This document shows positions 1 to 64,000 of a DNA stretch of 64,000 bases, piece by piece. The notes under the pieces were generated by a model. The model saw only the letters and a program-made list of their open reading frames with translations. It was not told the DNA's origin and did no database searches. How positions within the stretch are numbered: position 1 is the first letter of the stretch; every line of letters starts with the position of its first letter. The stretch comes from Amphibalanus amphitrite (lineage: Eukaryota > Arthropoda > Thecostraca > Balanomorpha > Balanidae). Location of the stretch: NCBI RefSeq assembly GCF_019059575.1, contig NW_024882739.1, positions 124,001-188,000 on the forward strand, written 5' to 3'. Both the position numbers and the translations under genes were made by a program.

Positions 1-196
1 CTAATCTGATCATGATTAAGTTTGTTTTTTATTCTTGTGCAAAGGACTATTTTGCTGTCTTTTTACAGCTCTCATATCCACATCCATGCACATAATTATT
101 TGTAGTTTGCGTATTTTAAACAACATGAATGGAATAATAATGACCTATACATAAAACAGATTACAAGAAGTCATGTACGAGTAAGTCGCAACTCAC

Positions 197-3100
197 GTTT
201 GGTGTCATTGCAGCGGCTATGGTGGGTGCCAGGACCCCGGTCAGATTTCCGATGGACCCCGACAGGCCCCAGATCACTCCAGCAAACTGAGGGGCGATGT
301 CTGGGCCCGCAGACAATGGGCCTGAAACGGGTGTCGAGGTCACAGCGGTGTGCTGATGTTTGTTACATTAGAACGATGATGACAATGGAGGCTGTGATGA
401 TAACGGAGGCTGTGTGGAGAATCAATGAAGTTAAATGCTCTCCTGCTGTAAATGTCAATTGGTTTTTAGAAGGAACTATAACGGACGCCAGAGCGAATTT
501 CAATGACGCTTTAAAGTTTTTTAAGTCTGTTGTTGGCAATCCCCGACTGCTGTTCATTTGTGTGAAATAACTTATTGACTTTATTCTGTAAAGACAACAA
601 GCAATACCTTCGTGAAAATCAGCATTCTCCTTAGTACCTACTGAGGTAATGCAAAGAGATGCCACTTACCTCCGGCAACTCCCAGTACGGAGGTAACGTT
701 ACATAAGACGAGAAGGCTCATCGTGAGATACGTCATTCCCGGAGGAAGCAGCAAGATGGCCCCCAGCAGAACGGCCGGGATCAGGAACGCTGAAAAAAAA
801 TATGATTTAGGTACCTATTTTATTATCACACATGATTGTTATAAATCAACGACACTTACGGCATTATCATTGGTACAAAAAAGGTAGGTACAACGCTACA
901 AAAATTAGACGTATAAATTTAATAAATAACTTTTTTCGAACTCACCGACAGTCGCAATAATTTTACGAGCATTGGTTCGACTGCACTGCCACCTGGTGAG
1001 CAGGTATTGAAACACCTTTCCCCCTGCAACGCAGCCGACGGTCATCGACATGGTCGGAAGACCGGAGAGAAATCCGTTCTGCGAAAAAAATGGGCGGTGA
1101 TGATAAAGACATGCGTTATTCAGAAATGACTTAGCTAGAATGGAATAGGGTATACCTAACCTGTTACCATATTTCATTTCACGTTTGATTTTTGTCGGCA
1201 AATTTGTTGGTAAAATTATAACGACCAACCAGCATAATAAGCAACAATAGAGTCATGCCACATCTTCGTTTAATTTATAAGATTTTAAGGCATCTGTACA
1301 CTGTACAGGCACGGCATCTCTTACGACCCACCTCAGTGAGGTTGACGCCCATGGTCTCCTTCAGGAAGGTGGGCAGAGTGATGTTAAGGGCGTAGTAGAA
1401 CCAGCTGTTGGTGAAGAAGGTGCCGATCACTATCAGCACCTGACGGTTGGTGATGATGGCCAGGATTGGTGTTGATTCCTGGGTCACCTGAGGGGACAGT
1501 CATCAGAGGGTCACCGGCTCGATTCTTTGAAATGTTGAGTTATCCCGCGCACCGACGGGGGTCTGCGCCAACTTCGCACCGACGCGACGGGGGGGGGGCG
1601 GATGACCGCCCCCCCTGAGATCTCGAGAACGAAGCAAGATAGCGACAAGCGGTAAACGGCATCGGATACGCACGGACAAGGTCTACAATTTTTACACAGG
1701 TCATTTTCAGGTCAGGTCAAAGATGACGTCACAGGGGTCGAAAAAGTCAAAATGGCGGCGCTAGATATGGAGAATTTTTCTCGAATAACTTTCGAATTAG
1801 TCAAGATAGGAACAAACTAAGGGCATCATCGTGATCCTCTCGTCAATCCGCATCGAATGATATATATGTTGACCTCGAAAGGTCAAGGTCAAAGGTTGAC
1901 CTCAGGTCACGTGACCTCGAGGTCATCATGTATATCATTCGATGCGTCTTGACGAGCTGAACACAATGAGACCATCCGCGCGGCTGTATCTTGTTCCTGT
2001 ACGGAGTTATTGGCAAAAAAACTTTTGGTGACCTTTGATGACGTCACATGACCTTACAGCTGCCCAACAGCAAAACAGACCTCAAGGTAGTGAAGGTTGA
2101 TAGTATATGAAGTCATGTATGGTATATGGGGCCATTCCGACCCGTTTTAGTGGTAAAAACAGGGAGTTGATTTCCCCCCCCCCCCCATTGACTTATAATG
2201 GGGAGGTCGCGAAATTGACCTGACCTTAGGTCACCGACATCAAAATTCCGAGATATACAAATTGTAGCTACTAATGACCTAATAACATCCTGCGACTTTC
2301 AAAGGCCTCCGACATCTGCTGTAGCCATGGCACGGTGACAAAGTTGCAAAAAAGTGACTCGAGGCTGGGTCATTCAAAGTGACCTGGTGACCTGACCTTA
2401 AAAGTTAGGAGGTTCAAACTTGCACACCATGTGTAAAATTGATGAGAGAATAGTCATACCAAATTTCGCGGCGCTACGCGCCGCGGTTTTCCCGCTATTC
2501 GCGAAAAACCTCAGGGGGGGGGGGCGGATATCCGCCCCCCCCGTCGGTGCGCGGGTTATCGTTACGCATTTTCTTTTTTAGTTTTGACCCATGCTGCAGC
2601 TAGAAGTCTTTTTTTAGACAAAAAAGTTTTTTGGTTTTAGAAGAAAAGGATAGTTATTTCAATGGTTCATGATCAATTTTTCATGATCCCGTCCTATAAA
2701 CATTTCCGCTGTTCAACTTTTTGTCAATTTTCCGGTGCATGAAACATGTTCTATGAAGTTTTAATCTACAGTTTATTACTTATATAGTTTATTTACTGAA
2801 TTACCTAATGAATTTATTTACGTTGTGGAAATTTTGATTTATTGCTGCAGCTTCATGTACCGTGGACTACAAAAGTATCTTTTTATCCTACTTACACTTT
2901 TATCAGAGAGTGATTTCGTAGTGGCCACTCTGAAGAGCCTCTTGGAGGCCAGGTATCGTTTCTCGTCCTCCGAGCAGATGGAGCTCTCGTCAGGGGAACT
3001 GGTCAGAAGGAACCAGCCTACGACCATCCACAGTATCGGAAACGCCCCTGAAAAAAAGGAACACCCGGAAACGGTCAAATAATAACAGAATTCTCTTCAA

Positions 3101-5079
3101 CAATGAAACAAGTTACAATTCATACGACACTGCATTCAACACTGGATTCCATAAAATACGGACAGGACAATCTTTATACTCAAGCTTTCTAATGGTTTTG
3201 AGAATTTTAACGAAAAGTTGGCACAGTTTTACACTGAAACGCCATTCAGTGCCCACACACCATCGATGTGAGGGGCGCGGCCTCACCTGTAATGTAGAAC
3301 ACCGCCGGCCAGCCCCAGGCCTGGCAGATGGAGCTGGAGATGGGGTACGCCGAACCTCCGAGCAGGTACTGGAAGGCCCAGCACAGCGAGAACACGGTGG
3401 TGTACTCGACAGGCACGCTCCAGTTTCGGGCGAACACCTGTGCGGCAGGGAGCGCCGCCGACTGCGCGGAAAGGTCACAAGTCGGCGAGGGTAGAGGTCA
3501 GAAGGTAGAGAGGTAGAGGTCGCGCGCTGGCCAGGGTTGGGATCATAGTCCACAGCGCAGTAGCAAAGGTATAGTTTGTGTGAGCATACCGAGAGGTCAC
3601 GTAATGCTTATCACGTAGGTTAAGCGTTGGCGAAGTTGGAATCTCATAGAACGTGACCAGAGTTTATCAGTTAGCTCAAAGTTAGCTTGGCTAGAGCAAT
3701 TTTTTATCGTAGATGTACTCGTACATTTTCAGCAACACATTTTTATGGTTCTTTCTTTTATCTCATACTATCAAGAGGAAACGTTTTTTCAATCATGTCT
3801 TGTTGAAAGGTTACGAAGTTTTTTTCCACTAACCGAGCAGAGTCCATGCAGTGCGCGCAGAGCCAGCAGAAGGTACGGGTCTGTTCGTGCTACCACCGGT
3901 AACACCAGAGTCCACAGGCCCTGCAGACCGATACTGACCAAAAGGACCAGCACCACCGGCAGCCTGGGAGCGCAGACGTGGCGTCAGCCGAAAATAGAAT
4001 ACGCTTAATCATGATGAACGATGCCAGAAAGTGATGTATTTTCAACCCCAAAACGCAAAAGTAGGGGGCTTGTTAAAGTTAGGGACACACATTGCAGCGC
4101 CCACTGCAATGTCTTTAGTTCAACCGACAGAGTTTATTCTGGATGATAACTGAAAATCATGACCAAATTCGGGTTGCCGATCGAGTGACATCCGTGTATA
4201 AACAGCGGTTATCAAACAAATCGAAGTCTCTGTACTTCATGATCTCCTCAAAACTCACTTGTCAGCGATCCACCCGCCCGGTACCAGACCCGCTGTGTAG
4301 CCGTAGAAATAGCTGGACAGCAGCAGGCCCTGGAACGTCTTGTCCCACTGGAACTCACCCTGGAAAGCAGATGGGCATTTCTGATGGCCGATATGTATTA
4401 TAAAGCCGTTACACCGTTTGTAAGGCAAATGAACGCTAAAGACATGGTGTTTGTCTCGGGGTTTGTCCAGTGGACAGTCTGGTATCAACATACATATTGC
4501 ATTCGTCCTTCATATCCATACTTGCGATGTGCATGAATCTATAAAACCTAGGTATAACTGTAAACGCTGATTCTGAAATAGGAATATATCGTCCTAATGG
4601 AATTTGAAATAAACTGATTTGAAATAGAAAAGGTAAATAATACTTACCCGTCCTTTTCCCGCTGTAGAAACCTCTAAGTCACCACCATTCGTTATGGCAA
4701 TGTCTCGGGTTGCGTTTCCCATGCCGTCCCCCGCTGAAGTCATCACACCCTCTGTGACGTCATCGTCGACCATGCAGACGACGGCAATGCTGACGTTGAA
4801 CCGAGTGATCATCATGGTCCCCACGCCGATACCAACGAGCATGACGAAAATCATCCGAACGGACGGAAAGAGGCGGTCTGAGGAAAAGACATGCTCGTTC
4901 TGTTGGTTTGCGTTTCACGTTTCACGCAAGTTAGCAATGATCATGATCTGATGTTTTAAATGTTTATCTACATATCAAAGAACATCATAATAAAACATAA
5001 ATATATTTGGATGAATTTTTAACGACTTACATTTGAGTTCCCCTGCCTCCTGGGCCTTAGTCTCTGCTTCTGTGTTCAT
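197..5079 (-). CDS. SLC17-family (MFS) organic anion/phosphate/sialin-type transporter, 3' end missing
   Basis: Ten coding exons join in phase on the minus strand: 5079-5031, 4877-4648, 4359-4259, 3963-3834, 3461-3287, 3047-2896, 1487-1332, 1078-946, 789-670 and 321-197, giving 457 codons so far. The start is the first ATG (5079-5077). Every junction seen is GT-AG. Family landmarks are clear: the first membrane segment ends in RFNVSIAVVCMV; then come GEFQWDKTFQGLLLSSYF with PGGWIADK (the MFS loop), GWPAVFYITG, SSPDESSICSEDEKRYL, FTNSWFYYALNITLPTFLKE, and NGFLSGLPTMSM. The SLC17 family includes sodium-phosphate cotransporters, sialin and vesicular glutamate/nucleotide carriers; I cannot choose the substrate. 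Relatives run about 480-580 residues, so the last one or two membrane segments lie beyond the left edge. The loop after the first membrane segment is acidic and has one NAT glycosylation sequon. Intron 6 holds a TTAA element at 1544-2555. Confidence 0.94.
1544..2555. mobile_element. TTAA-type hairpin-ended element, copy A
   Basis: The element is 1012 bases and lies in intron 6 of the SLC17 gene. It is flanked by TTAT on both sides (1540-1543, 2556-2559). Both ends read CCCGCGCACCGACGGGG inward. Just inside each end sits a G-run/C-run hairpin (about 1591-1616 and 2514-2543). The core has no convincing reading frame and is dense in GGTCA and TGACC. It closely matches the copy at 19944-20946. 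I infer a non-autonomous DNA transposon of piggyBac or Kolobok type from the target duplication; no transposase is present. Confidence 0.85.
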
Positions 5080-6220
5080 GGCTGCCGTTTGAATGTCTTC
5101 AGTTGGAAGATGTTACTCTCCTGACCAGCAGGAAGCAATGACGTTCTGTTTTTTTTTCCTGAAACGAAGACGAGCCGTCAATTCATTGTGGACAAACAAA
5201 GCTATTCATATGATGTTAACGTCTTGTTTGCTATGATGATTGAGTTGATTTCAAAATATGTGCTTTGAAAAGACTGCAGTTAAATCGAGACGCAGTCAAA
5301 TGTCACGTGTTTGACAGCGGAGGAAACATTAAGCAGATGTTAGTGAATGCCAGCTAGGTAAGTACTTCTGAAATGATTTAGCCCGAGCCCACTCGCAACA
5401 AACCTGTTCACAATCTACGTCCCATTGTGCGCGTAAAATGTCCAGGAATCTTCTAGAGGTGGCATGATAACTGCCCTGTCATAGCAGGTAATTTCGCGAT
5501 TCATAAGTCAATATCAAAAGCGTATCATTTACTTGACGTGCTTTAGCTCCTAAAGTTGCCGCTATAATCGTAAAAAATGCGGTACTGGGTATAAAGTAGC
5601 CAGTAGGCTGCGTCCGCACTTGGGCAAGCTTCTATAAGCTTTCCGTCACTCTAAGTTGCGTTGTGATGATGATTTGGTGTTTAGGGCGCACCAACAACGA
5701 GGCTATATGGCGCCCATAAAAAGCGTAAATATGAAAACTGACTTTAGAGCTCTTGACGACGCGAAATCTCTTTCAGTATCATTGAGTTGAAAGCACTCAA
5801 TCAAAACGATAGAAAAAAAAATCATATAGAGATTGTGTCGACATTCACACACAAACAAAACCAGTCCCTACTCCCACCCTTTCCCTCTACACAGATCTCA
5901 CCTGTGTTTTGAAGGGCGTGCCGTCACCTATACGGAAACGCCTTGGCGCTGTGCCTCTGGCCCTGTTCCCGGTTCCCTCGTGTGGCAGCCATTCCAGCCG
6001 CACCCGCCGCTCTCCAACCCGACTATATACTGTCCCGGGATGTGACGATACATTTCTAGTCACGGCGCGCGCCTGTGTTGGATGCTCTGTGGAATAAACA
6101 GACGACACCGGGGTGGTATGCGGTGTCACCGCTCTGACACCGTTACTAGGCCAGTTTACAGCACTCAGCGCGAGTGAGGCTGTTTGTGACCGGTGTCAGT
6201 ATGCGGATACGGCTGGTGTT
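5080..6220. other. 5' leader and upstream region of the SLC17 gene
   Basis: Upstream of the SLC17 start codon the minus strand shows an acceptor-like TTCGTTTCAG about 80-90 bases before the ATG, so an untranslated first exon may lie further right. The GC content rises at about 5940-6180, which could be the promoter. I see no secure TATA box or initiator and no coding region. Confidence 0.35.
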
Positions 6221-6890
6221 TACTGGTTAGGGTTGTACCGAGAGGCGACTGTTGTTTACGGACTGGAAATTTGATATTCGTGCCATGAAGCGGTAGATAG
6301 AACGGGGCCTTTGCTTATGTAACTCCCTCGTAAAGCTGTGATGTTTCATGTGGATGTTAGCAGTTTATTGGGCTAGTTGCATACTTTGGACGATTCCTTG
6401 CTTCTTTGTATATGGATAGTCTACCGGCTTATCACTAACTCAAACCTACAAAGAACCGTGGCTGCTAAACTAACACCGCCTTTGAACAATATGAGGTCAT
6501 TCAATCTATATTAGGGGGTATTTCTAGACAAGTTGAAGCATTATTAGATCAATTTGAGCCCCTTATGCTTTGGCTTGTGCCAATAATTCTCCCAACGTGG
6601 CCTTCTCATCCCGGACACTAACATATCAGAGTGCGCTAAAAACGATGTGCTTACTGCTTATATAACGAGTATACCAGAAACAACCTGTCACGACCTTTCA
6701 GTGGTTGAAAGAAATACGTGAAAATAAGAACCCCCCCCCCCTCCCTTTCTTCAGTACTAGAAATGTCACATAAAATGTCACATTTTACGTAACGCCACCC
6801 CGAAGCTGACGGCAGCTGCCGTCATACAGCAGCTACCGGAGTGACAGTTTCGTCGCAAGACGCAAACTGTGATATTTTAGAGACTATGAA
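6221..6890. repeat. Segmental duplication, copy 1 (partner 14225-14890)
   Basis: This stretch aligns with 14225-14890 in the same orientation. Shared blocks include GTTAGGG.TGTACCG, GAAATTTGATATTCGTG, GATAGAACGGGG, CACATAAAATGTCACA-like sequence, TACGTAACGCCACCCC and TATTTTAGAGAC-like sequence. At the partner site this block directly precedes the third cysteine-rich peptide gene. Here no peptide exon follows, so it may be a promoter block left behind when the cluster expanded. Confidence 0.75.
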
Positions 6891-7074
6891 CGACTATGTT
6901 TCGTGAACGACTATTTTCGTGAATGTTTACTCTCACGAAACGAGCGACTAGGATGAAATGCTAATTTTAATTTGATTCTATGTGTGTCTAGGCTGAGGAA
7001 GAAAGCCGCAGCGCTTTCGAAAGCTACCATAAATAAAAAGTACCCGGTGTTTCGAATATTCGTCCTAAACAGAA

Positions 7075-7520
7075 TGTTAAGTTTTACAAAATAGCTATCT
7101 CAAATTTCCATAGATTTGAAATTTTGGCCTTAAAATTAAAAAAAAATATAGACATCAACTCTATAAATTCTACAAAATTAAATTTTCAAAGAAAACGGAA
7201 CATATGTGTGTAATGCATGAATGGACTATACGCATACAAAATTTCAAGTCAATCGGTTCAAAAATGTCAATCGGCCTTGATATCGTCCAAAGGCTTCGAA
7301 AATGTCCACAGGTAAAATTTTCAAATTCCTTGTTTTGACCAAAGTATGCAACGTAGAAAGATGAAAATAACACCATTGAACTCCCTTCCCGTTAAATTTT
7401 GCATCGAAGCAAACCTTCCTATGGCAAAAATAATAATTTTGAAACTTTCATTTATGTTGACCGAGCAAACAATTATGTCTTGACATTTAGCTGGCCCTGA
7501 CCTCATATTTGACCTTTTTA
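7075..7520. repeat. Degraded relative of the hairpin-ended element C core
   Basis: Several phrases match the core of the element at 18433-19595 in the same order: a run like GAAATTTTGGCC, AAACGGAA.ATATGTG, CATTGAACTCCC, TGCATCGAA, and ATGCAAAAAT..A-like sequence ending in TTTGACC. The terminal repeats and G/C hairpins are not visible, so this is probably an old, end-eroded copy. The interval 7521-7800 is otherwise a GC-rich spacer before the first peptide gene. Confidence 0.55.
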
Positions 7521-7810
7521 AGCACATTTTAAGCACTCACCTGAACCTTCTCGCTACGAGCTTTCGATTGCCGCCTTCCGCTTATTTCTACGGTCCTTGG
7601 TTTCGAGTAAGCAGAGGGATGATATTTACCTCCCCCCCCCCCCAGCGCCGCGCGTTCGGCTGGAGACCCCGGCGCCGCGCGGGCCGGATATCAAACGCCT
7701 GGCGCAGCGCTGAAGCGCGCACAGCGTTGGGACGGTGAAACAGGACCCTAGGCAGGTGTCACGAGCTGTCTGGTTTCGGTGCAGCGTTGATGTCATGTCA
7801 TGTCATGCGG

Positions 7811-7850
7811 TGGTGATATTTAGCGGAACATCACTTTGAAGCTCAGTTTG
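7811..7850 (+). promoter_or_regulatory. Core promoter of cysteine-rich peptide gene 1
   Basis: GGTGGTGATATTTAG (from 7812) carries a TATA-like ATATTTA. It is followed 29 bases later by the arthropod initiator TCAGT at 7843-7847. The same pair at nearly the same spacing recurs at genes 2 and 4 of the cluster. The transcription start at A7845 is inferred. Confidence 0.65.
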
Positions 7851-7925
7851 CAAGCTGAAGCGTCTGCCAACCGAGTGCGGCAAATCTATTCAAGTGGGCA
7901 AAACACGCTTTGGGGGACATTGAAG

Positions 7926-8006
7926 ATGAAGTTATCGCTATTGATGGTAAGGTTAACACCTTAATTGTCGTTTGGAAAGAGGTGCGTGATAAAAAGAGGG
8001 CATGGT

Positions 8007-8083
<77 letters not shown>

Positions 8084-8968
8084 AGAGAATCGTGTTTTGC
8101 CAAGGCTTTTTATTTACTGGTTCAGTCACATGTACGCCATGCATTTATGTTTGCATGCATGTTCCATAGTGACTACATAACTATGCTGTATGCATAATAT
8201 AAGCCATAGGCTCATACACATATTACAGTATAAGCCTTTGTACATATATTTTTAAGCATAAGGACTAGAGGTGGCAAAATGTGGACCCGAGGACCCGGTC
8301 CAAAGAACCAGTCTAGACCCATATGGGTCCAGACCGGTTCCTTGAAATTTTCTGACGGGTCCAACCGGGTCCTACCATAAACTATACATATTGCACACTA
8401 CACATTATTGCAAAATATGAAGTGAATGAAGTGAATGTTTCTTTGCACACAGTAGCTCATGAGTATTCCCAGTGGGAAATAGGCTGTTATACATGAAGCA
8501 ACTAATGATGTCTACAAGTAGTTTGTATTAGTTGACTTTTGGGGACCGGGTCCAACTGGTTCCGATTCCAACTAAGACCGGGTCCGACTGGTTCCAGAAA
8601 TGTCCAGCCGGGTCTGGTTCGAGTCTGGTTCCCAAAATTTTTATCTTTTGCCACCTCTAATAAGGACTTCTTATACATATAACCCGCTTGTGTTACCAGC
8701 TGTCGATTGTCATAGAGAATCGCTACTTTTTTCCATTGGTTAGTGAAAGCTCTCAATCAACTTCAGGCTGTTGAGCTCATCATCCGACACGTTCTCTGAC
8801 GCTCCCGTTTTTCATTTCTAGCTGCTGCTGGCCGGTCTTCTCTTGTTGACGGTGGCAGTGCCTGTGGCTGTCGGGCACCCACAAGTGGTCCCTTCGCCAA
8901 CACCCTGGTGCAGGTGTCACCATTGCTGTCCCAATTGTGACTGGTGTCGGTATTGCTGCTATGCATAG
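7926..8968 (+). CDS. Secreted cysteine-rich peptide 1 (two exons)
   Basis: Exon 1 is 7926-7946, 21 bases encoding MKLSLLM, and ends at a GTAAGG donor. Exon 2 is 8822-8968 and starts after TTTCATTTCTAG. The joined product is 55 residues. Residues 1 to about 25 form a strong signal peptide (LLLAGLLLLTVAVPVAVG). The rest is a short Pro-rich linker and then a cysteine core, WCRCHHCCPNCDWCRYCCYA, with spacing C-x-C-x2-CC-x2-C-x2-C-x2-CC. No named family is recognised. Eight cysteines in 17 residues suggest either several disulphides or metal binding; which of these is unknown. The promoter, exon layout and signal peptide match the neighbours at 10456 and 15031, which supports a real tandem gene family. 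Intron 1 contains a long (GA)n tract and a hAT-like insertion. A poly(A) signal follows at 9212. Confidence 0.82.
8010..8079 (+). repeat. (AG)n microsatellite in intron 1 of peptide gene 1
   Basis: About 35 uninterrupted AG units lie roughly 65 bases after the exon 1 donor. The dead fourth copy has a similar tract in the same place (16904-16976), so it probably predates that duplication. Confidence 0.97.
8266..8659. mobile_element. hAT-type miniature element
   Basis: The terminal inverted repeats are TAGAGGTGGCAAAA and its complement. The flanking 8-base duplication ATAAGGAC is exact (8258-8265 and 8660-8667). At 394 bases with no coding region it is non-autonomous. The subterminal parts carry repeated GGACCCGG/CCGGGTCC-like motifs. 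An 8-base duplication with TAG-starting ends is typical of hAT. It lies in intron 1 of peptide gene 1. Confidence 0.9.
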
Positions 8969-9211
8969 TAATGGCTCGTAAAGATCAGTCAACAGAATGG
9001 CCTCGCTCTTCTCAGTTCAAGGGGATGTCTCATCAGGCTCCGCTCAGCACTTCACAGGATCGCTGGAAGGAACAGTGAATATCGTTTGTGAAACTATCCT
9101 TACAGACTGGATACCAATATAAAATTGATTCGCTGAAAGTTATCTGTGTTTAGTGATAAATGCAAATATTTGGGAGGTTTGGGGAATTTCCCCTGGCTTT
9201 TTCCTTGCTTC

Positions 9212-9217
9212 AATAAA
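9212..9217 (+). terminator. Poly(A) signal of peptide gene 1
   Basis: AATAAA lies about 240 bases after the stop codon. The surrounding sequence (AATAAACGAA..TATTTGTT) resembles the 3' end of peptide gene 3, as expected of duplicated genes. Confidence 0.7.
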
Positions 9218-9235
9218 CGAAATGTATTTGTTGCC

Positions 9236-10360
9236 GTGTTCGGTTGGGCCATTCTGGTACATTCAGGTCATCTTCTAGCAATGAGATGAGAGGATGAGTG
9301 GAAGAAAATGTAGCGCACTTTGTTCGAGGCGGAAATGTCCTGATCATTTGACCCGAGGCTAACTAAGGTCGGCCTGATTTCGATCACGTGGTCTTCATGG
9401 TTCCGCGCAACATGAGCCCTAAAAAAGCACATGGCAACACTACAGACAGGGCCTAATGATCACTGCTATTCTACAATACGATTACGCACAATGTGCAACA
9501 TACAGCGCAATAACTTGGAGCTCAAACTCTAGTCGGCGCGATCTGCGCCAACCCCGAAACATATAAAGAAATTCATACCTTGCGGAATTCTCTCATTTTC
9601 TCCTTTTTCTCATTTTTCTCATTTTCTCATTCTCTCATTTTTGGCTCACATACGTTTTGGCGTGAAAAGCAAAAAAGGCTTGATAAACGACTGCGTTAGC
9701 GCCAATAATTTGTGCGCCATTTATTATGGCGCGAAGTTAGTTATTTAATGCCGAAGCTATTTATTGCCGAAGCTATTTTGGTGTGCATGGCGCACATGCA
9801 CTGGTCAAACATTTTCTAAATGTTTCAGCATATCATGCCAAGAAATATCTGGAAATGAGCCCTAGTATATTTGAGGCAAAACAACAGAATACCGCTGATG
9901 TACAAATTGAACGATGTTAGTTTGGTGCCAATTTTGATCAGCATTTAACCGATGCTCAAGTTGGAGCCGAAACAAGGGCAAGAACCGAAGTCATTAGCGG
10001 TCAACTTCACAGTCCTGCTATGGAATATGGTGTCTTGTGAATTTTGTTATTTGAGACTTCGAATTGTGAAAAAACGCCCGCCCGCCGCCAAACGCAAACA
10101 CCGCAAAACGCACCATAGCAAAAAAAAAATCTACCAAGCCGTAGCATAATAATAATTCAGCATCACAGAGTCAACAAACAAACAAAGATATGAAAATGCC
10201 AACTTTTATAGCAGAATACGAGTACAGCAGCAGCGTAGAATTTAACTCATGTTTGTCATAGAACAGTATCTTTCAAACTGACCGTTGGTGATTCACCAGG
10301 GTCCAGTCTCTAGCGACTCACAAAATGACAGGCCTATATGTCATTTTTGAGTCGTGTCGG
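9236..10360 (+). other. Spacer between peptide genes 1 and 2
   Basis: No gene seen. A pyrimidine-rich TCATTTT tandem stretch lies at about 9590-9645. A short open frame at 9952-10149 has no recognisable content. Confidence 0.5.
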
Positions 10361-10400
10361 TGACATTTAGCTAAAGCGTACCTCAGAATTCAGTCCATAG
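10361..10400 (+). promoter_or_regulatory. Core promoter of cysteine-rich peptide gene 2
   Basis: TGACATTTAG at 10361-10370 corresponds to the TATA-like box of gene 1. The initiator TCAGT (10390-10394) is again 29 bases downstream (A10363 to A10392). The inferred leader is about 60 bases, ending at the ATG at 10456. Confidence 0.6.
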
Positions 10401-10455
10401 ACATTTGTGAGCCGAGGCACACCGAAAAAGACAAGAGGACACAGCTGTTTGAAGC

Positions 10456-11346
10456 ATGAATCGCTTTGCTCCGATGGTAAGTTTTAGTGCTGTGTCGAAA
10501 GATCTGCTAGAGCCGGAGAGAAGGAGAGATTGATATTTTAAATTTATGTTTCACAAATGCTCCTTTTTATTATTGCTCGTATCCATTAACTTGTATCCCA
10601 TCAATCCCTTCTCCATAAAATGTTCGTGTCTAAACGTCATGCATCTATTTCCTGTCAATAAATGCTCAACAACTTCGAGTGACGACTATGTTGCAATTAT
10701 CTCTTTTCAGTGAAAAGCATGCATAAATAGTTACGCTTGCACAGTCAGTTGAAAATGTGTGCTTATTGTAGCCAAACTAGGCGTGCTATTTCTTTTCTCA
10801 TATCTGTCCGTAACGACACGGACTAACTAACATGTCTGTCATTTCCAGATGGTCTTTACCACAGTCGTTGTTCTCCTGGCTGTCGAGATGGTTCTGGTTG
10901 TCAGCCATGCACAACACGCGATGACCAACTATCCTCCCAAAAAATCACCCGAGTGTCCGTGCTTGCTCTCGCGCTGCTGTCCTTCTATGCGTTGTGATGC
11001 ACCGTGCCGGCACTGCTGCCTTTTGGAGACGACATCAAATATGTCAAATACGGCTGCCGAGTTGAATTCGAATTCAAAAGCGGCCAGAGTTGACAATACT
11101 GCCCCGAATACAACAGGGAGTCAGACTACCCAAAATCTGGGATCAACTTGGGGTGTCGAGTGGGAATCAACGCCATCGGCGACTGGAGTCGACAGTTCTG
11201 CTGCAAGTTTGGATGGGAAATGGACGCTGTCACGCGGGGGCTCGGAGTCGAAGTCAAAGTCGGCTGTTGACGACAGTCCTGCCCCGAGCCTGAATGGGAG
11301 TCAGATTAGTCTAAACCTGACCAATGCCGGAGTGACTAAAGGCTAG
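10456..11346 (+). CDS. Secreted cysteine-rich peptide 2 with long Ser/Asn/Thr tail (two exons)
   Basis: Exon 1 is 10456-10476 (MNRFAPM) with a GTAAGT donor. Exon 2 is 10849-11346 after GTCATTTCCAG. The product is 172 residues. The signal peptide is about residues 1-28 (VVVLLAVEMVLVVSHA). The core CPCLLSRCCPSMRCDAPCRHCC has spacing C-x-C-x4-CC-x4-C-x3-C-x2-CC, the same eight cysteines as genes 1 and 3 with longer loops. Unlike them it has about 100 extra residues rich in Ser, Asn, Thr and Gly. These include several sequons (NMS, NTT, NGS, NLT), so the tail is probably glycosylated and disordered. Part of the tail looks internally repeated (VDNTAPNTTGSQ, VDDSPAPSLNGSQ). Function unknown. Confidence 0.82.
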
Positions 11347-11391
11347 CTGTAATCATGTTTGTTGTAATATAGTACGTCCTCTTACTGATTC

Positions 11392-11397
11392 AATAAA
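11392..11397 (+). terminator. Poly(A) signal of peptide gene 2
   Basis: AATAAA lies 46 bases after the stop codon at 11344-11346. It is the first such signal downstream. Confidence 0.7.
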
Positions 11398-11629
11398 GCA
11401 CATGACGAGATTAATGACATGATCCTAGTTTTATGGGGCCCTTATTGATCGTGAACAGCACAAGACAAAAAATGGAGGGTGCTGTCCTGCAGTATCTATT
11501 TTGGGACTGTTCACTGCGTAGTGTGTTTACTTTACCTAATCGTACCTTTATGCATGCTTAGAAAGTATCTAGGAAATGCGCAGGGTATTGTTAAGGTTAA
11601 ACCAGTAAAAGGCCTTTTGGGGCGACCAA

Positions 11630-12600
11630 CGGAGCGAGCAAGAGGGTGAGTCTTGCACGTGCGAACGAAATTGCGAGGGGGTACCTCCAACTAACTTGTG
11701 CACTGCAATCTGCATCCTACTAACCAGTTCTTAGCGATGTGCCAAATTTGAGCGCAATCGGCCTAGCCGTTCTCGAGATCTGAAAGCGGCACCTTGCACG
11801 TGCGCACGTGCAAAATAGGCCCCAACTGACTTGTTCACGGCAGCCTACTAACCGATCGCTAACTATGTCCCAAATTTCAGCGCAATCGGTTCAGCCGTTC
11901 TCGAGATCTGGAATCGACCCCATGCACGTGTGCACGTGCAGCAGCGCCCCAACTGTGGCACATGGATATGCATTGCCTACTAGAGATGTCAATCGGATAC
12001 CGACTTTTTGGTATACCGATTCCAAACCGATACCAACTTTGTATTTGGTATTTCAATCCTAATGTACTTGGTATTTTTTGGTAATGAGCCCTCGCTAATA
12101 TGTATATAGGAGGCTGAGAAATTGGTAAAAGTCGGTATAGCTTTCTCATGTTATTAAGTTGGGACGGTATCGGTATTTCCTTACGGGTAATGCTGGGATT
12201 TGGTTTGGTATCGGTATTCAGATTTTCTGTAATTGACATCATTAGTGCCTACCTACATGCCAACTTTCAGCGCAATCGTTCCAGTAGTTACCGAGATATT
12301 GCAATTGTTACAAAACTGACTTCTCTTCGTTTTGCACGAGGCACGTGCATAAGGGGTCACCCACATGCATTGGGAATAGTCCAGTACTTGGCAGAAGGAA
12401 TGAAGCTACTCTACAAAAATTACCCCATGTAAATCGGTAAAGTTGTTGCTGAGATGTAAGCCTCGCAAAAACGTGACCACGGCCGGCCGGCCGGCCAGCC
12501 GCTCATACTCAGAAATTTCCGTAAATCTACGAAGGACTTCGCTCGCGTCGCTCGCTCCTTAATGAAAGACTCCGCTCGCTTCGCTCGCTCAGTAACCAGT
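11630..12600. repeat. Interspersed repeat with GCACGTGC boxes, part shared inverted with 17.4-18.0 kb
   Basis: Recurring phrases such as TTGCACGTGCG, CAATCGG.C.AGCCGTTCTCGAGATCTG and GCACGTGCA occur three or four times at 11650-12370. The segment from the GGCCGG run through the CGCTCGCTC run (12480-12600) occurs in reverse complement at about 17610-17710. No coding region is seen. A hAT-like element (11981-12244) is nested inside. Confidence 0.6.
11981..12244. mobile_element. hAT-like miniature element
   Basis: The left end is TAGAGATGTCAATCGG. The right end, read inward, is TAATGATGTCAAT. The flanks TTGCCTAC (11973-11980) and GTGCCTAC (12245-12252) match in seven of eight bases. The inside is filled with GGTATCGG/CCGATACC-type repeats. 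No coding capacity. Confidence 0.7.
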
Positions 12601-12853
12601 ATCTCTGTCGTGAACTGTGATGCAGGGGCGTAACTTTGTATACTTCAAAGGGAGCAGTTGCACCCCCAAAGTTAAATTATGCACCCTCAATGTTTATGTT
12701 GGACCCCCAACGTTTCATCCCTTTATTGGCATTAATAACTATAAAATACACAAGATTCTTTGTTTCAAATACATATAAAGAAGTCTGGCAAACCTAATAA
12801 AGAACGGATTTATAGCGCAAACCAACCACCACTGTTGCACGTTTTTATGTTAA

Positions 12854-13922
12854 AGGTAGTGTGCCACCTTTAAAAGATTTCCCATTTTATTTTTCCTAGG
12901 ATAAGAAGCTTCTGTGTTTACCTAATATCGCAAAAAAATCAAAAATGGGCCTGGAATTGTGCCTTTTTCGCCTAAAAGTTTATCGGTTTTTCGATATGTA
13001 TAACAACTGTAGTGGGCTGACCTGTAAACAGGCGTCGGCAACAATCGCGAATGCGGCGCACATGTGACAATAAGCAAAGGTCATTATAGAGTTACGACGT
13101 ACGGGAATGAGTTATCAGCTGTCTAATCGTAGACAACACAATGTCGAGCCTTAAACTGTAAGCCTGTATTGGTATTGTTTCTTTTATTTGGCTGTCGAAC
13201 ATTATTTATGGTTTGAAATATGATTTTATGTAAAATAATTGATATGAAAAAGCCGTCTCTTAAGTTATGACCCCATTTCACCACACGCAAGTGGCAGAAA
13301 TGACAATGATCAGCTGACGCATTTTCTTGGCCGAAGTCAGAGCGCGCGGCCCGACGCACCACCACCGCACCACAAAGTATGAGCAGAAGCCGCGCCCAAA
13401 GCCAGGGCCCCGGTAACGTGAGGTAGCCGAGTCGGGGCAGCGTGCGCTGACCCAAGCCGTGGCCGCAGCTTTGGGCGCGGTCTACCGCATCCCCGCGGGC
13501 AGCCCCGGGCTATCACATGACACCGGGAGGACGCGCGGCCCCGGCTTGGGTCAGCGCACGCTGCCCCGACTCGGCTACCTCACGTTACCGGGGCCCTGGC
13601 TTTGGGCGCGGTCTACCGCACCACCTAACAGGCGTGTTCGAAACCGCAGGAGATGATGATGAACGGGTTTATCGAAACTTGATTGGATGAGCATATCGGT
13701 AATAGCGATTTCAGTGTGTGCATTTATTGTTCATAGTGGTGTGAAATGTGGTTGGGGTACGACCGACAACCCGTCGGGGCGAATTTCGCACTGGGGTACT
13801 CAAAATTTGAAGAATTTAAGACGTTTCCATGAGTTTTGAAGGTATGGATAAGTTCTAAAAATCCGGTTCTCCTTATCTGGGCCATTAACTCCATACGGTC
13901 CAGGAAAGCTGGCACACTACCT
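12854..13922. mobile_element. TTAA element with internal palindrome, copy 1
   Basis: The target duplication is TTAA (12850-12853, 13923-13926). Terminal inverted repeats begin AGGTAGTGTGCCA. The 1069 bases carry no transposase. A perfect 69-base inverted repeat, GC-rich, lies at 13391-13459 and 13542-13610. The copy at 34885-35956 differs by scattered substitutions and small indels only. TTAA duplication with these ends fits a Kolobok- or piggyBac-like non-autonomous element. Confidence 0.88.
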
Positions 13923-14224
13923 TTAAATAAAACATATTGAACAATATTCCTCTCACGACTTTTTGCACGAATTTTCTTCGAACCATACACCTCCAGTGAT
14001 CGAATCACGTTGCGAAATGATTCAGGAACTTCAGTTCCGTTCTTTCTTAGGTTTGCCAGACTATAACAAGAATATTCAATGTAAAATGGTCAGAACTAAA
14101 ACAAGTGCACCAGTGCATGATATCATGTCAGTAGTTACAATTTTTAGTATAAGTAACTCAATGAGTCACTTGAGTTTACTGGAGTAAGCTTTGCTTGATT
14201 GTTATTATTTTCATAGCAAAATAG

Positions 14225-14890
14225 TGCCGGTTAGGGCTGTACCGGTTGTACCGAGAAGTAAGCAGTTGTTCACGTACTAGAAATTTGATATTCGTGTCAT
14301 GAAGCACACATATAGATAGAACGGGGTCTTTGGTTATGTAATACACTCGTAAAACTGTGATACTTCATGTGAATGTCAGCAGTTTCTAGGGCTGCATATT
14401 TTGGTATGATTCCTAGATGTGTCCAGTCTACGGGTTTATCACGAAGTGCCAAGTGGAGTCGACAAAGAAACACGGCTGCTGAATTTAAGCCGGCGATGGC
14501 CAATCTAAAATCGTTTAGAACTACTAACGGCCATTATAAGCCAGTTTGGAACAATCATAGGTCTATTTGAACCACTCAATCCTGGTTTCTACTTATTTGT
14601 GAATTGTAATTGTGTGCATTTCTTTTCCCTGTCGCAGTAACCTAACATTTCTGAGTAAGCCAAAAAAAAACGACGCGCTCATATTTCGAAGACTATCAGC
14701 ATCAACCATGACCTTTAACTAACAAAGCGATTTGCCTACGTGGAAGTAAGAAACCCCCCTTTTTCGTCAGCTCTACAAATGTTACACAAAATGTCACATA
14801 TTACGTAACGCCACCCCAGAGCTGGTGACAGTTGCCGTCAGCTACTGGAGTGACAGTTATGACGCAAACTGGGACATTTTAGAGACGGGA
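14225..14890. repeat. Segmental duplication, copy 2 (partner 6221-6890)
   Basis: This block matches 6221-6890 in order and orientation and leads directly into peptide gene 3. It ends at GGGACATTTTAGAGAC, which resembles the TATA-like block of the other peptide genes but lies 73 bases from the initiator. The preceding 13927-14224 shows no feature. Confidence 0.75.
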
Positions 14891-14943
14891 CGTAGGCGTG
14901 TAAAGCAGGCGTTTGGTCGTGAACGGTTGGAGCCGACTCCAGA

Positions 14944-14960
14944 TTTCAGTCCGTAGGCGT
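14944..14960 (+). promoter_or_regulatory. Initiator of cysteine-rich peptide gene 3
   Basis: TTTCAGTCCGTAG matches the initiators of genes 2 and 4 (TTCAGTCCATAG, CTCAGTCTGTAG). The TATA-like block is not at -29 here; the nearest match (ACATTTTA, from 14874) is 73 bases upstream. Expression of this copy may therefore differ. Confidence 0.5.
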
Positions 14961-15030
14961 TTTCGATCGGAGGTAAGGTGTCGAAAAAACACCAGAAAGC
15001 GTTTTGAGGTGCTCGTGCTTAGCGTTCAAG

Positions 15031-15409
15031 ATGAGTCGTTTTGCATTGATGGTAAGTTTTAGCGCTTAGTTCATATGCGCCTTTATAGATGCATACCGTC
15101 TGCCAATCGATCAATCGTTCTCCTTTCATTCATAAACGTCATATTTTTGTTTTTCATTTGTAAGTAAATGTTCCCAATCGCTTTCATTTTCATCAGTTTG
15201 CCAATTTTGTTGCAACCATTGACCGACCCGTTTTTTTTTTCTATCCACAGCTGCTGCTGATCGGCCTCGTGCTCTTGACGGTGGCAGTTCCTCTGGTTGC
15301 CAGCCATCCACAACCAGGTCCTGGCTGGCCACCAGTGCTGCGGTGCGAGTGTCACCGATGCTGCTCGGGCTGTGCTTTCCGGTGTCTTCGCTGCTGTGTA
15401 AAGGAGTGA
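15031..15409 (+). CDS. Secreted cysteine-rich peptide 3 (two exons)
   Basis: Exon 1 is 15031-15051 (MSRFALM) before GTAAGT. Exon 2 is 15251-15409 after CTATCCACAG. The product is 59 residues. The signal peptide (LLLIGLVLLTVAVPLVAS) is nearly the same as that of gene 1, and HPQ follows in both. The mature part is Pro/Gly-rich and ends in CECHRCCSGCAFRCLRCCVK, spacing C-x-C-x2-CC-x2-C-x3-C-x2-CC. The intron is only 199 bases. Because signal and cysteine pattern are conserved while the loop residues vary, I infer a paralogue under constraint on the fold. Function unknown. Confidence 0.83.
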
Positions 15410-15877
15410 AAGAGTGGGGCTATGCAACACTTCAGCTGAAGCTATCGCAGCGAGAACAAGGTTTAAGGCTGGAACACAGCTTTCAAGCGGGCAAATCGCT
15501 TCACGCTTCTCCCATCAGAATGCATGACATATTTTGTGCTCCCAACTCGCAGCTCCAAGTACTGCGTATTTGGAGCGAAAAATAGGTGTGCCATGTATTC
15601 TAAGGGGTGAATTGATAATGCAACTTGCACACGTAAGAGCTGTGTTTCAGCCTTCAGTCTCTGTGTCGGTACCTGAACAAGTTTTTTTTTCGGCAAACGT
15701 TTAGAAGATAGGTATGTGATACGGCTTCTCTTTACCTTTTGACTGAACTTTCCGTCGTATCATCCGTGAGCACCATTTGAAATGTGTTATTGATTCCCTG
15801 AAATGTATTGGTAATTGGGTGTTTCATCCGTAGGTTTCAGTGGCTTGGGAATTTTTCGGCATTTTTTAACTGCGCTT

Positions 15878-15883
15878 AATAAA
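15878..15883 (+). terminator. Poly(A) signal of peptide gene 3
   Basis: AATAAACGAT sits about 470 bases after the stop. The context resembles the end of gene 1. Confidence 0.6.
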
Positions 15884-16019
15884 CGATTTGTTATTGTTCT
15901 TGTTTTTGTCGCCATTGCCGGCATGTTTAGGTTTTCTAGCCCATTTAGCCAATTTCATGGCCGTGAGATGACCAAATAAGGGACAAATTCTACACAGCTG
16001 AGTCGATCACCGAATGGTG

Positions 16020-16225
16020 AGCCACAGTAGCTGGGTTCGTCCCGTTTTTGAAACGGGTGTGCCCCGTTAGGATTGGTCACCCAGCTGTTCAAACGGTCCA
16101 CCCGCTGAGGTACCTACTGCTCGTACTGGAGCAGTAGGTATGTACCTCTGAGTTGGTCACGACCACTCAGCTGGTGTGACCAACAGCTGAGTGGTCACAC
16201 CACTCAGCTGTTGCATGGGTGGTGT
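16020..16225. repeat. Cluster of nested palindromes
   Basis: Several hairpins lie side by side. One joins GGTACCTACTGCTC to GAGCAGTAGGTATGTACC. AGCTGAGTGGTCACACCACTCAGCT is a near-perfect palindrome around 16182-16209. Units of GGTCAC.CAGCTG recur. Nothing coding lies between 15900 and 16640. Confidence 0.6.
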
Positions 16226-16721
16226 GATCGTTAGACCGAAATATACCAATGCGACCAATACTGAGGAGAAGTTGAACTCAAAGATAAAATTATGGATGCT
16301 CTGCAATACTTCTTGAAATGATGAGGAGCGCAATTTTATGTCTTCTACATCATATTCTGAATATTTTACTATTGTTCATTGCTTATTCAGGTAGTTTGCT
16401 TATAAAACATGAAACGAAAAATAAAAATGAGTAGTCAATACACAGTCGAGTAAATGAAACGATAATTTTTAGAGGCCCAGAGTAGGTAAGTACCTACGTT
16501 TAATAAGTGAATCATTGCATCATGAAAACAAAAAACGATATCTGTTTTTTTTTCAATACTAACGAAGTCGAAGCTTGAAGTAGTGGCTTGTGTGTGTATG
16601 TTTTTTTTGGAGGGGGGGGGGGGCTTCAGGGTGCACTGCGACCCAGTGGCGTGTCAACTTCTGTCTGTCTGTTCGTGACTCACGTTGTGACGAGTGGTAG
16701 GGGGTGTCATCATGTAGGTCA

Positions 16722-16765
16722 CGGTGGTGATATTTAGTCGCAGCTCACTCTGAGCTCAGTCTGTA
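16722..16765 (+). promoter_or_regulatory. Core promoter retained by dead peptide copy 4
   Basis: GGTGGTGATATTTAG matches gene 1 exactly over 15 bases. The initiator TCAGT (16756-16760) lies 28 bases from the TATA-like box. The leader ATTCAAGTGGG..GGACAAG also resembles that of gene 1. Confidence 0.6.
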
Positions 16766-16900
16766 GAGGTATACCGACGAAGGCATACCAAATATTCAAG
16801 TGGGAAGGACAAGTTTCGGCGGTGCTAGTCATTCAAGATGAATCCCTGGCTATTGATGGTAAGTTTAAGATTGGGAAGGGGTGCAGGAACCGGAAAGTGA

Positions 16901-16903
<3 letters not shown>

Positions 16904-16976
<73 letters not shown>
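16904..16976 (+). repeat. (AG)n microsatellite in intron 1 of copy 4
   Basis: About 36 AG units lie some 50 bases after the exon 1 donor, in the same relative place as the tract in gene 1. Confidence 0.97.
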
Positions 16977-16979
<3 letters not shown>

Positions 16980-17384
16980 TAAGAGAATGAACGCTGAATT
17001 ATTTGTTTCGCAAATCCTTCCTTCTACATATTATCGCTCGAGCTGTGTATTGTTTACCCAATCTCTTATTCATGACTGATTTTCGTGGCTCAACCCCATG
17101 CATCCTATTTGTCAATATATGCTCAACAGCATTGAGTGGCTGCATTTGGTTCATCATGCCTGTGTATGACAGAACATTTCCATTTATCATGGTGTAATAA
17201 TTGTTCTTGTTTGTGTATAGCATTAATAGATAGTAACATGTAAATTTCGAGCGGTTAGTTAAATATGCGTATTTTTGTGAATTCCTGATAATACTTTCTC
17301 ATATTTGTCCGTAATGACACCAGCCAACTACACCAGCTACTACACCAGTCAGCTACTAGTTACTACCCCCGTAACCCTTACCGT

Positions 17385-18000
17385 TCCCAAGCAATAGCCT
17401 GTTTTTGCCCATTATAATGCTAGCCCTATGGTACACATGAGCACGCGCCACGGGCGCACCCCCGGCCGCATCGTGCCCAAAATTTAATATGACCTGTTGA
17501 ATCACGTGGCCCACGAGTAGTAAAAATTTCACCCTCCTGCGTCAATCGACGGCGCCGCAATAAGCGTTTTTGGGCGTAACCCCGACGGCAGCGGCGGCGG
17601 CGGCGGCGGACTTATAAGGATTTATTACGAGCGAGCGAGCGCAGCGAGCGAATCGAAGTCTTTTCAATACAACGGAAAAATCTCAGTATGAGCGGCCCGG
17701 CCCGGCCTGTAACGCTTTTGAGAGGCTTATATCTCAGCGACCGCTGGACCGATTGGCCTGCAGTCTTTTTTGCTGGGTAGCCCCATCCCTTCTACCCCGT
17801 AATTGACTACTTTTGATACATCTCAGTGACCGTCGTGGCACGTGCCACGTGAAAAGTCAAGGGTGTTCAGGCTGTTTTGCAAAAGTCGTGATTTTGAGAG
17901 GCTCATATCTCAGCAGCCGCTTGGGCGATTGTCTCGTTTCGTCTTACGACCCGATGATGTCGTAAGACGAAAGCTTGCTCTATATTTTCGGCCTCATTTT
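17385..18000. repeat. Interspersed repeat inside the copy 4 intron
   Basis: It has a GCGGCGGCGG run and AGCGAGCGAGCG. It carries two copies of a phrase like TTTTGAGAGGCT.ATATCTCAGC and a GGCACGTGCCAC box. The part at 17610-17710 is inverted relative to 12480-12600. No gene seen. Confidence 0.5.
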
Positions 18001-18432
18001 GTTATGTATGTAAAAATACATCTCACTGCCATGTTATTGGTCAATTTCATCACCATATTTTATCATAAGTTTCAATCGAATACTCTTTGGTACATACCAC
18101 GGGATAAATGCTTAGATATGCGCGCCTGTATCCCCAGCTGCCGGTGGCCAGCCTCGTGCTGCTGTTGGTCGCCATATCTCTGGAGAACAACATTCCACTA
18201 CTGATACTACCCACAATGGGCTACTAGTGCAGGCGCCAGTGTTGCTGAAACCACTCTGCCGAATGGTATGCATACCTATTGCTTTGGTGCAAAGCAGCCA
18301 TGGGCGTAGGAACGTCACGAAAAGTGTGTGTGTGTGTGGGGGGGGGGGGTAGCGAAACTTCAATGTCACTTTGTGGGAGCCCCAATACCCCTATGAAGAA
18401 ATTCTTTACAGTTTCGTGTTCATCTCAGCTAG

Positions 18433-19595
18433 CCCGCGCGCCCTGATGGGGGGCATTTTGGCCCCCCTGTGGTTTTTCTTATATAGCGAGAAAACGGCGG
18501 CACGCAGCGCCGCCAAATTTTGGATACCTTACTGGGCATCAATTTGACACCTTCACACAAAATTTCAAGTCACAGGTCACCTCGGGTCAGGAGTTATTGA
18601 GGTCAAACTGAGGTCATGTTCGAGTAAAAATGAGCAAAAAACACGACATCTTGAAACGCTCACCAATTCTACAGGTACCAAGCAATTTTAAAGTTCTTTA
18701 TGTGGTTGTGTAGAAAAAAAACGGCGCTACAAAACTTCTATCTCAGATTTTCGAAATTTTGGGATTTTGGCCCAAAAATAAAAAAAGATTTTTTAGAAAA
18801 ACCCCAAAAAATCGAAAAATTTCGAATTTCGAAAAAAACGGAATATATGTGATAGTCCCTGCGCTCTTCGATATACATACCACGTTTTAGATCGATACCC
18901 CTTTTTTGGCGAAGTTATAGCGAAAAAAACTGTTAAAAATTGATGACGTCAAATTTTTGAACTCAATTTCTAGCAATTCTAGACCTCCTAGCGCAAAACA
19001 GAGACCACCATTGAACTCCCCGTGACAAGCTGCATCGAATCGATACCCATTTTATGCAAAAATATCAACTTTGAAATTTGACCTTATTTGACCTGACCTT
19101 GACCTGACCTTGACCTGACCTTCACCAAAACATAATCTTAACTGACCCCAAGGGCTGCCTGTCCCACATAATCGCATTTGGCATATAAAATGGACCATAA
19201 AACATGCATCACATGATATTTTTAATTTGTGACCCTCAGTGACCTGACCTCTGTGACCTGACCTGGTATCACTGACCTCAAATAGCAAAATATGCGTTTG
19301 ACGAACATTTCCCCATCGATGCTATTCAATGAAATGCATTTTACTCGATTTTACAACGCATTTCTTGAAATGCCTGTAAACGGTAAAAATTCGACCTTTG
19401 ACCTGACCTGTGACGTCATCGGTTTGACCGAGGTCAATGAAATTGGGTCACAAGGTAGTTCCCTGATAGGGCTATCCAACGCCGTTTGCCGCTTGTCGCT
19501 ACGTTGCGTGGTTCTCGAGATCTTAGGGGGGGGCCAAAATGCCCCCCCCCCCCCTATCAGACCGCGTTGCTCGGCAGACCCCATCAGGGCGCGGG
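18433..19595. mobile_element. Hairpin-ended element, copy C (CTAG flanks)
   Basis: The 4-base duplication CTAG lies at 18429-18432 and 19596-19599. The ends are CCCGCGCGCCCTGATGGGG and, read inward from the right, CCCGCGCCCTGATGGGG. G-run/C-run hairpins around CATTTTGG and CCAAAATG lie inside each end. The core has direct TGACCTGACCTTGACC repeats around 19080-19130 and 19240-19265. It has the same layout as copies A, B, D and E but a different core. No transposase. Confidence 0.78.
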
Positions 19596-19804
19596 CTAGC
19601 TGAACCATTTCCTGCTATTAATTTTGTATTTAAATCAAAAAATAAATATTTTACTTTAAAAAATGGCTGTAAAGTCGGGGAGGAGGGCAGGGCGCCCCGG
19701 CCCCCTGTTCGTACATGGTTCCTACGCCTATGAAAGCAGCTCCGTGAAGACACGAATGAGTCACTGCAGCTGCAAGGGCTTCAGCCGGATGAATTGTGAC
19801 ACCA

Positions 19805-20989
19805 GGGGCCGTATTCACGTCGACATCGTAAGTCAATTTTCTTTCGTAAGTATAATTTGGTATTCACGTCGACAGTTCTTAAGTTTTTATCGACGGATTT
19901 CACGTGAATAAAAAAATTTACTTAAGAAGTAGGTCAAACTTAACCCGCGCACCGACGGGGGTCTGCGCCAACTTCGCACCGACGGGGGGGGCGGATGACC
20001 GCCCCCCCCCCTGAGATCTCGAGAACGAAGCAAGATAGCGACAAGCGGTAAACGGCATCGGATACGCACGGCCAAGATCTACAATTTTTACAAAGGTCAT
20101 TTTCAGGTCAGGTCAAAGATGACGTCACAGGGGTCGAAAAAGTCAAAATGGCGGCGCTAGATATGGAGAGAGTTTTTCTCGAATAACTTTCGAATTAGTC
20201 AAGATAGGAACAAACTAAGGGCATCGTCGTGATCCTCTCGTCAATCCGCATCGAATGATATATATGTTGACCTCGAAAGGTCAAGGTCAAAGGTTGACCT
20301 CAGGTCACGTGACCTCGAGGTCATCATGTATATCATTCGATGCGTCTTGACGAGCTTAACACAATGAGACCATCCACGCGTCTGTATCTTGTTCCTGTAC
20401 GGAGTTATTGGCCAAAAACCTTTGGTGACCTTTGATGACGTCACATGACCTCACAGCTGCCCAACAGCAAAACAGACCTCAAGGTAGTGAAGGTTGATCG
20501 TATATGAAGTCACATATGGTATATGGGGCCATTCCGACCCGTTTTAGTGGTAAAAACAGGGAGTTGATTTTTCCCCCATTGGCTTATAATGGGGAGGTCG
20601 CGAAATTGACCTGACCTTAGGTCACCGATATCAAAATTCCGAGATATACAAATTGTAGCTACTAATGACCTAATAATATCCTGCGACTTTCAAAGGCCTC
20701 CGACATCTACTGCAGCTCTGGCACGGTGACAAAGTTGCAAAAAAGTGACTTGAGGTTGGGTCATTCAAAGTGACCTGGTGACCTGACCTTAAAAGGTAGG
20801 AGGTTCAAACTTGCACACCATGTGTAAAATTGATGAGGTTGTAGTCATACCAAATTTCGCGGCGCTACGCGCCGCGGTTTTCCCGCTTTTCGCGAAAAAC
20901 CTCAGGGGGGGGGCGGATATCCGCCCCCCCCCCGTCGGTGCGAGGGTTAAGAAAATTCTTACGAAAATGATCGACGTGAATACGGCCCC
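19805..20989. mobile_element. Outer miniature element with GGGGCCGTATTCACGTCGA ends, split by copy B
   Basis: The terminal inverted repeat GGGGCCGTATTCACGTCGA appears at 19805 and as its complement ending at 20989. It continues into imperfectly matched CGTAAG-containing sequence. Copy B (19944-20946) sits inside, so the outer element is older. I could not define a target duplication. Confidence 0.7.
19944..20946. mobile_element. TTAA-type hairpin-ended element, copy B
   Basis: It is flanked by TTAA at 19940-19943 and 20947-20950, with CCC-starting ends as in copy A. Length is 1003 bases, nearly identical in sequence to copy A apart from small indels in the G/C runs. The core includes TCAAGGTCAAAGGTTGACC and AGGTCACGTGACCT. 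The open frames on either strand are not shared as proteins between copies A and B. Confidence 0.9.
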
Positions 20990-21411
20990 AGGTCGGTTCA
21001 CCACTTAGCACGAGGGAATAATTTCAATTCAAAGTATTCTGTCTGTCGCTGGGTGCAAGCCTGTTGGTGATCGGTAAAAGAATAAGCAAATAAACAAATG
21101 GCTTAATTGTTCATCATGCTTGATGCTTCTTTGCTTGCGTTCGTGAAAATACGACCCCTTAGAAATGAATGTTTGAGCATTTGAGTTTTGAGTATTTTGA
21201 CGTGTTCATTGTTTTTGAAACATGTTGAACGCTTGTTTACAAACTTTGTTAATAAACGGACCAAGCTCAATTGGCCAGCTTTGGAATAATAGCAACTTAA
21301 GCGCCAGCAACTTTCGGACAAAGATGCCTACCTAAATCTAATACACATGTATCGTTTTGAAAAAAGAACAAAACTCAGTGCAGGTATGTAGCCTACCTTA
21401 TTGATCATTCC

Positions 21412-21934
21412 AGATTATTATCAGGAGTATGAAAAATGACCTCTTGCTCATATCTGAAGGAATTAAAAAATTAAAGACCAATATATATTCGGGCGTGGCC
21501 CTTCCTCAGTGGTACAGTGTTACAATGGAACAAGAGAGACGTATGTGACACACATGAGACTAAATACATTATTTTGAATAAAATCACTCACAGATATTTA
21601 GCATGCGCTTCCAAAATAGGTGTCGATCTAGATTTACTTGGCAGGAAAATGAATGATTGCATGAAACATAAATTAATACAGCATTCATGCAACCATTCAT
21701 TTTCCTGCCAAGTAAATCTAGATCGACACCTATTTTGGAAGCGCATGCTAAATATCTGTAAGTGATTTTATTCAAAATAATGTATTTAGTCTCATGTGTG
21801 TCACATACGTCTCTCTTGTTCCATTGTAACACTGTACCACTGAGGAAGGGCCACGCCCGAATATATATTGGTCTTTAATTTTTTAATTCCTTCAGATATG
21901 AGCAAGAGGTTATTTTTCATACTCCTGATAATCT
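21412..21934. repeat. Long near-perfect palindrome (about 250-base arms)
   Basis: The left arm is 21412-21665 and the right arm 21684-21934, with an 18-base loop. By eye the arms match almost base for base. Both strands therefore show the same short open frame (starting MLQWNKRDVCDTHETKYIIL). Transcription through it would give one long double-stranded RNA. It could be a fold-back element; no target duplication was recognised. The flanks 20991-21411 and 21935-22360 hold no gene I can support. Confidence 0.9.
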
Positions 21935-22360
21935 TATCAACAATGCTCAACTCAACGTTTCAATACCTGAAATCATTCCAGATTATTGTTAAAAGTGCAA
22001 TAAGTGCACTCATGGAATGCGTGCCCTTGCAGTACATTGGCCGGGGAAAAGTATATCAGCCTGTCGAAAAGCTACATTCTATTACCGATGACAGCCTACA
22101 TTGCTGGCTGCTGCTCCATTTTTCATAGTTTTCACTTGAGACAGTGTTTGGTGTCATTGTATTGTCACGCGCAAGGACAATATCATTCATTGTGCTACGT
22201 GCGTCGTGTCTGAGTCTAAGTGCGACACCATGCGTGTTACCGTTATGGTGCATTGTTGCGTCGGAACACGTCAGTATTTCAAGACACGTATCGCACGCAA
22301 TGCGGTGTCGCGTTAATACTGCTGACAGCGCACGTAACGGTTCAGAATCAGTTTTCAGTC

Positions 22361-22778
22361 ATGCGGTGCAGTATACCTTCAGGCGTAAACTACTCCTGCC
22401 ATCTAGCGGGAGAGTTTGAAGCTTTTTCTGCCTTGCGGCGCAGTATACCTTCAGGCGTAGACTGCTCCTGCCATCTAGCGGGAGAGTTTGAAGCCTTTTC
22501 TGCAATGCGGCGCAGTATTACCTCAGGCGCAGATAGCTCCTGCCATCTAGCGAGAGAGTTTGAAACTATTTTGCCATGCGGTGCAGTATCCTTCAGGCGT
22601 AGACTACTCCTGCCATCTAGCGGGAGCGTTTGAAGCTCCATTCTGCCATGCGGCGCAGTATAGCTTCAGGCGCAGATAGCTCCTGCCATCTAGCGGGAGG
22701 AATAATAAGCTGCTGCATGCAGCTGTGCGGCACAGCATCATCACAGGCAAATACGCTGCTGCCATCTAGGGGTAGGAA
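22361..22778. repeat. Tandem array of six CTCF-like units
   Basis: A 70-76 base unit repeats six times. Each unit carries CTGCCATCTAGCGGG or a close variant, starting at 22396, 22468, 22540, 22610, 22683 and 22759. Read on the minus strand the motif is CCCGCTAGATGGCAG, which fits the known CTCF core (CC-A/G-S-Y-AG-R-K-GGC-A-S). Units also share GCGGCGCAGTAT and TTCAGGCG. Binding is inference. Confidence 0.75.
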
Positions 22779-23853
22779 TGCGAGTAATTGATAGAATCCA
22801 AGGAACGTGAGTCTACGAAAGAAAATATCGGCATAGAAATCTACTACTGATATGCACTGCAGTAGCTACTGATATCACACTGATAAGATTTCAATTTTTG
22901 TTGATATTCACTTGCCGAATCCTAATGCATTTACATACTACATACGCACGGCATTACGGCTACCTGGCGGCTGAGCACCTCGTAATTCCAGATCGTTTAC
23001 GTTTTTCGACTTGTCCTCCTTTCACGAAGAAAACTGTTTCTTCACCTCCACATCTACTACGTCGCGCCACAAACTCTCGACACCACACACCCTTCTCACC
23101 CCGACCAGCCGCTGACTGCCGGGCTGCTTTGTTGCGCCCGCGCCGCGCCGGTCGGGGCGGGACGCTGCATTGTTGACGACTGCCGACTGCCAAGTCAGCC
23201 CCCGGGGCCGGCTGCTGGCACCGGTCAGATATGGGACGGCGGCCGGAGGAGGCGGCAAGCAGCAACGGCGGCCCCGTATTCAGCCCGGCTGGGGCTGCCG
23301 GGAGTCGGTAGGCAATCGATAATTCGGCTTCCAGATGGACCAAATTGAGACTACAGCTTTAAACGTAAATTTTCAAGCATCATAAGTCGGCACTTATCGA
23401 TCTGATATTTTTTTCTATGAAAAAACGACCTCAAAACGATCGATTTAGAAAACCTAGTTTGACTTGATTTTGGCGTCGCGCTAGCATGCTTGGCCTACCA
23501 AAATCAATTCCCCATCTACTTGTGACGTGAGACGTTATACATGTGCTCCTGCTGCCAGTGGCGGCGGATTCGATTTTGGCGTGGGGGGGCAAGATCCCAG
23601 TCGAGATGATGTTATAGGCGGATCCAGAAAGGCGTTTTCGACGCTGTAGGGGACATATCCTCAAAAAAGTGTCCAAAATCAAAAAACTCCTCGGATTTCG
23701 ATTCCTTACGGACCTACTGCTGAACAGTATAAAGCAAAAAAAATCTTGATAAAAGTGTTATTATTATAAAACATACCTACCTAAGGAAGGTACGTTTTGT
23801 CTATTTCGGGCGATGCAGGGGCCATGGGAAGGGGGAGTAAATATTTGCTTTAA
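22779..23853. other. Non-coding stretch with a GC-rich block
   Basis: A CpG-rich block lies at about 23090-23340. No splice-consistent exon was found. GGCCCCGTATTCA at about 23262 resembles the end of the outer element at 19805. From about 23560 the sequence looks like a repeat with GGCGGATCC motifs, which continues after copy D. Confidence 0.4.
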
Positions 23854-24762
23854 CCCTCGCCCGCACATGGGGGGGGGGGGGTGGTTGCCACCCCCCCCCC
23901 CCAGGTAGTCTTTCTGCTCTGCACTCAACATTTTTAGAGCTAGAAGGCTGATTTTTCGTATAGCTGCTCCTCTAGCCTTTCTTGATGTCCACTGAAAATT
24001 TCAAGTTTCTGTGACTTTTGGTTTCGGAGATATGACCTTGTTTTTCAGGTCATGTCATGACCCAAATGGCCAATTCTCGACATCTTGCTTTGGCTATGGG
24101 CCTTGTGAGCTTTTGACACCTTGATTTCGGCCTTTTTTACCAGTCTTACCTCCCACCTATCATGGAACATGTTGTTCGACGATGTACAGATGTCAAGGTC
24201 AAGGTCAAGGTCAACCTAGGTCATCTAAGATAATTGCGTTTTAGGCAAGCGGAATTTACTTTTTGTGAAGTTTTTTGACTGCATTTTTGGTAAAAGCTTC
24301 TCAGATCATGATTTCATGTAATATGGACACATAAACAATCGGTGCACACATCAGTATACACACAGACACACACAGACATACAAACACATATAATTGACCT
24401 TGACCTAACTTGACCTGAAATGACCTCAGCAGCAAAAACCTGGTCGGGTAGTGTGAGAAAGAGGTTCTAGCTGGCTTGGCACCAGAAAACGGCATCGTCA
24501 TCGGTATATGATAAGCAGCGCACTTGATATCAAACGGTGACCCAAAACAGCAACATTTTTTAGTTTGACCTGACCTGGAAGGTCAATGACTGACCTGAGA
24601 AGGTAAAACTGGGTATCATTGGATTCGTCTCTTCCCAAAGAATCTTTTTGGTCTTTACCGCTAAGCTCTATCTCCAACAGGAACGAAATGGCGCGGGGGG
24701 GTGGCAACCACCCCCCCCCCATGTGCGTTCTAGGATGGGAAAATGGCATGTGCGGGCGAGGG
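23854..24762. mobile_element. TTAA-type hairpin-ended element, copy D
   Basis: TTAA flanks lie at 23850-23853 and 24763-24766. The ends read CCCTCGCCCGCACATG inward on both sides. G-run/C-run hairpins around TGGTTGCCA and TGGCAACCA lie inside each end. The core has TCAAGGTCAAGGTCAAGGTCA at about 24193 and TTGACCTTGACC at about 24393. Length 909 bases, non-coding. Confidence 0.88.
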
Positions 24763-24766
24763 TTAA

Positions 24767-27250
24767 ATGTCCGCTCCCTGGATCCGCCAGTGGACGATGA
24801 AACGCTTTTCTTATTGCTGTATTAGAAAAAAAGCTTCAATGGGAAAAGTTGTGCCATAACCCGATCGCATATCAGATGTTGAAGAACGGTGCCAACCCTT
24901 TTGAAGTAGGCGAGCGCTATTCTTCAATGAGGTAACTCGTTACCATTTCCTCTGTTCATTTTACGTTCGATTTCCGTTTAACCTTCCTTTAAAAAGTATT
25001 TCTGAGACAGATATCAACTGAAACTAGCTCACAGCGGGAGGAGACCGCTCAAACATTCAGAGACAGTCGGTCGCATCTAAACCTATTGGGACAGCGATCC
25101 GCCAGAAACCCTCCCCAATGGCAGTAGTTCGCCAAATAAGCTCACCAAGACGGGCTGTCTCGATGGGTTTATACAGGAAGCCTACAGCAAGGCTTAATAA
25201 GGCCCAAACGCTCGTCAAGCTGGGAACAGAGGGCTGAGGTGAGGGAGCGCGGCGGCGGGCTGGGGTGAAGGAACGGTGGCCTGGAACGAGAATCCAGAAG
25301 CTCTGGGTGGGGCGTTTCTTTCTTAGGGCTTTAGGGTGCGCTGACTGCGGTAAAAGGTTCAACTTATCACACCAAATCTTGCCACGATATCTACCGGTTC
25401 AGGCACTCGAGAATCAGCGGCCAGTGGTATCTGCAAAGACGAAGCATTTCCAACCCAGCTTCAGCCTGGTGTCAGGGCGCCTCAGGTGGCTTTAATTACA
25501 GTTGCACATACCAAACGACCTCAGTGCAGCCAGTCTGTGGCCGAAACCATTCGGAACAGACTTCAACGAAAAGTGAGACAAGGTTAGTGCTATCGTTAAG
25601 TGCCATTATAGACTTGGGCCCCGTTGGTTTGACCCACTGGAAGGTGGTTGTTATCGAACGCTGCGGGGCATACTCATTGTTCCAAAATGCCTTAGATTTT
25701 GCTTTCGTATTCATAGGCGGCGGAACGGGGAGGGCACCGGGGCACCGTGCCCCTTTGATTTTGGCATTTTAACGTTAGCGATATGGGCGTTGCAAGGAAA
25801 GAATGGGACCGAAAGTCGGCAGTGCCCCCCTCCCTTAATTGAAGGTGTTCCGCCGCTACTGTTCGTGTTTGATGCTCTTTATTCTATAGCCAGCCTTTAG
25901 ACAGAGGGGGGCCCACTAATGATCAGTGCCCTAACCCTCACAAGTTTCCAACATTAATATTTACTTTTTTAATAGTGAAATCGAAATAAAGCGGATACTG
26001 AACTGTGAACATCCAGTTTTTACACTGGCCCCACACAAGCCTCCGAATGCCCAAAGCAGATCTCTGATGACTGGCCTTTGGGTGTCATACCATACCGTGC
26101 ATTGGTCAATGTGGTCAATGTGTACGACCTCGGCGTTGACCATTTTATGCGCTGGAAACTGTTGCGCTCGAAAAAAAATCAGGGGAGTGGCTTATTATGA
26201 GCGCTCATTAGTCCTAACTACCCGCAAGCGAATGGCTAGCCCTTCCGTCTCCGCTCGCTTGCGATTTGGCATTTATGTATGTAGGTACAAAATAGCGGCA
26301 AACGACCGCTGAAGGTATGAGTTGCGTCTCTTGCACACTTAAAAGTTAAAATATCTCTAAATCGAATCTGAAAAGACAAAAAAAAATGATATAAAGCGGA
26401 AATGGTTAGCATGTACACATATTCAAAAGGCACCGTTGGACAAACTGTAGGAGCGCATAGCTGCAATATCTGGCTATGGAAATTTTCCTCATGTTTAGTG
26501 CACAAATTATGGAGGGGCAAGAATATGCGTTTGCCCCTCCTCCAAAAGTTTCTTAGGGAACGATGCCTCCTCTGCCGCTCCGTATCTGTCGCCCCTGTAC
26601 CTAAGCGGTCACTGAAGGCCTGGGCTGCTGCTGCGTCACGCTGACGCTTATAATGTCTCCAAAACTAGGTTGAAGAGAGGAAAACTTCAATTGAACGCGA
26701 ACGCTTGCCATTTAAGAAAGGCAACGTATGATAAAGTATATGGGCATCTGGTTACATCTTCAGATGATCGAACAGCATAACCAGGTATATGGTTTCTTGT
26801 CAAGGCTTTGTCACAAATTATGGGGGGGGGGCAAAAAGATACTTTTGCCCCCCCACGAATTTGCCAGGGGTGCAGCTGCCCCCCTGCCCCCCCCCCCCCG
26901 AATCCGCCGCCCCTGCCTGCTGCTTATCTACCTAAGATTCCTTTGAGATGCAAGCCGGAGAGGAAGACCGATGAACTGTCAGTTCAGGGGCAGCCAGGAA
27001 CCAGTCTTAAACCTTCATGGAGCTGCAGACTGAACCAAAGGCAATATATTGAATCGAGCGTAAACAACTGCATATCTAGGTTTCTGCAGCAGTCGCCTTC
27101 TCCCCAGCCTGCTATCGCGAAACGGCATTTCGTCAGTTTTTAGCGACATCTACCTAGCGATTTGACTCTTTACTAGCGCCACCTCTGTAAACTACTGCCC
27201 GCTATCAGCTGACCGGCGGCAATCAGCTGATGCGCGCCAGCTGACTGCTG
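24767..27250. other. Repeat-rich intergenic stretch
   Basis: No supported gene. Two similar blocks at about 26505-26640 and 26815-26935 each begin ACAAATTATGG with a G run, then a C run, and end in CCGCCCCTG-like sequence; they are fragments of one repeat. A phrase GGCGGCGGAACGGGGAGGGCACCGG at 25718 recurs at about 48684. Open frames at 25057-25772 lack splice or family support. Confidence 0.45.
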
Positions 27251-27254
27251 GCTG

Positions 27255-27285
27255 CGTTCCTGACGTCATAGCGTCAGTCGTGCGC
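27255..27285 (+). promoter_or_regulatory. Putative MCRIP promoter: CRE and initiator
   Basis: A perfect TGACGTCA (27261-27268) is followed by TCAGT at 27274-27278. That is about 95 bases before the MCRIP start codon, in a GC-rich stretch with several CAGCTG boxes. TATA-less. Confidence 0.45.
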
Positions 27286-27369
27286 GAGTTGTCTCGAAGG
27301 TAGGGGTGTCGGGCTGGTGCGCGCGCTTCTGACTGCGCACTGCGCGTTCATCAATACCCACGGAGCAAT

Positions 27370-30300
27370 ATGCACGCAGCAGCCACCACAAAGAGGCCGC
27401 CACGAGTGGTCACCAGGAGCAAATCAGGTCAGTGCCGGCTGGGTCACTGAAAACAGCTGTTGGGTTGGGCGCTTCGCTGTGTTTTGCTTGCTTTTCTAAT
27501 GTTGATATTCTTGTGTTTGTGATTGACAGGTGAATGTGTGTTTGAAACGATAAGCTGCTGTGTTGACAACTGAACTCTCTTGTGATCGCTGTTAAGCAAG
27601 CTTGTGGTATATTGTGAGAACTCTCGAGAAACTTTCACATCGGCCTTGCACGGCCGGTCAGTCCCACATATTGTCACGCCCCCGGCGAATCCAATGCTGC
27701 CGTCGTTGGAATTCTGGCGTGAATCGGCCATTGTTATTGGATCTGTTATTGGAGTGCTAATGAATTGGACCCGTGCATGTCGATCGCTGACTTCAAGTTG
27801 AAGTGGAAATTGCACCGAAATGTGTTATAAATAGAATGTTGAACTAGCAATAGCTCAACAATTATATAATCACCACCATGGGTGTCGATTTGTATACCTT
27901 TGGGGGTGCTGCAGCACCCCCAATGCTCAAATGAGCACCCCCAATCGTTTTCCGGGCACCCCCAATGATTTTGTCCCTCAATAACTCCCACTAACTCTGC
28001 TTCAGGAAAATAATTGTTCTGCAGTATTTCACTACTAAAAATAAAACAATTACGCAATTTACAAGGCATGAAATAAAGATGTAAAGAAAAGAAAAGTTAG
28101 TTTTAAGAAGAAGGGCGAAAAAAAGACGTTAAGTTGCAAAGGCACTGGTGTGGGTCCGTCGTACACGTGTGTCGGACCCTTAGAGCTGCTGGCGCGTACT
28201 CTTTACAAGCCGGCAGGGGGCTCCAGACAGACATGGGCACGGATCCCAGACGACCAAACACGAAAATCAAAATGAGCACTAGATAAGTGGTCTTTAAGTG
28301 TGGAATTATTGTGGAAAACATGGCTAATAGATGTCTCCCAACGAACCAACTATTTTGCATTCCCTCAGAGTTTACAGTTTTGAGAAAATCCCTCAAGATC
28401 CATCTCGGATCCATGATCACGAATCATGGATCCGAGATGGATCTTGAGGGATTTTCTCCGAATTGTTAACTCTGAAGGAATGCAAAATAGTTGGTTCATT
28501 GAGAGGCTTCTATTAGCCATGTTTTCCACCATAATTTCATGCTTGAAGACCGTCAATCTAATGGCCATCTCGATTTCCGTGAGTGGTTGTCTGGGATCCG
28601 TGCCCATGTCTGGCTCCAGAGACCGGCGACGGGCCCTCAGAGGCCAGCAAAGGACCATCAGAGGCCGGTGGTACCTTCAGAAACCCTGTGGGATCGTCTT
28701 TAGAGACCGGAACGGACTCAGACGCCGATGGGGCCCTCAGAGTCGCCGGTGTGGGGCCTTCAAATGTCACCGGTGGCAGGGGAGCCGTCACATACGCACT
28801 TGTGGGGCCTTCAGAAGCTACGATGTTGGGCCCTCAGAGCCGCCGATATAGGGCCTTAAGAGGCACTAGTGGTGGGGCCCTCAGATATGGCAATGTGGGG
28901 CCCTCGGACTGGAGGCGCCGGTGCGGGGGCTTCACAGTCGCCGGTGACGGCCCTCACACTTCACAGGCGCCGTTGTGGGGGCTCTCTGAGACACTGCTTT
29001 AGGGCCATCACAGAACTGCTGTTACGGAACGGACCCTTCATAGGCCGACAAGAAGATATCAAGAGGTCACCGGTGCCTTCAGGAGCCTTGTGGGGTTCTC
29101 AGAGACTGGCATGGTGCGCTCAGACGCCGCTGGGACCCTCCGAGTCACCTGTGTGGGGCCGTCAGGGTCGCTGGTAACTGACAAGGGCCCTCAGAACCGC
29201 CCATGTAGGGTTTTTAAAGGCATTGGTGTAGGGCCTCAGAGTTAGGGGTGTGGGGCCCTCAGAGACGCCGGTGTGGCGCTCAGGGGCGCCGGTGAGGGCC
29301 CTCACAGTCGCCGTTATAGGGGCCCTCAGAGAAATGGGTGTGGGGCCATTACAGGCGGGTGCGCAGCTCCTAGAGCTGGCCCCCTATAGGCCGGTTAAGA
29401 CCCCCAGAGGCCGGCAAGTGGCCCTCAGAGGCTGGCTTGGGGCCCTTATGGAGATAATGTTGGTACTTGTGGGCCCATGAGGTGTTCTTACGAGCCCTGT
29501 GGGGCCCTTCTGAGTCCAAATATAGCCAACGTGGAACCTCAGCGTCCAATTGGCGCCGCAGGGCCCCTCAGGCCCGAATAACCCGATGGGCCCCTGAACC
29601 TGATGGGGGGGGGGGGGCATGTGCCTCACGGGCCCACCTGGCTACGCCACTGAGGAAAATCGTAAACCCATAAATATCGAAATGCGACCACCTGTCATTT
29701 TTTCAACGATTATTGTGATCGTCTGATTAACGCCAGAGCCTCGTAGCTATACCGTTGCCTCCCGCGCAATATCCGCCCCCTGTGGACCGCAGGGGTTGCT
29801 GCACCGGTGCTAATCGCGATCATCGGTTTCTGTCACCTTATTACAGAGGTGCCGGGGCTGCTGCCGAGCTGCCGGTAAATGTACGACTTTTTTCGGAAAG
29901 ATGTTTATTGTAATGAGGTAGCCAAGTACTAGGACGAGCAGAATGATTTTGAAGAACATTTAACCTTTGGGAAATATTAGTGGAAATCCCGGGATTATCA
30001 GTACCTTATGGTGATACCCAACCATGCCTTGTACGGTTGTGCCCCATGGCAAAGCTGCAATCTTTCACCCGGTGCAGGGGTTGAGCACCCCCAACCATTT
30101 TGAAAAATCGACACCCCTGATCACCACGATCAGTGCCCCCAATTTGTGTTCCGCCTCATTTAAACATAGTTAATTGCAGGGATCTATGAAAGCGACGATG
30201 CATCTACGCCGATCCACGACTTCCAAACCCGAGAACTTTTCTACGCCGTAACATTTGGGATCGCGACATTTCCGTGTCCATCGCTTCCTGACCCGATTTT

Positions 30301-33300
30301 CCTCGGGGCAATGCCGGAATACGCGATTCCAGACAGTCGCTCTTCCATAGCGGCCTATTACGCAGTCCGGTTCACCGTGTCCGTGTCACATTTGACCTGA
30401 CCTGACCTGTGACGTGATTGTTGTTTTCCAGGAGCGGGCGCTGCCTCTAAAGGTGTATCACAGGCCGGTCAGAGGCGCGACAGTCGACAGAAGTCATCCT
30501 CCGAGTCGTCAACTCCGTCTTCTCCCGAAATCAGGTGGGAACGAGTACCTACCGCTTGATTAACTTTTTCGTTGCTGAATTGCCCTTTCAGTAGTCGATA
30601 GATAAATGGTTATTTACTCGTGGTCGTTTATAGATGCTTCATAGCTAGTTGGAAGGAGCTGGTTAAATGAGAACCTGAAGAATTAAACTAAATTGTATTG
30701 CATTACATTCTTCGCCATCAAATCATTGAAGGAACGTTTGGGTCATTAATTCATTATCATTACCAAGGCCATCTATAGAAGGTACAGTCACTCCCCCGCC
30801 GACCAATCAGAGACAGATCCTGAGTGACGTCATCCCTGATGCTCGCAAGGGGTACTCCATTCCTTTGCAACGTAAAAATGACTGACTTCATTTGAATATT
30901 ATTGATGGCACTCTGCACATACCGCTCAGCCGTTGATGTCAATGGAAAGCCCAACTAATTTTCCAGCGACAAGAAAGGGCAGCAATATGCTAAGAAATGG
31001 CCGGTTTTGAAGATATAGACGATTTAAAAACCCTCTGCAACAGCAGGAAAGCAACGTAAAAACGCATCGAGCTTATATTTTTACTATGGATAAATCATTT
31101 TTCAGTAAGTTTTTAGATATGGTATATATTTAAGTTACAACTTTATTACAATATTTTCATTACTTGAAACTTTATTTCAAAATAATATTTTCAAAAATGG
31201 CAGCTGTTGGCCAGTAGCTTGGGAGCGATTGTGGCGCGCCGCGCCATTAATTGTCCTGTGGCCCCCTTATGATGTCATCAAAAGTGGAGTGACATGGGCC
31301 TGATCATTACTATCTTCGGGTTATGGTTGGCGGTCGGTCGGTTCCCATACGATGGCACCCGGAACTGTCCTTTGCCCCCCCCCCCCCTCGGGGAGTGCGC
31401 ATAGAACGGTCCTGCTGGTAACCCCGTGCGTGTGTCAATCGCCGTCAAACGGTCCATAGCCGAGATTACTGCCGATAAATAACCATTGGACCGGGGCATT
31501 CCTCAGGGAAGGGTCGACCCCCCCCCCCCCGCTGGGTGGCGCGGTCCCGCGGACGCTGGGTCAAAGGGGGGGGGGGGGACGCCAGGCTGGAGAGGTCCTT
31601 CCTCCCTACCTCTGGGGTAGGGGTGGGTAGGGGTGAGGTGGGAGGGGGGGGGGGGAGGGAGATTAGCCTCTGACCGGGCGGAAATAACGGTCTCGCTGCA
31701 TTTACATGGGGAGACGCTGGCAATGGTAATGGGCATTCCAACCTGTACCGGGGGCAGTGTGGAAGCATGGGTCGGGGTTTTTCGCTCCTCCCGTCCCATG
31801 CCACTAAACCTCGGGGAGGGGGGGGACGCACGTGTTTGGGATTACCGTAGCCTCTGACTGGGGAGCCGCTTTCAGTAATTAGCCTGCGTGCCCGTGGTTT
31901 CGACTAGCCTCTGCCTGGGTCATGGCGTGGGGGACGACCCACGTGATTGATGGGTTTACGAGCACCGGCACAGTCCGTTTTGAACGCCTTACTCTTACTT
32001 AGTCCTGACTATGAGAGCATACTTATTGAATTGTCGATACTCCAATAATGTTTTTCGGCGGAGAGTGTTGTGTGCGGTCAGCTCATCGCCTACCTGCTTG
32101 CGCACGACATTCTGACCGAGACGCAGCACGGGTTCCGGCCTGGCCGATCCACGGAGTCGGCGATGCTGGACACGGCCAGTTTTCTCATGGAAGGCCTGGA
32201 TGGCGGCCTCATAGGGTGTCTGACGACCGCTGACACCAGTAAGGCTTTTGACAGTGTCCAGCATCCCCGGCTCCTGGAAAAGCTGGGCTGGTATGGAATC
32301 GACGCGCACTGGTTCCGTGACTGGTTGTCCGACAGATGTCAGGTGGTTCGGGGTGGTGAGGAGGTGAGACCGATCACTCACGGCGTGATTCAGGGGTCGC
32401 TGCTCGGGCCGATCCTGTTTTTGATTTTCACGAATGATCTAGCATCGTACCTGGACACAAAAACTGTTATGTACGCCGATGACGTTCAGTTTTTGCATAG
32501 AGCATCACCAAAGCACATGCCAAAACTCAAATCAGATATAGAGAGCACTTTAGAGATCGCAAGTCACTGGTTTGTTCAAAACTGTTTGAAAATCAATCCC
32601 ACCAAAACAGATCTTGTTGTTGTAAAGTCACAAAGGCGCCGACTCGACACAGAATTTACTGTTAAATTTGGTAGTGCGACGATTCGTCCATCTGTAGCGA
32701 CCAAGATTCTCGGTGTGGTAGTCGACTCCGGACTGACTTTTGAATCGCATGTGACCGCGGTTATCGGCCGATGCTATGCCACACTAGGGGGACTGTCCAG
32801 ATCCGCTCGCGGCCTGCCGCGAAACGTGAAGCAGATGATCGTGGAGATGTTAATTTTCCCCCACATCCGATACTGTATGTCTGTGTGGTCGGGATGTGGC
32901 GTCGTGCAGCGACACCGTATTCAGAAGGTGATAAACCACTGTGCACAGGTCGTCATGGGGGTCCGACGCTCGGCTCATGTGACGCCTCTGTTGGCAGAGC
33001 TATGCTGGCCCCATATAGACAGGCTGGTGGCGGAGAATGACTGCAGTACTGTGCATTACTTGTTGAATAATGTTCATGCACCGAAGTGCCTCTCTGAGCG
33101 GTTTGTACAACGCAGCGACGTGTCGAGCAGACAGACTCGAGCCACTGAGAATATGCAGCTCGAACTGCCGAGGGTCCGCACCGAACATGCTCGCAAGTTC
33201 TTTTATTACCGCGCCTGTGACGTTTGGAACTCGCTGCCAGCAGACATTCGGTCGTCACGCACGTCGGCCACTTGTCGCAGGCGTTGTCGACGATTATTCA

Positions 33301-36300
33301 ATGGTGACTAGTCACTGTGCGCGTAGCTTTCGGTCATTTGTACCGATATGCATTTTACTTTTTAAGTCCCATGCTTTTCATGGTTTTTACTTTTAGCTTT
33401 AGTGTTTATTTTAGCTTTATATATGTGCCTACCTATTTACTGTATGACACTTGGACTGAAAAGCCGTGAGTGCATGGAGCTTCCAAACGAAATAAATGAT
33501 GATGATGATGATTCGATTTTCCCTATCTATCTCGTCTGGTCTGTCCCGTCATATCTCACTTCGTCCATCTGTGTTCCTTCTGACCTGTCTCTGTTTCGGA
33601 CCTACGACTGACTGTACACTTGCCTGTCTAAACCGTATCACGCATTATCCGTTTTTCGTCTATCTGTGCCCCGTTCGTCTGATCAGTCTTCCCCGTTCCC
33701 GTTTTAGTCGTCTAGCCCATCTGTGCCTCCTTGATTTTCCGGCTGACCCATTTCCCGTGTTCTATCATAATTCATCTTCGTTGTCTGTTCCGTTTGCCCC
33801 GTCATTTGTAGCTCAGTCTGACCCCGTGTTTATAGTTAACTTGTCTGGCCCTCGTTTCTGACGTCCCCCCCCCCCCCCACAGCTCCGGCCGTGCGATGTA
33901 CCCCCCATCACCACACCACCACCAGTATCACCAGTATCAGTATCAGCACCAATATCAGCACCAGCCGCACCAGCACCACGGGCAGCATCCTCAGCAGCAC
34001 CACCAGCAGGGTCGGAGACACCAGCAGCGGGCCAGGAACGAACAGCATCACCAACAGCAACAGCAACAACAGCAGCAGCTATCGCCTCAGCATATGGAGA
34101 CGGTGCGGTTTCTAAACCAAAGTGAGTGGAAATACGGGATATGACGAGGTGCGGTAAAAATGTAATATTTTAGTGGTGGGTTCATTCGTCATACATCTCT
34201 GATTTTGCGCCTCGTTTCACGTTACGGACGATACGGTAAATGCGACATCCTTTTATTATTTAGGGTTATTTCTTGGTATCATTGACCGTTTTCGGCGATA
34301 GAAGATCGTTTCATTCCTCCGGTTGAAATAATCATAACGCTCTTCGTGTGTTATGTTCAGACGTGTTTGTTTTGACGCCCTGTCCCAAAATATCTCGTGC
34401 AGTCGGTATATCATCCACGTGAAAATGCCTCTCTGGCTCTTCCCGTCCCCGGCTCTGTCCCGTGAATGTGAGGCCGTTTTCTGAATTCTGACGGTGCCGT
34501 CCCGGTTTTTTTTTCAGCATGGAGAACAGTGCAGGAGGAATGTGAAAGCTCCGGGTCAGGAGGTGGTGGTAAGTTAAAACCCGATTTACACACTTAGAAG
34601 GCTGGCGCTGCATGATCCTGCCTTCATCAGACATCACACCCCTAAACCCCAACCAATGCACCGCTCAGATGTATAATACGGTGAATGTTCATCTTCGTTT
34701 GTCGTTAGTTGTCAGTTATCACCCACGCAAAGTGAATGCTAATTGTTAAATGGCGAAAGTTTTCTCTTCAATTACGAGCTGTGCGGGTTCAGTAAGGAAT
34801 ATTAACTGGGTTTTCTGGAAATAACCATCACATCCCTTAGCTGGTTCTGAATACTTTCCTTTTGCCATTCCGTAGCTATCTTAAAGGTAGTGTGCCACCT
34901 TCCAATGATTTCCCATTTTATTTTTCCTAGGATAAGAAGCTTCTGTTTTTACCTAATATAGCAAAAAAAAATCAAAAATGGGCCTGGAATAGTGCCTTTT
35001 TCGCCTAAAAGTTTATCGGTTTTTCGATATGTATAACAACTGTAGTGGGCTGACCTGCAAACAGGCGTCGGCAACAATCGCGAATGCGGCGCACATGTGA
35101 CAATAAGCAAAGGTCATTATAGAGTTACGATGTAGGGGAATGAGTTATCAGCTGTCTAATCGTAGACAACACAATGTCGAACCTTAAACTGTAAGCCTGT
35201 ATTGGTATTGTTTCTTTTATTTGGCTGTCGAACATTATTTATGGTTTGAAATATGATTTTATGTAAAATAATTGATATGAAAAAGCCGTCTCTTAAGTTA
35301 TGACCCCATTTCACCACACGCAAGTGGCAGAAATGACAATGATCAGCTGACGCATTTTTCTTGGCCGAAGTCAGAGCGCGCGGCCCGACGCACCACCACC
35401 GCACCACAAAGTATGAGCAGAAGCCGCGCCCAAAGCCAGGGCCCCGGTAACGTGAGGTAGCCGAGTCGGGGCAGCGTGCGCTGACCCAAGCCGGGGCCGC
35501 GGCTTTGGGCGCGGTCTACCGCATCCCCGCGGGCAGCCCCGGGCTATCACATGACACCGGGAGGACGCGCGGCCCCGGCTTGGGTCAGCGCACGCTGCCC
35601 CGACTCGGCTACCTCACGTTACCGGGGCCCTGGCTTTGGGCGCGGTCTACCGCACCACCTAACAGGCGTGTTCGAAACCGCAGGAGATGATGATGAACGG
35701 GTTTATCGAAACTTGATTGGATGAGCCTATCGGTAATAGCGATTTCAGTGTGTGCATTTATTGTTCATAGTGGTGTGAAATGTGGTTGGGGTACAACCGA
35801 CAACCCGTCGGGGCGAATTTCGCACTGGGGTACTCAAAATTTGAAGAATTTAAGACGTTTCCATGAGTTTTGAAGGTATAGATAAGTTCTAAAAATCCGG
35901 TTCTCCTTATCTGGGCCATTAACTCCATACGGTCCAGGAAAGCTGGCACACTACCTTTAAGCTATTTCGATCATGGTTCATCGCTTATTCAATGTTATCT
36001 TTGCCCTTTTTACGTTATCGTGGTAACTAACTCTCAGAACTGATTGCTAGCGGTTCTTATGATTCATCTACAAATTTCTAACTTTTTTGTCCCATACGTA
36101 TTTAATTGTCCACCATGAATTGTTCACTTATATTTGCATTGTCCCATCTCGCCATTGCTCGATATCACGTAAGTTTACTTGTCTTTGTTTCAGATGTCTC
36201 CTCACTGTACTATCAGGAGCCGGCGAAACACCCGGCGTTACAAGGTAATGTTTCTACTGATACAGCCGGTCATATTGGCATCAGCTTAGCTTCTAGAGAC

Positions 36301-36904
36301 CTTAAATGTGTGTAATGGCTATATATTTCAGTACAACCTGAAAAACCAGGCTGTACTGAATGGGCTCAGAATGGCTCGCCGTCAACGAGCTTCTGCTCCC
36401 CCCCCCCCCCCACCCCAAGCAAATAAACAAACAAACAAACAACAAACAAACAAAGAGGGTTGTGCCGATGTCATGGCCGGCTGCCCGTGATTTACCCAGG
36501 TTGATGCCCTCGCCGCGGAGAGTCTGACGTATTCTAGTGTCATCTGTTGCTTGGTTGGCATCTCTGCTACAGATATTGGATCCACGACTGACCACTGAAC
36601 CTTTCAGGCTAATTGATTCTTTGACAGAACAATGGTAACATGTCAATTTTCCTGGTATTGTTTGACGGCAACTGCGACCAAGTTCCATAGATAACGATCA
36701 TGTAATCGCGCAGTCGCTCGTTTCTATGCAGCAACCTGAGGCTTATTAATGACGTCACCGGCTATTTTTACGGCACCGGATCATATTCGTATAGTTACTG
36801 TCACTGACTTTATTGGCTCGGTTGTTTCAGATTTCAAGCCGTTCGATCTGGAGTTATTCTGGGGGCGGCAGCTGCACTGTCGGCTCACCAAAGGCAACAG
36901 CTGA
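27370..36904 (+). CDS. MCRIP: MCRIP (FAM195) family protein, six exons
   Basis: The exons are 27370-27427, 30432-30534, 33883-34121, 34518-34568, 36194-36244 and 36831-36904. All junctions are GT-AG and in phase, giving 191 residues. Family marks are the Ser/Pro-rich N-terminal part ending SSESSTPSSPEI, METVRFLNQTWRTVQEE (the conserved helix, compare ENVRF..AW in vertebrates), YYQEPAKHPALQDFKPFDLE (compare YVEK.PNP.L..F.PIDL) and a C-terminal W. The vertebrate proteins are ERK-regulated partners of the CtBP corepressor and also bind DDX6. The PIDL-like PFDLE keeps the CtBP-type motif shape. Exon 3 adds a His/Gln/Tyr-rich low-complexity stretch of about 60 residues not typical of vertebrate forms. 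Introns 1, 2 and 4 carry transposons. The gene converges on TMEM11. Confidence 0.92.
28210..28625. repeat. Imperfect palindrome, about 205-base arms
   Basis: The arms meet near 28418 (GATCCATGAT/ATCATGGATC). They run out to GACATGGGCACGGATCCCAGAC on the left and its complement on the right, with perhaps 10-15 percent mismatch. The loop is about five bases. Confidence 0.85.
28620..29610. repeat. Degenerate GGGGCCCTCAGAG tandem array
   Basis: A unit of about 30-45 bases, around GTGGGGCCCTCAGAGxCGCCGG, repeats about 25 times with much drift. The same family occurs in reverse complement at 53020-53560. Open frames through it are by-products of the repeat. Confidence 0.8.
31360..31830. other. Homopolymer-rich G/C segment of MCRIP intron 2
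   Basis: Several runs of 10 or more G or C occur here (31377, 31519, 31567, 31647, 31817). The proline-rich minus frames are translations of these runs. No gene. Confidence 0.6.
32045..33513 (+). mobile_element. 5'-truncated non-LTR retrotransposon (CR1/Jockey-like)
   Basis: An open frame at 32070-33311 (413 residues) is the C-terminal part of a LINE ORF2. It has HGFRPGRST, then TSKAFDSV with the first catalytic Asp, GVIQGSLLGPILFLIFTNDL, and the catalytic YADD at residues 135-138. LKINPTKTD follows, and VWNSLPADIR lies near the end. The endonuclease and N-terminal RT are absent, so it is a 5' truncation, as usual for LINEs. The 3' end is AAATAAATGATGATGATGATG, a short-repeat tail as in CR1-like clades. 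It inserted in MCRIP intron 2 in the sense direction. The frame is still open, so it is not very old. Confidence 0.88.
34885..35956. mobile_element. TTAA element with internal palindrome, copy 2
   Basis: TTAA lies at 34881-34884 and 35957-35960, with ends AGGTAGTGTGCCA. Near identical to 12854-13922 and in the same orientation. It carries the same pair of 69-base GC-rich inverted arms around a short spacer. It lies in MCRIP intron 4. Confidence 0.88.
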
Positions 36905-39900
36905 ACATCTCATCAGAACCCGTCACCGCAGTGAGATGACGTCACCGGAGTCTGATGACGTCACTGGAGTGGCACCCGTTCACGTTTTTCATAATATCAC
37001 GGTTGTGAGTGGTGTTACTTTTGTAGAACAAGCATCAATTTTACAGGGGGAGGGGTTTTGTTTCCGAATCTGAAGATGTTACGCTATGTCAGGATCATGA
37101 CATAACGGTCTTTGTCATAATGTGACATCAGTGACATGACATCATGATGCCATGGTGTCACATTAGGGTGACTGCACCACAGCTGTGATATTGTCGCCAA
37201 ATCGCGATGGTTGGTGTGCTGTGACGTCGCTCGCGAGCCGCCGCCGTAGCCTTGGTTTTTGCAATTGATTCATTCCGGTTTGTTGTTTGTGCGTGTTTTG
37301 CACGTTGACGCAGCAGTTTTAGTACCAAGTGAGTGCTTGACTGTTGTTTTTACTTGAATCTAGAAGAGGCTAGCTGGATAGATGCTAGCAAGGCGGTGAT
37401 TAGATAGATCTTGCGCTATCTCTCACTTGAAGGCGCCGCTAAGTAATTGCGGTGCCGTTGCCATGGCAGCCTGCATTTTCCATTTAGACCAGCATAATGC
37501 GATAGACAAGAAAGCTTTATCGATGGCTGTCGTTGAGTTTTGCCGTGGTTGGCACAAAATGTGACGGATGAAGGTACAATACATTCAACACATCTGGCTG
37601 AAGTGACACTGTTAGCCTACTGCTTGGCCTGTGGATATGTAACACTTCCAGTTTTGCGAGCTGCCTTTACAGCTGTTCCCTACTCGTTGGAGCTGTTTAT
37701 CTTTTGTATTGTCCTCGAGTTAGTCGCTAGACATATATTGATATCCAATTCTGTACCTACTTGAGTGCGCGAATCCCGGCTGCCCTTGCCAGTGACCAAC
37801 CAGTCCATGCGAAGGGGCCTTTTCCACTTCTATCCCTCCCCTATCCACCCGTCATCTTTGCTTTGCCTTTCGACTGTGTTGCCTTTACATTGCGCAGAGA
37901 CGTTCACTGAATGAACAAGTTTATTACCACGTCTGACACGCTCTTCACTGGGTTCCAAAACCCAACACAACAGTTCCATTAGCAGTTTGTGCCTGGCCAA
38001 AGGACTTGTCCTCCTGGACCATTCGCGAACACGTCATACTGACAGTCTGACTGCTGTAGATCGCCGTTTGCAGGCGAGAAAACGTGCGCAACACTTCGCA
38101 GCTCAGTCTCCAAACGTCATTTCGATGGACGATGTAGAACACAAACGCGTCAAAAGCAGCGAAAAGTCAGTCTGGGGCCGTCGCTGCACCGCAGGCAATT
38201 CCACCAGGCACCACGTCGTCGCGATGCGTGGGACATTTCTGTTCTAGCTGGAGTTCTGGGCTGATATAACGTCTCCCACACGGTATTGTCATAGTGGTGG
38301 TCCTTTCTGTCGTCCACAGTCACTTTCAGAGAATGGACATTACTGGTAAGCTAAGTCGTAATGTCAGTCATGGACAGTGTGGACTGGCGGCTTCTCAGTC
38401 ACAGTCTAAGCTAATATGTCACGGTCAGTCCAGTCACGGTGAAATCAGTCACTGCCATGTCACAGTCCTAGTCACGATAAGTCTCAGACACGTTAACAAT
38501 CAGTCACAATCTTAGGTGTCAATCAGTCCTATCATCACCTTACAGCATCTAATATCACTAGTGGAAGAGCACATCAGTCGCTTGTGACATCAACAACCGC
38601 AGGTCATCTAGCATCTAGCCGACGAGATGGCCTCGCAGTTTGCGCCCTCCCCTTCCCTGCACATTCGGCTCGATTGGCTAGTTCACTCTTATTGCAGCTG
38701 GCCATATGATTGGGCCAATGAAGCACAACTTCGCATAGTTCAATGCCTAAACCGACCACCGGTTTCTCTGTGTGGATGTCGATGTGGCTGTGAACTCCAG
38801 ATGACGTCATCACAAGCTGGATGACGTCACGGGTTACACGACTGCCATCGCTGCCTTCACTTGCATTACGTACAGTTGTGCACAGGTTGCTTGGGTTGAA
38901 GCTGCACTAGAGGCACACAATATTGACAAGACGGAATGACTGACATTCATCGAATGCGCCAAGCAGAGCACACATTCCCACACGAGTGTCACCAAATCCA
39001 GTTCATTCGATAAACTGGAGGGCAAGGAAGCATTGACACTTACGCTACTGGTTTGACATGGGGCATATTGACACGACAATCGGTCATTCAAGCACTGATC
39101 GACTGATAGTGATCACTTTTATCACACACTTGCAAACCTGTAACGACACACGACACACAAAGAGAAATACACCGGATGGAAATGGTGTTAGGATATGCCG
39201 GAATATCGAAATTCGTAGGCCTAGTTTAGGGAGGAATCATTGGTACCTGGTAAAATTGCCATCAAACAGCATTAAAGTCGAGCCTGATGGATACAATTTT
39301 TACATGGGTAGATATGTATGTGTTGGCCACGCAATGTGAATATGACCAAAGAAAGTTGAAGAGGACGGGAAGAAGCCGAGACAGTAAGCGAGAAAACGAT
39401 TCATTTACAGTCACAGTTCATGCAACTCACAACATGAGCTGACGAGAGCTGATAGCGACTCACATCACCCAAAACTCACAGCGCCTGCGTGCACGACTCA
39501 CAGCACTCTCAGAGGCACAACTCAACTCACCAACTCCGGCGCAACGCGACTCATCAACTCCGAGTCACATACAATCGACATACCATGGACCACACAAGCA
39601 TCGCTTCGCTGCACAGCGCTATGAGCGGCATTGGCCGTAAGTTTTGGAACATTCACGACGTGAAAGGACTGGATATCCGTCAGTCAAACGCTGTCTGGTT
39701 CGAACTTTCAGAAAGAAGCACATTCCAGAAATTGAAGTAATATGACTGTAGGTCTCACTTACGGATTTTTTTAACTTGACTGTAAAATTTCACTTATCAA
39801 GTTCTCAACAAGGTAGGTGCTGTCTCTTAACCGTGTTAATGCCGCAAACATCCAAATCAGCATGGATTCGCAAACACTACCTCATAAGCCAACACACATC

Positions 39901-40517
39901 AATCACTGGAAGAAAACCCACACACTTTCGTCCAAACAAAGCGGTACGTAACGCTACGAACATGTAACGTAGCTTTTCACTGTCCGTTCACTGTCTGGAC
40001 AAAGTGAAACGAACAGCTCCGTTGTCCGCATGTTCAACACAGTCTTGGAACTATCCTTTCACTACAGACCTCCAAACTGGTCATGTCTTGCCGGTCTTCT
40101 ATTGGACCCGGCACTTCATGGCTTTTACGGGTCTTCTATCCCACGCAGCAGCCCCGTACTTAACAACTGACTCAAGATGTCCGTCAAACCCCCTTCATCT
40201 CTCGGGTTTCCGGGACTTCAAAATATCGGTCACAGGTGCCTTCACACTGGTGTCTTACCATCTCATTGCCGTTTTCATTTCTTCAACACACCTCTTTACC
40301 TGTTGTCCTGTGCCTAACACAGCACCGCCCGCCATCCACGGCACGGCACTAGCCTTGTCCCACACTACTGCACGTACCAACCGTAGTATTTAGAAGCAAC
40401 AGCAACGACTGGTGCCAGTGCCATCCCTCTCTTGTGGTGACGCAGAGGCGTTCCGAACGACGCCATCCTAGCGAGGGCGTCCGGGCGGCGGCGGGGGTGG
40501 TAGCGTGGGGGGTACTC
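36905..40517. other. 3' region of MCRIP and intergenic stretch to TMEM11
   Basis: It must contain the MCRIP 3' UTR, but I see no clear AATAAA. A patch at 38340-38520 is dense in CAGTCAC/CAGTCC repeats. TGACGTCA-like pieces occur at 38801-38830. Open frames here (for example 37540-37764 and 40004-40393) have no recognisable domain. No minus-strand poly(A) signal for TMEM11 stands out. Confidence 0.4.
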
Positions 40518-43500
40518 TCAGCTTTGCCGCATCCTCCACACACAGAAGGTGACCGCCAGCGCCGTGACGGTACAGTGGAGCAGCTTCCGACTGGAGTCGT
40601 CCCGTCGGACCAGTACCACTGGGGAGCCGGAGCTCAGAGAGTGCAGAGGCAGCCTGCGGGACGGGGAGGGAGTTTTGTTAGTATTTAGACAGAAAGACTC
40701 AGGAAGTGGAAAGATAGTTCATAGCGGACAGGAAAAATTGGCAGCATTGATGCTAAACTTTGCACTACACCCTGCAATTTTCGAATATTAAAAATTTTGA
40801 CTGTGGTCCTCCCAACACATGAGATCGAAATTTAGCGTGGTTAAAATACTGTTGTGAAATGCGGAGCTCCCTCGCATCATCCTCACGCGACCAATACCGA
40901 TGTTTTGATGGTTAACCGGGATGTCGAAATACAGGACAGTTGGACCCCAGAACTCAAGTGTTTTATCACGATTAGATTAGATTAGATTTATGAATTGATT
41001 CTGATAATGGATGTTAGACGTTAGACACTATGGACGGTAGATTACAACAAGACTTCGATTTATAAACGTTTTGAATCCAATCACAACATCTGGTGACCGT
41101 GACAGGACTCAGGTCAGGACTAGCGAAATGGAAGCTTACATTGAAGTCGCAGCTAGACATGGATTGACAGGCGAAGCAGCGTTGACTTTCGCATGCAAAC
41201 AACTAGAAAGAGAGGAGAGAAGACTGGAAAGAGAGAGGGAAAAGGAAAAGGAAGAGAGAGAAAAGGAAAGAGAGAGAGAAAAGGAAGAGAGAGAAGAAAA
41301 AGCCAAGGAAAGAGATAGGGAAGAACGCGAAAAGGAACGAAAACATGAACTGGAGCTAGCAAGATTACGCGCCCCGTCGGAAACCTCGGCGGACACGGAG
41401 AGGCCGAGACGGGGCACTGTTACGGGTCCCAAAATGCCCACGTTCGACGAAGAAAAAGACAAAATGGATGCCTACATCAAGAGATTCGAGCGCCACGCCC
41501 GGCTCAATGATTGGCCGGAGCACCAATGGGCAGGGCACCTTAGTGCCCTCCTCACAGGAAAGGCTCTAGAAACATATTCCCGGCTTTCAGAAGAACAAGC
41601 GGAGCGGTATGAGGATTTAAAGGCAGCCTTGCTCGAGCGGTATGGGCTAACATCAGAGGGTTACCGCCTGAAACTGAGAAATATCTTACCAGAGACAGAC
41701 GAGAGCCCAAGTCAATTTTTGTCTCGTCTTGAGTCATACTTGGCCAGGTGGATCGAGCTGTCGGGAACTGATGCTTCGTACGAAGGTCTCTTCGATCTCA
41801 TCGTGACTGAACAGTTCCTGGAAAGCTGCCCGGACTCCTTGGAAGTCTATCTCAAGGAGAAAGGATGCAAGGTGTCCGCTGACTTAGTCGAACATGCGGC
41901 GCAATACTTAGTCGCGCACGGTAAAACCTTGGAGTCTATGTTAAGACGATCAGTCGGCAAAAATATAGCATCAGCCACCGCCCTTGCGACCAGTTCTGGA
42001 TCTCTTGGTCAGACATGCCTGTTCTGCGAGTACCAACATGCCACGAGCAAATGTCGGAAAGCTAAGCATATGACCATAACTGACCGGCGAGATCGTCTGA
42101 TTCGAGCCGGCGCATGTTTTTGGTGCTTAGAACCCCGGCACCGCGCAGCGGAATGCCCCGCCAACAGACCCAGGTGCGAGCGGTGCTCGGGCCCCCACCA
42201 CTCGTTGTTGTGCGAACGATCCGCATCTCGGACGGTCAACACAGCACAACTCGAGACATCAGCGACAGAGCCGTCCTCGAACCCGACGGTAATAGCCGCA
42301 AGCGCTAGCGGAGCGAGCGCTGGAGGCAATGGGGTCATTCTAATGCAGACGGCGCGGGTGTATGCAATGGGCGAAGCGGACCGAAAAGTAGTAAGGGTAA
42401 TGCTGGACACCGGTAGTAACCAGTCGTTTGTGACATCCGCCGTGGCCGACCAGCTTCACTGCCAGCAGCTGGCCCTCGACGACATGAACGTGCAGTCATT
42501 CGGAGGTGGGCAGACGAAGCAAAAGATGAGGAAGGTGCAGATATCACTAAAAGGCCTCTGTGACGGAACCCCACCTCTGGCGATCACAGCCTATGTCGTG
42601 CCGACGATCTGCAGCTCACCACCGAGAGCGGAGCCGGCGATCAGACGTCACGCTCACTTGAAAGGACTGCAGCTGGCTGAACCGGTGACACTGGAAGGCG
42701 AAGATCACACCATCTCCGTACTGATTGGACAGGACTACATGCGGGAAGTGATCGACGGCCGCATGAAGATCGGAACTGCCGGGCCCATCGCGCTGGGCTC
42801 GCGATTCGGCTGGATCATCTCCGGTCCCTCCGGCTCTGGGAAAGCAACTCAGGCAGCGACTTCCAACTTCATCAGAGCGGAGAAGGCCGAAGACCTCTTA
42901 CAAGACCTCTGGAGCCTGGAGAAGGTAGGAATTAGTACCGAGGAAGCCGATGGTGGAAAGGACCGCATTCGCTGCGACGATGAAGTTAAACGCTCTTTTG
43001 AAGAGACGCTGGAGCGCCTACCAAACGGAAGGTATCAAGTCTGTTGGCCTTGGAAGGAAGGGATGAGAGCCTCCGTCCCGACGAATGAAATACTCGCGAG
43101 TACGAGGCTAAATGCCTGTGAAAGGTCACTTAAGAAGAAAGGACGGCTGAACGAGTATGATAACGCAATCCAAAACTACTTGGATGACGATCACGCGGAG
43201 AAGGCGCCAACCGTACCCGACGGGCCAGTGCATATTTTGGCTCATCAAGCTGTCTACAAAAAGAGCAAAGTGCGGGTAGTTTTCGATGCTGCAGCTGGAC
43301 AACCAAGTGCCCTGAACGATCATATCAATGCTGGACCCAACCTGATAGCCGATCTCACCGGCCTTCTCATTCGCTTCCGGTTCAGACGAGTGGGTCTCGT
43401 AGCTGACCTCGAGAAGGCATTCCTGCAAGTGGCACTGCATCCAGCTGAGCGGGACGTCACGCGCTTCCTATGGAGGGAAAGAGCGACCGATCCTGTCCCG

Positions 43501-46500
43501 ACGACGTACCGGATGACAAGAGTTATCTTTGGCGTAAATGCGTCCCCGTTCCTCCTCCAAGCCACCATCAGGCATCACCTGAAGCTCTACGAACAGTCCG
43601 ACCCCGAGCTGGTGACATTGCTGAAGCGAGACATATACTGTGATGACCTTATCACTAGTGTCGACACGGAAGAGGAGGCGGAGGAGGTCAAAGCTCGGAC
43701 ACAGTATATCTTCCTTGATGCAGGGATGGTCATGACAAAGTGGGACAGGAGTGCCTCGGGTGAAACGGCTGAAAGGAATATCGGTGATTGTGGGGAAACT
43801 GACCGGAAGGTACTGGGGGTGACCTGGCAGCCGGCTTCAGACGTTCTGGAGATGTGCACACGCACACTGGCAGAGTACGCTGCGGCGTTGCCGGAGACCA
43901 AGCGGACCATCCTGAAGATCGCCGCTGCGTTCTATGACCCGCTTGGCTTGATGGCGGCTTTCTCTGTCAGAGTCAAGATGCTCCTGAGGGCCCTGTGGAG
44001 ACAAGGTCTGGACTGGGACGAACCAATCACGTCAGAGTCACGATTCCAATGGAGAAAGTGGCTTGCAGAGCTAACGCAGTTCGTGGCCTTCAGGGTTCCA
44101 CGCTTCTACGGGCGACATGACGAAGTCTTCCAGTTACATGTCTTCTGTGATGCCAGTAAAGACGCTCTCGCCGCAGTAGTGTACATTCGCAGCAGTACTG
44201 ATGCACCCGTCCAGGAAACGGCACTGGTCATCTGCAAAACACGACTCGCGCCGTCACAAGGCCTATCAATTCCCAGACTCGAACTTACTGCGGCGCTCAT
44301 CGGAGCGCGTCTCCTAACCTTCGTGAAGAAGCACCTGCCAATCGCGCCGTCAGCAGAGTTCCTCTGGACGGACTCATCAGTCACCTTGCACTGGATCCGA
44401 AGTAATGCACTGAGGTGGGGAACGTACGTTCGGAACAGAGTCCACGAAATCCAAGCACTGACCTCACCTGACGCCTGGAGGCATTGCCCAGGGGTGGACA
44501 ATCCCGCAGACCTGCCATCTCGAGGAGCCGCATCCCGCTTGACCCATCTAGGCGTGACCTGGAAGTTTAACGTGCCAAGAGCCCCCTGGTGGGGAGGATT
44601 TTTTGAACGAATGGTGCGGACAACAAAAGACGCTCTGAGGAAGACATTGTACAAGAGCCTGATGACGTTCTCCGAGCTGCAAACAGTGTTATGTCGCATT
44701 GAGAGTGTCATAAATGCGAGACCACTTTCACCGCTCACTGAGGACATCAACGACGTACGGACTCTTTCGCCTGATGACTTCCTGCGAGATACGTCACATG
44801 AGTCTGCGGAGCGTGCCGCCACGGACCACCCGGAGACGGATGGCGAACCTGGGCGCTCTCTGGGAGCAAGATGGAGGTACCGACGGCAGGTCCTTCAGCA
44901 CCTTTGGCAAAGGTGGGCACGAGAGTACGTGAGGGAGCTGAGAGTACCGCGCCGTGAGCCAAATGATCAGCCCAAGGTGGGGGACATGGTCTTGATCGGT
45001 GATAACACGAAGACATCACCAGCACTCTGGCAGATGGGCAAAATCACCCAGCTGCACCAGGGACGGGACGGTTTGACCCGGTCTGCGACAGTGCGAACAG
45101 CTGGTGGTGAGCTCGCGCGGCCAGTCCAGAGACTGTACCCCCTGGAAGCAACCTGACTTCCAGGGTCACAGAGACCGGAACAACAGAAGCGCGTGCTGGC
45201 GCACTTTCGCGGGGGGAGGATGTTGTGAAATGCGGAGCTCCCTCGCATCATCCTCACGCGACCAATACCGATGTTTTGATGGTTAACCGGGATGTCGAAA
45301 TACAGGACAGTTGGACCCCAGAACTCAAGTGTTTTATCACGATTAGATTAGATTAGATTTATGAATTGATTCTGATAATGGATGTTAGACGTTAGACACT
45401 ATGGACGGTAGATTACAACAAGACTTCGATTTATAAACGTTTTGAATCCAATCACAACAATACATTGCGACCAAAAGGACTTCTTCGGCTGGAACGTTAC
45501 CGATCGAAAACCCTCGCCTCACCCAGGCAACACAAATAACCCCAACTGTCTCGGCGCCGAGCACCGCCCTCGTGACTCACTTGAGCAGCTTGCTGGCGTC
45601 GTGTTCGACCTGGTACTTGCAGCAGGGGTCAAACTGCCAGCTGATGGTGTACAGGGCCGTACAGAAGAGCGACAGACCGGCGCAGGGCACAGAGACCACC
45701 GGACGCTCTGTCCAGATCGCGCCTGTGACCGGGGGCAGAGTGTTCTTAGCAAACGACTGCTAGCGCGTGACGGGCATCGACCATGGGTCAAGGCACCTTG
45801 AGGAGGTGTATTTCGAAATGAGGCGTCATGAGACATTAAGCAGCTGGTGAATAAATGCCGTCATTTACGACGATAAGATCCGTACTTTGACGAGTCGGTA
45901 CTCACCTGAGAGGACAGCCCCCATGCCCGACAGCACCGCCGTCTTGTGGAGGAAGTTTCCCACGTTTATCCACCTGAAAGACAGCGACAAATTTTAAAAA
46001 ATAAACGAATTTTTAAGACGACAAAAATGTTGTTTATTTCAATTTTGTCCATCATCGTAACTAGCAACAAACTTTTTAAAATAACTTGTATCCCAAACGA
46101 TTCTTTGTGTGATCACCATTGACGCTAATAATTACGCAAATCAATCACAACAATAAAAACTAACGGCACGGACTCTTGATCCACATCTCTCCCCCTCCCC
46201 ACTCATCTACACCCTGCCCCTTCAACTAACCTGGCGGTGTCGTCCCCCAGTACAATATGCAGAGCTCTAAAACCACATCCCTCTCCCTCGCTAACCTGGT
46301 GGTCTCGTCGCCCAGCACATACAGAGCTCTAAGACTGTGGGCCTCTCTCTAACTGACCTGGCGGTCTCGTCGCCCAGCCGGGCGGGCTCGATGATGATGG
46401 TGTGGCAGCGGGCGTCCAGGGCACGCTCCAGCTCCACCTCGAACCGCTCCTGGTCCTGGTTCCCCTGGTACAGCTCGCGGATGATGGCCACATCCTCGGG

Positions 46501-47630
46501 CCGGGGGCCGTCCCTGCTCGCGGAGGGTGGGGGTCAGCAATGGGTCTGAAGGGGCCAACAGAAATCAGTAGTGGTTGGGAATGATTTATGTTGTCCAAAT
46601 GAATCATATTGGCCCTACACCTGAAAGGCCAGAGAGGGTTAGTCTTATGTTGACGGGGATCCGGAGAAACTTTGAGGATCTGATAAGCCTAGAGGGATGA
46701 GGAAGGGTTTGGACTGCAGGGATGTGGAGTCGTGAAAAGTTCAGACGGCTCCGGCTCCGGAGCTCCGGAGAAAAAATCGACTCCAGCTCCGGCTCCGGCT
46801 CCGGGTGAAATGTCATGGCGGCTCCGGCTCCGGCTCCGACTCAGCACATCTCCTATGCGCAGGGATGCAGAGCGGTGGAAATTTCAGACAGCTCCGGCTC
46901 TGGCTTCGGAGAAAAAATCGGCTCCGGCTGCGGCTCCGATCAAAATGTGCCGGCTCCGACGGCTCCGGCTCCGGCTCCGCATCCCTGGTTTGGAGGCTTC
47001 AGTAGGATGGGTTTGAATGGATCAGCATCAGTCCGGATTTTGAGGGATTTCCTCTAGGGCCATGTTTAGAGAGATCAGGGGTTTGAGGGTTCAGGGGCTT
47101 ATTTAGGGATTATTTAAATATATGATTGCCAAAAGATGATAGAAAAAAACAAGATAAGTTGCTGGAATCGATGCAATTTATGAGGATAGGGTTGTACATC
47201 AGTGTTGTTAGGTAAGAAAGGGTACCCAGGGATGTCAGTAACTACAGCAAGGATGGGAGTGTTCTGACAATATGAAGCATAAAGGTAGCCAAAATACTGG
47301 GGCAGAGAAGAAGTCAAGGAGAGAAAAATCAGGAGTAGTGGGCCAGGGAACTGTTATGGGGTTAGTCAGGTAGGAAGGTGGCAATTATGTAAGGTTGAAT
47401 GTGGGAATTACCAAAACATCATTTTTTCTATTAAGTCCATTACTGAAGTTTGCATATCCACATGCATGCATGCATGGGGAAATATGAATAAATACACCAC
47501 TTGTTGATAGACGCATCAATGACGGATCACTATTCAATAATGAAAGACAAATTTTGCTGTCGTCAAGTTACTTTACATGAATAACAGCAGATATAGGTAC
47601 TCACCCAATGTTTAGAGCATATTCTGCCAT
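40518..47630 (-). CDS. TMEM11: TMEM11, mitochondrial membrane protein (five exons, complete)
   Basis: The exons are 47630-47605, 46513-46358, 45973-45906, 45722-45581 and 40653-40518. All are in phase with GT-AG sites and give 175 residues (the human protein is 192). It opens MAEYALNIGD. Conserved runs are IIRELYQGNQDQERFEVELE, IIIEPARLGDETARWINVGN, FLHKTAVLSG, YTISWQFDPCCKYQVEHDAS and LPLHSLSSGSPVVLVRRDD. Two membrane segments fit HKTAVLSGMGAVLSGAIW and VSVPCAGLSLFCTALYTIS. TMEM11 (PMI in flies) shapes mitochondrial cristae. The start exon seems to begin at an acceptor (47683), so an untranslated exon probably lies further right. Intron 4 is 4927 bases and consists largely of a BEL/Pao retrotransposon inserted in the opposite direction. 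The rest of the gene shows no damage. Confidence 0.96.
40850..41088 (+). repeat. 5' LTR of BEL/Pao element
   Basis: 239 bases starting TGTTGTG and ending CACAACA. By eye it is identical to the 3' LTR at 45221-45459. It is preceded by AATAC, which recurs (allowing one shared A) after the 3' LTR as a 4-5 base target duplication. Confidence 0.95.
41091..41108 (+). other. Primer-binding site
   Basis: TGGTGACCGTGACAGG begins two bases after the 5' LTR, as expected for a site paired with the CCA end of a tRNA. The tRNA species was not determined. Confidence 0.6.
41128..45156 (+). CDS. BEL/Pao gag-pol polyprotein with the integrase core deleted
   Basis: One open frame of 1342 residues. An upstream Met at 41071 lies inside the LTR, so the Met at 41128 is the likelier start. 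Order: a charged Glu/Arg/Lys coiled coil (about 35-90); gag; three Cys/His clusters (about 297-385: CLFC, CFWC..H..C, CERC..H..C); aspartic protease (DTG at 427-429); reverse transcriptase (YCDD at 837-840); RNase H (FCDASKDA, Asp near 1008; TDSS near 1082); and NPADLPSRG. Here the family normally continues with an HHCC finger and two integrase Asp residues. Instead the chain passes within about 15 residues to WKFNVPRAPWWGGFFERM, the stretch around the third catalytic acidic residue, then the usual C-terminal part. The frame is kept across the gap. Such a copy could move only with integrase from elsewhere. Confidence 0.93.
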   Translation: MEAYIEVAARHGLTGEAALTFACKQLEREERRLEREREKEKEEREKEREREKEEREEKAKERDREEREKERKHELELARLRAPSETSADTERPRRGTVTGPKMPTFDEEKDKMDAYIKRFERHARLNDWPEHQWAGHLSALLTGKALETYSRLSEEQAERYEDLKAALLERYGLTSEGYRLKLRNILPETDESPSQFLSRLESYLARWIELSGTDASYEGLFDLIVTEQFLESCPDSLEVYLKEKGCKVSADLVEHAAQYLVAHGKTLESMLRRSVGKNIASATALATSSGSLGQTCLFCEYQHATSKCRKAKHMTITDRRDRLIRAGACFWCLEPRHRAAECPANRPRCERCSGPHHSLLCERSASRTVNTAQLETSATEPSSNPTVIAASASGASAGGNGVILMQTARVYAMGEADRKVVRVMLDTGSNQSFVTSAVADQLHCQQLALDDMNVQSFGGGQTKQKMRKVQISLKGLCDGTPPLAITAYVVPTICSSPPRAEPAIRRHAHLKGLQLAEPVTLEGEDHTISVLIGQDYMREVIDGRMKIGTAGPIALGSRFGWIISGPSGSGKATQAATSNFIRAEKAEDLLQDLWSLEKVGISTEEADGGKDRIRCDDEVKRSFEETLERLPNGRYQVCWPWKEGMRASVPTNEILASTRLNACERSLKKKGRLNEYDNAIQNYLDDDHAEKAPTVPDGPVHILAHQAVYKKSKVRVVFDAAAGQPSALNDHINAGPNLIADLTGLLIRFRFRRVGLVADLEKAFLQVALHPAERDVTRFLWRERATDPVPTTYRMTRVIFGVNASPFLLQATIRHHLKLYEQSDPELVTLLKRDIYCDDLITSVDTEEEAEEVKARTQYIFLDAGMVMTKWDRSASGETAERNIGDCGETDRKVLGVTWQPASDVLEMCTRTLAEYAAALPETKRTILKIAAAFYDPLGLMAAFSVRVKMLLRALWRQGLDWDEPITSESRFQWRKWLAELTQFVAFRVPRFYGRHDEVFQLHVFCDASKDALAAVVYIRSSTDAPVQETALVICKTRLAPSQGLSIPRLELTAALIGARLLTFVKKHLPIAPSAEFLWTDSSVTLHWIRSNALRWGTYVRNRVHEIQALTSPDAWRHCPGVDNPADLPSRGAASRLTHLGVTWKFNVPRAPWWGGFFERMVRTTKDALRKTLYKSLMTFSELQTVLCRIESVINARPLSPLTEDINDVRTLSPDDFLRDTSHESAERAATDHPETDGEPGRSLGARWRYRRQVLQHLWQRWAREYVRELRVPRREPNDQPKVGDMVLIGDNTKTSPALWQMGKITQLHQGRDGLTRSATVRTAGGELARPVQRLYPLEAT
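45208..45220 (+). other. Polypurine tract
   Basis: GCGGGGGGAGGA lies immediately before the 3' LTR, the usual place of the plus-strand primer. Confidence 0.75.
45221..45459 (+). repeat. 3' LTR of BEL/Pao element
   Basis: 239 bases, apparently identical to the 5' LTR. It includes a short ATTAG tandem (GATTAGATTAGATTAGATT). Identity implies recent insertion or gene conversion. Confidence 0.95.
46717..46987. mobile_element. hAT-like miniature element (CAGGGATG ends) in TMEM11 intron 1
   Basis: The ends are CAGGGATGTGGAG and, inward from the right, CAGGGATGCGGAG. The flanks GTTTGGAC (46707-46714) and GTTTGGAG (46988-46995) match in seven of eight bases; two extra bases on the left blur the boundary. 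The inside is filled with GGCTCCGGCTCC hexamers. A truncated relative runs off the right edge at 63872-64000. Confidence 0.72.
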
Positions 47631-47989
47631 CGTAGAGACTTAAAGTCAGTTTGACCCTTCCAGGATATTGAAGGTAGGTTAACCTGCGGACAAAAATAAA
47701 ATAAATTGCCCTATTTGGTCACTAATACATTCACAAACTACTATGCTGTTTGAAGCGACAGTGAAATATGCAACTGTGGCTAAACAAAGTCCACAATATG
47801 TCTTATAGTTATTTGTCCACTTCCATGTTGGTCAAAACCCGCAAACGGCGGAAAAAAAGCACAATAAAATGCCATTTATCATACAAAAAATATTTCTGGA
47901 CCGGTGCTTCCTCTACAACTTCATACATTATGTAGTAAACGTATCCTGATCCCATCGTATTATATCGTAGTAATGATGTTAAAATAAAA

Positions 47990-48330
47990 TAATTCCCTAA
48001 AGTACACTTACTCATGTTTTTATCAATTTTTGTACATTTTTTTGTAAATGATTTTGATAGATTTTGATAGCTAAAAAGATATTAAGACATAAATTTTAAC
48101 AATATAAAAGGAAATCTTATTAATACGTCATCAAATTTCATGTCAAAAGAGCGTAGGCTAGCGCTATGAATGTAGCAATAGCGCCAAATCGTTAATTGCG
48201 TTTATCAACACAGGCCACAGGGGATGCGCGTATAGTTACATCATATTCACATTCAGATTCACATTCAGATTCGTTCCGAATATCGATCATTTTCATCGAT
48301 ATTCAGATTCGTCCCGAATATCGATCATTT
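47990..48330. other. Upstream region of TMEM11
   Basis: AT-rich up to about 48130, then TAGCGCTATGAATGTAGCAATAGCGCC. It is the likely zone of the untranslated first exon of TMEM11, but no donor or start could be fixed. Confidence 0.3.
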
Positions 48331-48640
48331 TCATCGATATTCGCGGCGCGCATGCGCACTGCCAATATCGATGACCTTGAATGCACATTCACATTCGTTC
48401 CGAATATCGATCAGTTTCATCGACATTCACATTGGCGGCGCGCATGCGCACTGCGAATATCGATGACCTTGAATGCACATTCACATTCGCGTTCCGAATA
48501 TCGATCAGTTTGATCGACATTCAGGTTGGCGGCGCGCATGCGCGCTGCGAATATCGATGACCTTGAATGCACATTCACATTCGCTGCGCGCATGCGCACT
48601 GCGAATATCGATGACCTTGAGTGCACATTCAGATTCAGTG
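48330..48640. promoter_or_regulatory. Four-unit array with NRF-1-like palindromes upstream of TMEM11
   Basis: GCGCATGCGC occurs at 48348-48357, 48440-48449, 48534-48543 and 48588-48597. Each is followed by a phrase like ACTGCGAATATCGATGACC. The units also carry CGAATATCGATCA and ATCGATATTCG, close to the DREF half-site. GCGCATGCGC is the consensus core of NRF-1, a regulator of nuclear genes for mitochondrial proteins. The link to TMEM11, whose start codon lies about 720 bases away, is inference. Confidence 0.6.
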
Positions 48641-49540
48641 GAGGGGGGAGGAGGGGGGGGGGGTATCAATTCCCGCGGCATAGGCGGCGGAACGGGGAGG
48701 GCACCGGGAGTTTCTTACATGCGCAGAGGCGTTTCCAGAGCCTAGTTCTTGGAGGCACTTTTCGCCAGACTTCGACTTTTCCGATATTTACCGGTAGAGA
48801 ACGTTTTTAGCCGCGCGTTAGCAATGGTATTTTGCGGCACAATTCTGTTCTCAATTTGAAATCCTTTGTATGTCTTCTAAACTACAAATGCATTCAAGCG
48901 ATGACGTTTGATTTTGTTTGTTAATTTTTGTGGTAGGTAAATCAGGAGCTGCGTGCGGCCGCGAAACAGCTCGTTTTGTGTGCCTCCAGCACCTCGGTAC
49001 ATCTGGCTTCAATCAAAAGAAAGGAACTGCAACATAGTTACATATATTGTATTTATCATAGCACCGGACACAGCCGGCCAACAGGCGCGAGCAGCACACG
49101 CTCCCTAGCAACTTAATACTGGGTCAGCGGCGACAGAGCCGGCCGTGAGATCACGCAGCGTCGCCAGCCGCGCCAGGAACTCAACAGAACAGTGTACGGG
49201 GCCAGCAGCAGCCGCTCCGCCCCGCCCCGCCGCGCGGGTCGCAACTGTCCCACCCCGTGAGCACGTGGGGGCCTCCTCTGACGCCGCAGGGAACACACGA
49301 TCCCTCCAAGACACAGGTGCAGACAGGCACTGGGGTATCCGCACGCTGTCCATGTGGACTCGAACGGGCATCCAAACTGGAGGTCCAGGCCGACCGACTC
49401 CAATCGCCCTGGCGACTACACGCGACATTGGATCCTGCCCGCCGCGCCGGTAGATGTTAGCAGCGGGCAGACTCCACCGCGCAACCCACTCTGTAGCCCA
49501 GGGGGCCCGGGGTTCGCCCCATGATCGGAGCACGCCGCCG
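48640..49540. other. Spacer between TMEM11 and the GRB-like gene
   Basis: A G run lies at 48650-48663. GGCGGCGGAACGGGGAGGGCACCGG here recurs from 25718. A 142-codon minus frame (49533-49105) has no recognisable domain and could be part of the 3' UTR of the GRB-like gene. Confidence 0.35.
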
Positions 49541-49795
49541 TCACGAACTACAGCCGCGCGCTTCCGCCGCCGGAGGCGCTGGCGGCGGTGCGGCAGCCGT
49601 TAGAAGCTCTGCGCGACGTGACGGAGCGCCGATGACGACGACGGCGCGGTGTGCGTGATGAAGCAGATGAGACGGGTGGGCACTGGGCAGCACTCCGGCG
49701 TTCAGCTGGTAAAACTCCACCAGCTGGATGACGTCGTACAAGCGAGTCTTACCGCCGTCCAGCACCGTGACCGGCGGCTGACTGGTGTCCTTTAC
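49541..49795 (-). CDS. GRB7/10/14-like adaptor, terminal SH2 exon
   Basis: Minus-strand exon after TCCCCTCCACAG. It reads VKDTSQPPVTVLDGGKTRLY and then DVIQLVEFYQLNAGVLP. DGG.TR..D.IQLVEFYQLN.GVLP is the end of the SH2 domain of GRB7, GRB10 and GRB14, adaptors that bind receptor tyrosine kinases. After VLP the frame continues with a Ser/His/Ala/Pro-rich tail of about 45 residues to a stop at 49541, in place of the short CKLKHYC-type ending of vertebrates. A one-base shift of frame would give a different tail, so the true end is uncertain. The BPS exon at 55291-55436 belongs to the same gene. Confidence 0.7.
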   Translation of the reverse strand, partial: VKDTSQPPVTVLDGGKTRLYDVIQLVEFYQLNAGVLPSAHPSHLLHHAHRAVVVIGAPSRRAELLTAAAPPPAPPAAEARGCSS

Positions 49796-50320
49796 CTGTG
49801 GAGGGGAGAAAATGGTCAACTGAGGTCGGTGGGCGACCAGCAGGGGGCCAATGAGATGGCCGGATCGACACCGGATTAATCTTTATGCACGTATGATCGC
49901 TACTAATGATAGCACGACCGGTAAGTCATCGTCCAGGGAAATCTAAGTCTAAATGTAGTACAAACTGTCGGAAGACAACGGCTAATCGTCGCGAATCCCA
50001 AACCGTTTCGCAATAATCCATGACCTACGCCAACAATTGGCAACAGAACTCGGCCAAAGTCTACTAATATCGAGCCAGCTGGCCTCTTCTCCTCCCTTCC
50101 AGAGCCTTCCTGGGCATTTCACAACTGCTACCCTACCAGCTGGATGCACGTTCGTCGCTCATTCATCATGTCTAGTTCATGAGCGTCAGTTTCTTTTGAA
50201 ATGTGAGCTGCCGACCAGCGTCCCAGATTAAACTTTGCATCTCGAATGGGCCGAGCGGGGAAAACAACCGCGGCTCTGAGAGGGTCCCGAAAGGCTAAGC
50301 GCTAGACGGGGCTAACTCAC

Positions 50321-50482
50321 CTGGAGAATAAAACGCCGGGACCAGAAAGCGGTCTCATTTCCAGCACTGGTGGGCAGCACTCTGGCGTTCAGCTGGTAAA
50401 ACTCCACCAGCTGGATGACGTCGTACAAGCGAGTCTTGCCGCCGTCCAGCACCGTGACCGGCGGCTGACTGGTGTCCTTTAC
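50321..50482 (-). CDS. GRB-like SH2 exon, duplicate 2
   Basis: 162 bases (54 codons, phase-neutral) between CCACAG and GTGAGT. Same SH2 end as 49541-49795, but after VLP it reads TSAGNETAFWSRRFILQ from sequence at the duplication junction. An intact donor follows. Whether it is spliced into mRNA is unknown. Confidence 0.5.
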
Positions 50483-51007
50483 CTGTGGAGGGGAGAAAAT
50501 GGTCAACTGAGGTCGGTGGGCGACCAGCAGGGGGCCAATGAGATGGCCGGATCGACACCGGATTAATCTTTATGCACGTATGATCGCTACTAATGATAGC
50601 ACGACCGGTAAGTCATCGTCCAGGGAAATCTAAGTCTAAATGTAGTACAAACTGTCGGAAGACAACGGCTAATCGTCGCGAATCCCAAACCGTTTCGCAA
50701 TAATCCATGACCTACGCCAACAATTGGCAACAGAACTCGGCCAAAGTCTACTAATATCGAGCCAGCTGGCCTCTTCTCCTCCCTTCCAGAGCCTTCCTGG
50801 GCATTTCACAACTGCTACCCTACCAGCTGGATGCACGTTCGTCGCTCATTCATCATGTCTAGTTCATGAGCGTCAGTTTCTTTTGAAATGTGAGCTGCCG
50901 ACCAGCGCCCCAGATTAAACTTTGCATCTCGAATGGGCCGAGCGGGGAAAACAACCGCGGCTCTGAGAGGGTCCCGAAAGGCTAAGCGCTAGACGGGGCT
51001 AACTCAC

Positions 51008-51169
51008 CTGGAGAATAAAACGCCGGGACCAGAAAGCGGTCTCATTTCCAGCACTGGTGGGCAGCACTCTGGCGTTCAGCTGGTAAAACTCCACCAGCTG
51101 GATGACGTCGTACAAGCGAGTCTTGCCGCCGTCCAGCACCGTGACCGGCGGCTGACTGGTGTCCTTTAC
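51008..51169 (-). CDS. GRB-like SH2 exon, duplicate 3
   Basis: Same 162 bases and splice sites as duplicate 2; the translation is identical by eye. Confidence 0.5.
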
Positions 51170-51698
51170 CTGTGGAGGGGAGAAAATGGTCAACTGAGGT
51201 CGGTGGGCGACCAGCAGGGGGCCAATGAGATGGCCGGATCGACACCGGATTAATCTTTATGCACGTATGATCGCTACTTATGATAGCACGACCGGTAAGT
51301 CATCGTCCAGGGAAATCTAAGTCTAAATGTAGTACAAACTGTCGGAAGACAACGGCTAATCGTCGCGAATCCCAAACCGTTTCGCAATAATCCATGACCT
51401 AGGTACGCCAACAATTGGCAACAGAACTGGGCCAAAGTCTACTAATATCGAGCCGGCTGGCCTCTTCTCCTCCCTTCCAGAGCCTTCCTGGGCATTTCAC
51501 AACTGCTACCCTACCAGCTGGATGCACGTTCGTCGCTCATTCATTATGTCTAGTTCATGAGCGTCAGTTTCTTCTGAAATGTGAGCTGCCGACCAGCGTC
51601 CCAGATTAAACTTTGCATCTCGAATGGGCCGAGCGGCGAAAACAACCGCGGCTCTGAGAGGGTCCCGAAAGGCTAAGCGCTAGACGGGGCTAACTCAC

Positions 51699-51860
51699 CT
51701 GGAGAATAAAACGCCGGGACCAGAAAGCGGCCTCATTTCCAGCACTGGTGGGCAGCACTCCGGCGTTCAGCTGGTAAAACTCCACCAGCTGGATGACGTC
51801 GTACAAGCGAGTCTTGCCGCCGTCCAGCACCGTGACCGGCGGCTGACTGGTGTCCTTTAC
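51699..51860 (-). CDS. GRB-like SH2 exon, duplicate 4
   Basis: As duplicates 2 and 3, but with GVLP instead of RVLP and one further change (NEA for NET). It is closer to the terminal exon in the G of GVLP, which helps order the duplications. Confidence 0.5.
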
Positions 51861-52440
51861 CTGTGGAGGGGAGAAAATGGTCAACTGAGGTCGGTGGGCG
51901 ACCAGCAGGGGGCCAATGAGATGGCCGGATCGACACCGGATTAATCTTTATGCACGTATGATCGCTACTTATGATAGCACGACCGGTAAGTCATCGTCCA
52001 GGGAAATCTAAGTCTAAATGTAGAACAAACTGTCGGAAGACAACGGCTAATCGTCGCGAATCCCAAACCGTTTCGCAATAATCCATGACCTACGCCAACA
52101 ATTGGCAACAGAACTCGGCCAAAGTCTACTAATATCGAGCCAGCTGGCCTCTTCTCCTCCCTTCCAGAGCCTTCCTGGGCATGGGCGTCACCACCACTAG
52201 GGACACTAGGGACATTGTCCCTAGAAGTTTTGAAATCATCGAAAACTACTAGGGATTGTCCTTAGAAGTTTTTGGAGCTCCCTTTACTGGGGACACGCAA
52301 AGAACCCGGGACACAATAATGACGCAACTTGCTCAGCTCTCCAAACACATGTGTTTTGCGTTGCGAACGGTCGCGTCAACATCGCCACGATAAATAAAAA
52401 GGCCCACGAGCGGTGTGCCTCCTCACAGATGTGACGGTGT

Positions 52441-52740
52441 CCTCCGGCCTCCAGGCACGTGCGTGTGGTCGCCGTAAAGCTGGATACGGCAGGCCGGCAC
52501 TCGTCCGAGAAATTGGTCGAGTTTGTTTCCCAGTCACCCGAGGAGACACCCGAGCCGATTCTGGAGGTGCCCAGCGTGATTGCTCAAACGAACTCGGCTG
52601 GTTACATACAGGTCCAGCTTATAAACCCGACCGATGACGATATGCAACTGCCCGCCGGTTACGAGCTGGGGCAGACCCAGCTGTATGAGGGGCTGGTCGC
52701 CAAAGTGCGCGTGGACCCGGCGGGAGGTCAGGATCAGGGC
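52441..52740 (+). pseudogene. Retroelement polyprotein fragment
   Basis: An open frame reads VIAQTNSAGYIQVQLINPTD and then DDMQLPAGYELGQTQLYEG. The pattern V.V.L.NPT...LP.GY.LG resembles the region between protease and RT of Ty3/Gypsy-like elements. No catalytic motif is present, so it is a fragment captured in the insertion. Family assignment is tentative. Confidence 0.4.
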
Positions 52741-53009
52741 AGTACTGGGCCGCCGCTCTGGGCCGGCCGCTGGTCAAGCCAACATTTCCTAAATCAATTC
52801 CCTCTGGAACATCGGAGTGGGGATCGGAGACGGCGGGTAGAGGGGGGAGGCATCAGGGCCATGCCCCCCGCCCAAAGGGAAAATCAGGGGTCATCATATA
52901 ATTTGCCCCCCCCCCCAAAAAAAAACAAGCGATGGGGCCCCGGCCCTTATTCGATTGTCACTAGGCTCAAGAAACCCACATCAGCTATTGACAGCTCCAT
53001 ACCGGTCTT

Positions 53010-53560
53010 TTAGGGCCCTACACTGACCTCTGAGGGCCCTTCCATGGTGGTCAAGTGCCCACACTGACCGTGGAGGACCCGCATTGACCTCTGAGGGCCC
53101 TCCGCTGGCCTTTAAGGGCCCCTAAACCGGCCTCAGGGGCCCATCCGGCGTCTGAGGGCCTCACATCGGCCTCTGGCGGCAGTTCTGTCTCTGGGGTACG
53201 AAGACTAACCTTTACGTGTCCCTGAGGGCCCTGTACTGGATTTTGAAGACCCGATGCCGGCCTCTAAGGCCGCATCGTCCTCTGAGGGCCAATCTTGGCT
53301 TTTGAGGGCACTCTGCTTGTCTCTGGTCCAACTCTGGGGTCTCGCTGGCCCATGCCGGTCTTTTAGGAACCCACACTGACCTATGAGGCCCCATGCTGGC
53401 CTGTAAGGGCCAATTATATTAGCCTCTGAGGGTTTCGCACTGGATTCGGAAGATCCGATGCCGGACCTTTCATGGCCTGCATTGGCCTCTGGGGGACCAT
53501 TTTGGGCTCTGAGGGCCCTCTGCTGGCCTCTGGGGTCCAACAGGTTTGCATAGGCAGAAT
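53010..53560. repeat. CTGAGGGCCCT tandem array, inverted relative to 28620-29610
   Basis: Units like GGCCTCTGAGGGCCCTxxxCTGG repeat about 15 times with drift. It is the reverse complement of the array in the hAT-like element of MCRIP intron 1. Confidence 0.8.
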
Positions 53561-54213
53561 GATGTGGGCACGCGTTTCCTGATTGAAGAATATGCCTACA
53601 TACTACCGCATAACTTATTCGTTTTTTCCCCAACTAAATATTAATTATTATCCCTCGTTTTTAAATTAGGCAGTGGCCGAAATCCAACAAGGAACGAAGA
53701 TTTGGGGGTAGGTGGGCATTGGCGACCAGACTCAAGGAAAGGTTTGTGGCGACGCCCTGGAAAAGTGTCCCTAGAAGTTCTGAAACCGTGGTGACGCCGC
53801 TGTATCCTGGGCATTTCACAACTGCTACCCTACCAGCTGGATGCACGTTCGTCGATCATTCATCATGTCTAGTTCATGAGCGTCAGTTTCTTTTGAAATG
53901 TGAGCTGCCGACCAGCGTCCCAGATTAAAGCAGCCTCGACACATCCCTTTGATGGCACCGTGATGACGTCGTTCGGCAGGCATGATACTAATTAACCATG
54001 GCGTGGTACAGTGCAACGACAAAATGATGAAGGGATGGCAATCTTCAACGAGGCTGACGCGTTATAGGAGGCCAGTTCCGGCAAACAGTGATAGATAACA
54101 TTTTAATGATAGAAGAAAGGCCCCAGCCAGGCGAGCTGCGTGCAACGGCACCAACTGAACGACCTGGAAAATTTACAGGAGACCAAAAACCGTTACTTCG
54201 GATTGTGACTTAG

Positions 54214-55103
54214 CCCCCGCATGTGTGCGGCGTTTGCCAGCGTAATGTGTACGGCGGGGGGGGGGGGGGGGTCCGTTGAACCCGCCTGCCGTTCGGCCCC
54301 TGATCGAGCTAGAGGTTCGCGGAAAAAACGAGCGTGTTGCCCGTGATGAGAGGAAGCCGATGATACCCAATTTTAAGGTCCTAGGTAATTGGTTGACCTT
54401 CCAGGTCAGGTCAATGGCCCAAAAGTCGAGAAAATCGGGACCTGTTAGAATTTCGTAAAGTGAAGCTGTTGTGGCTTTTTTTTTGGTGTGCTGATCACGA
54501 ATTTCATATTACTTTTGATTACAGATGATGTCTTCATGCATTTAGGCCAGGTCGGGTCAGGTCAGGTCAGGTCGACCAGTAGGCGTCCTGACGGCTATCC
54601 ATAGTAGGTGTCAACTACCACTGACGGCGTCGTAACATGTTACGAAGGCACTAAACTACTTCGCAAATGTTCAAATGGATGCTAAATTCGAAATCAGCCC
54701 GAAAACTACCCTTGAAACATGTAATATACGAAAAAGTGAACCGAGGTCATCTAAGGTCAATGACCTGACCTTCAGGTGACGTTGACACCCACCGTAATTC
54801 GTGGGACGAACATCATTTCACATGTTTCGACGTTTATAATCACAAAAAGACTGGAAACGCGCGGATAATGTGAGCTGACATACGCCAAATCGCGATTCCG
54901 GCCGAACATGGTCTCGAGAATCAGGTCACAGGTCAAAGGTCATTTCGGTCAGGGTCATGCAATTTTCAGGGTAACTGTAAAGTTGATCAACTCGAGGGTA
55001 CTGAAAGTTTTGTCGCGATCAGCCGCAGTTTGCGCGAGTTATTTGGGAACAAACCATGGAGGGGTCCATCCGACCCCTCCCCCGGCCCCTACACATGCGA
55101 GGG
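54214..55103. mobile_element. TTAA-type hairpin-ended element, copy E
   Basis: Flanks are TTAG (54210-54213) and TTAA (55104-55107). The ends are CCCCCGCATGTGTG and, inward from the right, CCCTCGCATGTGTAG. A long G run at about 54256-54271 and a GGAGGGGTCCATCCGACCCCTCCCC hairpin at 55059-55083 lie inside. The core has GGTCAGGTCAGGTCAGGTCGA-like repeats at about 54550. More diverged than A, B and D; 890 bases, non-coding. Confidence 0.75.
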
Positions 55104-55290
55104 TTAAGGTAGATTTTGTATCGATTACCAATGGTGGCACCTTGTTGTCGAAACGTCTAAAATACAAAAAGATTTAGATTTTAATTATCATTTTGGTTTG
55201 CAACCATTAGTCACCATATTTCATAAAATCACAGAGCAAAGCGACATCGGCATTCGCCCATCCCCCTCCGTCCGTCGTCAAAACACATAC

Positions 55291-55436
55291 CTTAGAGCCT
55301 CTTTAGCGGGTGTGTTCTCCTGGGATGGTGACTTTCTGCCAGCTCGATGGCCCTCAGCCCTGGCCTCGACTGGGTCGCTAAACACGCTGCCGCAGCTGCC
55401 GGTGAAATCCATGGCGACCAGAGAACGAAAACTTTG
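55291..55436 (-). CDS. GRB7/10/14-like adaptor, BPS-region exon
   Basis: Minus-strand exon of 146 bases between CCTCTGCAG and GTATGT. It reads QSFRSLVAMDFTGSCGSVFS, then DPVEARAEGHRAGRK. SLVAMDF.G..G.V..P.EA is the conserved block after the PH domain of GRB10/GRB14 (BPS region, a kinase-inhibitory segment). The first half of the SH2 domain should lie between here and 51860 but I could not find it. It may be lost, diverged or missing from the assembly. PH and RA exons presumably lie beyond the right edge, past the satellite. Confidence 0.72.
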
Positions 55437-55959
55437 CTGCAGAGGGAGAGAGAGAGGGGGGGGGGCAGTCAGAAGTTCGGTAAAGGAAGGGCAGGGGGTA
55501 GATAGCAGACCTAGAATCTACATCGGACACCGCCGCACACGGAGGGTGTCAGGGTGCTCAGACGAGGCACAAAACACCCGACAGCCGGGCAACTACAAGC
55601 CATACACAATCTCAGGAAACGTAACGGACTCAGGGACCGTCCCGCTCACAAAACATGGTCGCGTGCCAGCCGTCGGTGAAACGTCGTCTCAAAGCTCCCA
55701 CCCCATCCCTCTGCCCTGCTCCATCCCTCTCTCCTCGGCATTGGCATCGGCGAGCTGGCGAGCACCAGCAGACGAATCGCGGCCAGAATCGCCAGGCAGC
55801 GCATCAGGTCGCAGTGCATTGACAGCAAAGCTGCTCCAGAAGTGCAACGCAGCTTGTGACACGGATGAGGATCTCTTGTGGGCACGCACGTGAGTTGGGA
55901 ACTCCCGTCCTCAACCGACACTGTGGGCACTGTTGTCCTCAACCGACGCGATGTTGCCA

Positions 55960-56470
55960 CCAGACTGGTTATTGATTCGCCTTTTTTGGATCAATTCAAT
56001 CATTGACTCATTTGATTATTTTTCAAAGATTCAATCACCGTTCAATTCCTTAAAAAATGGTGAATCGATTCCTTTTGATTCAGAGATTAAAAAAGGAATG
56101 ATGCACTTTTGATTGGGCCAAAAAATAATTGAACGATTCTTTTTCCGATTCAATTTCAAAAAGATCCCTGATTTAGGGATACTATTGCATCTGTTGTGTT
56201 CTTCTCGTCAGTGTTATGCAATTATCATCCCATGACACTGGAAGTATTGTTGATGATGAACTATCTGTACAGTTCAAATTTTCTTAAATTCATGAAGCAT
56301 ACACTTCTTTGATTCAATCAACCCTGATTCCCAATTCGTTTGATTCAATCATGACTTGTGAATCGAAAAATCCTGACGGTGAACCAACCTTTTTGATTCA
56401 ACAAATTTTGTTTTATACAGTCCAATCGATTCAATCACGGGTTAATCGAACACCAGTTTGGTTGCCACTC
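55960..56470. repeat. GATTCAATC-rich repeat
   Basis: GATTCAATC, TTGATTCA and TGAATCG variants recur more than ten times. Flanks ACCAGACTGG and ACCAGTTTGG look like a worn target duplication. Probably a miniature element with subterminal repeats. No gene in 55440-56700. Confidence 0.5.
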
Positions 56471-56703
56471 AGTGTGCTGAATATCACTGCACTGAATTGC
56501 ACTGACCAACCAATTGAAACTACGTTAACACACAGACGTCTGGGGGGGGGGGCTGTGGATGGTTGATCCCACACGCAGCTGGAGTATGACTAATCCTTCC
56601 ACACGCAAAGCAAGCCAACTTCTTGAAAGGATAGTGTGTCGGCTGGTGGGACGTTACCAGACATCTATCGCACTTGGTGGACTGGCAGGACAGAACCACA
56701 TAC

Positions 56704-57260
56704 CTACTTCTTTGGCAACTGCTTAGACTGACAGGTAGACTCAGCGTGTCTCGCCTTTGAACAATTGAAGCAAAATTGGGTCCTGAAAGGACACTGACTG
56801 GCCTGTTGCCTCCGACTGTTAAACCTTGGACACCTCACCGTGGCTGCCGACCGGGCGAGATGCAGTTGTTGTGGTGCCACCTGGCTGAAAAGAAGTCCTG
56901 GCCTGTTGAGGTCACCCAGCTGGGTTCTGGTCACCTCCAGGCGTTGGGCCATTTCCACAGCCTTTTGAAGCGTCAGGTGTGGATCTGCAAAAAACTTCTG
57001 CAACTCCGGGTCCTTACACCTGGCAACAGCACATTCCAGCACAACAGTTTCTCTGGCTACAATATAGCCACAGCGATCCGCCTGCAGTCTCAAGTAAGGC
57101 CGCGAGATATGAATGCGTCAAACCGCTCCCCCTCCTTCCTGTACATTGTACAAATCATGTAATATAGACATTTCGTATGTGACATTCACTTGTGGTTGAA
57201 AAAAAGCTTTCAGCTTTTCTGTAAGAAGCTTGTACTTATCTGCAGAACGTGACACTCCAG
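56704..57260 (-). pseudogene. Gypsy-like gag fragment
   Basis: Minus frame 57093-56704 reads RETVVLECAVARCKDPELQK, then DPHLTLQKAVEMAQRLE, and ends with a CX2CX4HX4C knuckle (CFNCSKARHAESTC). This is the capsid end and nucleocapsid of a Ty3/Gypsy-like gag. The earlier part (KYKLLTEKLKAFFQPQVNV, about 57255-57190) lies in another frame beyond a stop, so the copy is broken. No pol or LTR is nearby. Confidence 0.75.
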
Positions 57261-57427
57261 CAGGTTAGGGGAGAGTGCGTACAATTTCCTTACCATAAGC
57301 GTTTGACGAACAACGGCACAATGCAAAGTGAAGCATTGGGCCTTGCAAGGAGTGCATACACTCACGATTTAAGATAGTTTTAGATCATCCACGAAGCCAA
57401 AATAATACTGAACTAGGAGCCTCATCC

Positions 57428-60400
57428 CCTATTGTCTGTCAGTTATGGGACTACGCTCGCAACACCGAAGTGGGAGCCTCATCCCCAACTGTCTGTCAGT
57501 CATGACACTATCCCTATTGTCTGTCAGTCATGGGACTACGCTCACAATACCGAAGTAGGAGCCTCATTCCCTAGTGTCAGTCATGGGACTGTCCTCTACG
57601 GTGTCTCAGTCATGGGACTACGCTCACAATACCGAAGTAAGAGCCTCATCCCCTACCGTCAGTCATGGGACTATCCTCTACGGTGTCTCAGTCATAGGAC
57701 TACGCTCACAATACCCCCTGCTGTCTGTCAGTCATGGCACTATACCTACCGTCTGTCAGTCATGGGACTACGCTCACAATACCGAAGTAGGAGCCTCATC
57801 CCCTACTGTCTGTCAGTCATGGCACTATACCTACCGTCTGTCAGTCATGGGACTACGCTCACAATACCGAAGTAGGAGCCTCATCCCCTACTGTCTGTCA
57901 GTCATGGGACTGTCCTCTACGGTGTCTCAGTCATGGGACTACGCTCACAATACCGAAGTAGGAGCCTCATCCCCTACTGTCTGTCAGTCATGGGACTACG
58001 CTCACAATACCGAAGTAGGAGCCTCACCCCCTACTGTCAGTCAGTCATGGCACAATACCTACTGTCTGTCAGTCATGGGACTACGCTCACAATACCGAAG
58101 TAGGAGCCTCATCCCCTACTGTCTGACAGTCATGGCACTACACCTACCGTCTGTCAGTCATGGGACTACGCTCACAATACCGAAGTAGGAGCCTCATCCG
58201 CTACTGTCTGTCAGTCATGGCACTATCCCTACTGTCTGTCAGTCATGGGACTACGCTCACAATACCGAAGTAGGAGCCTCATCCCCTACTGTCTGTCAGT
58301 CATGGGACAGTCCCCTACTGTCTGTCATTCATGGCACTATCCCTACTGTCTGTCAGTCATGGGACTACGCTCACAATACCGAAGTAGGAGCCTCATCCCC
58401 TACTGTCTGTCAGTCATGGCACTATCCCTAGTCTCTACTGTCTGTCAGTCATGGGACTACGCTCACAATACCGAAGTAGGAGCCTCATCCCCTACCGTCT
58501 GTCAGTCATGAAACTGTCCTCTACGGTGTCTCAGTCATGGGACTACGCTCACAATACCGAAGTAGGAGCCTCATCCCCTACTGTCTGTCAGTCATGGCAC
58601 TATACCTACCGTCTGTCAGTCATAGGACTACGCTCACAATACCGAAGTAGGAGCCTCATCCCCTACTGTCTGTCAGTCATGGCACTATACCTACTGTCTG
58701 TCAGTCATGGGACTACGCTCACAATACCGAAGTAGGAGCCTCATCCCCTAACGTCTGTCAGTCATGGGACTGTCCTCTACGGTGTCTCAGTCATGGGACT
58801 ACGCTCACAATACCGAAGTAGGAGCCTCATCCCCTACTGTCAGTCATGGAACTGTCCCCTACGGTGTCTCAGTCATGGGACTACGCTCACAATACCGAAG
58901 TAGGAGCCTCATCCCCTACTGTCAGTCATGGGACTGTCCTATACGGTGTCTCAGTCATGGGACTACGCTCACAATACCGAAGTAGGAGCCTCATCCCCTA
59001 ACGTCTGTCAGTCATGGGACTGTCCTCTACGGTGTCTCAGTCATGGGACTACGCTCACAATACCGAAGTAGGAGCCTCATCCCCTACTGTCAGTCATGGG
59101 ACTGTCCTCTACGGTGTCTCAGTCATGGGACTACGCTCACAATACCGAAGTAGGAGCCTCATCCCCTAACGTCTGTCAGTCATGGGACTGTCCTCTACGG
59201 TGTCTCAGTCATGGGACTACGCTCACAATACCGAAGTAGGAGCCTCATCCCCTACTGTCAGTCATGGAACTGTCCCCTACGGTGTCTCAGTCATGGGACT
59301 ACGCTCACAATACCGAAGTAGGAGCCTCATCCCCTACTGTCTGTCAGTCATGGCACTGTCTCTACCGTCTGTCAGTCATGGGACTACGCTCACAATACCG
59401 AAGTAGGAGCCTCATCCCCTACTGTCTGTCAGTCATTGCACTGTCCCTACTGTCTGTCAGTCTTGGGACTACGCTCACAATACCGAAGTAGGAGCCTCAT
59501 CCCCTAATGTCTGTCAGTCATGGCACTATCCCTACTGTCTGTCAGTCATGGGACTACGCTCACAATACCGAAGTAGGAGCCTCATCCCCTACTGTCAGTC
59601 ATGGGACTGTCCTCTACGGTGTCTCAGTCATGGGACTACGCTCACAATACCGAAGTAGGAGCCTCATCCCCTACTGTCTGTCGGTCATGGCACTGTCCCT
59701 ACTGTCTGTCAGTCTTGGGACTACGCTCACAATACCGAAGTAGGAGCCTCATCCCCTACTGTCAGTCATGGGACTGTCCTTAACGGTCTGTCAGTCATGG
59801 GACTACGCTCACAATACCGAAGTAGGAGCCTCATCCCCTAACGTCTGTCAGTCATGGGACTGTCCTCTACGGTGTCTCAGTCATGGGACTACGCTCACAA
59901 TACCGAAGTAGGAGCCTCATCCCCTACTGTCAGTCATGGGACTGTCCTCTACAGTGTGTCAGTCATGGGACTACGCTCACAATACCGAAGTATGAGCCTC
60001 ATCCCCTACTGTCAGTCATGGGACTGTCCTCTACGGTGTCTCAGTCATGGGACTACGCTCACAATACCGAAGTAGGAGCCTCATCCCCTACTGTCTGTCG
60101 GTCATGGCACTGTCCCTACTGTCTGTCAGTCTTGGGACTACGCTCACAATACCGAAGTAGGAGCCTCATCCCCTACTGTCAGTCATGGGACTGTCCTTAA
60201 CGGTCTGTCAGTCATGGGACTACGCTCACAATACCGAAGTAGGAGCCTCATCCCCTAACGTCTGTCAGTCATGGGACTGTCCTCTACGGTGTCTCAGTCA
60301 TGGGACTACGCTCACAATACCGAAGTAGGAGCCTCATCCCCTAACGTCTGTCAGTCATGGGACTGTCCTCTACGGTGTCTCAGTCATGGGACTACGCTCA

Positions 60401-63400
60401 CAATACCGAAGTAGGAGCCTCATCCCCTACTGTCAGTCATGGGACTGTCCTCTACGGTGTGTCAGTCATGGGACTACGCTCACAATACCGAAGTAGGAGC
60501 CTCATCCCCTACTGTCAGTCATGGGACTGTCCTCTACGGTGTCTCAGTCATGGGACTACGCTCACAATACCGAAGTAGGAGCCTCATCCCCTACTGTCTG
60601 TCGGTCATGGCACTGTCCCTACTGTCTGTCAGTCTTGGGACTACGCTCATAATACCGAAGTAGGAGCCTCATCCCCTACTGTCAGTCATGGGACTGTCCT
60701 ATATGGTGTGTCAGTCATGGGACTACGCTCACAATACCGAAGTAGGAGCCTCATCCCCTAACGTCTGTCAGTCATGGGACTGTCCTCTACGGTGTCTCAG
60801 TCATGGGACTACGCTCACAATACCGAAGTAGGAGCCTCATCCCCTAACGTATGTCAGTCATGGGACTGTCCTCTACGGTGTCTCAGTCATGGGACTACGC
60901 TCACAATACCGAAGTAGGAGCCTCATCCCCTACTGTCAGTCATGGGACTGTCCTCTACGGTGTCTCAGTCATGGGACTACGCTCACAATACCGAAGTAGG
61001 AGCCTCATCCCCTACTGTCTGTCGGTCATGGCACTGTCCCTACTGTCTGTCAGTCTTGGGACTACGCTCACAATACCGAAGTAGGAGCCTCATCCCCTAC
61101 TGTCAGTCATGGGACTGTCCTTAACGGTCTGTCAGTCATGAGACTTCGCTCACAATACCGAAGTAGGAGCCTCATCCCCTAACGTCTGTCAGTCATGGGA
61201 CTGTCCTCTACGGTGTCTCAGTCATGGGACTACGCTCACAATACCGAAGTAGGAGCCTCATCCCCTACTGTCAGTCATGGGACTGTCCTCTACGGTGTCT
61301 CAGTCATGGGACTACGCTCACAATACCGAAGTAGGAGCCTCATCCCCTACTGTCTGTCAGTCATGGCACTAAACCTACCGTCTGTCAGTCATGGGACTAC
61401 GCTCACAATACCGAAGTAGGAGCCTCATCCCCTACTGTCAGTCATGGAACTGTCCCCTACGGTGTCTCAGTCATGGGACTACGCTCACAATACCGAAGTA
61501 GGAGCCTCATCCCCTACTGTCTGTCAGTCATGGCACTGTCTCTACCGTCTGTCAGTCATGGGACTACACTCACAATACCGAAGTAGGAGTCTCATCCCCT
61601 ACTGTCTGTCAGTCATTGCACTGTCCCTACTGTCTGTCAGTCTTGGGACTACGCTCACAATACCGAAGTAGGAGCCTCATCCCCTAATGTCTGTCAGTCA
61701 TGGCACTATCCCTACTGTCTGTCAGTCATGGGACTACGCTCACAATACCGAAGTAGGAGCCTCATCCCCTACTGTCAGTCATGGGACTGTCCTCTACGGT
61801 GTCTCAGTCATGGGACTACGCTCACAATACCGAAGTAGGAGCCTCATCCCCTACTGTCTGTCGGTCATGGCACTGTCCCTACTGTCTGTCAGTCTTGGGA
61901 CTACGCTCACAATACCGAAGTAGGAGCCTCATCCCCTACTGTCAGTCATGGGACTGTCCTTAACGGTCTGTCAGTCATGGGACTACGCTCACAATACCGA
62001 AGTAGGAGCCTCATCCCCTAACGTCTGTCAGTCATGGGACTGTCCTCTACGGTGTCTCAGTCATGGGACTACGCTCACAATACCGAAGTAGGAGCCTCAT
62101 CCCCTACTGTCAGTCATGGGACTGTCCTCTACAGTGTGTCAGTCATGGGACTACGCTCACAATACCGAAGTAGGAGCCTCATCCCCTACTGTCAGTCATG
62201 GGACTGTCCTCTACGGTGTCTCAGTCATGGGACTACGCTCACAATACCGAAGTAGGAGCCTCATCCCCTACTGTCTGTCGGTCATGGCACTGTCCCTACT
62301 GTCTGTCAGTCTTGGGACTACGCTCATAATACCGAAGTAGGAGCCTCATCCCCTACTGTCAGTCATGGGACTGTCCTTAACGGTCTGTCAGTCATGGGAC
62401 TACGCTCACAATACCGAAGTAGGAGCCTCATCCCCTAACGTCTGTCAGTCATGGGACTGTCCTCTACGGTGTCTCAGTCATGGGACTACGCTCACAATAC
62501 CGAAGTAGGAGCCTCATCCCCTACTGTCAGTCATGGGACTGTCCTCTACGGTGTGTCAGTCATGGGAGTACGCTCACAATACCGAAGTAGGAGCCTCATC
62601 CCCTAACGTCTGTCAGTCATGGGACTGTCCTCTACGGTGTCTCAGTCATGAGACTACGCTCACAATACCGAAGTAGGAGCCTCATCCCCTAACGTCTGTC
62701 AGTCATGGGACTGTCCTCTACGGTGTGTCAGTCATGGGACTACGCTCACAATACCGAAGTAGGAGCCTCATCCCCTACTGTCAGTCATGGGATTGTCCTC
62801 TACGGTGTGTCAGTCATGGGACTACGCTCACAATACCGAAGTAGGAGCCTCATCCCCTACTGTCAGTCATGGGACTGTCCCTACTGTCTGTCAGTCTTGG
62901 GACTACGCTCACAATACCGAAGTAGGAGCCTCATCCCCTACTGTCAGTCATGGGACTGTCCTTAACGGTCTGTCAGTCATGAGACTTCGCTCACAATACC
63001 GAAGTAGGAGCCTCATCCCCTAACGTCTGTCAGTCATGGGACTGTCCTCTACGGTGTCTCAGTCATGGGACTACGCTCACAATACCGAAGTAGGAGCCTC
63101 ATCCCCTACTGTCTGTCAGTCATGGCACTGTCTCTACCGTCTGTCAGTCATGGGACTACGCTCACAATACCGAGGTAGGAGCCTCATCCCCTACTGTCAG
63201 TCATGGGACTGTCCTTAACGGTCTGTCAGTCATGGGACTACGCTCACAATACCGAAGTAGGAGCCTCATCCTCTACTGTCAGTCATGGGACTTTCCTCTA
63301 CGGTGTCTCAGTCATGGGACTACGCTCACAATACCGAAGTAGGAGCCTCATCCCCTACCGTCTGTCAGTCATATGACTGTCCCCTACGGTCTCTCAGTCA

Positions 63401-63742
63401 TGAGACTACGCTCGCAATACCGAAGTAGAAGCCTCATCCCCTACTGTCTGTCAGTCATGGCACCATCCCTATTGTCTGTCAGTCATGGGACTACGCTCAC
63501 AATACCGAAGTAGGAGCCTCATCCCCTACCGTCTGTCAGTCATGGGACTGTCCCCTACGGTCTCTCAGTCATGGGGCTACGCTCACAATACCGAAGTAGG
63601 AGCCTCATCGCCTACTGTCTGTCAGTCATGGCACTATCCCTACTGTCTGTCAGGCATGGGACTACGCTCACAATACCGAAGTAGGAGTCTCATCCCCTAC
63701 TGTCTGGTAGTCATGGGACTACGCTCACAATACCGAAGTACG
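57428..63742 (+). repeat. 82-86 base satellite, about 75 units, with higher-order structure
   Basis: Each unit contains GGACTACGCTCACAATACCG, AAGTAGGAGCCTCATCCCCT and a variable spacer built of TCAGTCATGGGACT/GCACT repeats. Spacer variants give units of slightly different length. A run of variants from about 59264 to 60120 recurs 2180 bases later (61444-62300), showing block duplication. Flanking units at both ends are more diverged. Long plus-strand frames here are translations of the repeat. Confidence 0.97.
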
Positions 63743-63871
63743 GAGCCTGATCTCTTAAGTACCTAGGAAGGAACTTTAGTGATGATATAGTAAATCACCA
63801 GATGACACTAATACATGACTGATTCATATTTGACATACGTATGTTGTACAGGCAATGCATATGTCGTAAGC

Positions 63872-64000
63872 AGGGATGCGGAGCCGTGGAAATTTCAGAC
63901 GGCTCCGGCTCCGGCTCCGGAGAAAAAAATCGGCTCCGGCTCCGGCTCCGGCTCCAGGTGAAATGTTATGGCGGCTCCGGCTCCGGCTCCGGCTCCGAGT
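63872..64000. mobile_element. Truncated CAGGGATG/GGCTCC hAT-like element at window edge
   Basis: It starts CAGGGATGCGGAGCCGTGG and continues with GGCTCCGGCTCC hexamers and a GGTGAAATGTTATGGCGG block, as at 46717-46987. The right end is outside the window. Confidence 0.75.

Follow-up and report, generated by a model that had tools for sequence, protein, structure and literature searches.

AaCrus1, a crustin of the acorn barnacle Amphibalanus amphitrite, is described as a protein of more than 230 residues with a WAP domain and eight cysteines arranged as a tetradisulfide core (PMC8877177). The goose barnacle Pollicipes pollicipes possesses PpRcys1, an antimicrobial peptide of tested activity, whose 12 cysteines are spread over residues 22 to 96 (PMC12195476). 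The predicted peptides reported here, encoded in a 64 kb window of A. amphitrite DNA (the whole stretch analysed) and elsewhere in the genome, share with AaCrus1 the species, the eight cysteines and a secreted, cysteine-rich character (PMC8877177), and with PpRcys1 the format of a short, secreted, cysteine-rich barnacle peptide (PMC12195476). As far as these descriptions extend, they differ from both: AaCrus1 is far longer and carries the WAP domain, which the Pfam profile (E up to 10) did not detect in the seven members scanned (hd, hc and the C198 copies excluded), and PpRcys1 has another spacing and 12 cysteines, against eight in the core here.

More generally, tandem copies, decayed members and the unlike gene order of two clusters (C1242 and C592) recall defence-peptide loci. 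A conserved signal, fixed cysteines, hypervariable loops and tandem duplication are also traits of conotoxin-type and spider-toxin-type families, from which the barnacle family differs by having a short linker alone between signal and core. Hepcidins are small secreted peptides with eight cysteines and a C-x2-CC end, and are similar in these respects; their cysteine spacing may differ from that of the family. The hepcidin Pfam profile gave no match in the same seven members, and the RX(K/R)R cleavage motif, described for one fish hepcidin (PMC3325200), is present in none of the tabulated linkers of the barnacle family.

The window contains three intact two-exon genes (g1 to g3) and one decayed copy (g4), all on the + strand. 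Their common layout consists of 21 coding bases, a phase-0 intron and, in g1 to g3, a second exon with the remaining signal-like stretch and the eight-cysteine core. The initial annotation had proposed a tandem family of secreted eight-cysteine mini-proteins at four loci, and had correctly located the exon-1 peptides MKLSLLM, MNRFAPM, MSRFALM and MNPWLLM, each of which precedes a GTAAG donor, a phase-0 intron and a hydrophobic exon (four loci of four). In g1, core-promoter-like elements (7817 to 7847) comprise a TATTTA box (7817 to 7822) and a TCAGT initiator (7843 to 7847); MKLSLLM (7926 to 7946) is followed by the donor GTAAGG and by an intron of 875 nt (7947 to 8821), which carries a GA microsatellite (8007 to 8088) and ends with the acceptor TTTCTAG. 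Exon 2 (8822 to 8968) then encodes the rest of the signal-like stretch, a proline-rich linker, the core CRCHHCCPNCDWCRYCC and the stop, for a protein of 55 aa, and an AATAAA polyadenylation-type signal lies at 9212 to 9217. In g2, the elements at 10364 to 10394 (CATTTA at 10364, TCAGT at 10390) precede MNRFAPM (10456 to 10476, donor GTAAGT), and exon 2 (10849 to 11346, acceptor TTTCCAG) encodes the core CPCLLSRCCPSMRCDAPCRHCC followed by a long hydrophilic tail that contains N-x-S/T sequons; AATAAA is found at 11392 to 11397. The name mini-protein thus suits the short members of the family, of 55 to 71 residues, but not g2, which with its tail reaches 172 aa.

The third gene has its TCAGT at 14946 to 14950, with no TATA-like box about 25 bases 5' of it, whereas g1, g2 and g4 have a TATTTA or CATTTA box at about that distance. 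MSRFALM (15031 to 15051, donor GTAAGT) is joined to exon 2 (15251 to 15409) at the acceptor ATCCACAG; the core is CECHRCCSGCAFRCLRCC, the protein has 59 aa, and AATAAA stands at 15878 to 15883. At the fourth locus, core-promoter-like elements (16731 to 16760; TATTTA at 16731, TCAGT at 16756), MNPWLLM (16838 to 16858) with its GTAAG donor, and an exon 2 (18138 to 18245, acceptor ATCCCCAG) are all recognisable, and the bases 16722 to 16753 are 81% identical to those 5' of g1 (7808 to 7839). However, the hydrophobic frame (18138 to 18227) ends at a TAG (18225 to 18227) before the cysteines, of which a CRRQCC remnant alone lies behind, and g4, judged by its reading frame, is therefore a pseudogene, so that three of the four proposed genes stand as intact. 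The claim of a 21-base first exon holds for the coding part only: since the TCAGT initiator lies 66 to 85 bases 5' of the ATG at all four loci, we infer a first exon of about 85 to 105 bases overall. Repeats flank the loci. Scans for bacterial-type promoters (7700 to 8000 only), for tRNAs and against Rfam at gathering threshold returned nothing.

Across six frames of the 64 kb window, the strict cysteine motif was found three times, each time inside the second exon of g1, g2 or g3, as the initial annotation had it (three loci of four), whereas 200 sequences of the window's length simulated by an order-1 Markov model contained a mean of 0.0; for the exon-1 pattern, four occurrences compare with a simulated mean of 0.04. 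Signal peptides were assessed by eye and with a hydropathy window, and on this basis all 11 tabulated proteins have a hydrophobic N-terminus. A cleavage-type site with small residues at -3 and -1, picked by eye, precedes HPQ-like residues.

Nine further intact copies, some of them haplotype copies, were found on five other contigs of the 807.6 Mb genome, and the 12 intact copies on six contigs share the gene structure, which bears out the proposal of a family; among the paralogues elsewhere, the sole exception is the non-consensus donor of the C769 copy. A published primer pair matches this genome at the spliced spacing given for it, in line with the assignment to A. amphitrite. When the exon-1 sequence was searched with up to three mismatches in 807 Mb, all five matches lay ahead of a cysteine exon, and the reversed sequence gave none; a looser pattern in C210 retrieved, besides two exons of the family, an unrelated MSYIVAF. 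The g3 protein is identical to that of its copy on C592, with one synonymous difference over 180 coding bases, whereas their introns differ at 8 of 193 positions and their 5' flanks at 35 of 293, and C210a differs from its C198 copy by one synonymous difference in 216 bases. Each cluster contains one decayed copy (g4, and C592 273641/274888), and gene order differs between the C1242 and C592 clusters. In the gene tree, hc/g2 (95) and C210a/C210b (98) alone are strongly supported. A reading of C769 and C32 as a haplotype pair was rejected because their flanks are not collinear. Weak tblastn matches on C813 and C1578, on C1334, C1849, C154 and C1042, and six others were dropped, the cysteine motif being absent; the family count also leaves out the matches on C102 (E 1.72) and C331 (E 3.23), as well as two minus-strand low-complexity cysteine runs, L011 (loose pattern) and L022 (strict pattern).

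The family spacing is C-x(0-1)-C-x2-4-CC-x2-4-C-x2-3-C-x2-CC, and its eight cysteines are invariant in all nine distinct proteins (g1, g2, g3, hc, hd, C769, C32, C210a and C210b), while the loops differ. Random cysteine positions, which the initial annotation had named, for orthologues, as an outcome that would speak against it, therefore did not occur among these paralogues. Both TGC and TGT are used in seven of the eight cysteine columns. When the seven closest proteins are pooled, pN/pS rises from 0 at the cysteines through 0.55 in the signal and 0.70 in the linker to 0.97 in the loops. The loop value near 1 shows, as read from the codons, weak constraint and not positive selection, which we do not claim because pS in these proteins is 0.49 to 0.66 (0.62 for cysteines), with synonymous differences near saturation.

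The short members have 30 to 46 residues when mature, and most have a proline-rich linker; in g2 and hc there is a longer, hydrophilic tail. Mature peptides are net positive in six of nine proteins (g1, g3, hd, C769, C32 and C210a; modestly, +1 to +5), neutral in two (g2 and C210b) and negative in one (hc), whereas the core taken by itself has a net positive charge (+1 or +2) in all nine. Every tabulated mature peptide has two to seven aromatic residues, and many loops carry Arg, His or Trp/Tyr/Phe. For mature g3, predicted from an alignment with g1 and g2, no usable structure was obtained (mean pLDDT 54, pTM 0.17).

Searches for relatives agree with the earlier statement that no family with this pattern is known. 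In the seven members scanned, no Pfam family matched at E up to 10, including the defensin profiles (CS-alpha-beta, big defensin and beta-defensin). A profile search of the PDB gave ten matches at E up to 10, seven of them HIV Tat at chance level (E 0.38 to 2.8), and a profile of the mature region gave none; the likeness to Tat (C-x-C-x2-CC-x2-C) was rejected as chance, its best E being 0.38. When 5.8 billion predicted proteins were searched with two profiles, nothing was returned at E <= 1. As a control, the reverse-transcriptase ORF of a LINE in the window was run against the same database; it retrieved 602 relatives at E <= 1e-10, and among the 120 matches listed one was 98% identical over 63% of the query, from which the database probably holds DNA of this species or of one very close to it. 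The proteins in the database, however, seem to have been called without introns, and the empty result is thus weak evidence for the family's absence elsewhere. No paper was found in a literature search with the framework string C-C-CC-C-C-CC.

We propose that these are spliced genes for a secreted, cysteine-rich family of host-defence (antimicrobial) effectors, a prediction from sequence to which we give an even chance of being correct. Transcription would start at an initiator-type element, assisted in some copies by a TATA-like box; the last 21 bases of the first exon would encode the start of the signal-like stretch, and the second exon, after the phase-0 intron, would complete it up to the cleavage-type site. 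Short members would then release a mature peptide with a mostly proline-rich linker and a tight core, in which the cysteines may pair as four disulfides into a protease-resistant scaffold, with the freely varying loops as the working surface. Such peptides could act outside the cell by binding microbial membranes or surfaces, and the family may be restricted to the lineage of its host. The short members have general traits of antimicrobial peptides (signal-like N-terminus, eight cysteines, mature length); against this reading, charges are modest, and neither the tailed members nor the short C210b are basic, being neutral or acidic. Only tentatively do we extend the proposal to a barnacle-restricted innate-defence repertoire, in which an orphan four-disulfide framework was born and diversified in the lineage with fixed cysteines and near-unconstrained loops; the one assembly would then contain two diverged copies of the locus, unlike in cluster content and order, and individuals may carry different peptide sets.

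Variable loops between fixed cysteines would equally fit toxins, ligands or structural peptides. Secretion into cement, cuticle or shell matrix, with the cysteines cross-linking by disulfides, is an unlikely but reasonable possibility in an acorn barnacle, and CP20, like the family, is cysteine-rich. The bulk cement of A. amphitrite includes a cysteine-rich cluster, CrCP, reported as not seen in the goose barnacle Pollicipes (PMC8371367); the clustering pairs cysteine with lysine, however, and mature g1 has no lysine. The two A. amphitrite CP20 entries of that paper are longer, at 129 and 118 residues, than the short members, at 55 to 71. It appears quite improbable that the peptides are ligands with a signalling, reproductive or toxin-like role, directed at a receptor or channel in conspecifics, symbionts, predators or prey: a more constrained signal, fixed cysteines and free loops do recur in many families of ligands and venom peptides, but barnacles are not known to have a venom apparatus, the loops are unconserved, unlike those of a usual hormone with a conserved receptor, and no Pfam or credible PDB relative was found.

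Spacing of the C-x-C-x2-CC-x2-C type also recalls metal-cysteine clusters, and the cysteine region of HIV Tat, the chance-level match above, binds Zn. A role in metal handling or detoxification, in which a thiol peptide outside the cell would bind Cu(I) or Zn with its C-x-C, C-C and C-x2-C motifs, is nevertheless highly doubtful: a signal peptide would lead into the oxidising secretory pathway, favouring disulfides, and metallothioneins lack such a peptide and usually also the aromatic residues present in every tabulated mature peptide here; their Pfam profile matched none of the seven members scanned. Finally, the loci, which are known from sequence, lie among repeats, and each cluster has its decayed copy, as might be expected if repeat-rich DNA had thrown up open frames by chance or kept the relics of dead genes. 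That they are not genes is barely credible, given three motifs where simulation yields none, a cysteine pN/pS of 0 at high pS, a g3 protein kept identical in C592 despite diverged 5' flanks, and exon-1 matches that always precede a cysteine exon.

The family would serve as a worked example of short secreted genes of which single-exon ORF calling captures only a part. Should the C1242 and C592 clusters prove allelic, they would reveal haplotype-level variation in copy number and order within a peptide family, and if the peptides are parts of cement or cuticle, they would bear on underwater adhesion. Barnacles are sessile crustaceans surrounded by dense biofilm, and few of their defence peptides were found in the literature searched. 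To these, a compact family whose loops vary around fixed cysteines would add a disulfide framework for which no match was found, and it would offer candidate leads against microbes or fouling.

The four loci proposed in the initial annotation were borne out: in each, a 21-base coding part of exon 1, followed directly by GTAAGG or GTAAGT, precedes a phase-0 intron and then a hydrophobic exon. Coding exon 1 starts at 7926 in g1 (intron of 875 bases, protein of 55 residues), at 10456 in g2 (372 bases, 172 residues) and at 15031 in g3 (199 bases, 59 residues), the three intact genes. In the fourth copy, g4, starting at 16838 with an intron of 1279 bases, a stop lies ahead of the cysteines and a CRRQCC remnant is left, and we therefore consider it decayed. 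A six-frame scan of the window gave three matches to the cysteine motif, all in g1 to g3; these three motifs and the four exon-1 patterns compare with means of 0.0 and 0.04, respectively, in 200 order-1 Markov sequences, each as long as the window. The 5' sequence common to g1 and g4, as well as a GA repeat close to the intron start of both (8012-8079 and 16906-16975), suggests that they are a duplicate pair. Between g2 and g3 lies an inverted repeat (13390-13466 and 13535-13611) whose 77-base arms are 99% complementary across a 68-base gap.

Within the assembly (807,550,619 bases, 2,644 contigs), the window occupies positions 124001-188000 of contig C1242. Both primers reported for the mitochondrial acyl carrier protein of Balanus (Amphibalanus) amphitrite (PMC2713238) have exact matches in this genome, the forward primer at two sites and the reverse primer 4.4 kb downstream of it on C223. 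Removal of the intron between a GTAAGT donor and a CAG acceptor gives 65 + 110 = 175 bases from one outer primer end to the other, equal to the amplicon length reported. The host is accordingly regarded as A. amphitrite or a very near relative, although described assemblies of that species measure 609 to 613 Mb. Relatives were sought over the whole genome by tblastn with g1 and C210a, a gene of contig C210, as queries, and the loci were then inspected. Among the best-scoring candidates, the family amounts to at least 12 intact copies, counting the three of the window, and at least two decayed ones. Contig C592 carries three intact genes, h3 (271980/272194), hc (275520/275980) and hd (278052/278552), as well as a decayed copy with exon 1 at 273641 and exon 2 near 274888, their pairing being inferred. 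Single intact genes are found on C769 (300426/300710) and, on the minus strand, on C32 (745598/742781). Two more lie on C210 (34475/34604 and 36265/36550, named C210a and C210b), with intact counterparts on C198 (C198a and C198b); these two contigs are collinear and 94 to 99% identical, and evidently represent two haplotypes. Since C592:264935-294000 is collinear with the window from -0.4 to 39.7 kb (aligned over 1-39683) at about 90% identity, with blocks mostly at 85 to 93%, the region with the peptide cluster would either have diverged strongly between haplotypes or have been duplicated as a segment; gene order within the cluster differs. Distinct genes would thus number about seven if C592 is allelic, and ten otherwise. 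A repeat of about 0.9 kb adjoins the decayed member on C592 (274.0-274.9 kb), and several copies of it occur at C1242:118922-122608.

The pairing of the two exons was examined with a 29-base exon-1 pattern that includes no cysteine codon, searched over 807 Mb with up to three mismatches. It gave five matches (g3, h3, hc and the C32 and C769 genes), every one upstream of a family cysteine exon, and the reversed pattern gave none over the same 807 Mb. Exon 1 of g1, g2, g4, hd, C210a, C210b and C198a is at least four bases off the pattern, and hence outside this test. The looser ATG-N15-ATG-GTRAG, applied to seven regions (214 kb), matched ten times; every match falls on a locus of the family, and two of these loci are decayed.

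Upstream sequences were aligned for 12 regions, including g4 and leaving out C198b. A TCAGT initiator is present 66 to 85 bases upstream of the ATG in nine, four of which (g1, g4, g2 and hc) have a TATTTA or CATTTA box 25 to 26 bases further upstream. The remaining three are C210a and C198a, which have a TATAAA box, and C210b, which has neither element. Should transcription begin at this initiator, the window genes would have a first exon of about 85 to 105 bases, the 21 bases forming its coding end. In the C769 gene, the donor after the seventh codon is GTACGA and a GTAAGT follows six bases further, so that its first coding exon may be of 27 bases. AATAAA is found within 900 bases after the stop in 10 of 12 cases, hc and C769 being the exceptions. 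In the 11 proteins tabulated, the end of the signal-like stretch was placed by eye at a site with small residues at -3/-1, and the residues just after the putative cleavage are HPQ, HAQ, HPL, SPQ, AAQ or APR.

Constraint was assessed on nine distinct proteins, after dropping h3 and C198a (identical to g3 and C210a) and C198b (nearly the same as C210b). The nine share all eight cysteines without exception, and TGC and TGT are both used in seven of the eight cysteine columns. For the seven closest proteins (the distant C210a and C210b omitted), pooled as 21 pairs, pN/pS is 0 for cysteines, 0.97 for loops, 0.70 for the linker and 0.55 for the signal, with pS at 0.49 to 0.66; as synonymous differences are near saturation, we make no claim of positive selection. 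Between g3 and h3, one of 180 coding bases differs, synonymously; the intron differs at 8 of 193 bases, the 5' flank at 35 of 293 and the 3' flank at 112 of 284, the last probably misaligned. C210a and C198a also differ by a single synonymous base (of 216), and C210b and C198b by four residues, none a cysteine. Small as the counts are, these substitutions look like those of constrained protein-coding genes.

Six of seven members scanned against Pfam had no match, and the C32 protein had one DUF at E 0.1, short of its cut-off; profile searches of the PDB returned chance-level matches only. Among 5.8 billion predicted proteins, two profile searches (1,280 and 1,997 candidates) gave none at E ≤ 1, and the same database contains close relatives of another window ORF. 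This empty result is consistent with the earlier proposal that ordinary gene calling misses such genes, but may merely reflect the protein-calling method. No description of the family appears among the titles and abstract openings listed, from a literature in which subscription journals are mostly outside coverage. As for described barnacle peptides, AaCrus1 differs in being reported as a crustin with a WAP domain (PMC8877177), and PpRcys1 is reported with 12 cysteines (PMC12195476), compared with eight here.

The window also contains mobile and repeated elements. An intact BEL/Pao-type retrotransposon ORF (41041-45156, plus strand, 1371 residues; Peptidase_A17, DUF5641, RVT_1) has its first 16 residues repeated at 45412, suggesting direct terminal repeats. 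A LINE-type reverse-transcriptase ORF (32049-33311, plus strand, 420 aa) finds 602 relatives among the predicted proteins at E ≤ 1e-10; one of the matches listed is 98% identical over 63% of the query. A satellite array with an 82-base unit (57439-63720; 71.3 copies at 57715-63720 with 89% matches, 3.3 at 57439-57715) probably accounts for the repeated QSWDYAHNTEV frames among window ORFs.

The question arises as to what the peptides do. What can be read from the DNA itself comprises promoter-like elements, a splice structure, a signal-like N-terminus, fixed cysteines, free loops, and tandem duplication with decay. Net charge is positive for the core in all nine distinct proteins and for the mature peptide in six. 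In the gene tree, hc pairs with g2 on a branch of their own (support 95), and these two alone among the members found (C592:275980-276273 and 10849-11346) have a hydrophilic tail with N-x-S/T sequons and a C-terminal GSQISLNLT.

Foremost among the rivals to a defence role is cross-linking of cement or cuticle: the cement of A. amphitrite is described as including a cysteine-rich protein cluster (PMC8371367). The two CP20 entries listed there, of 129 and 118 residues, differ from the peptides here. A signalling or toxin-like ligand comes next, and metal binding after it. In the reading that we favor, the eight cysteines would form four disulfides, and the peptides would act outside the cell in host defence, with the loops as their contact surface.
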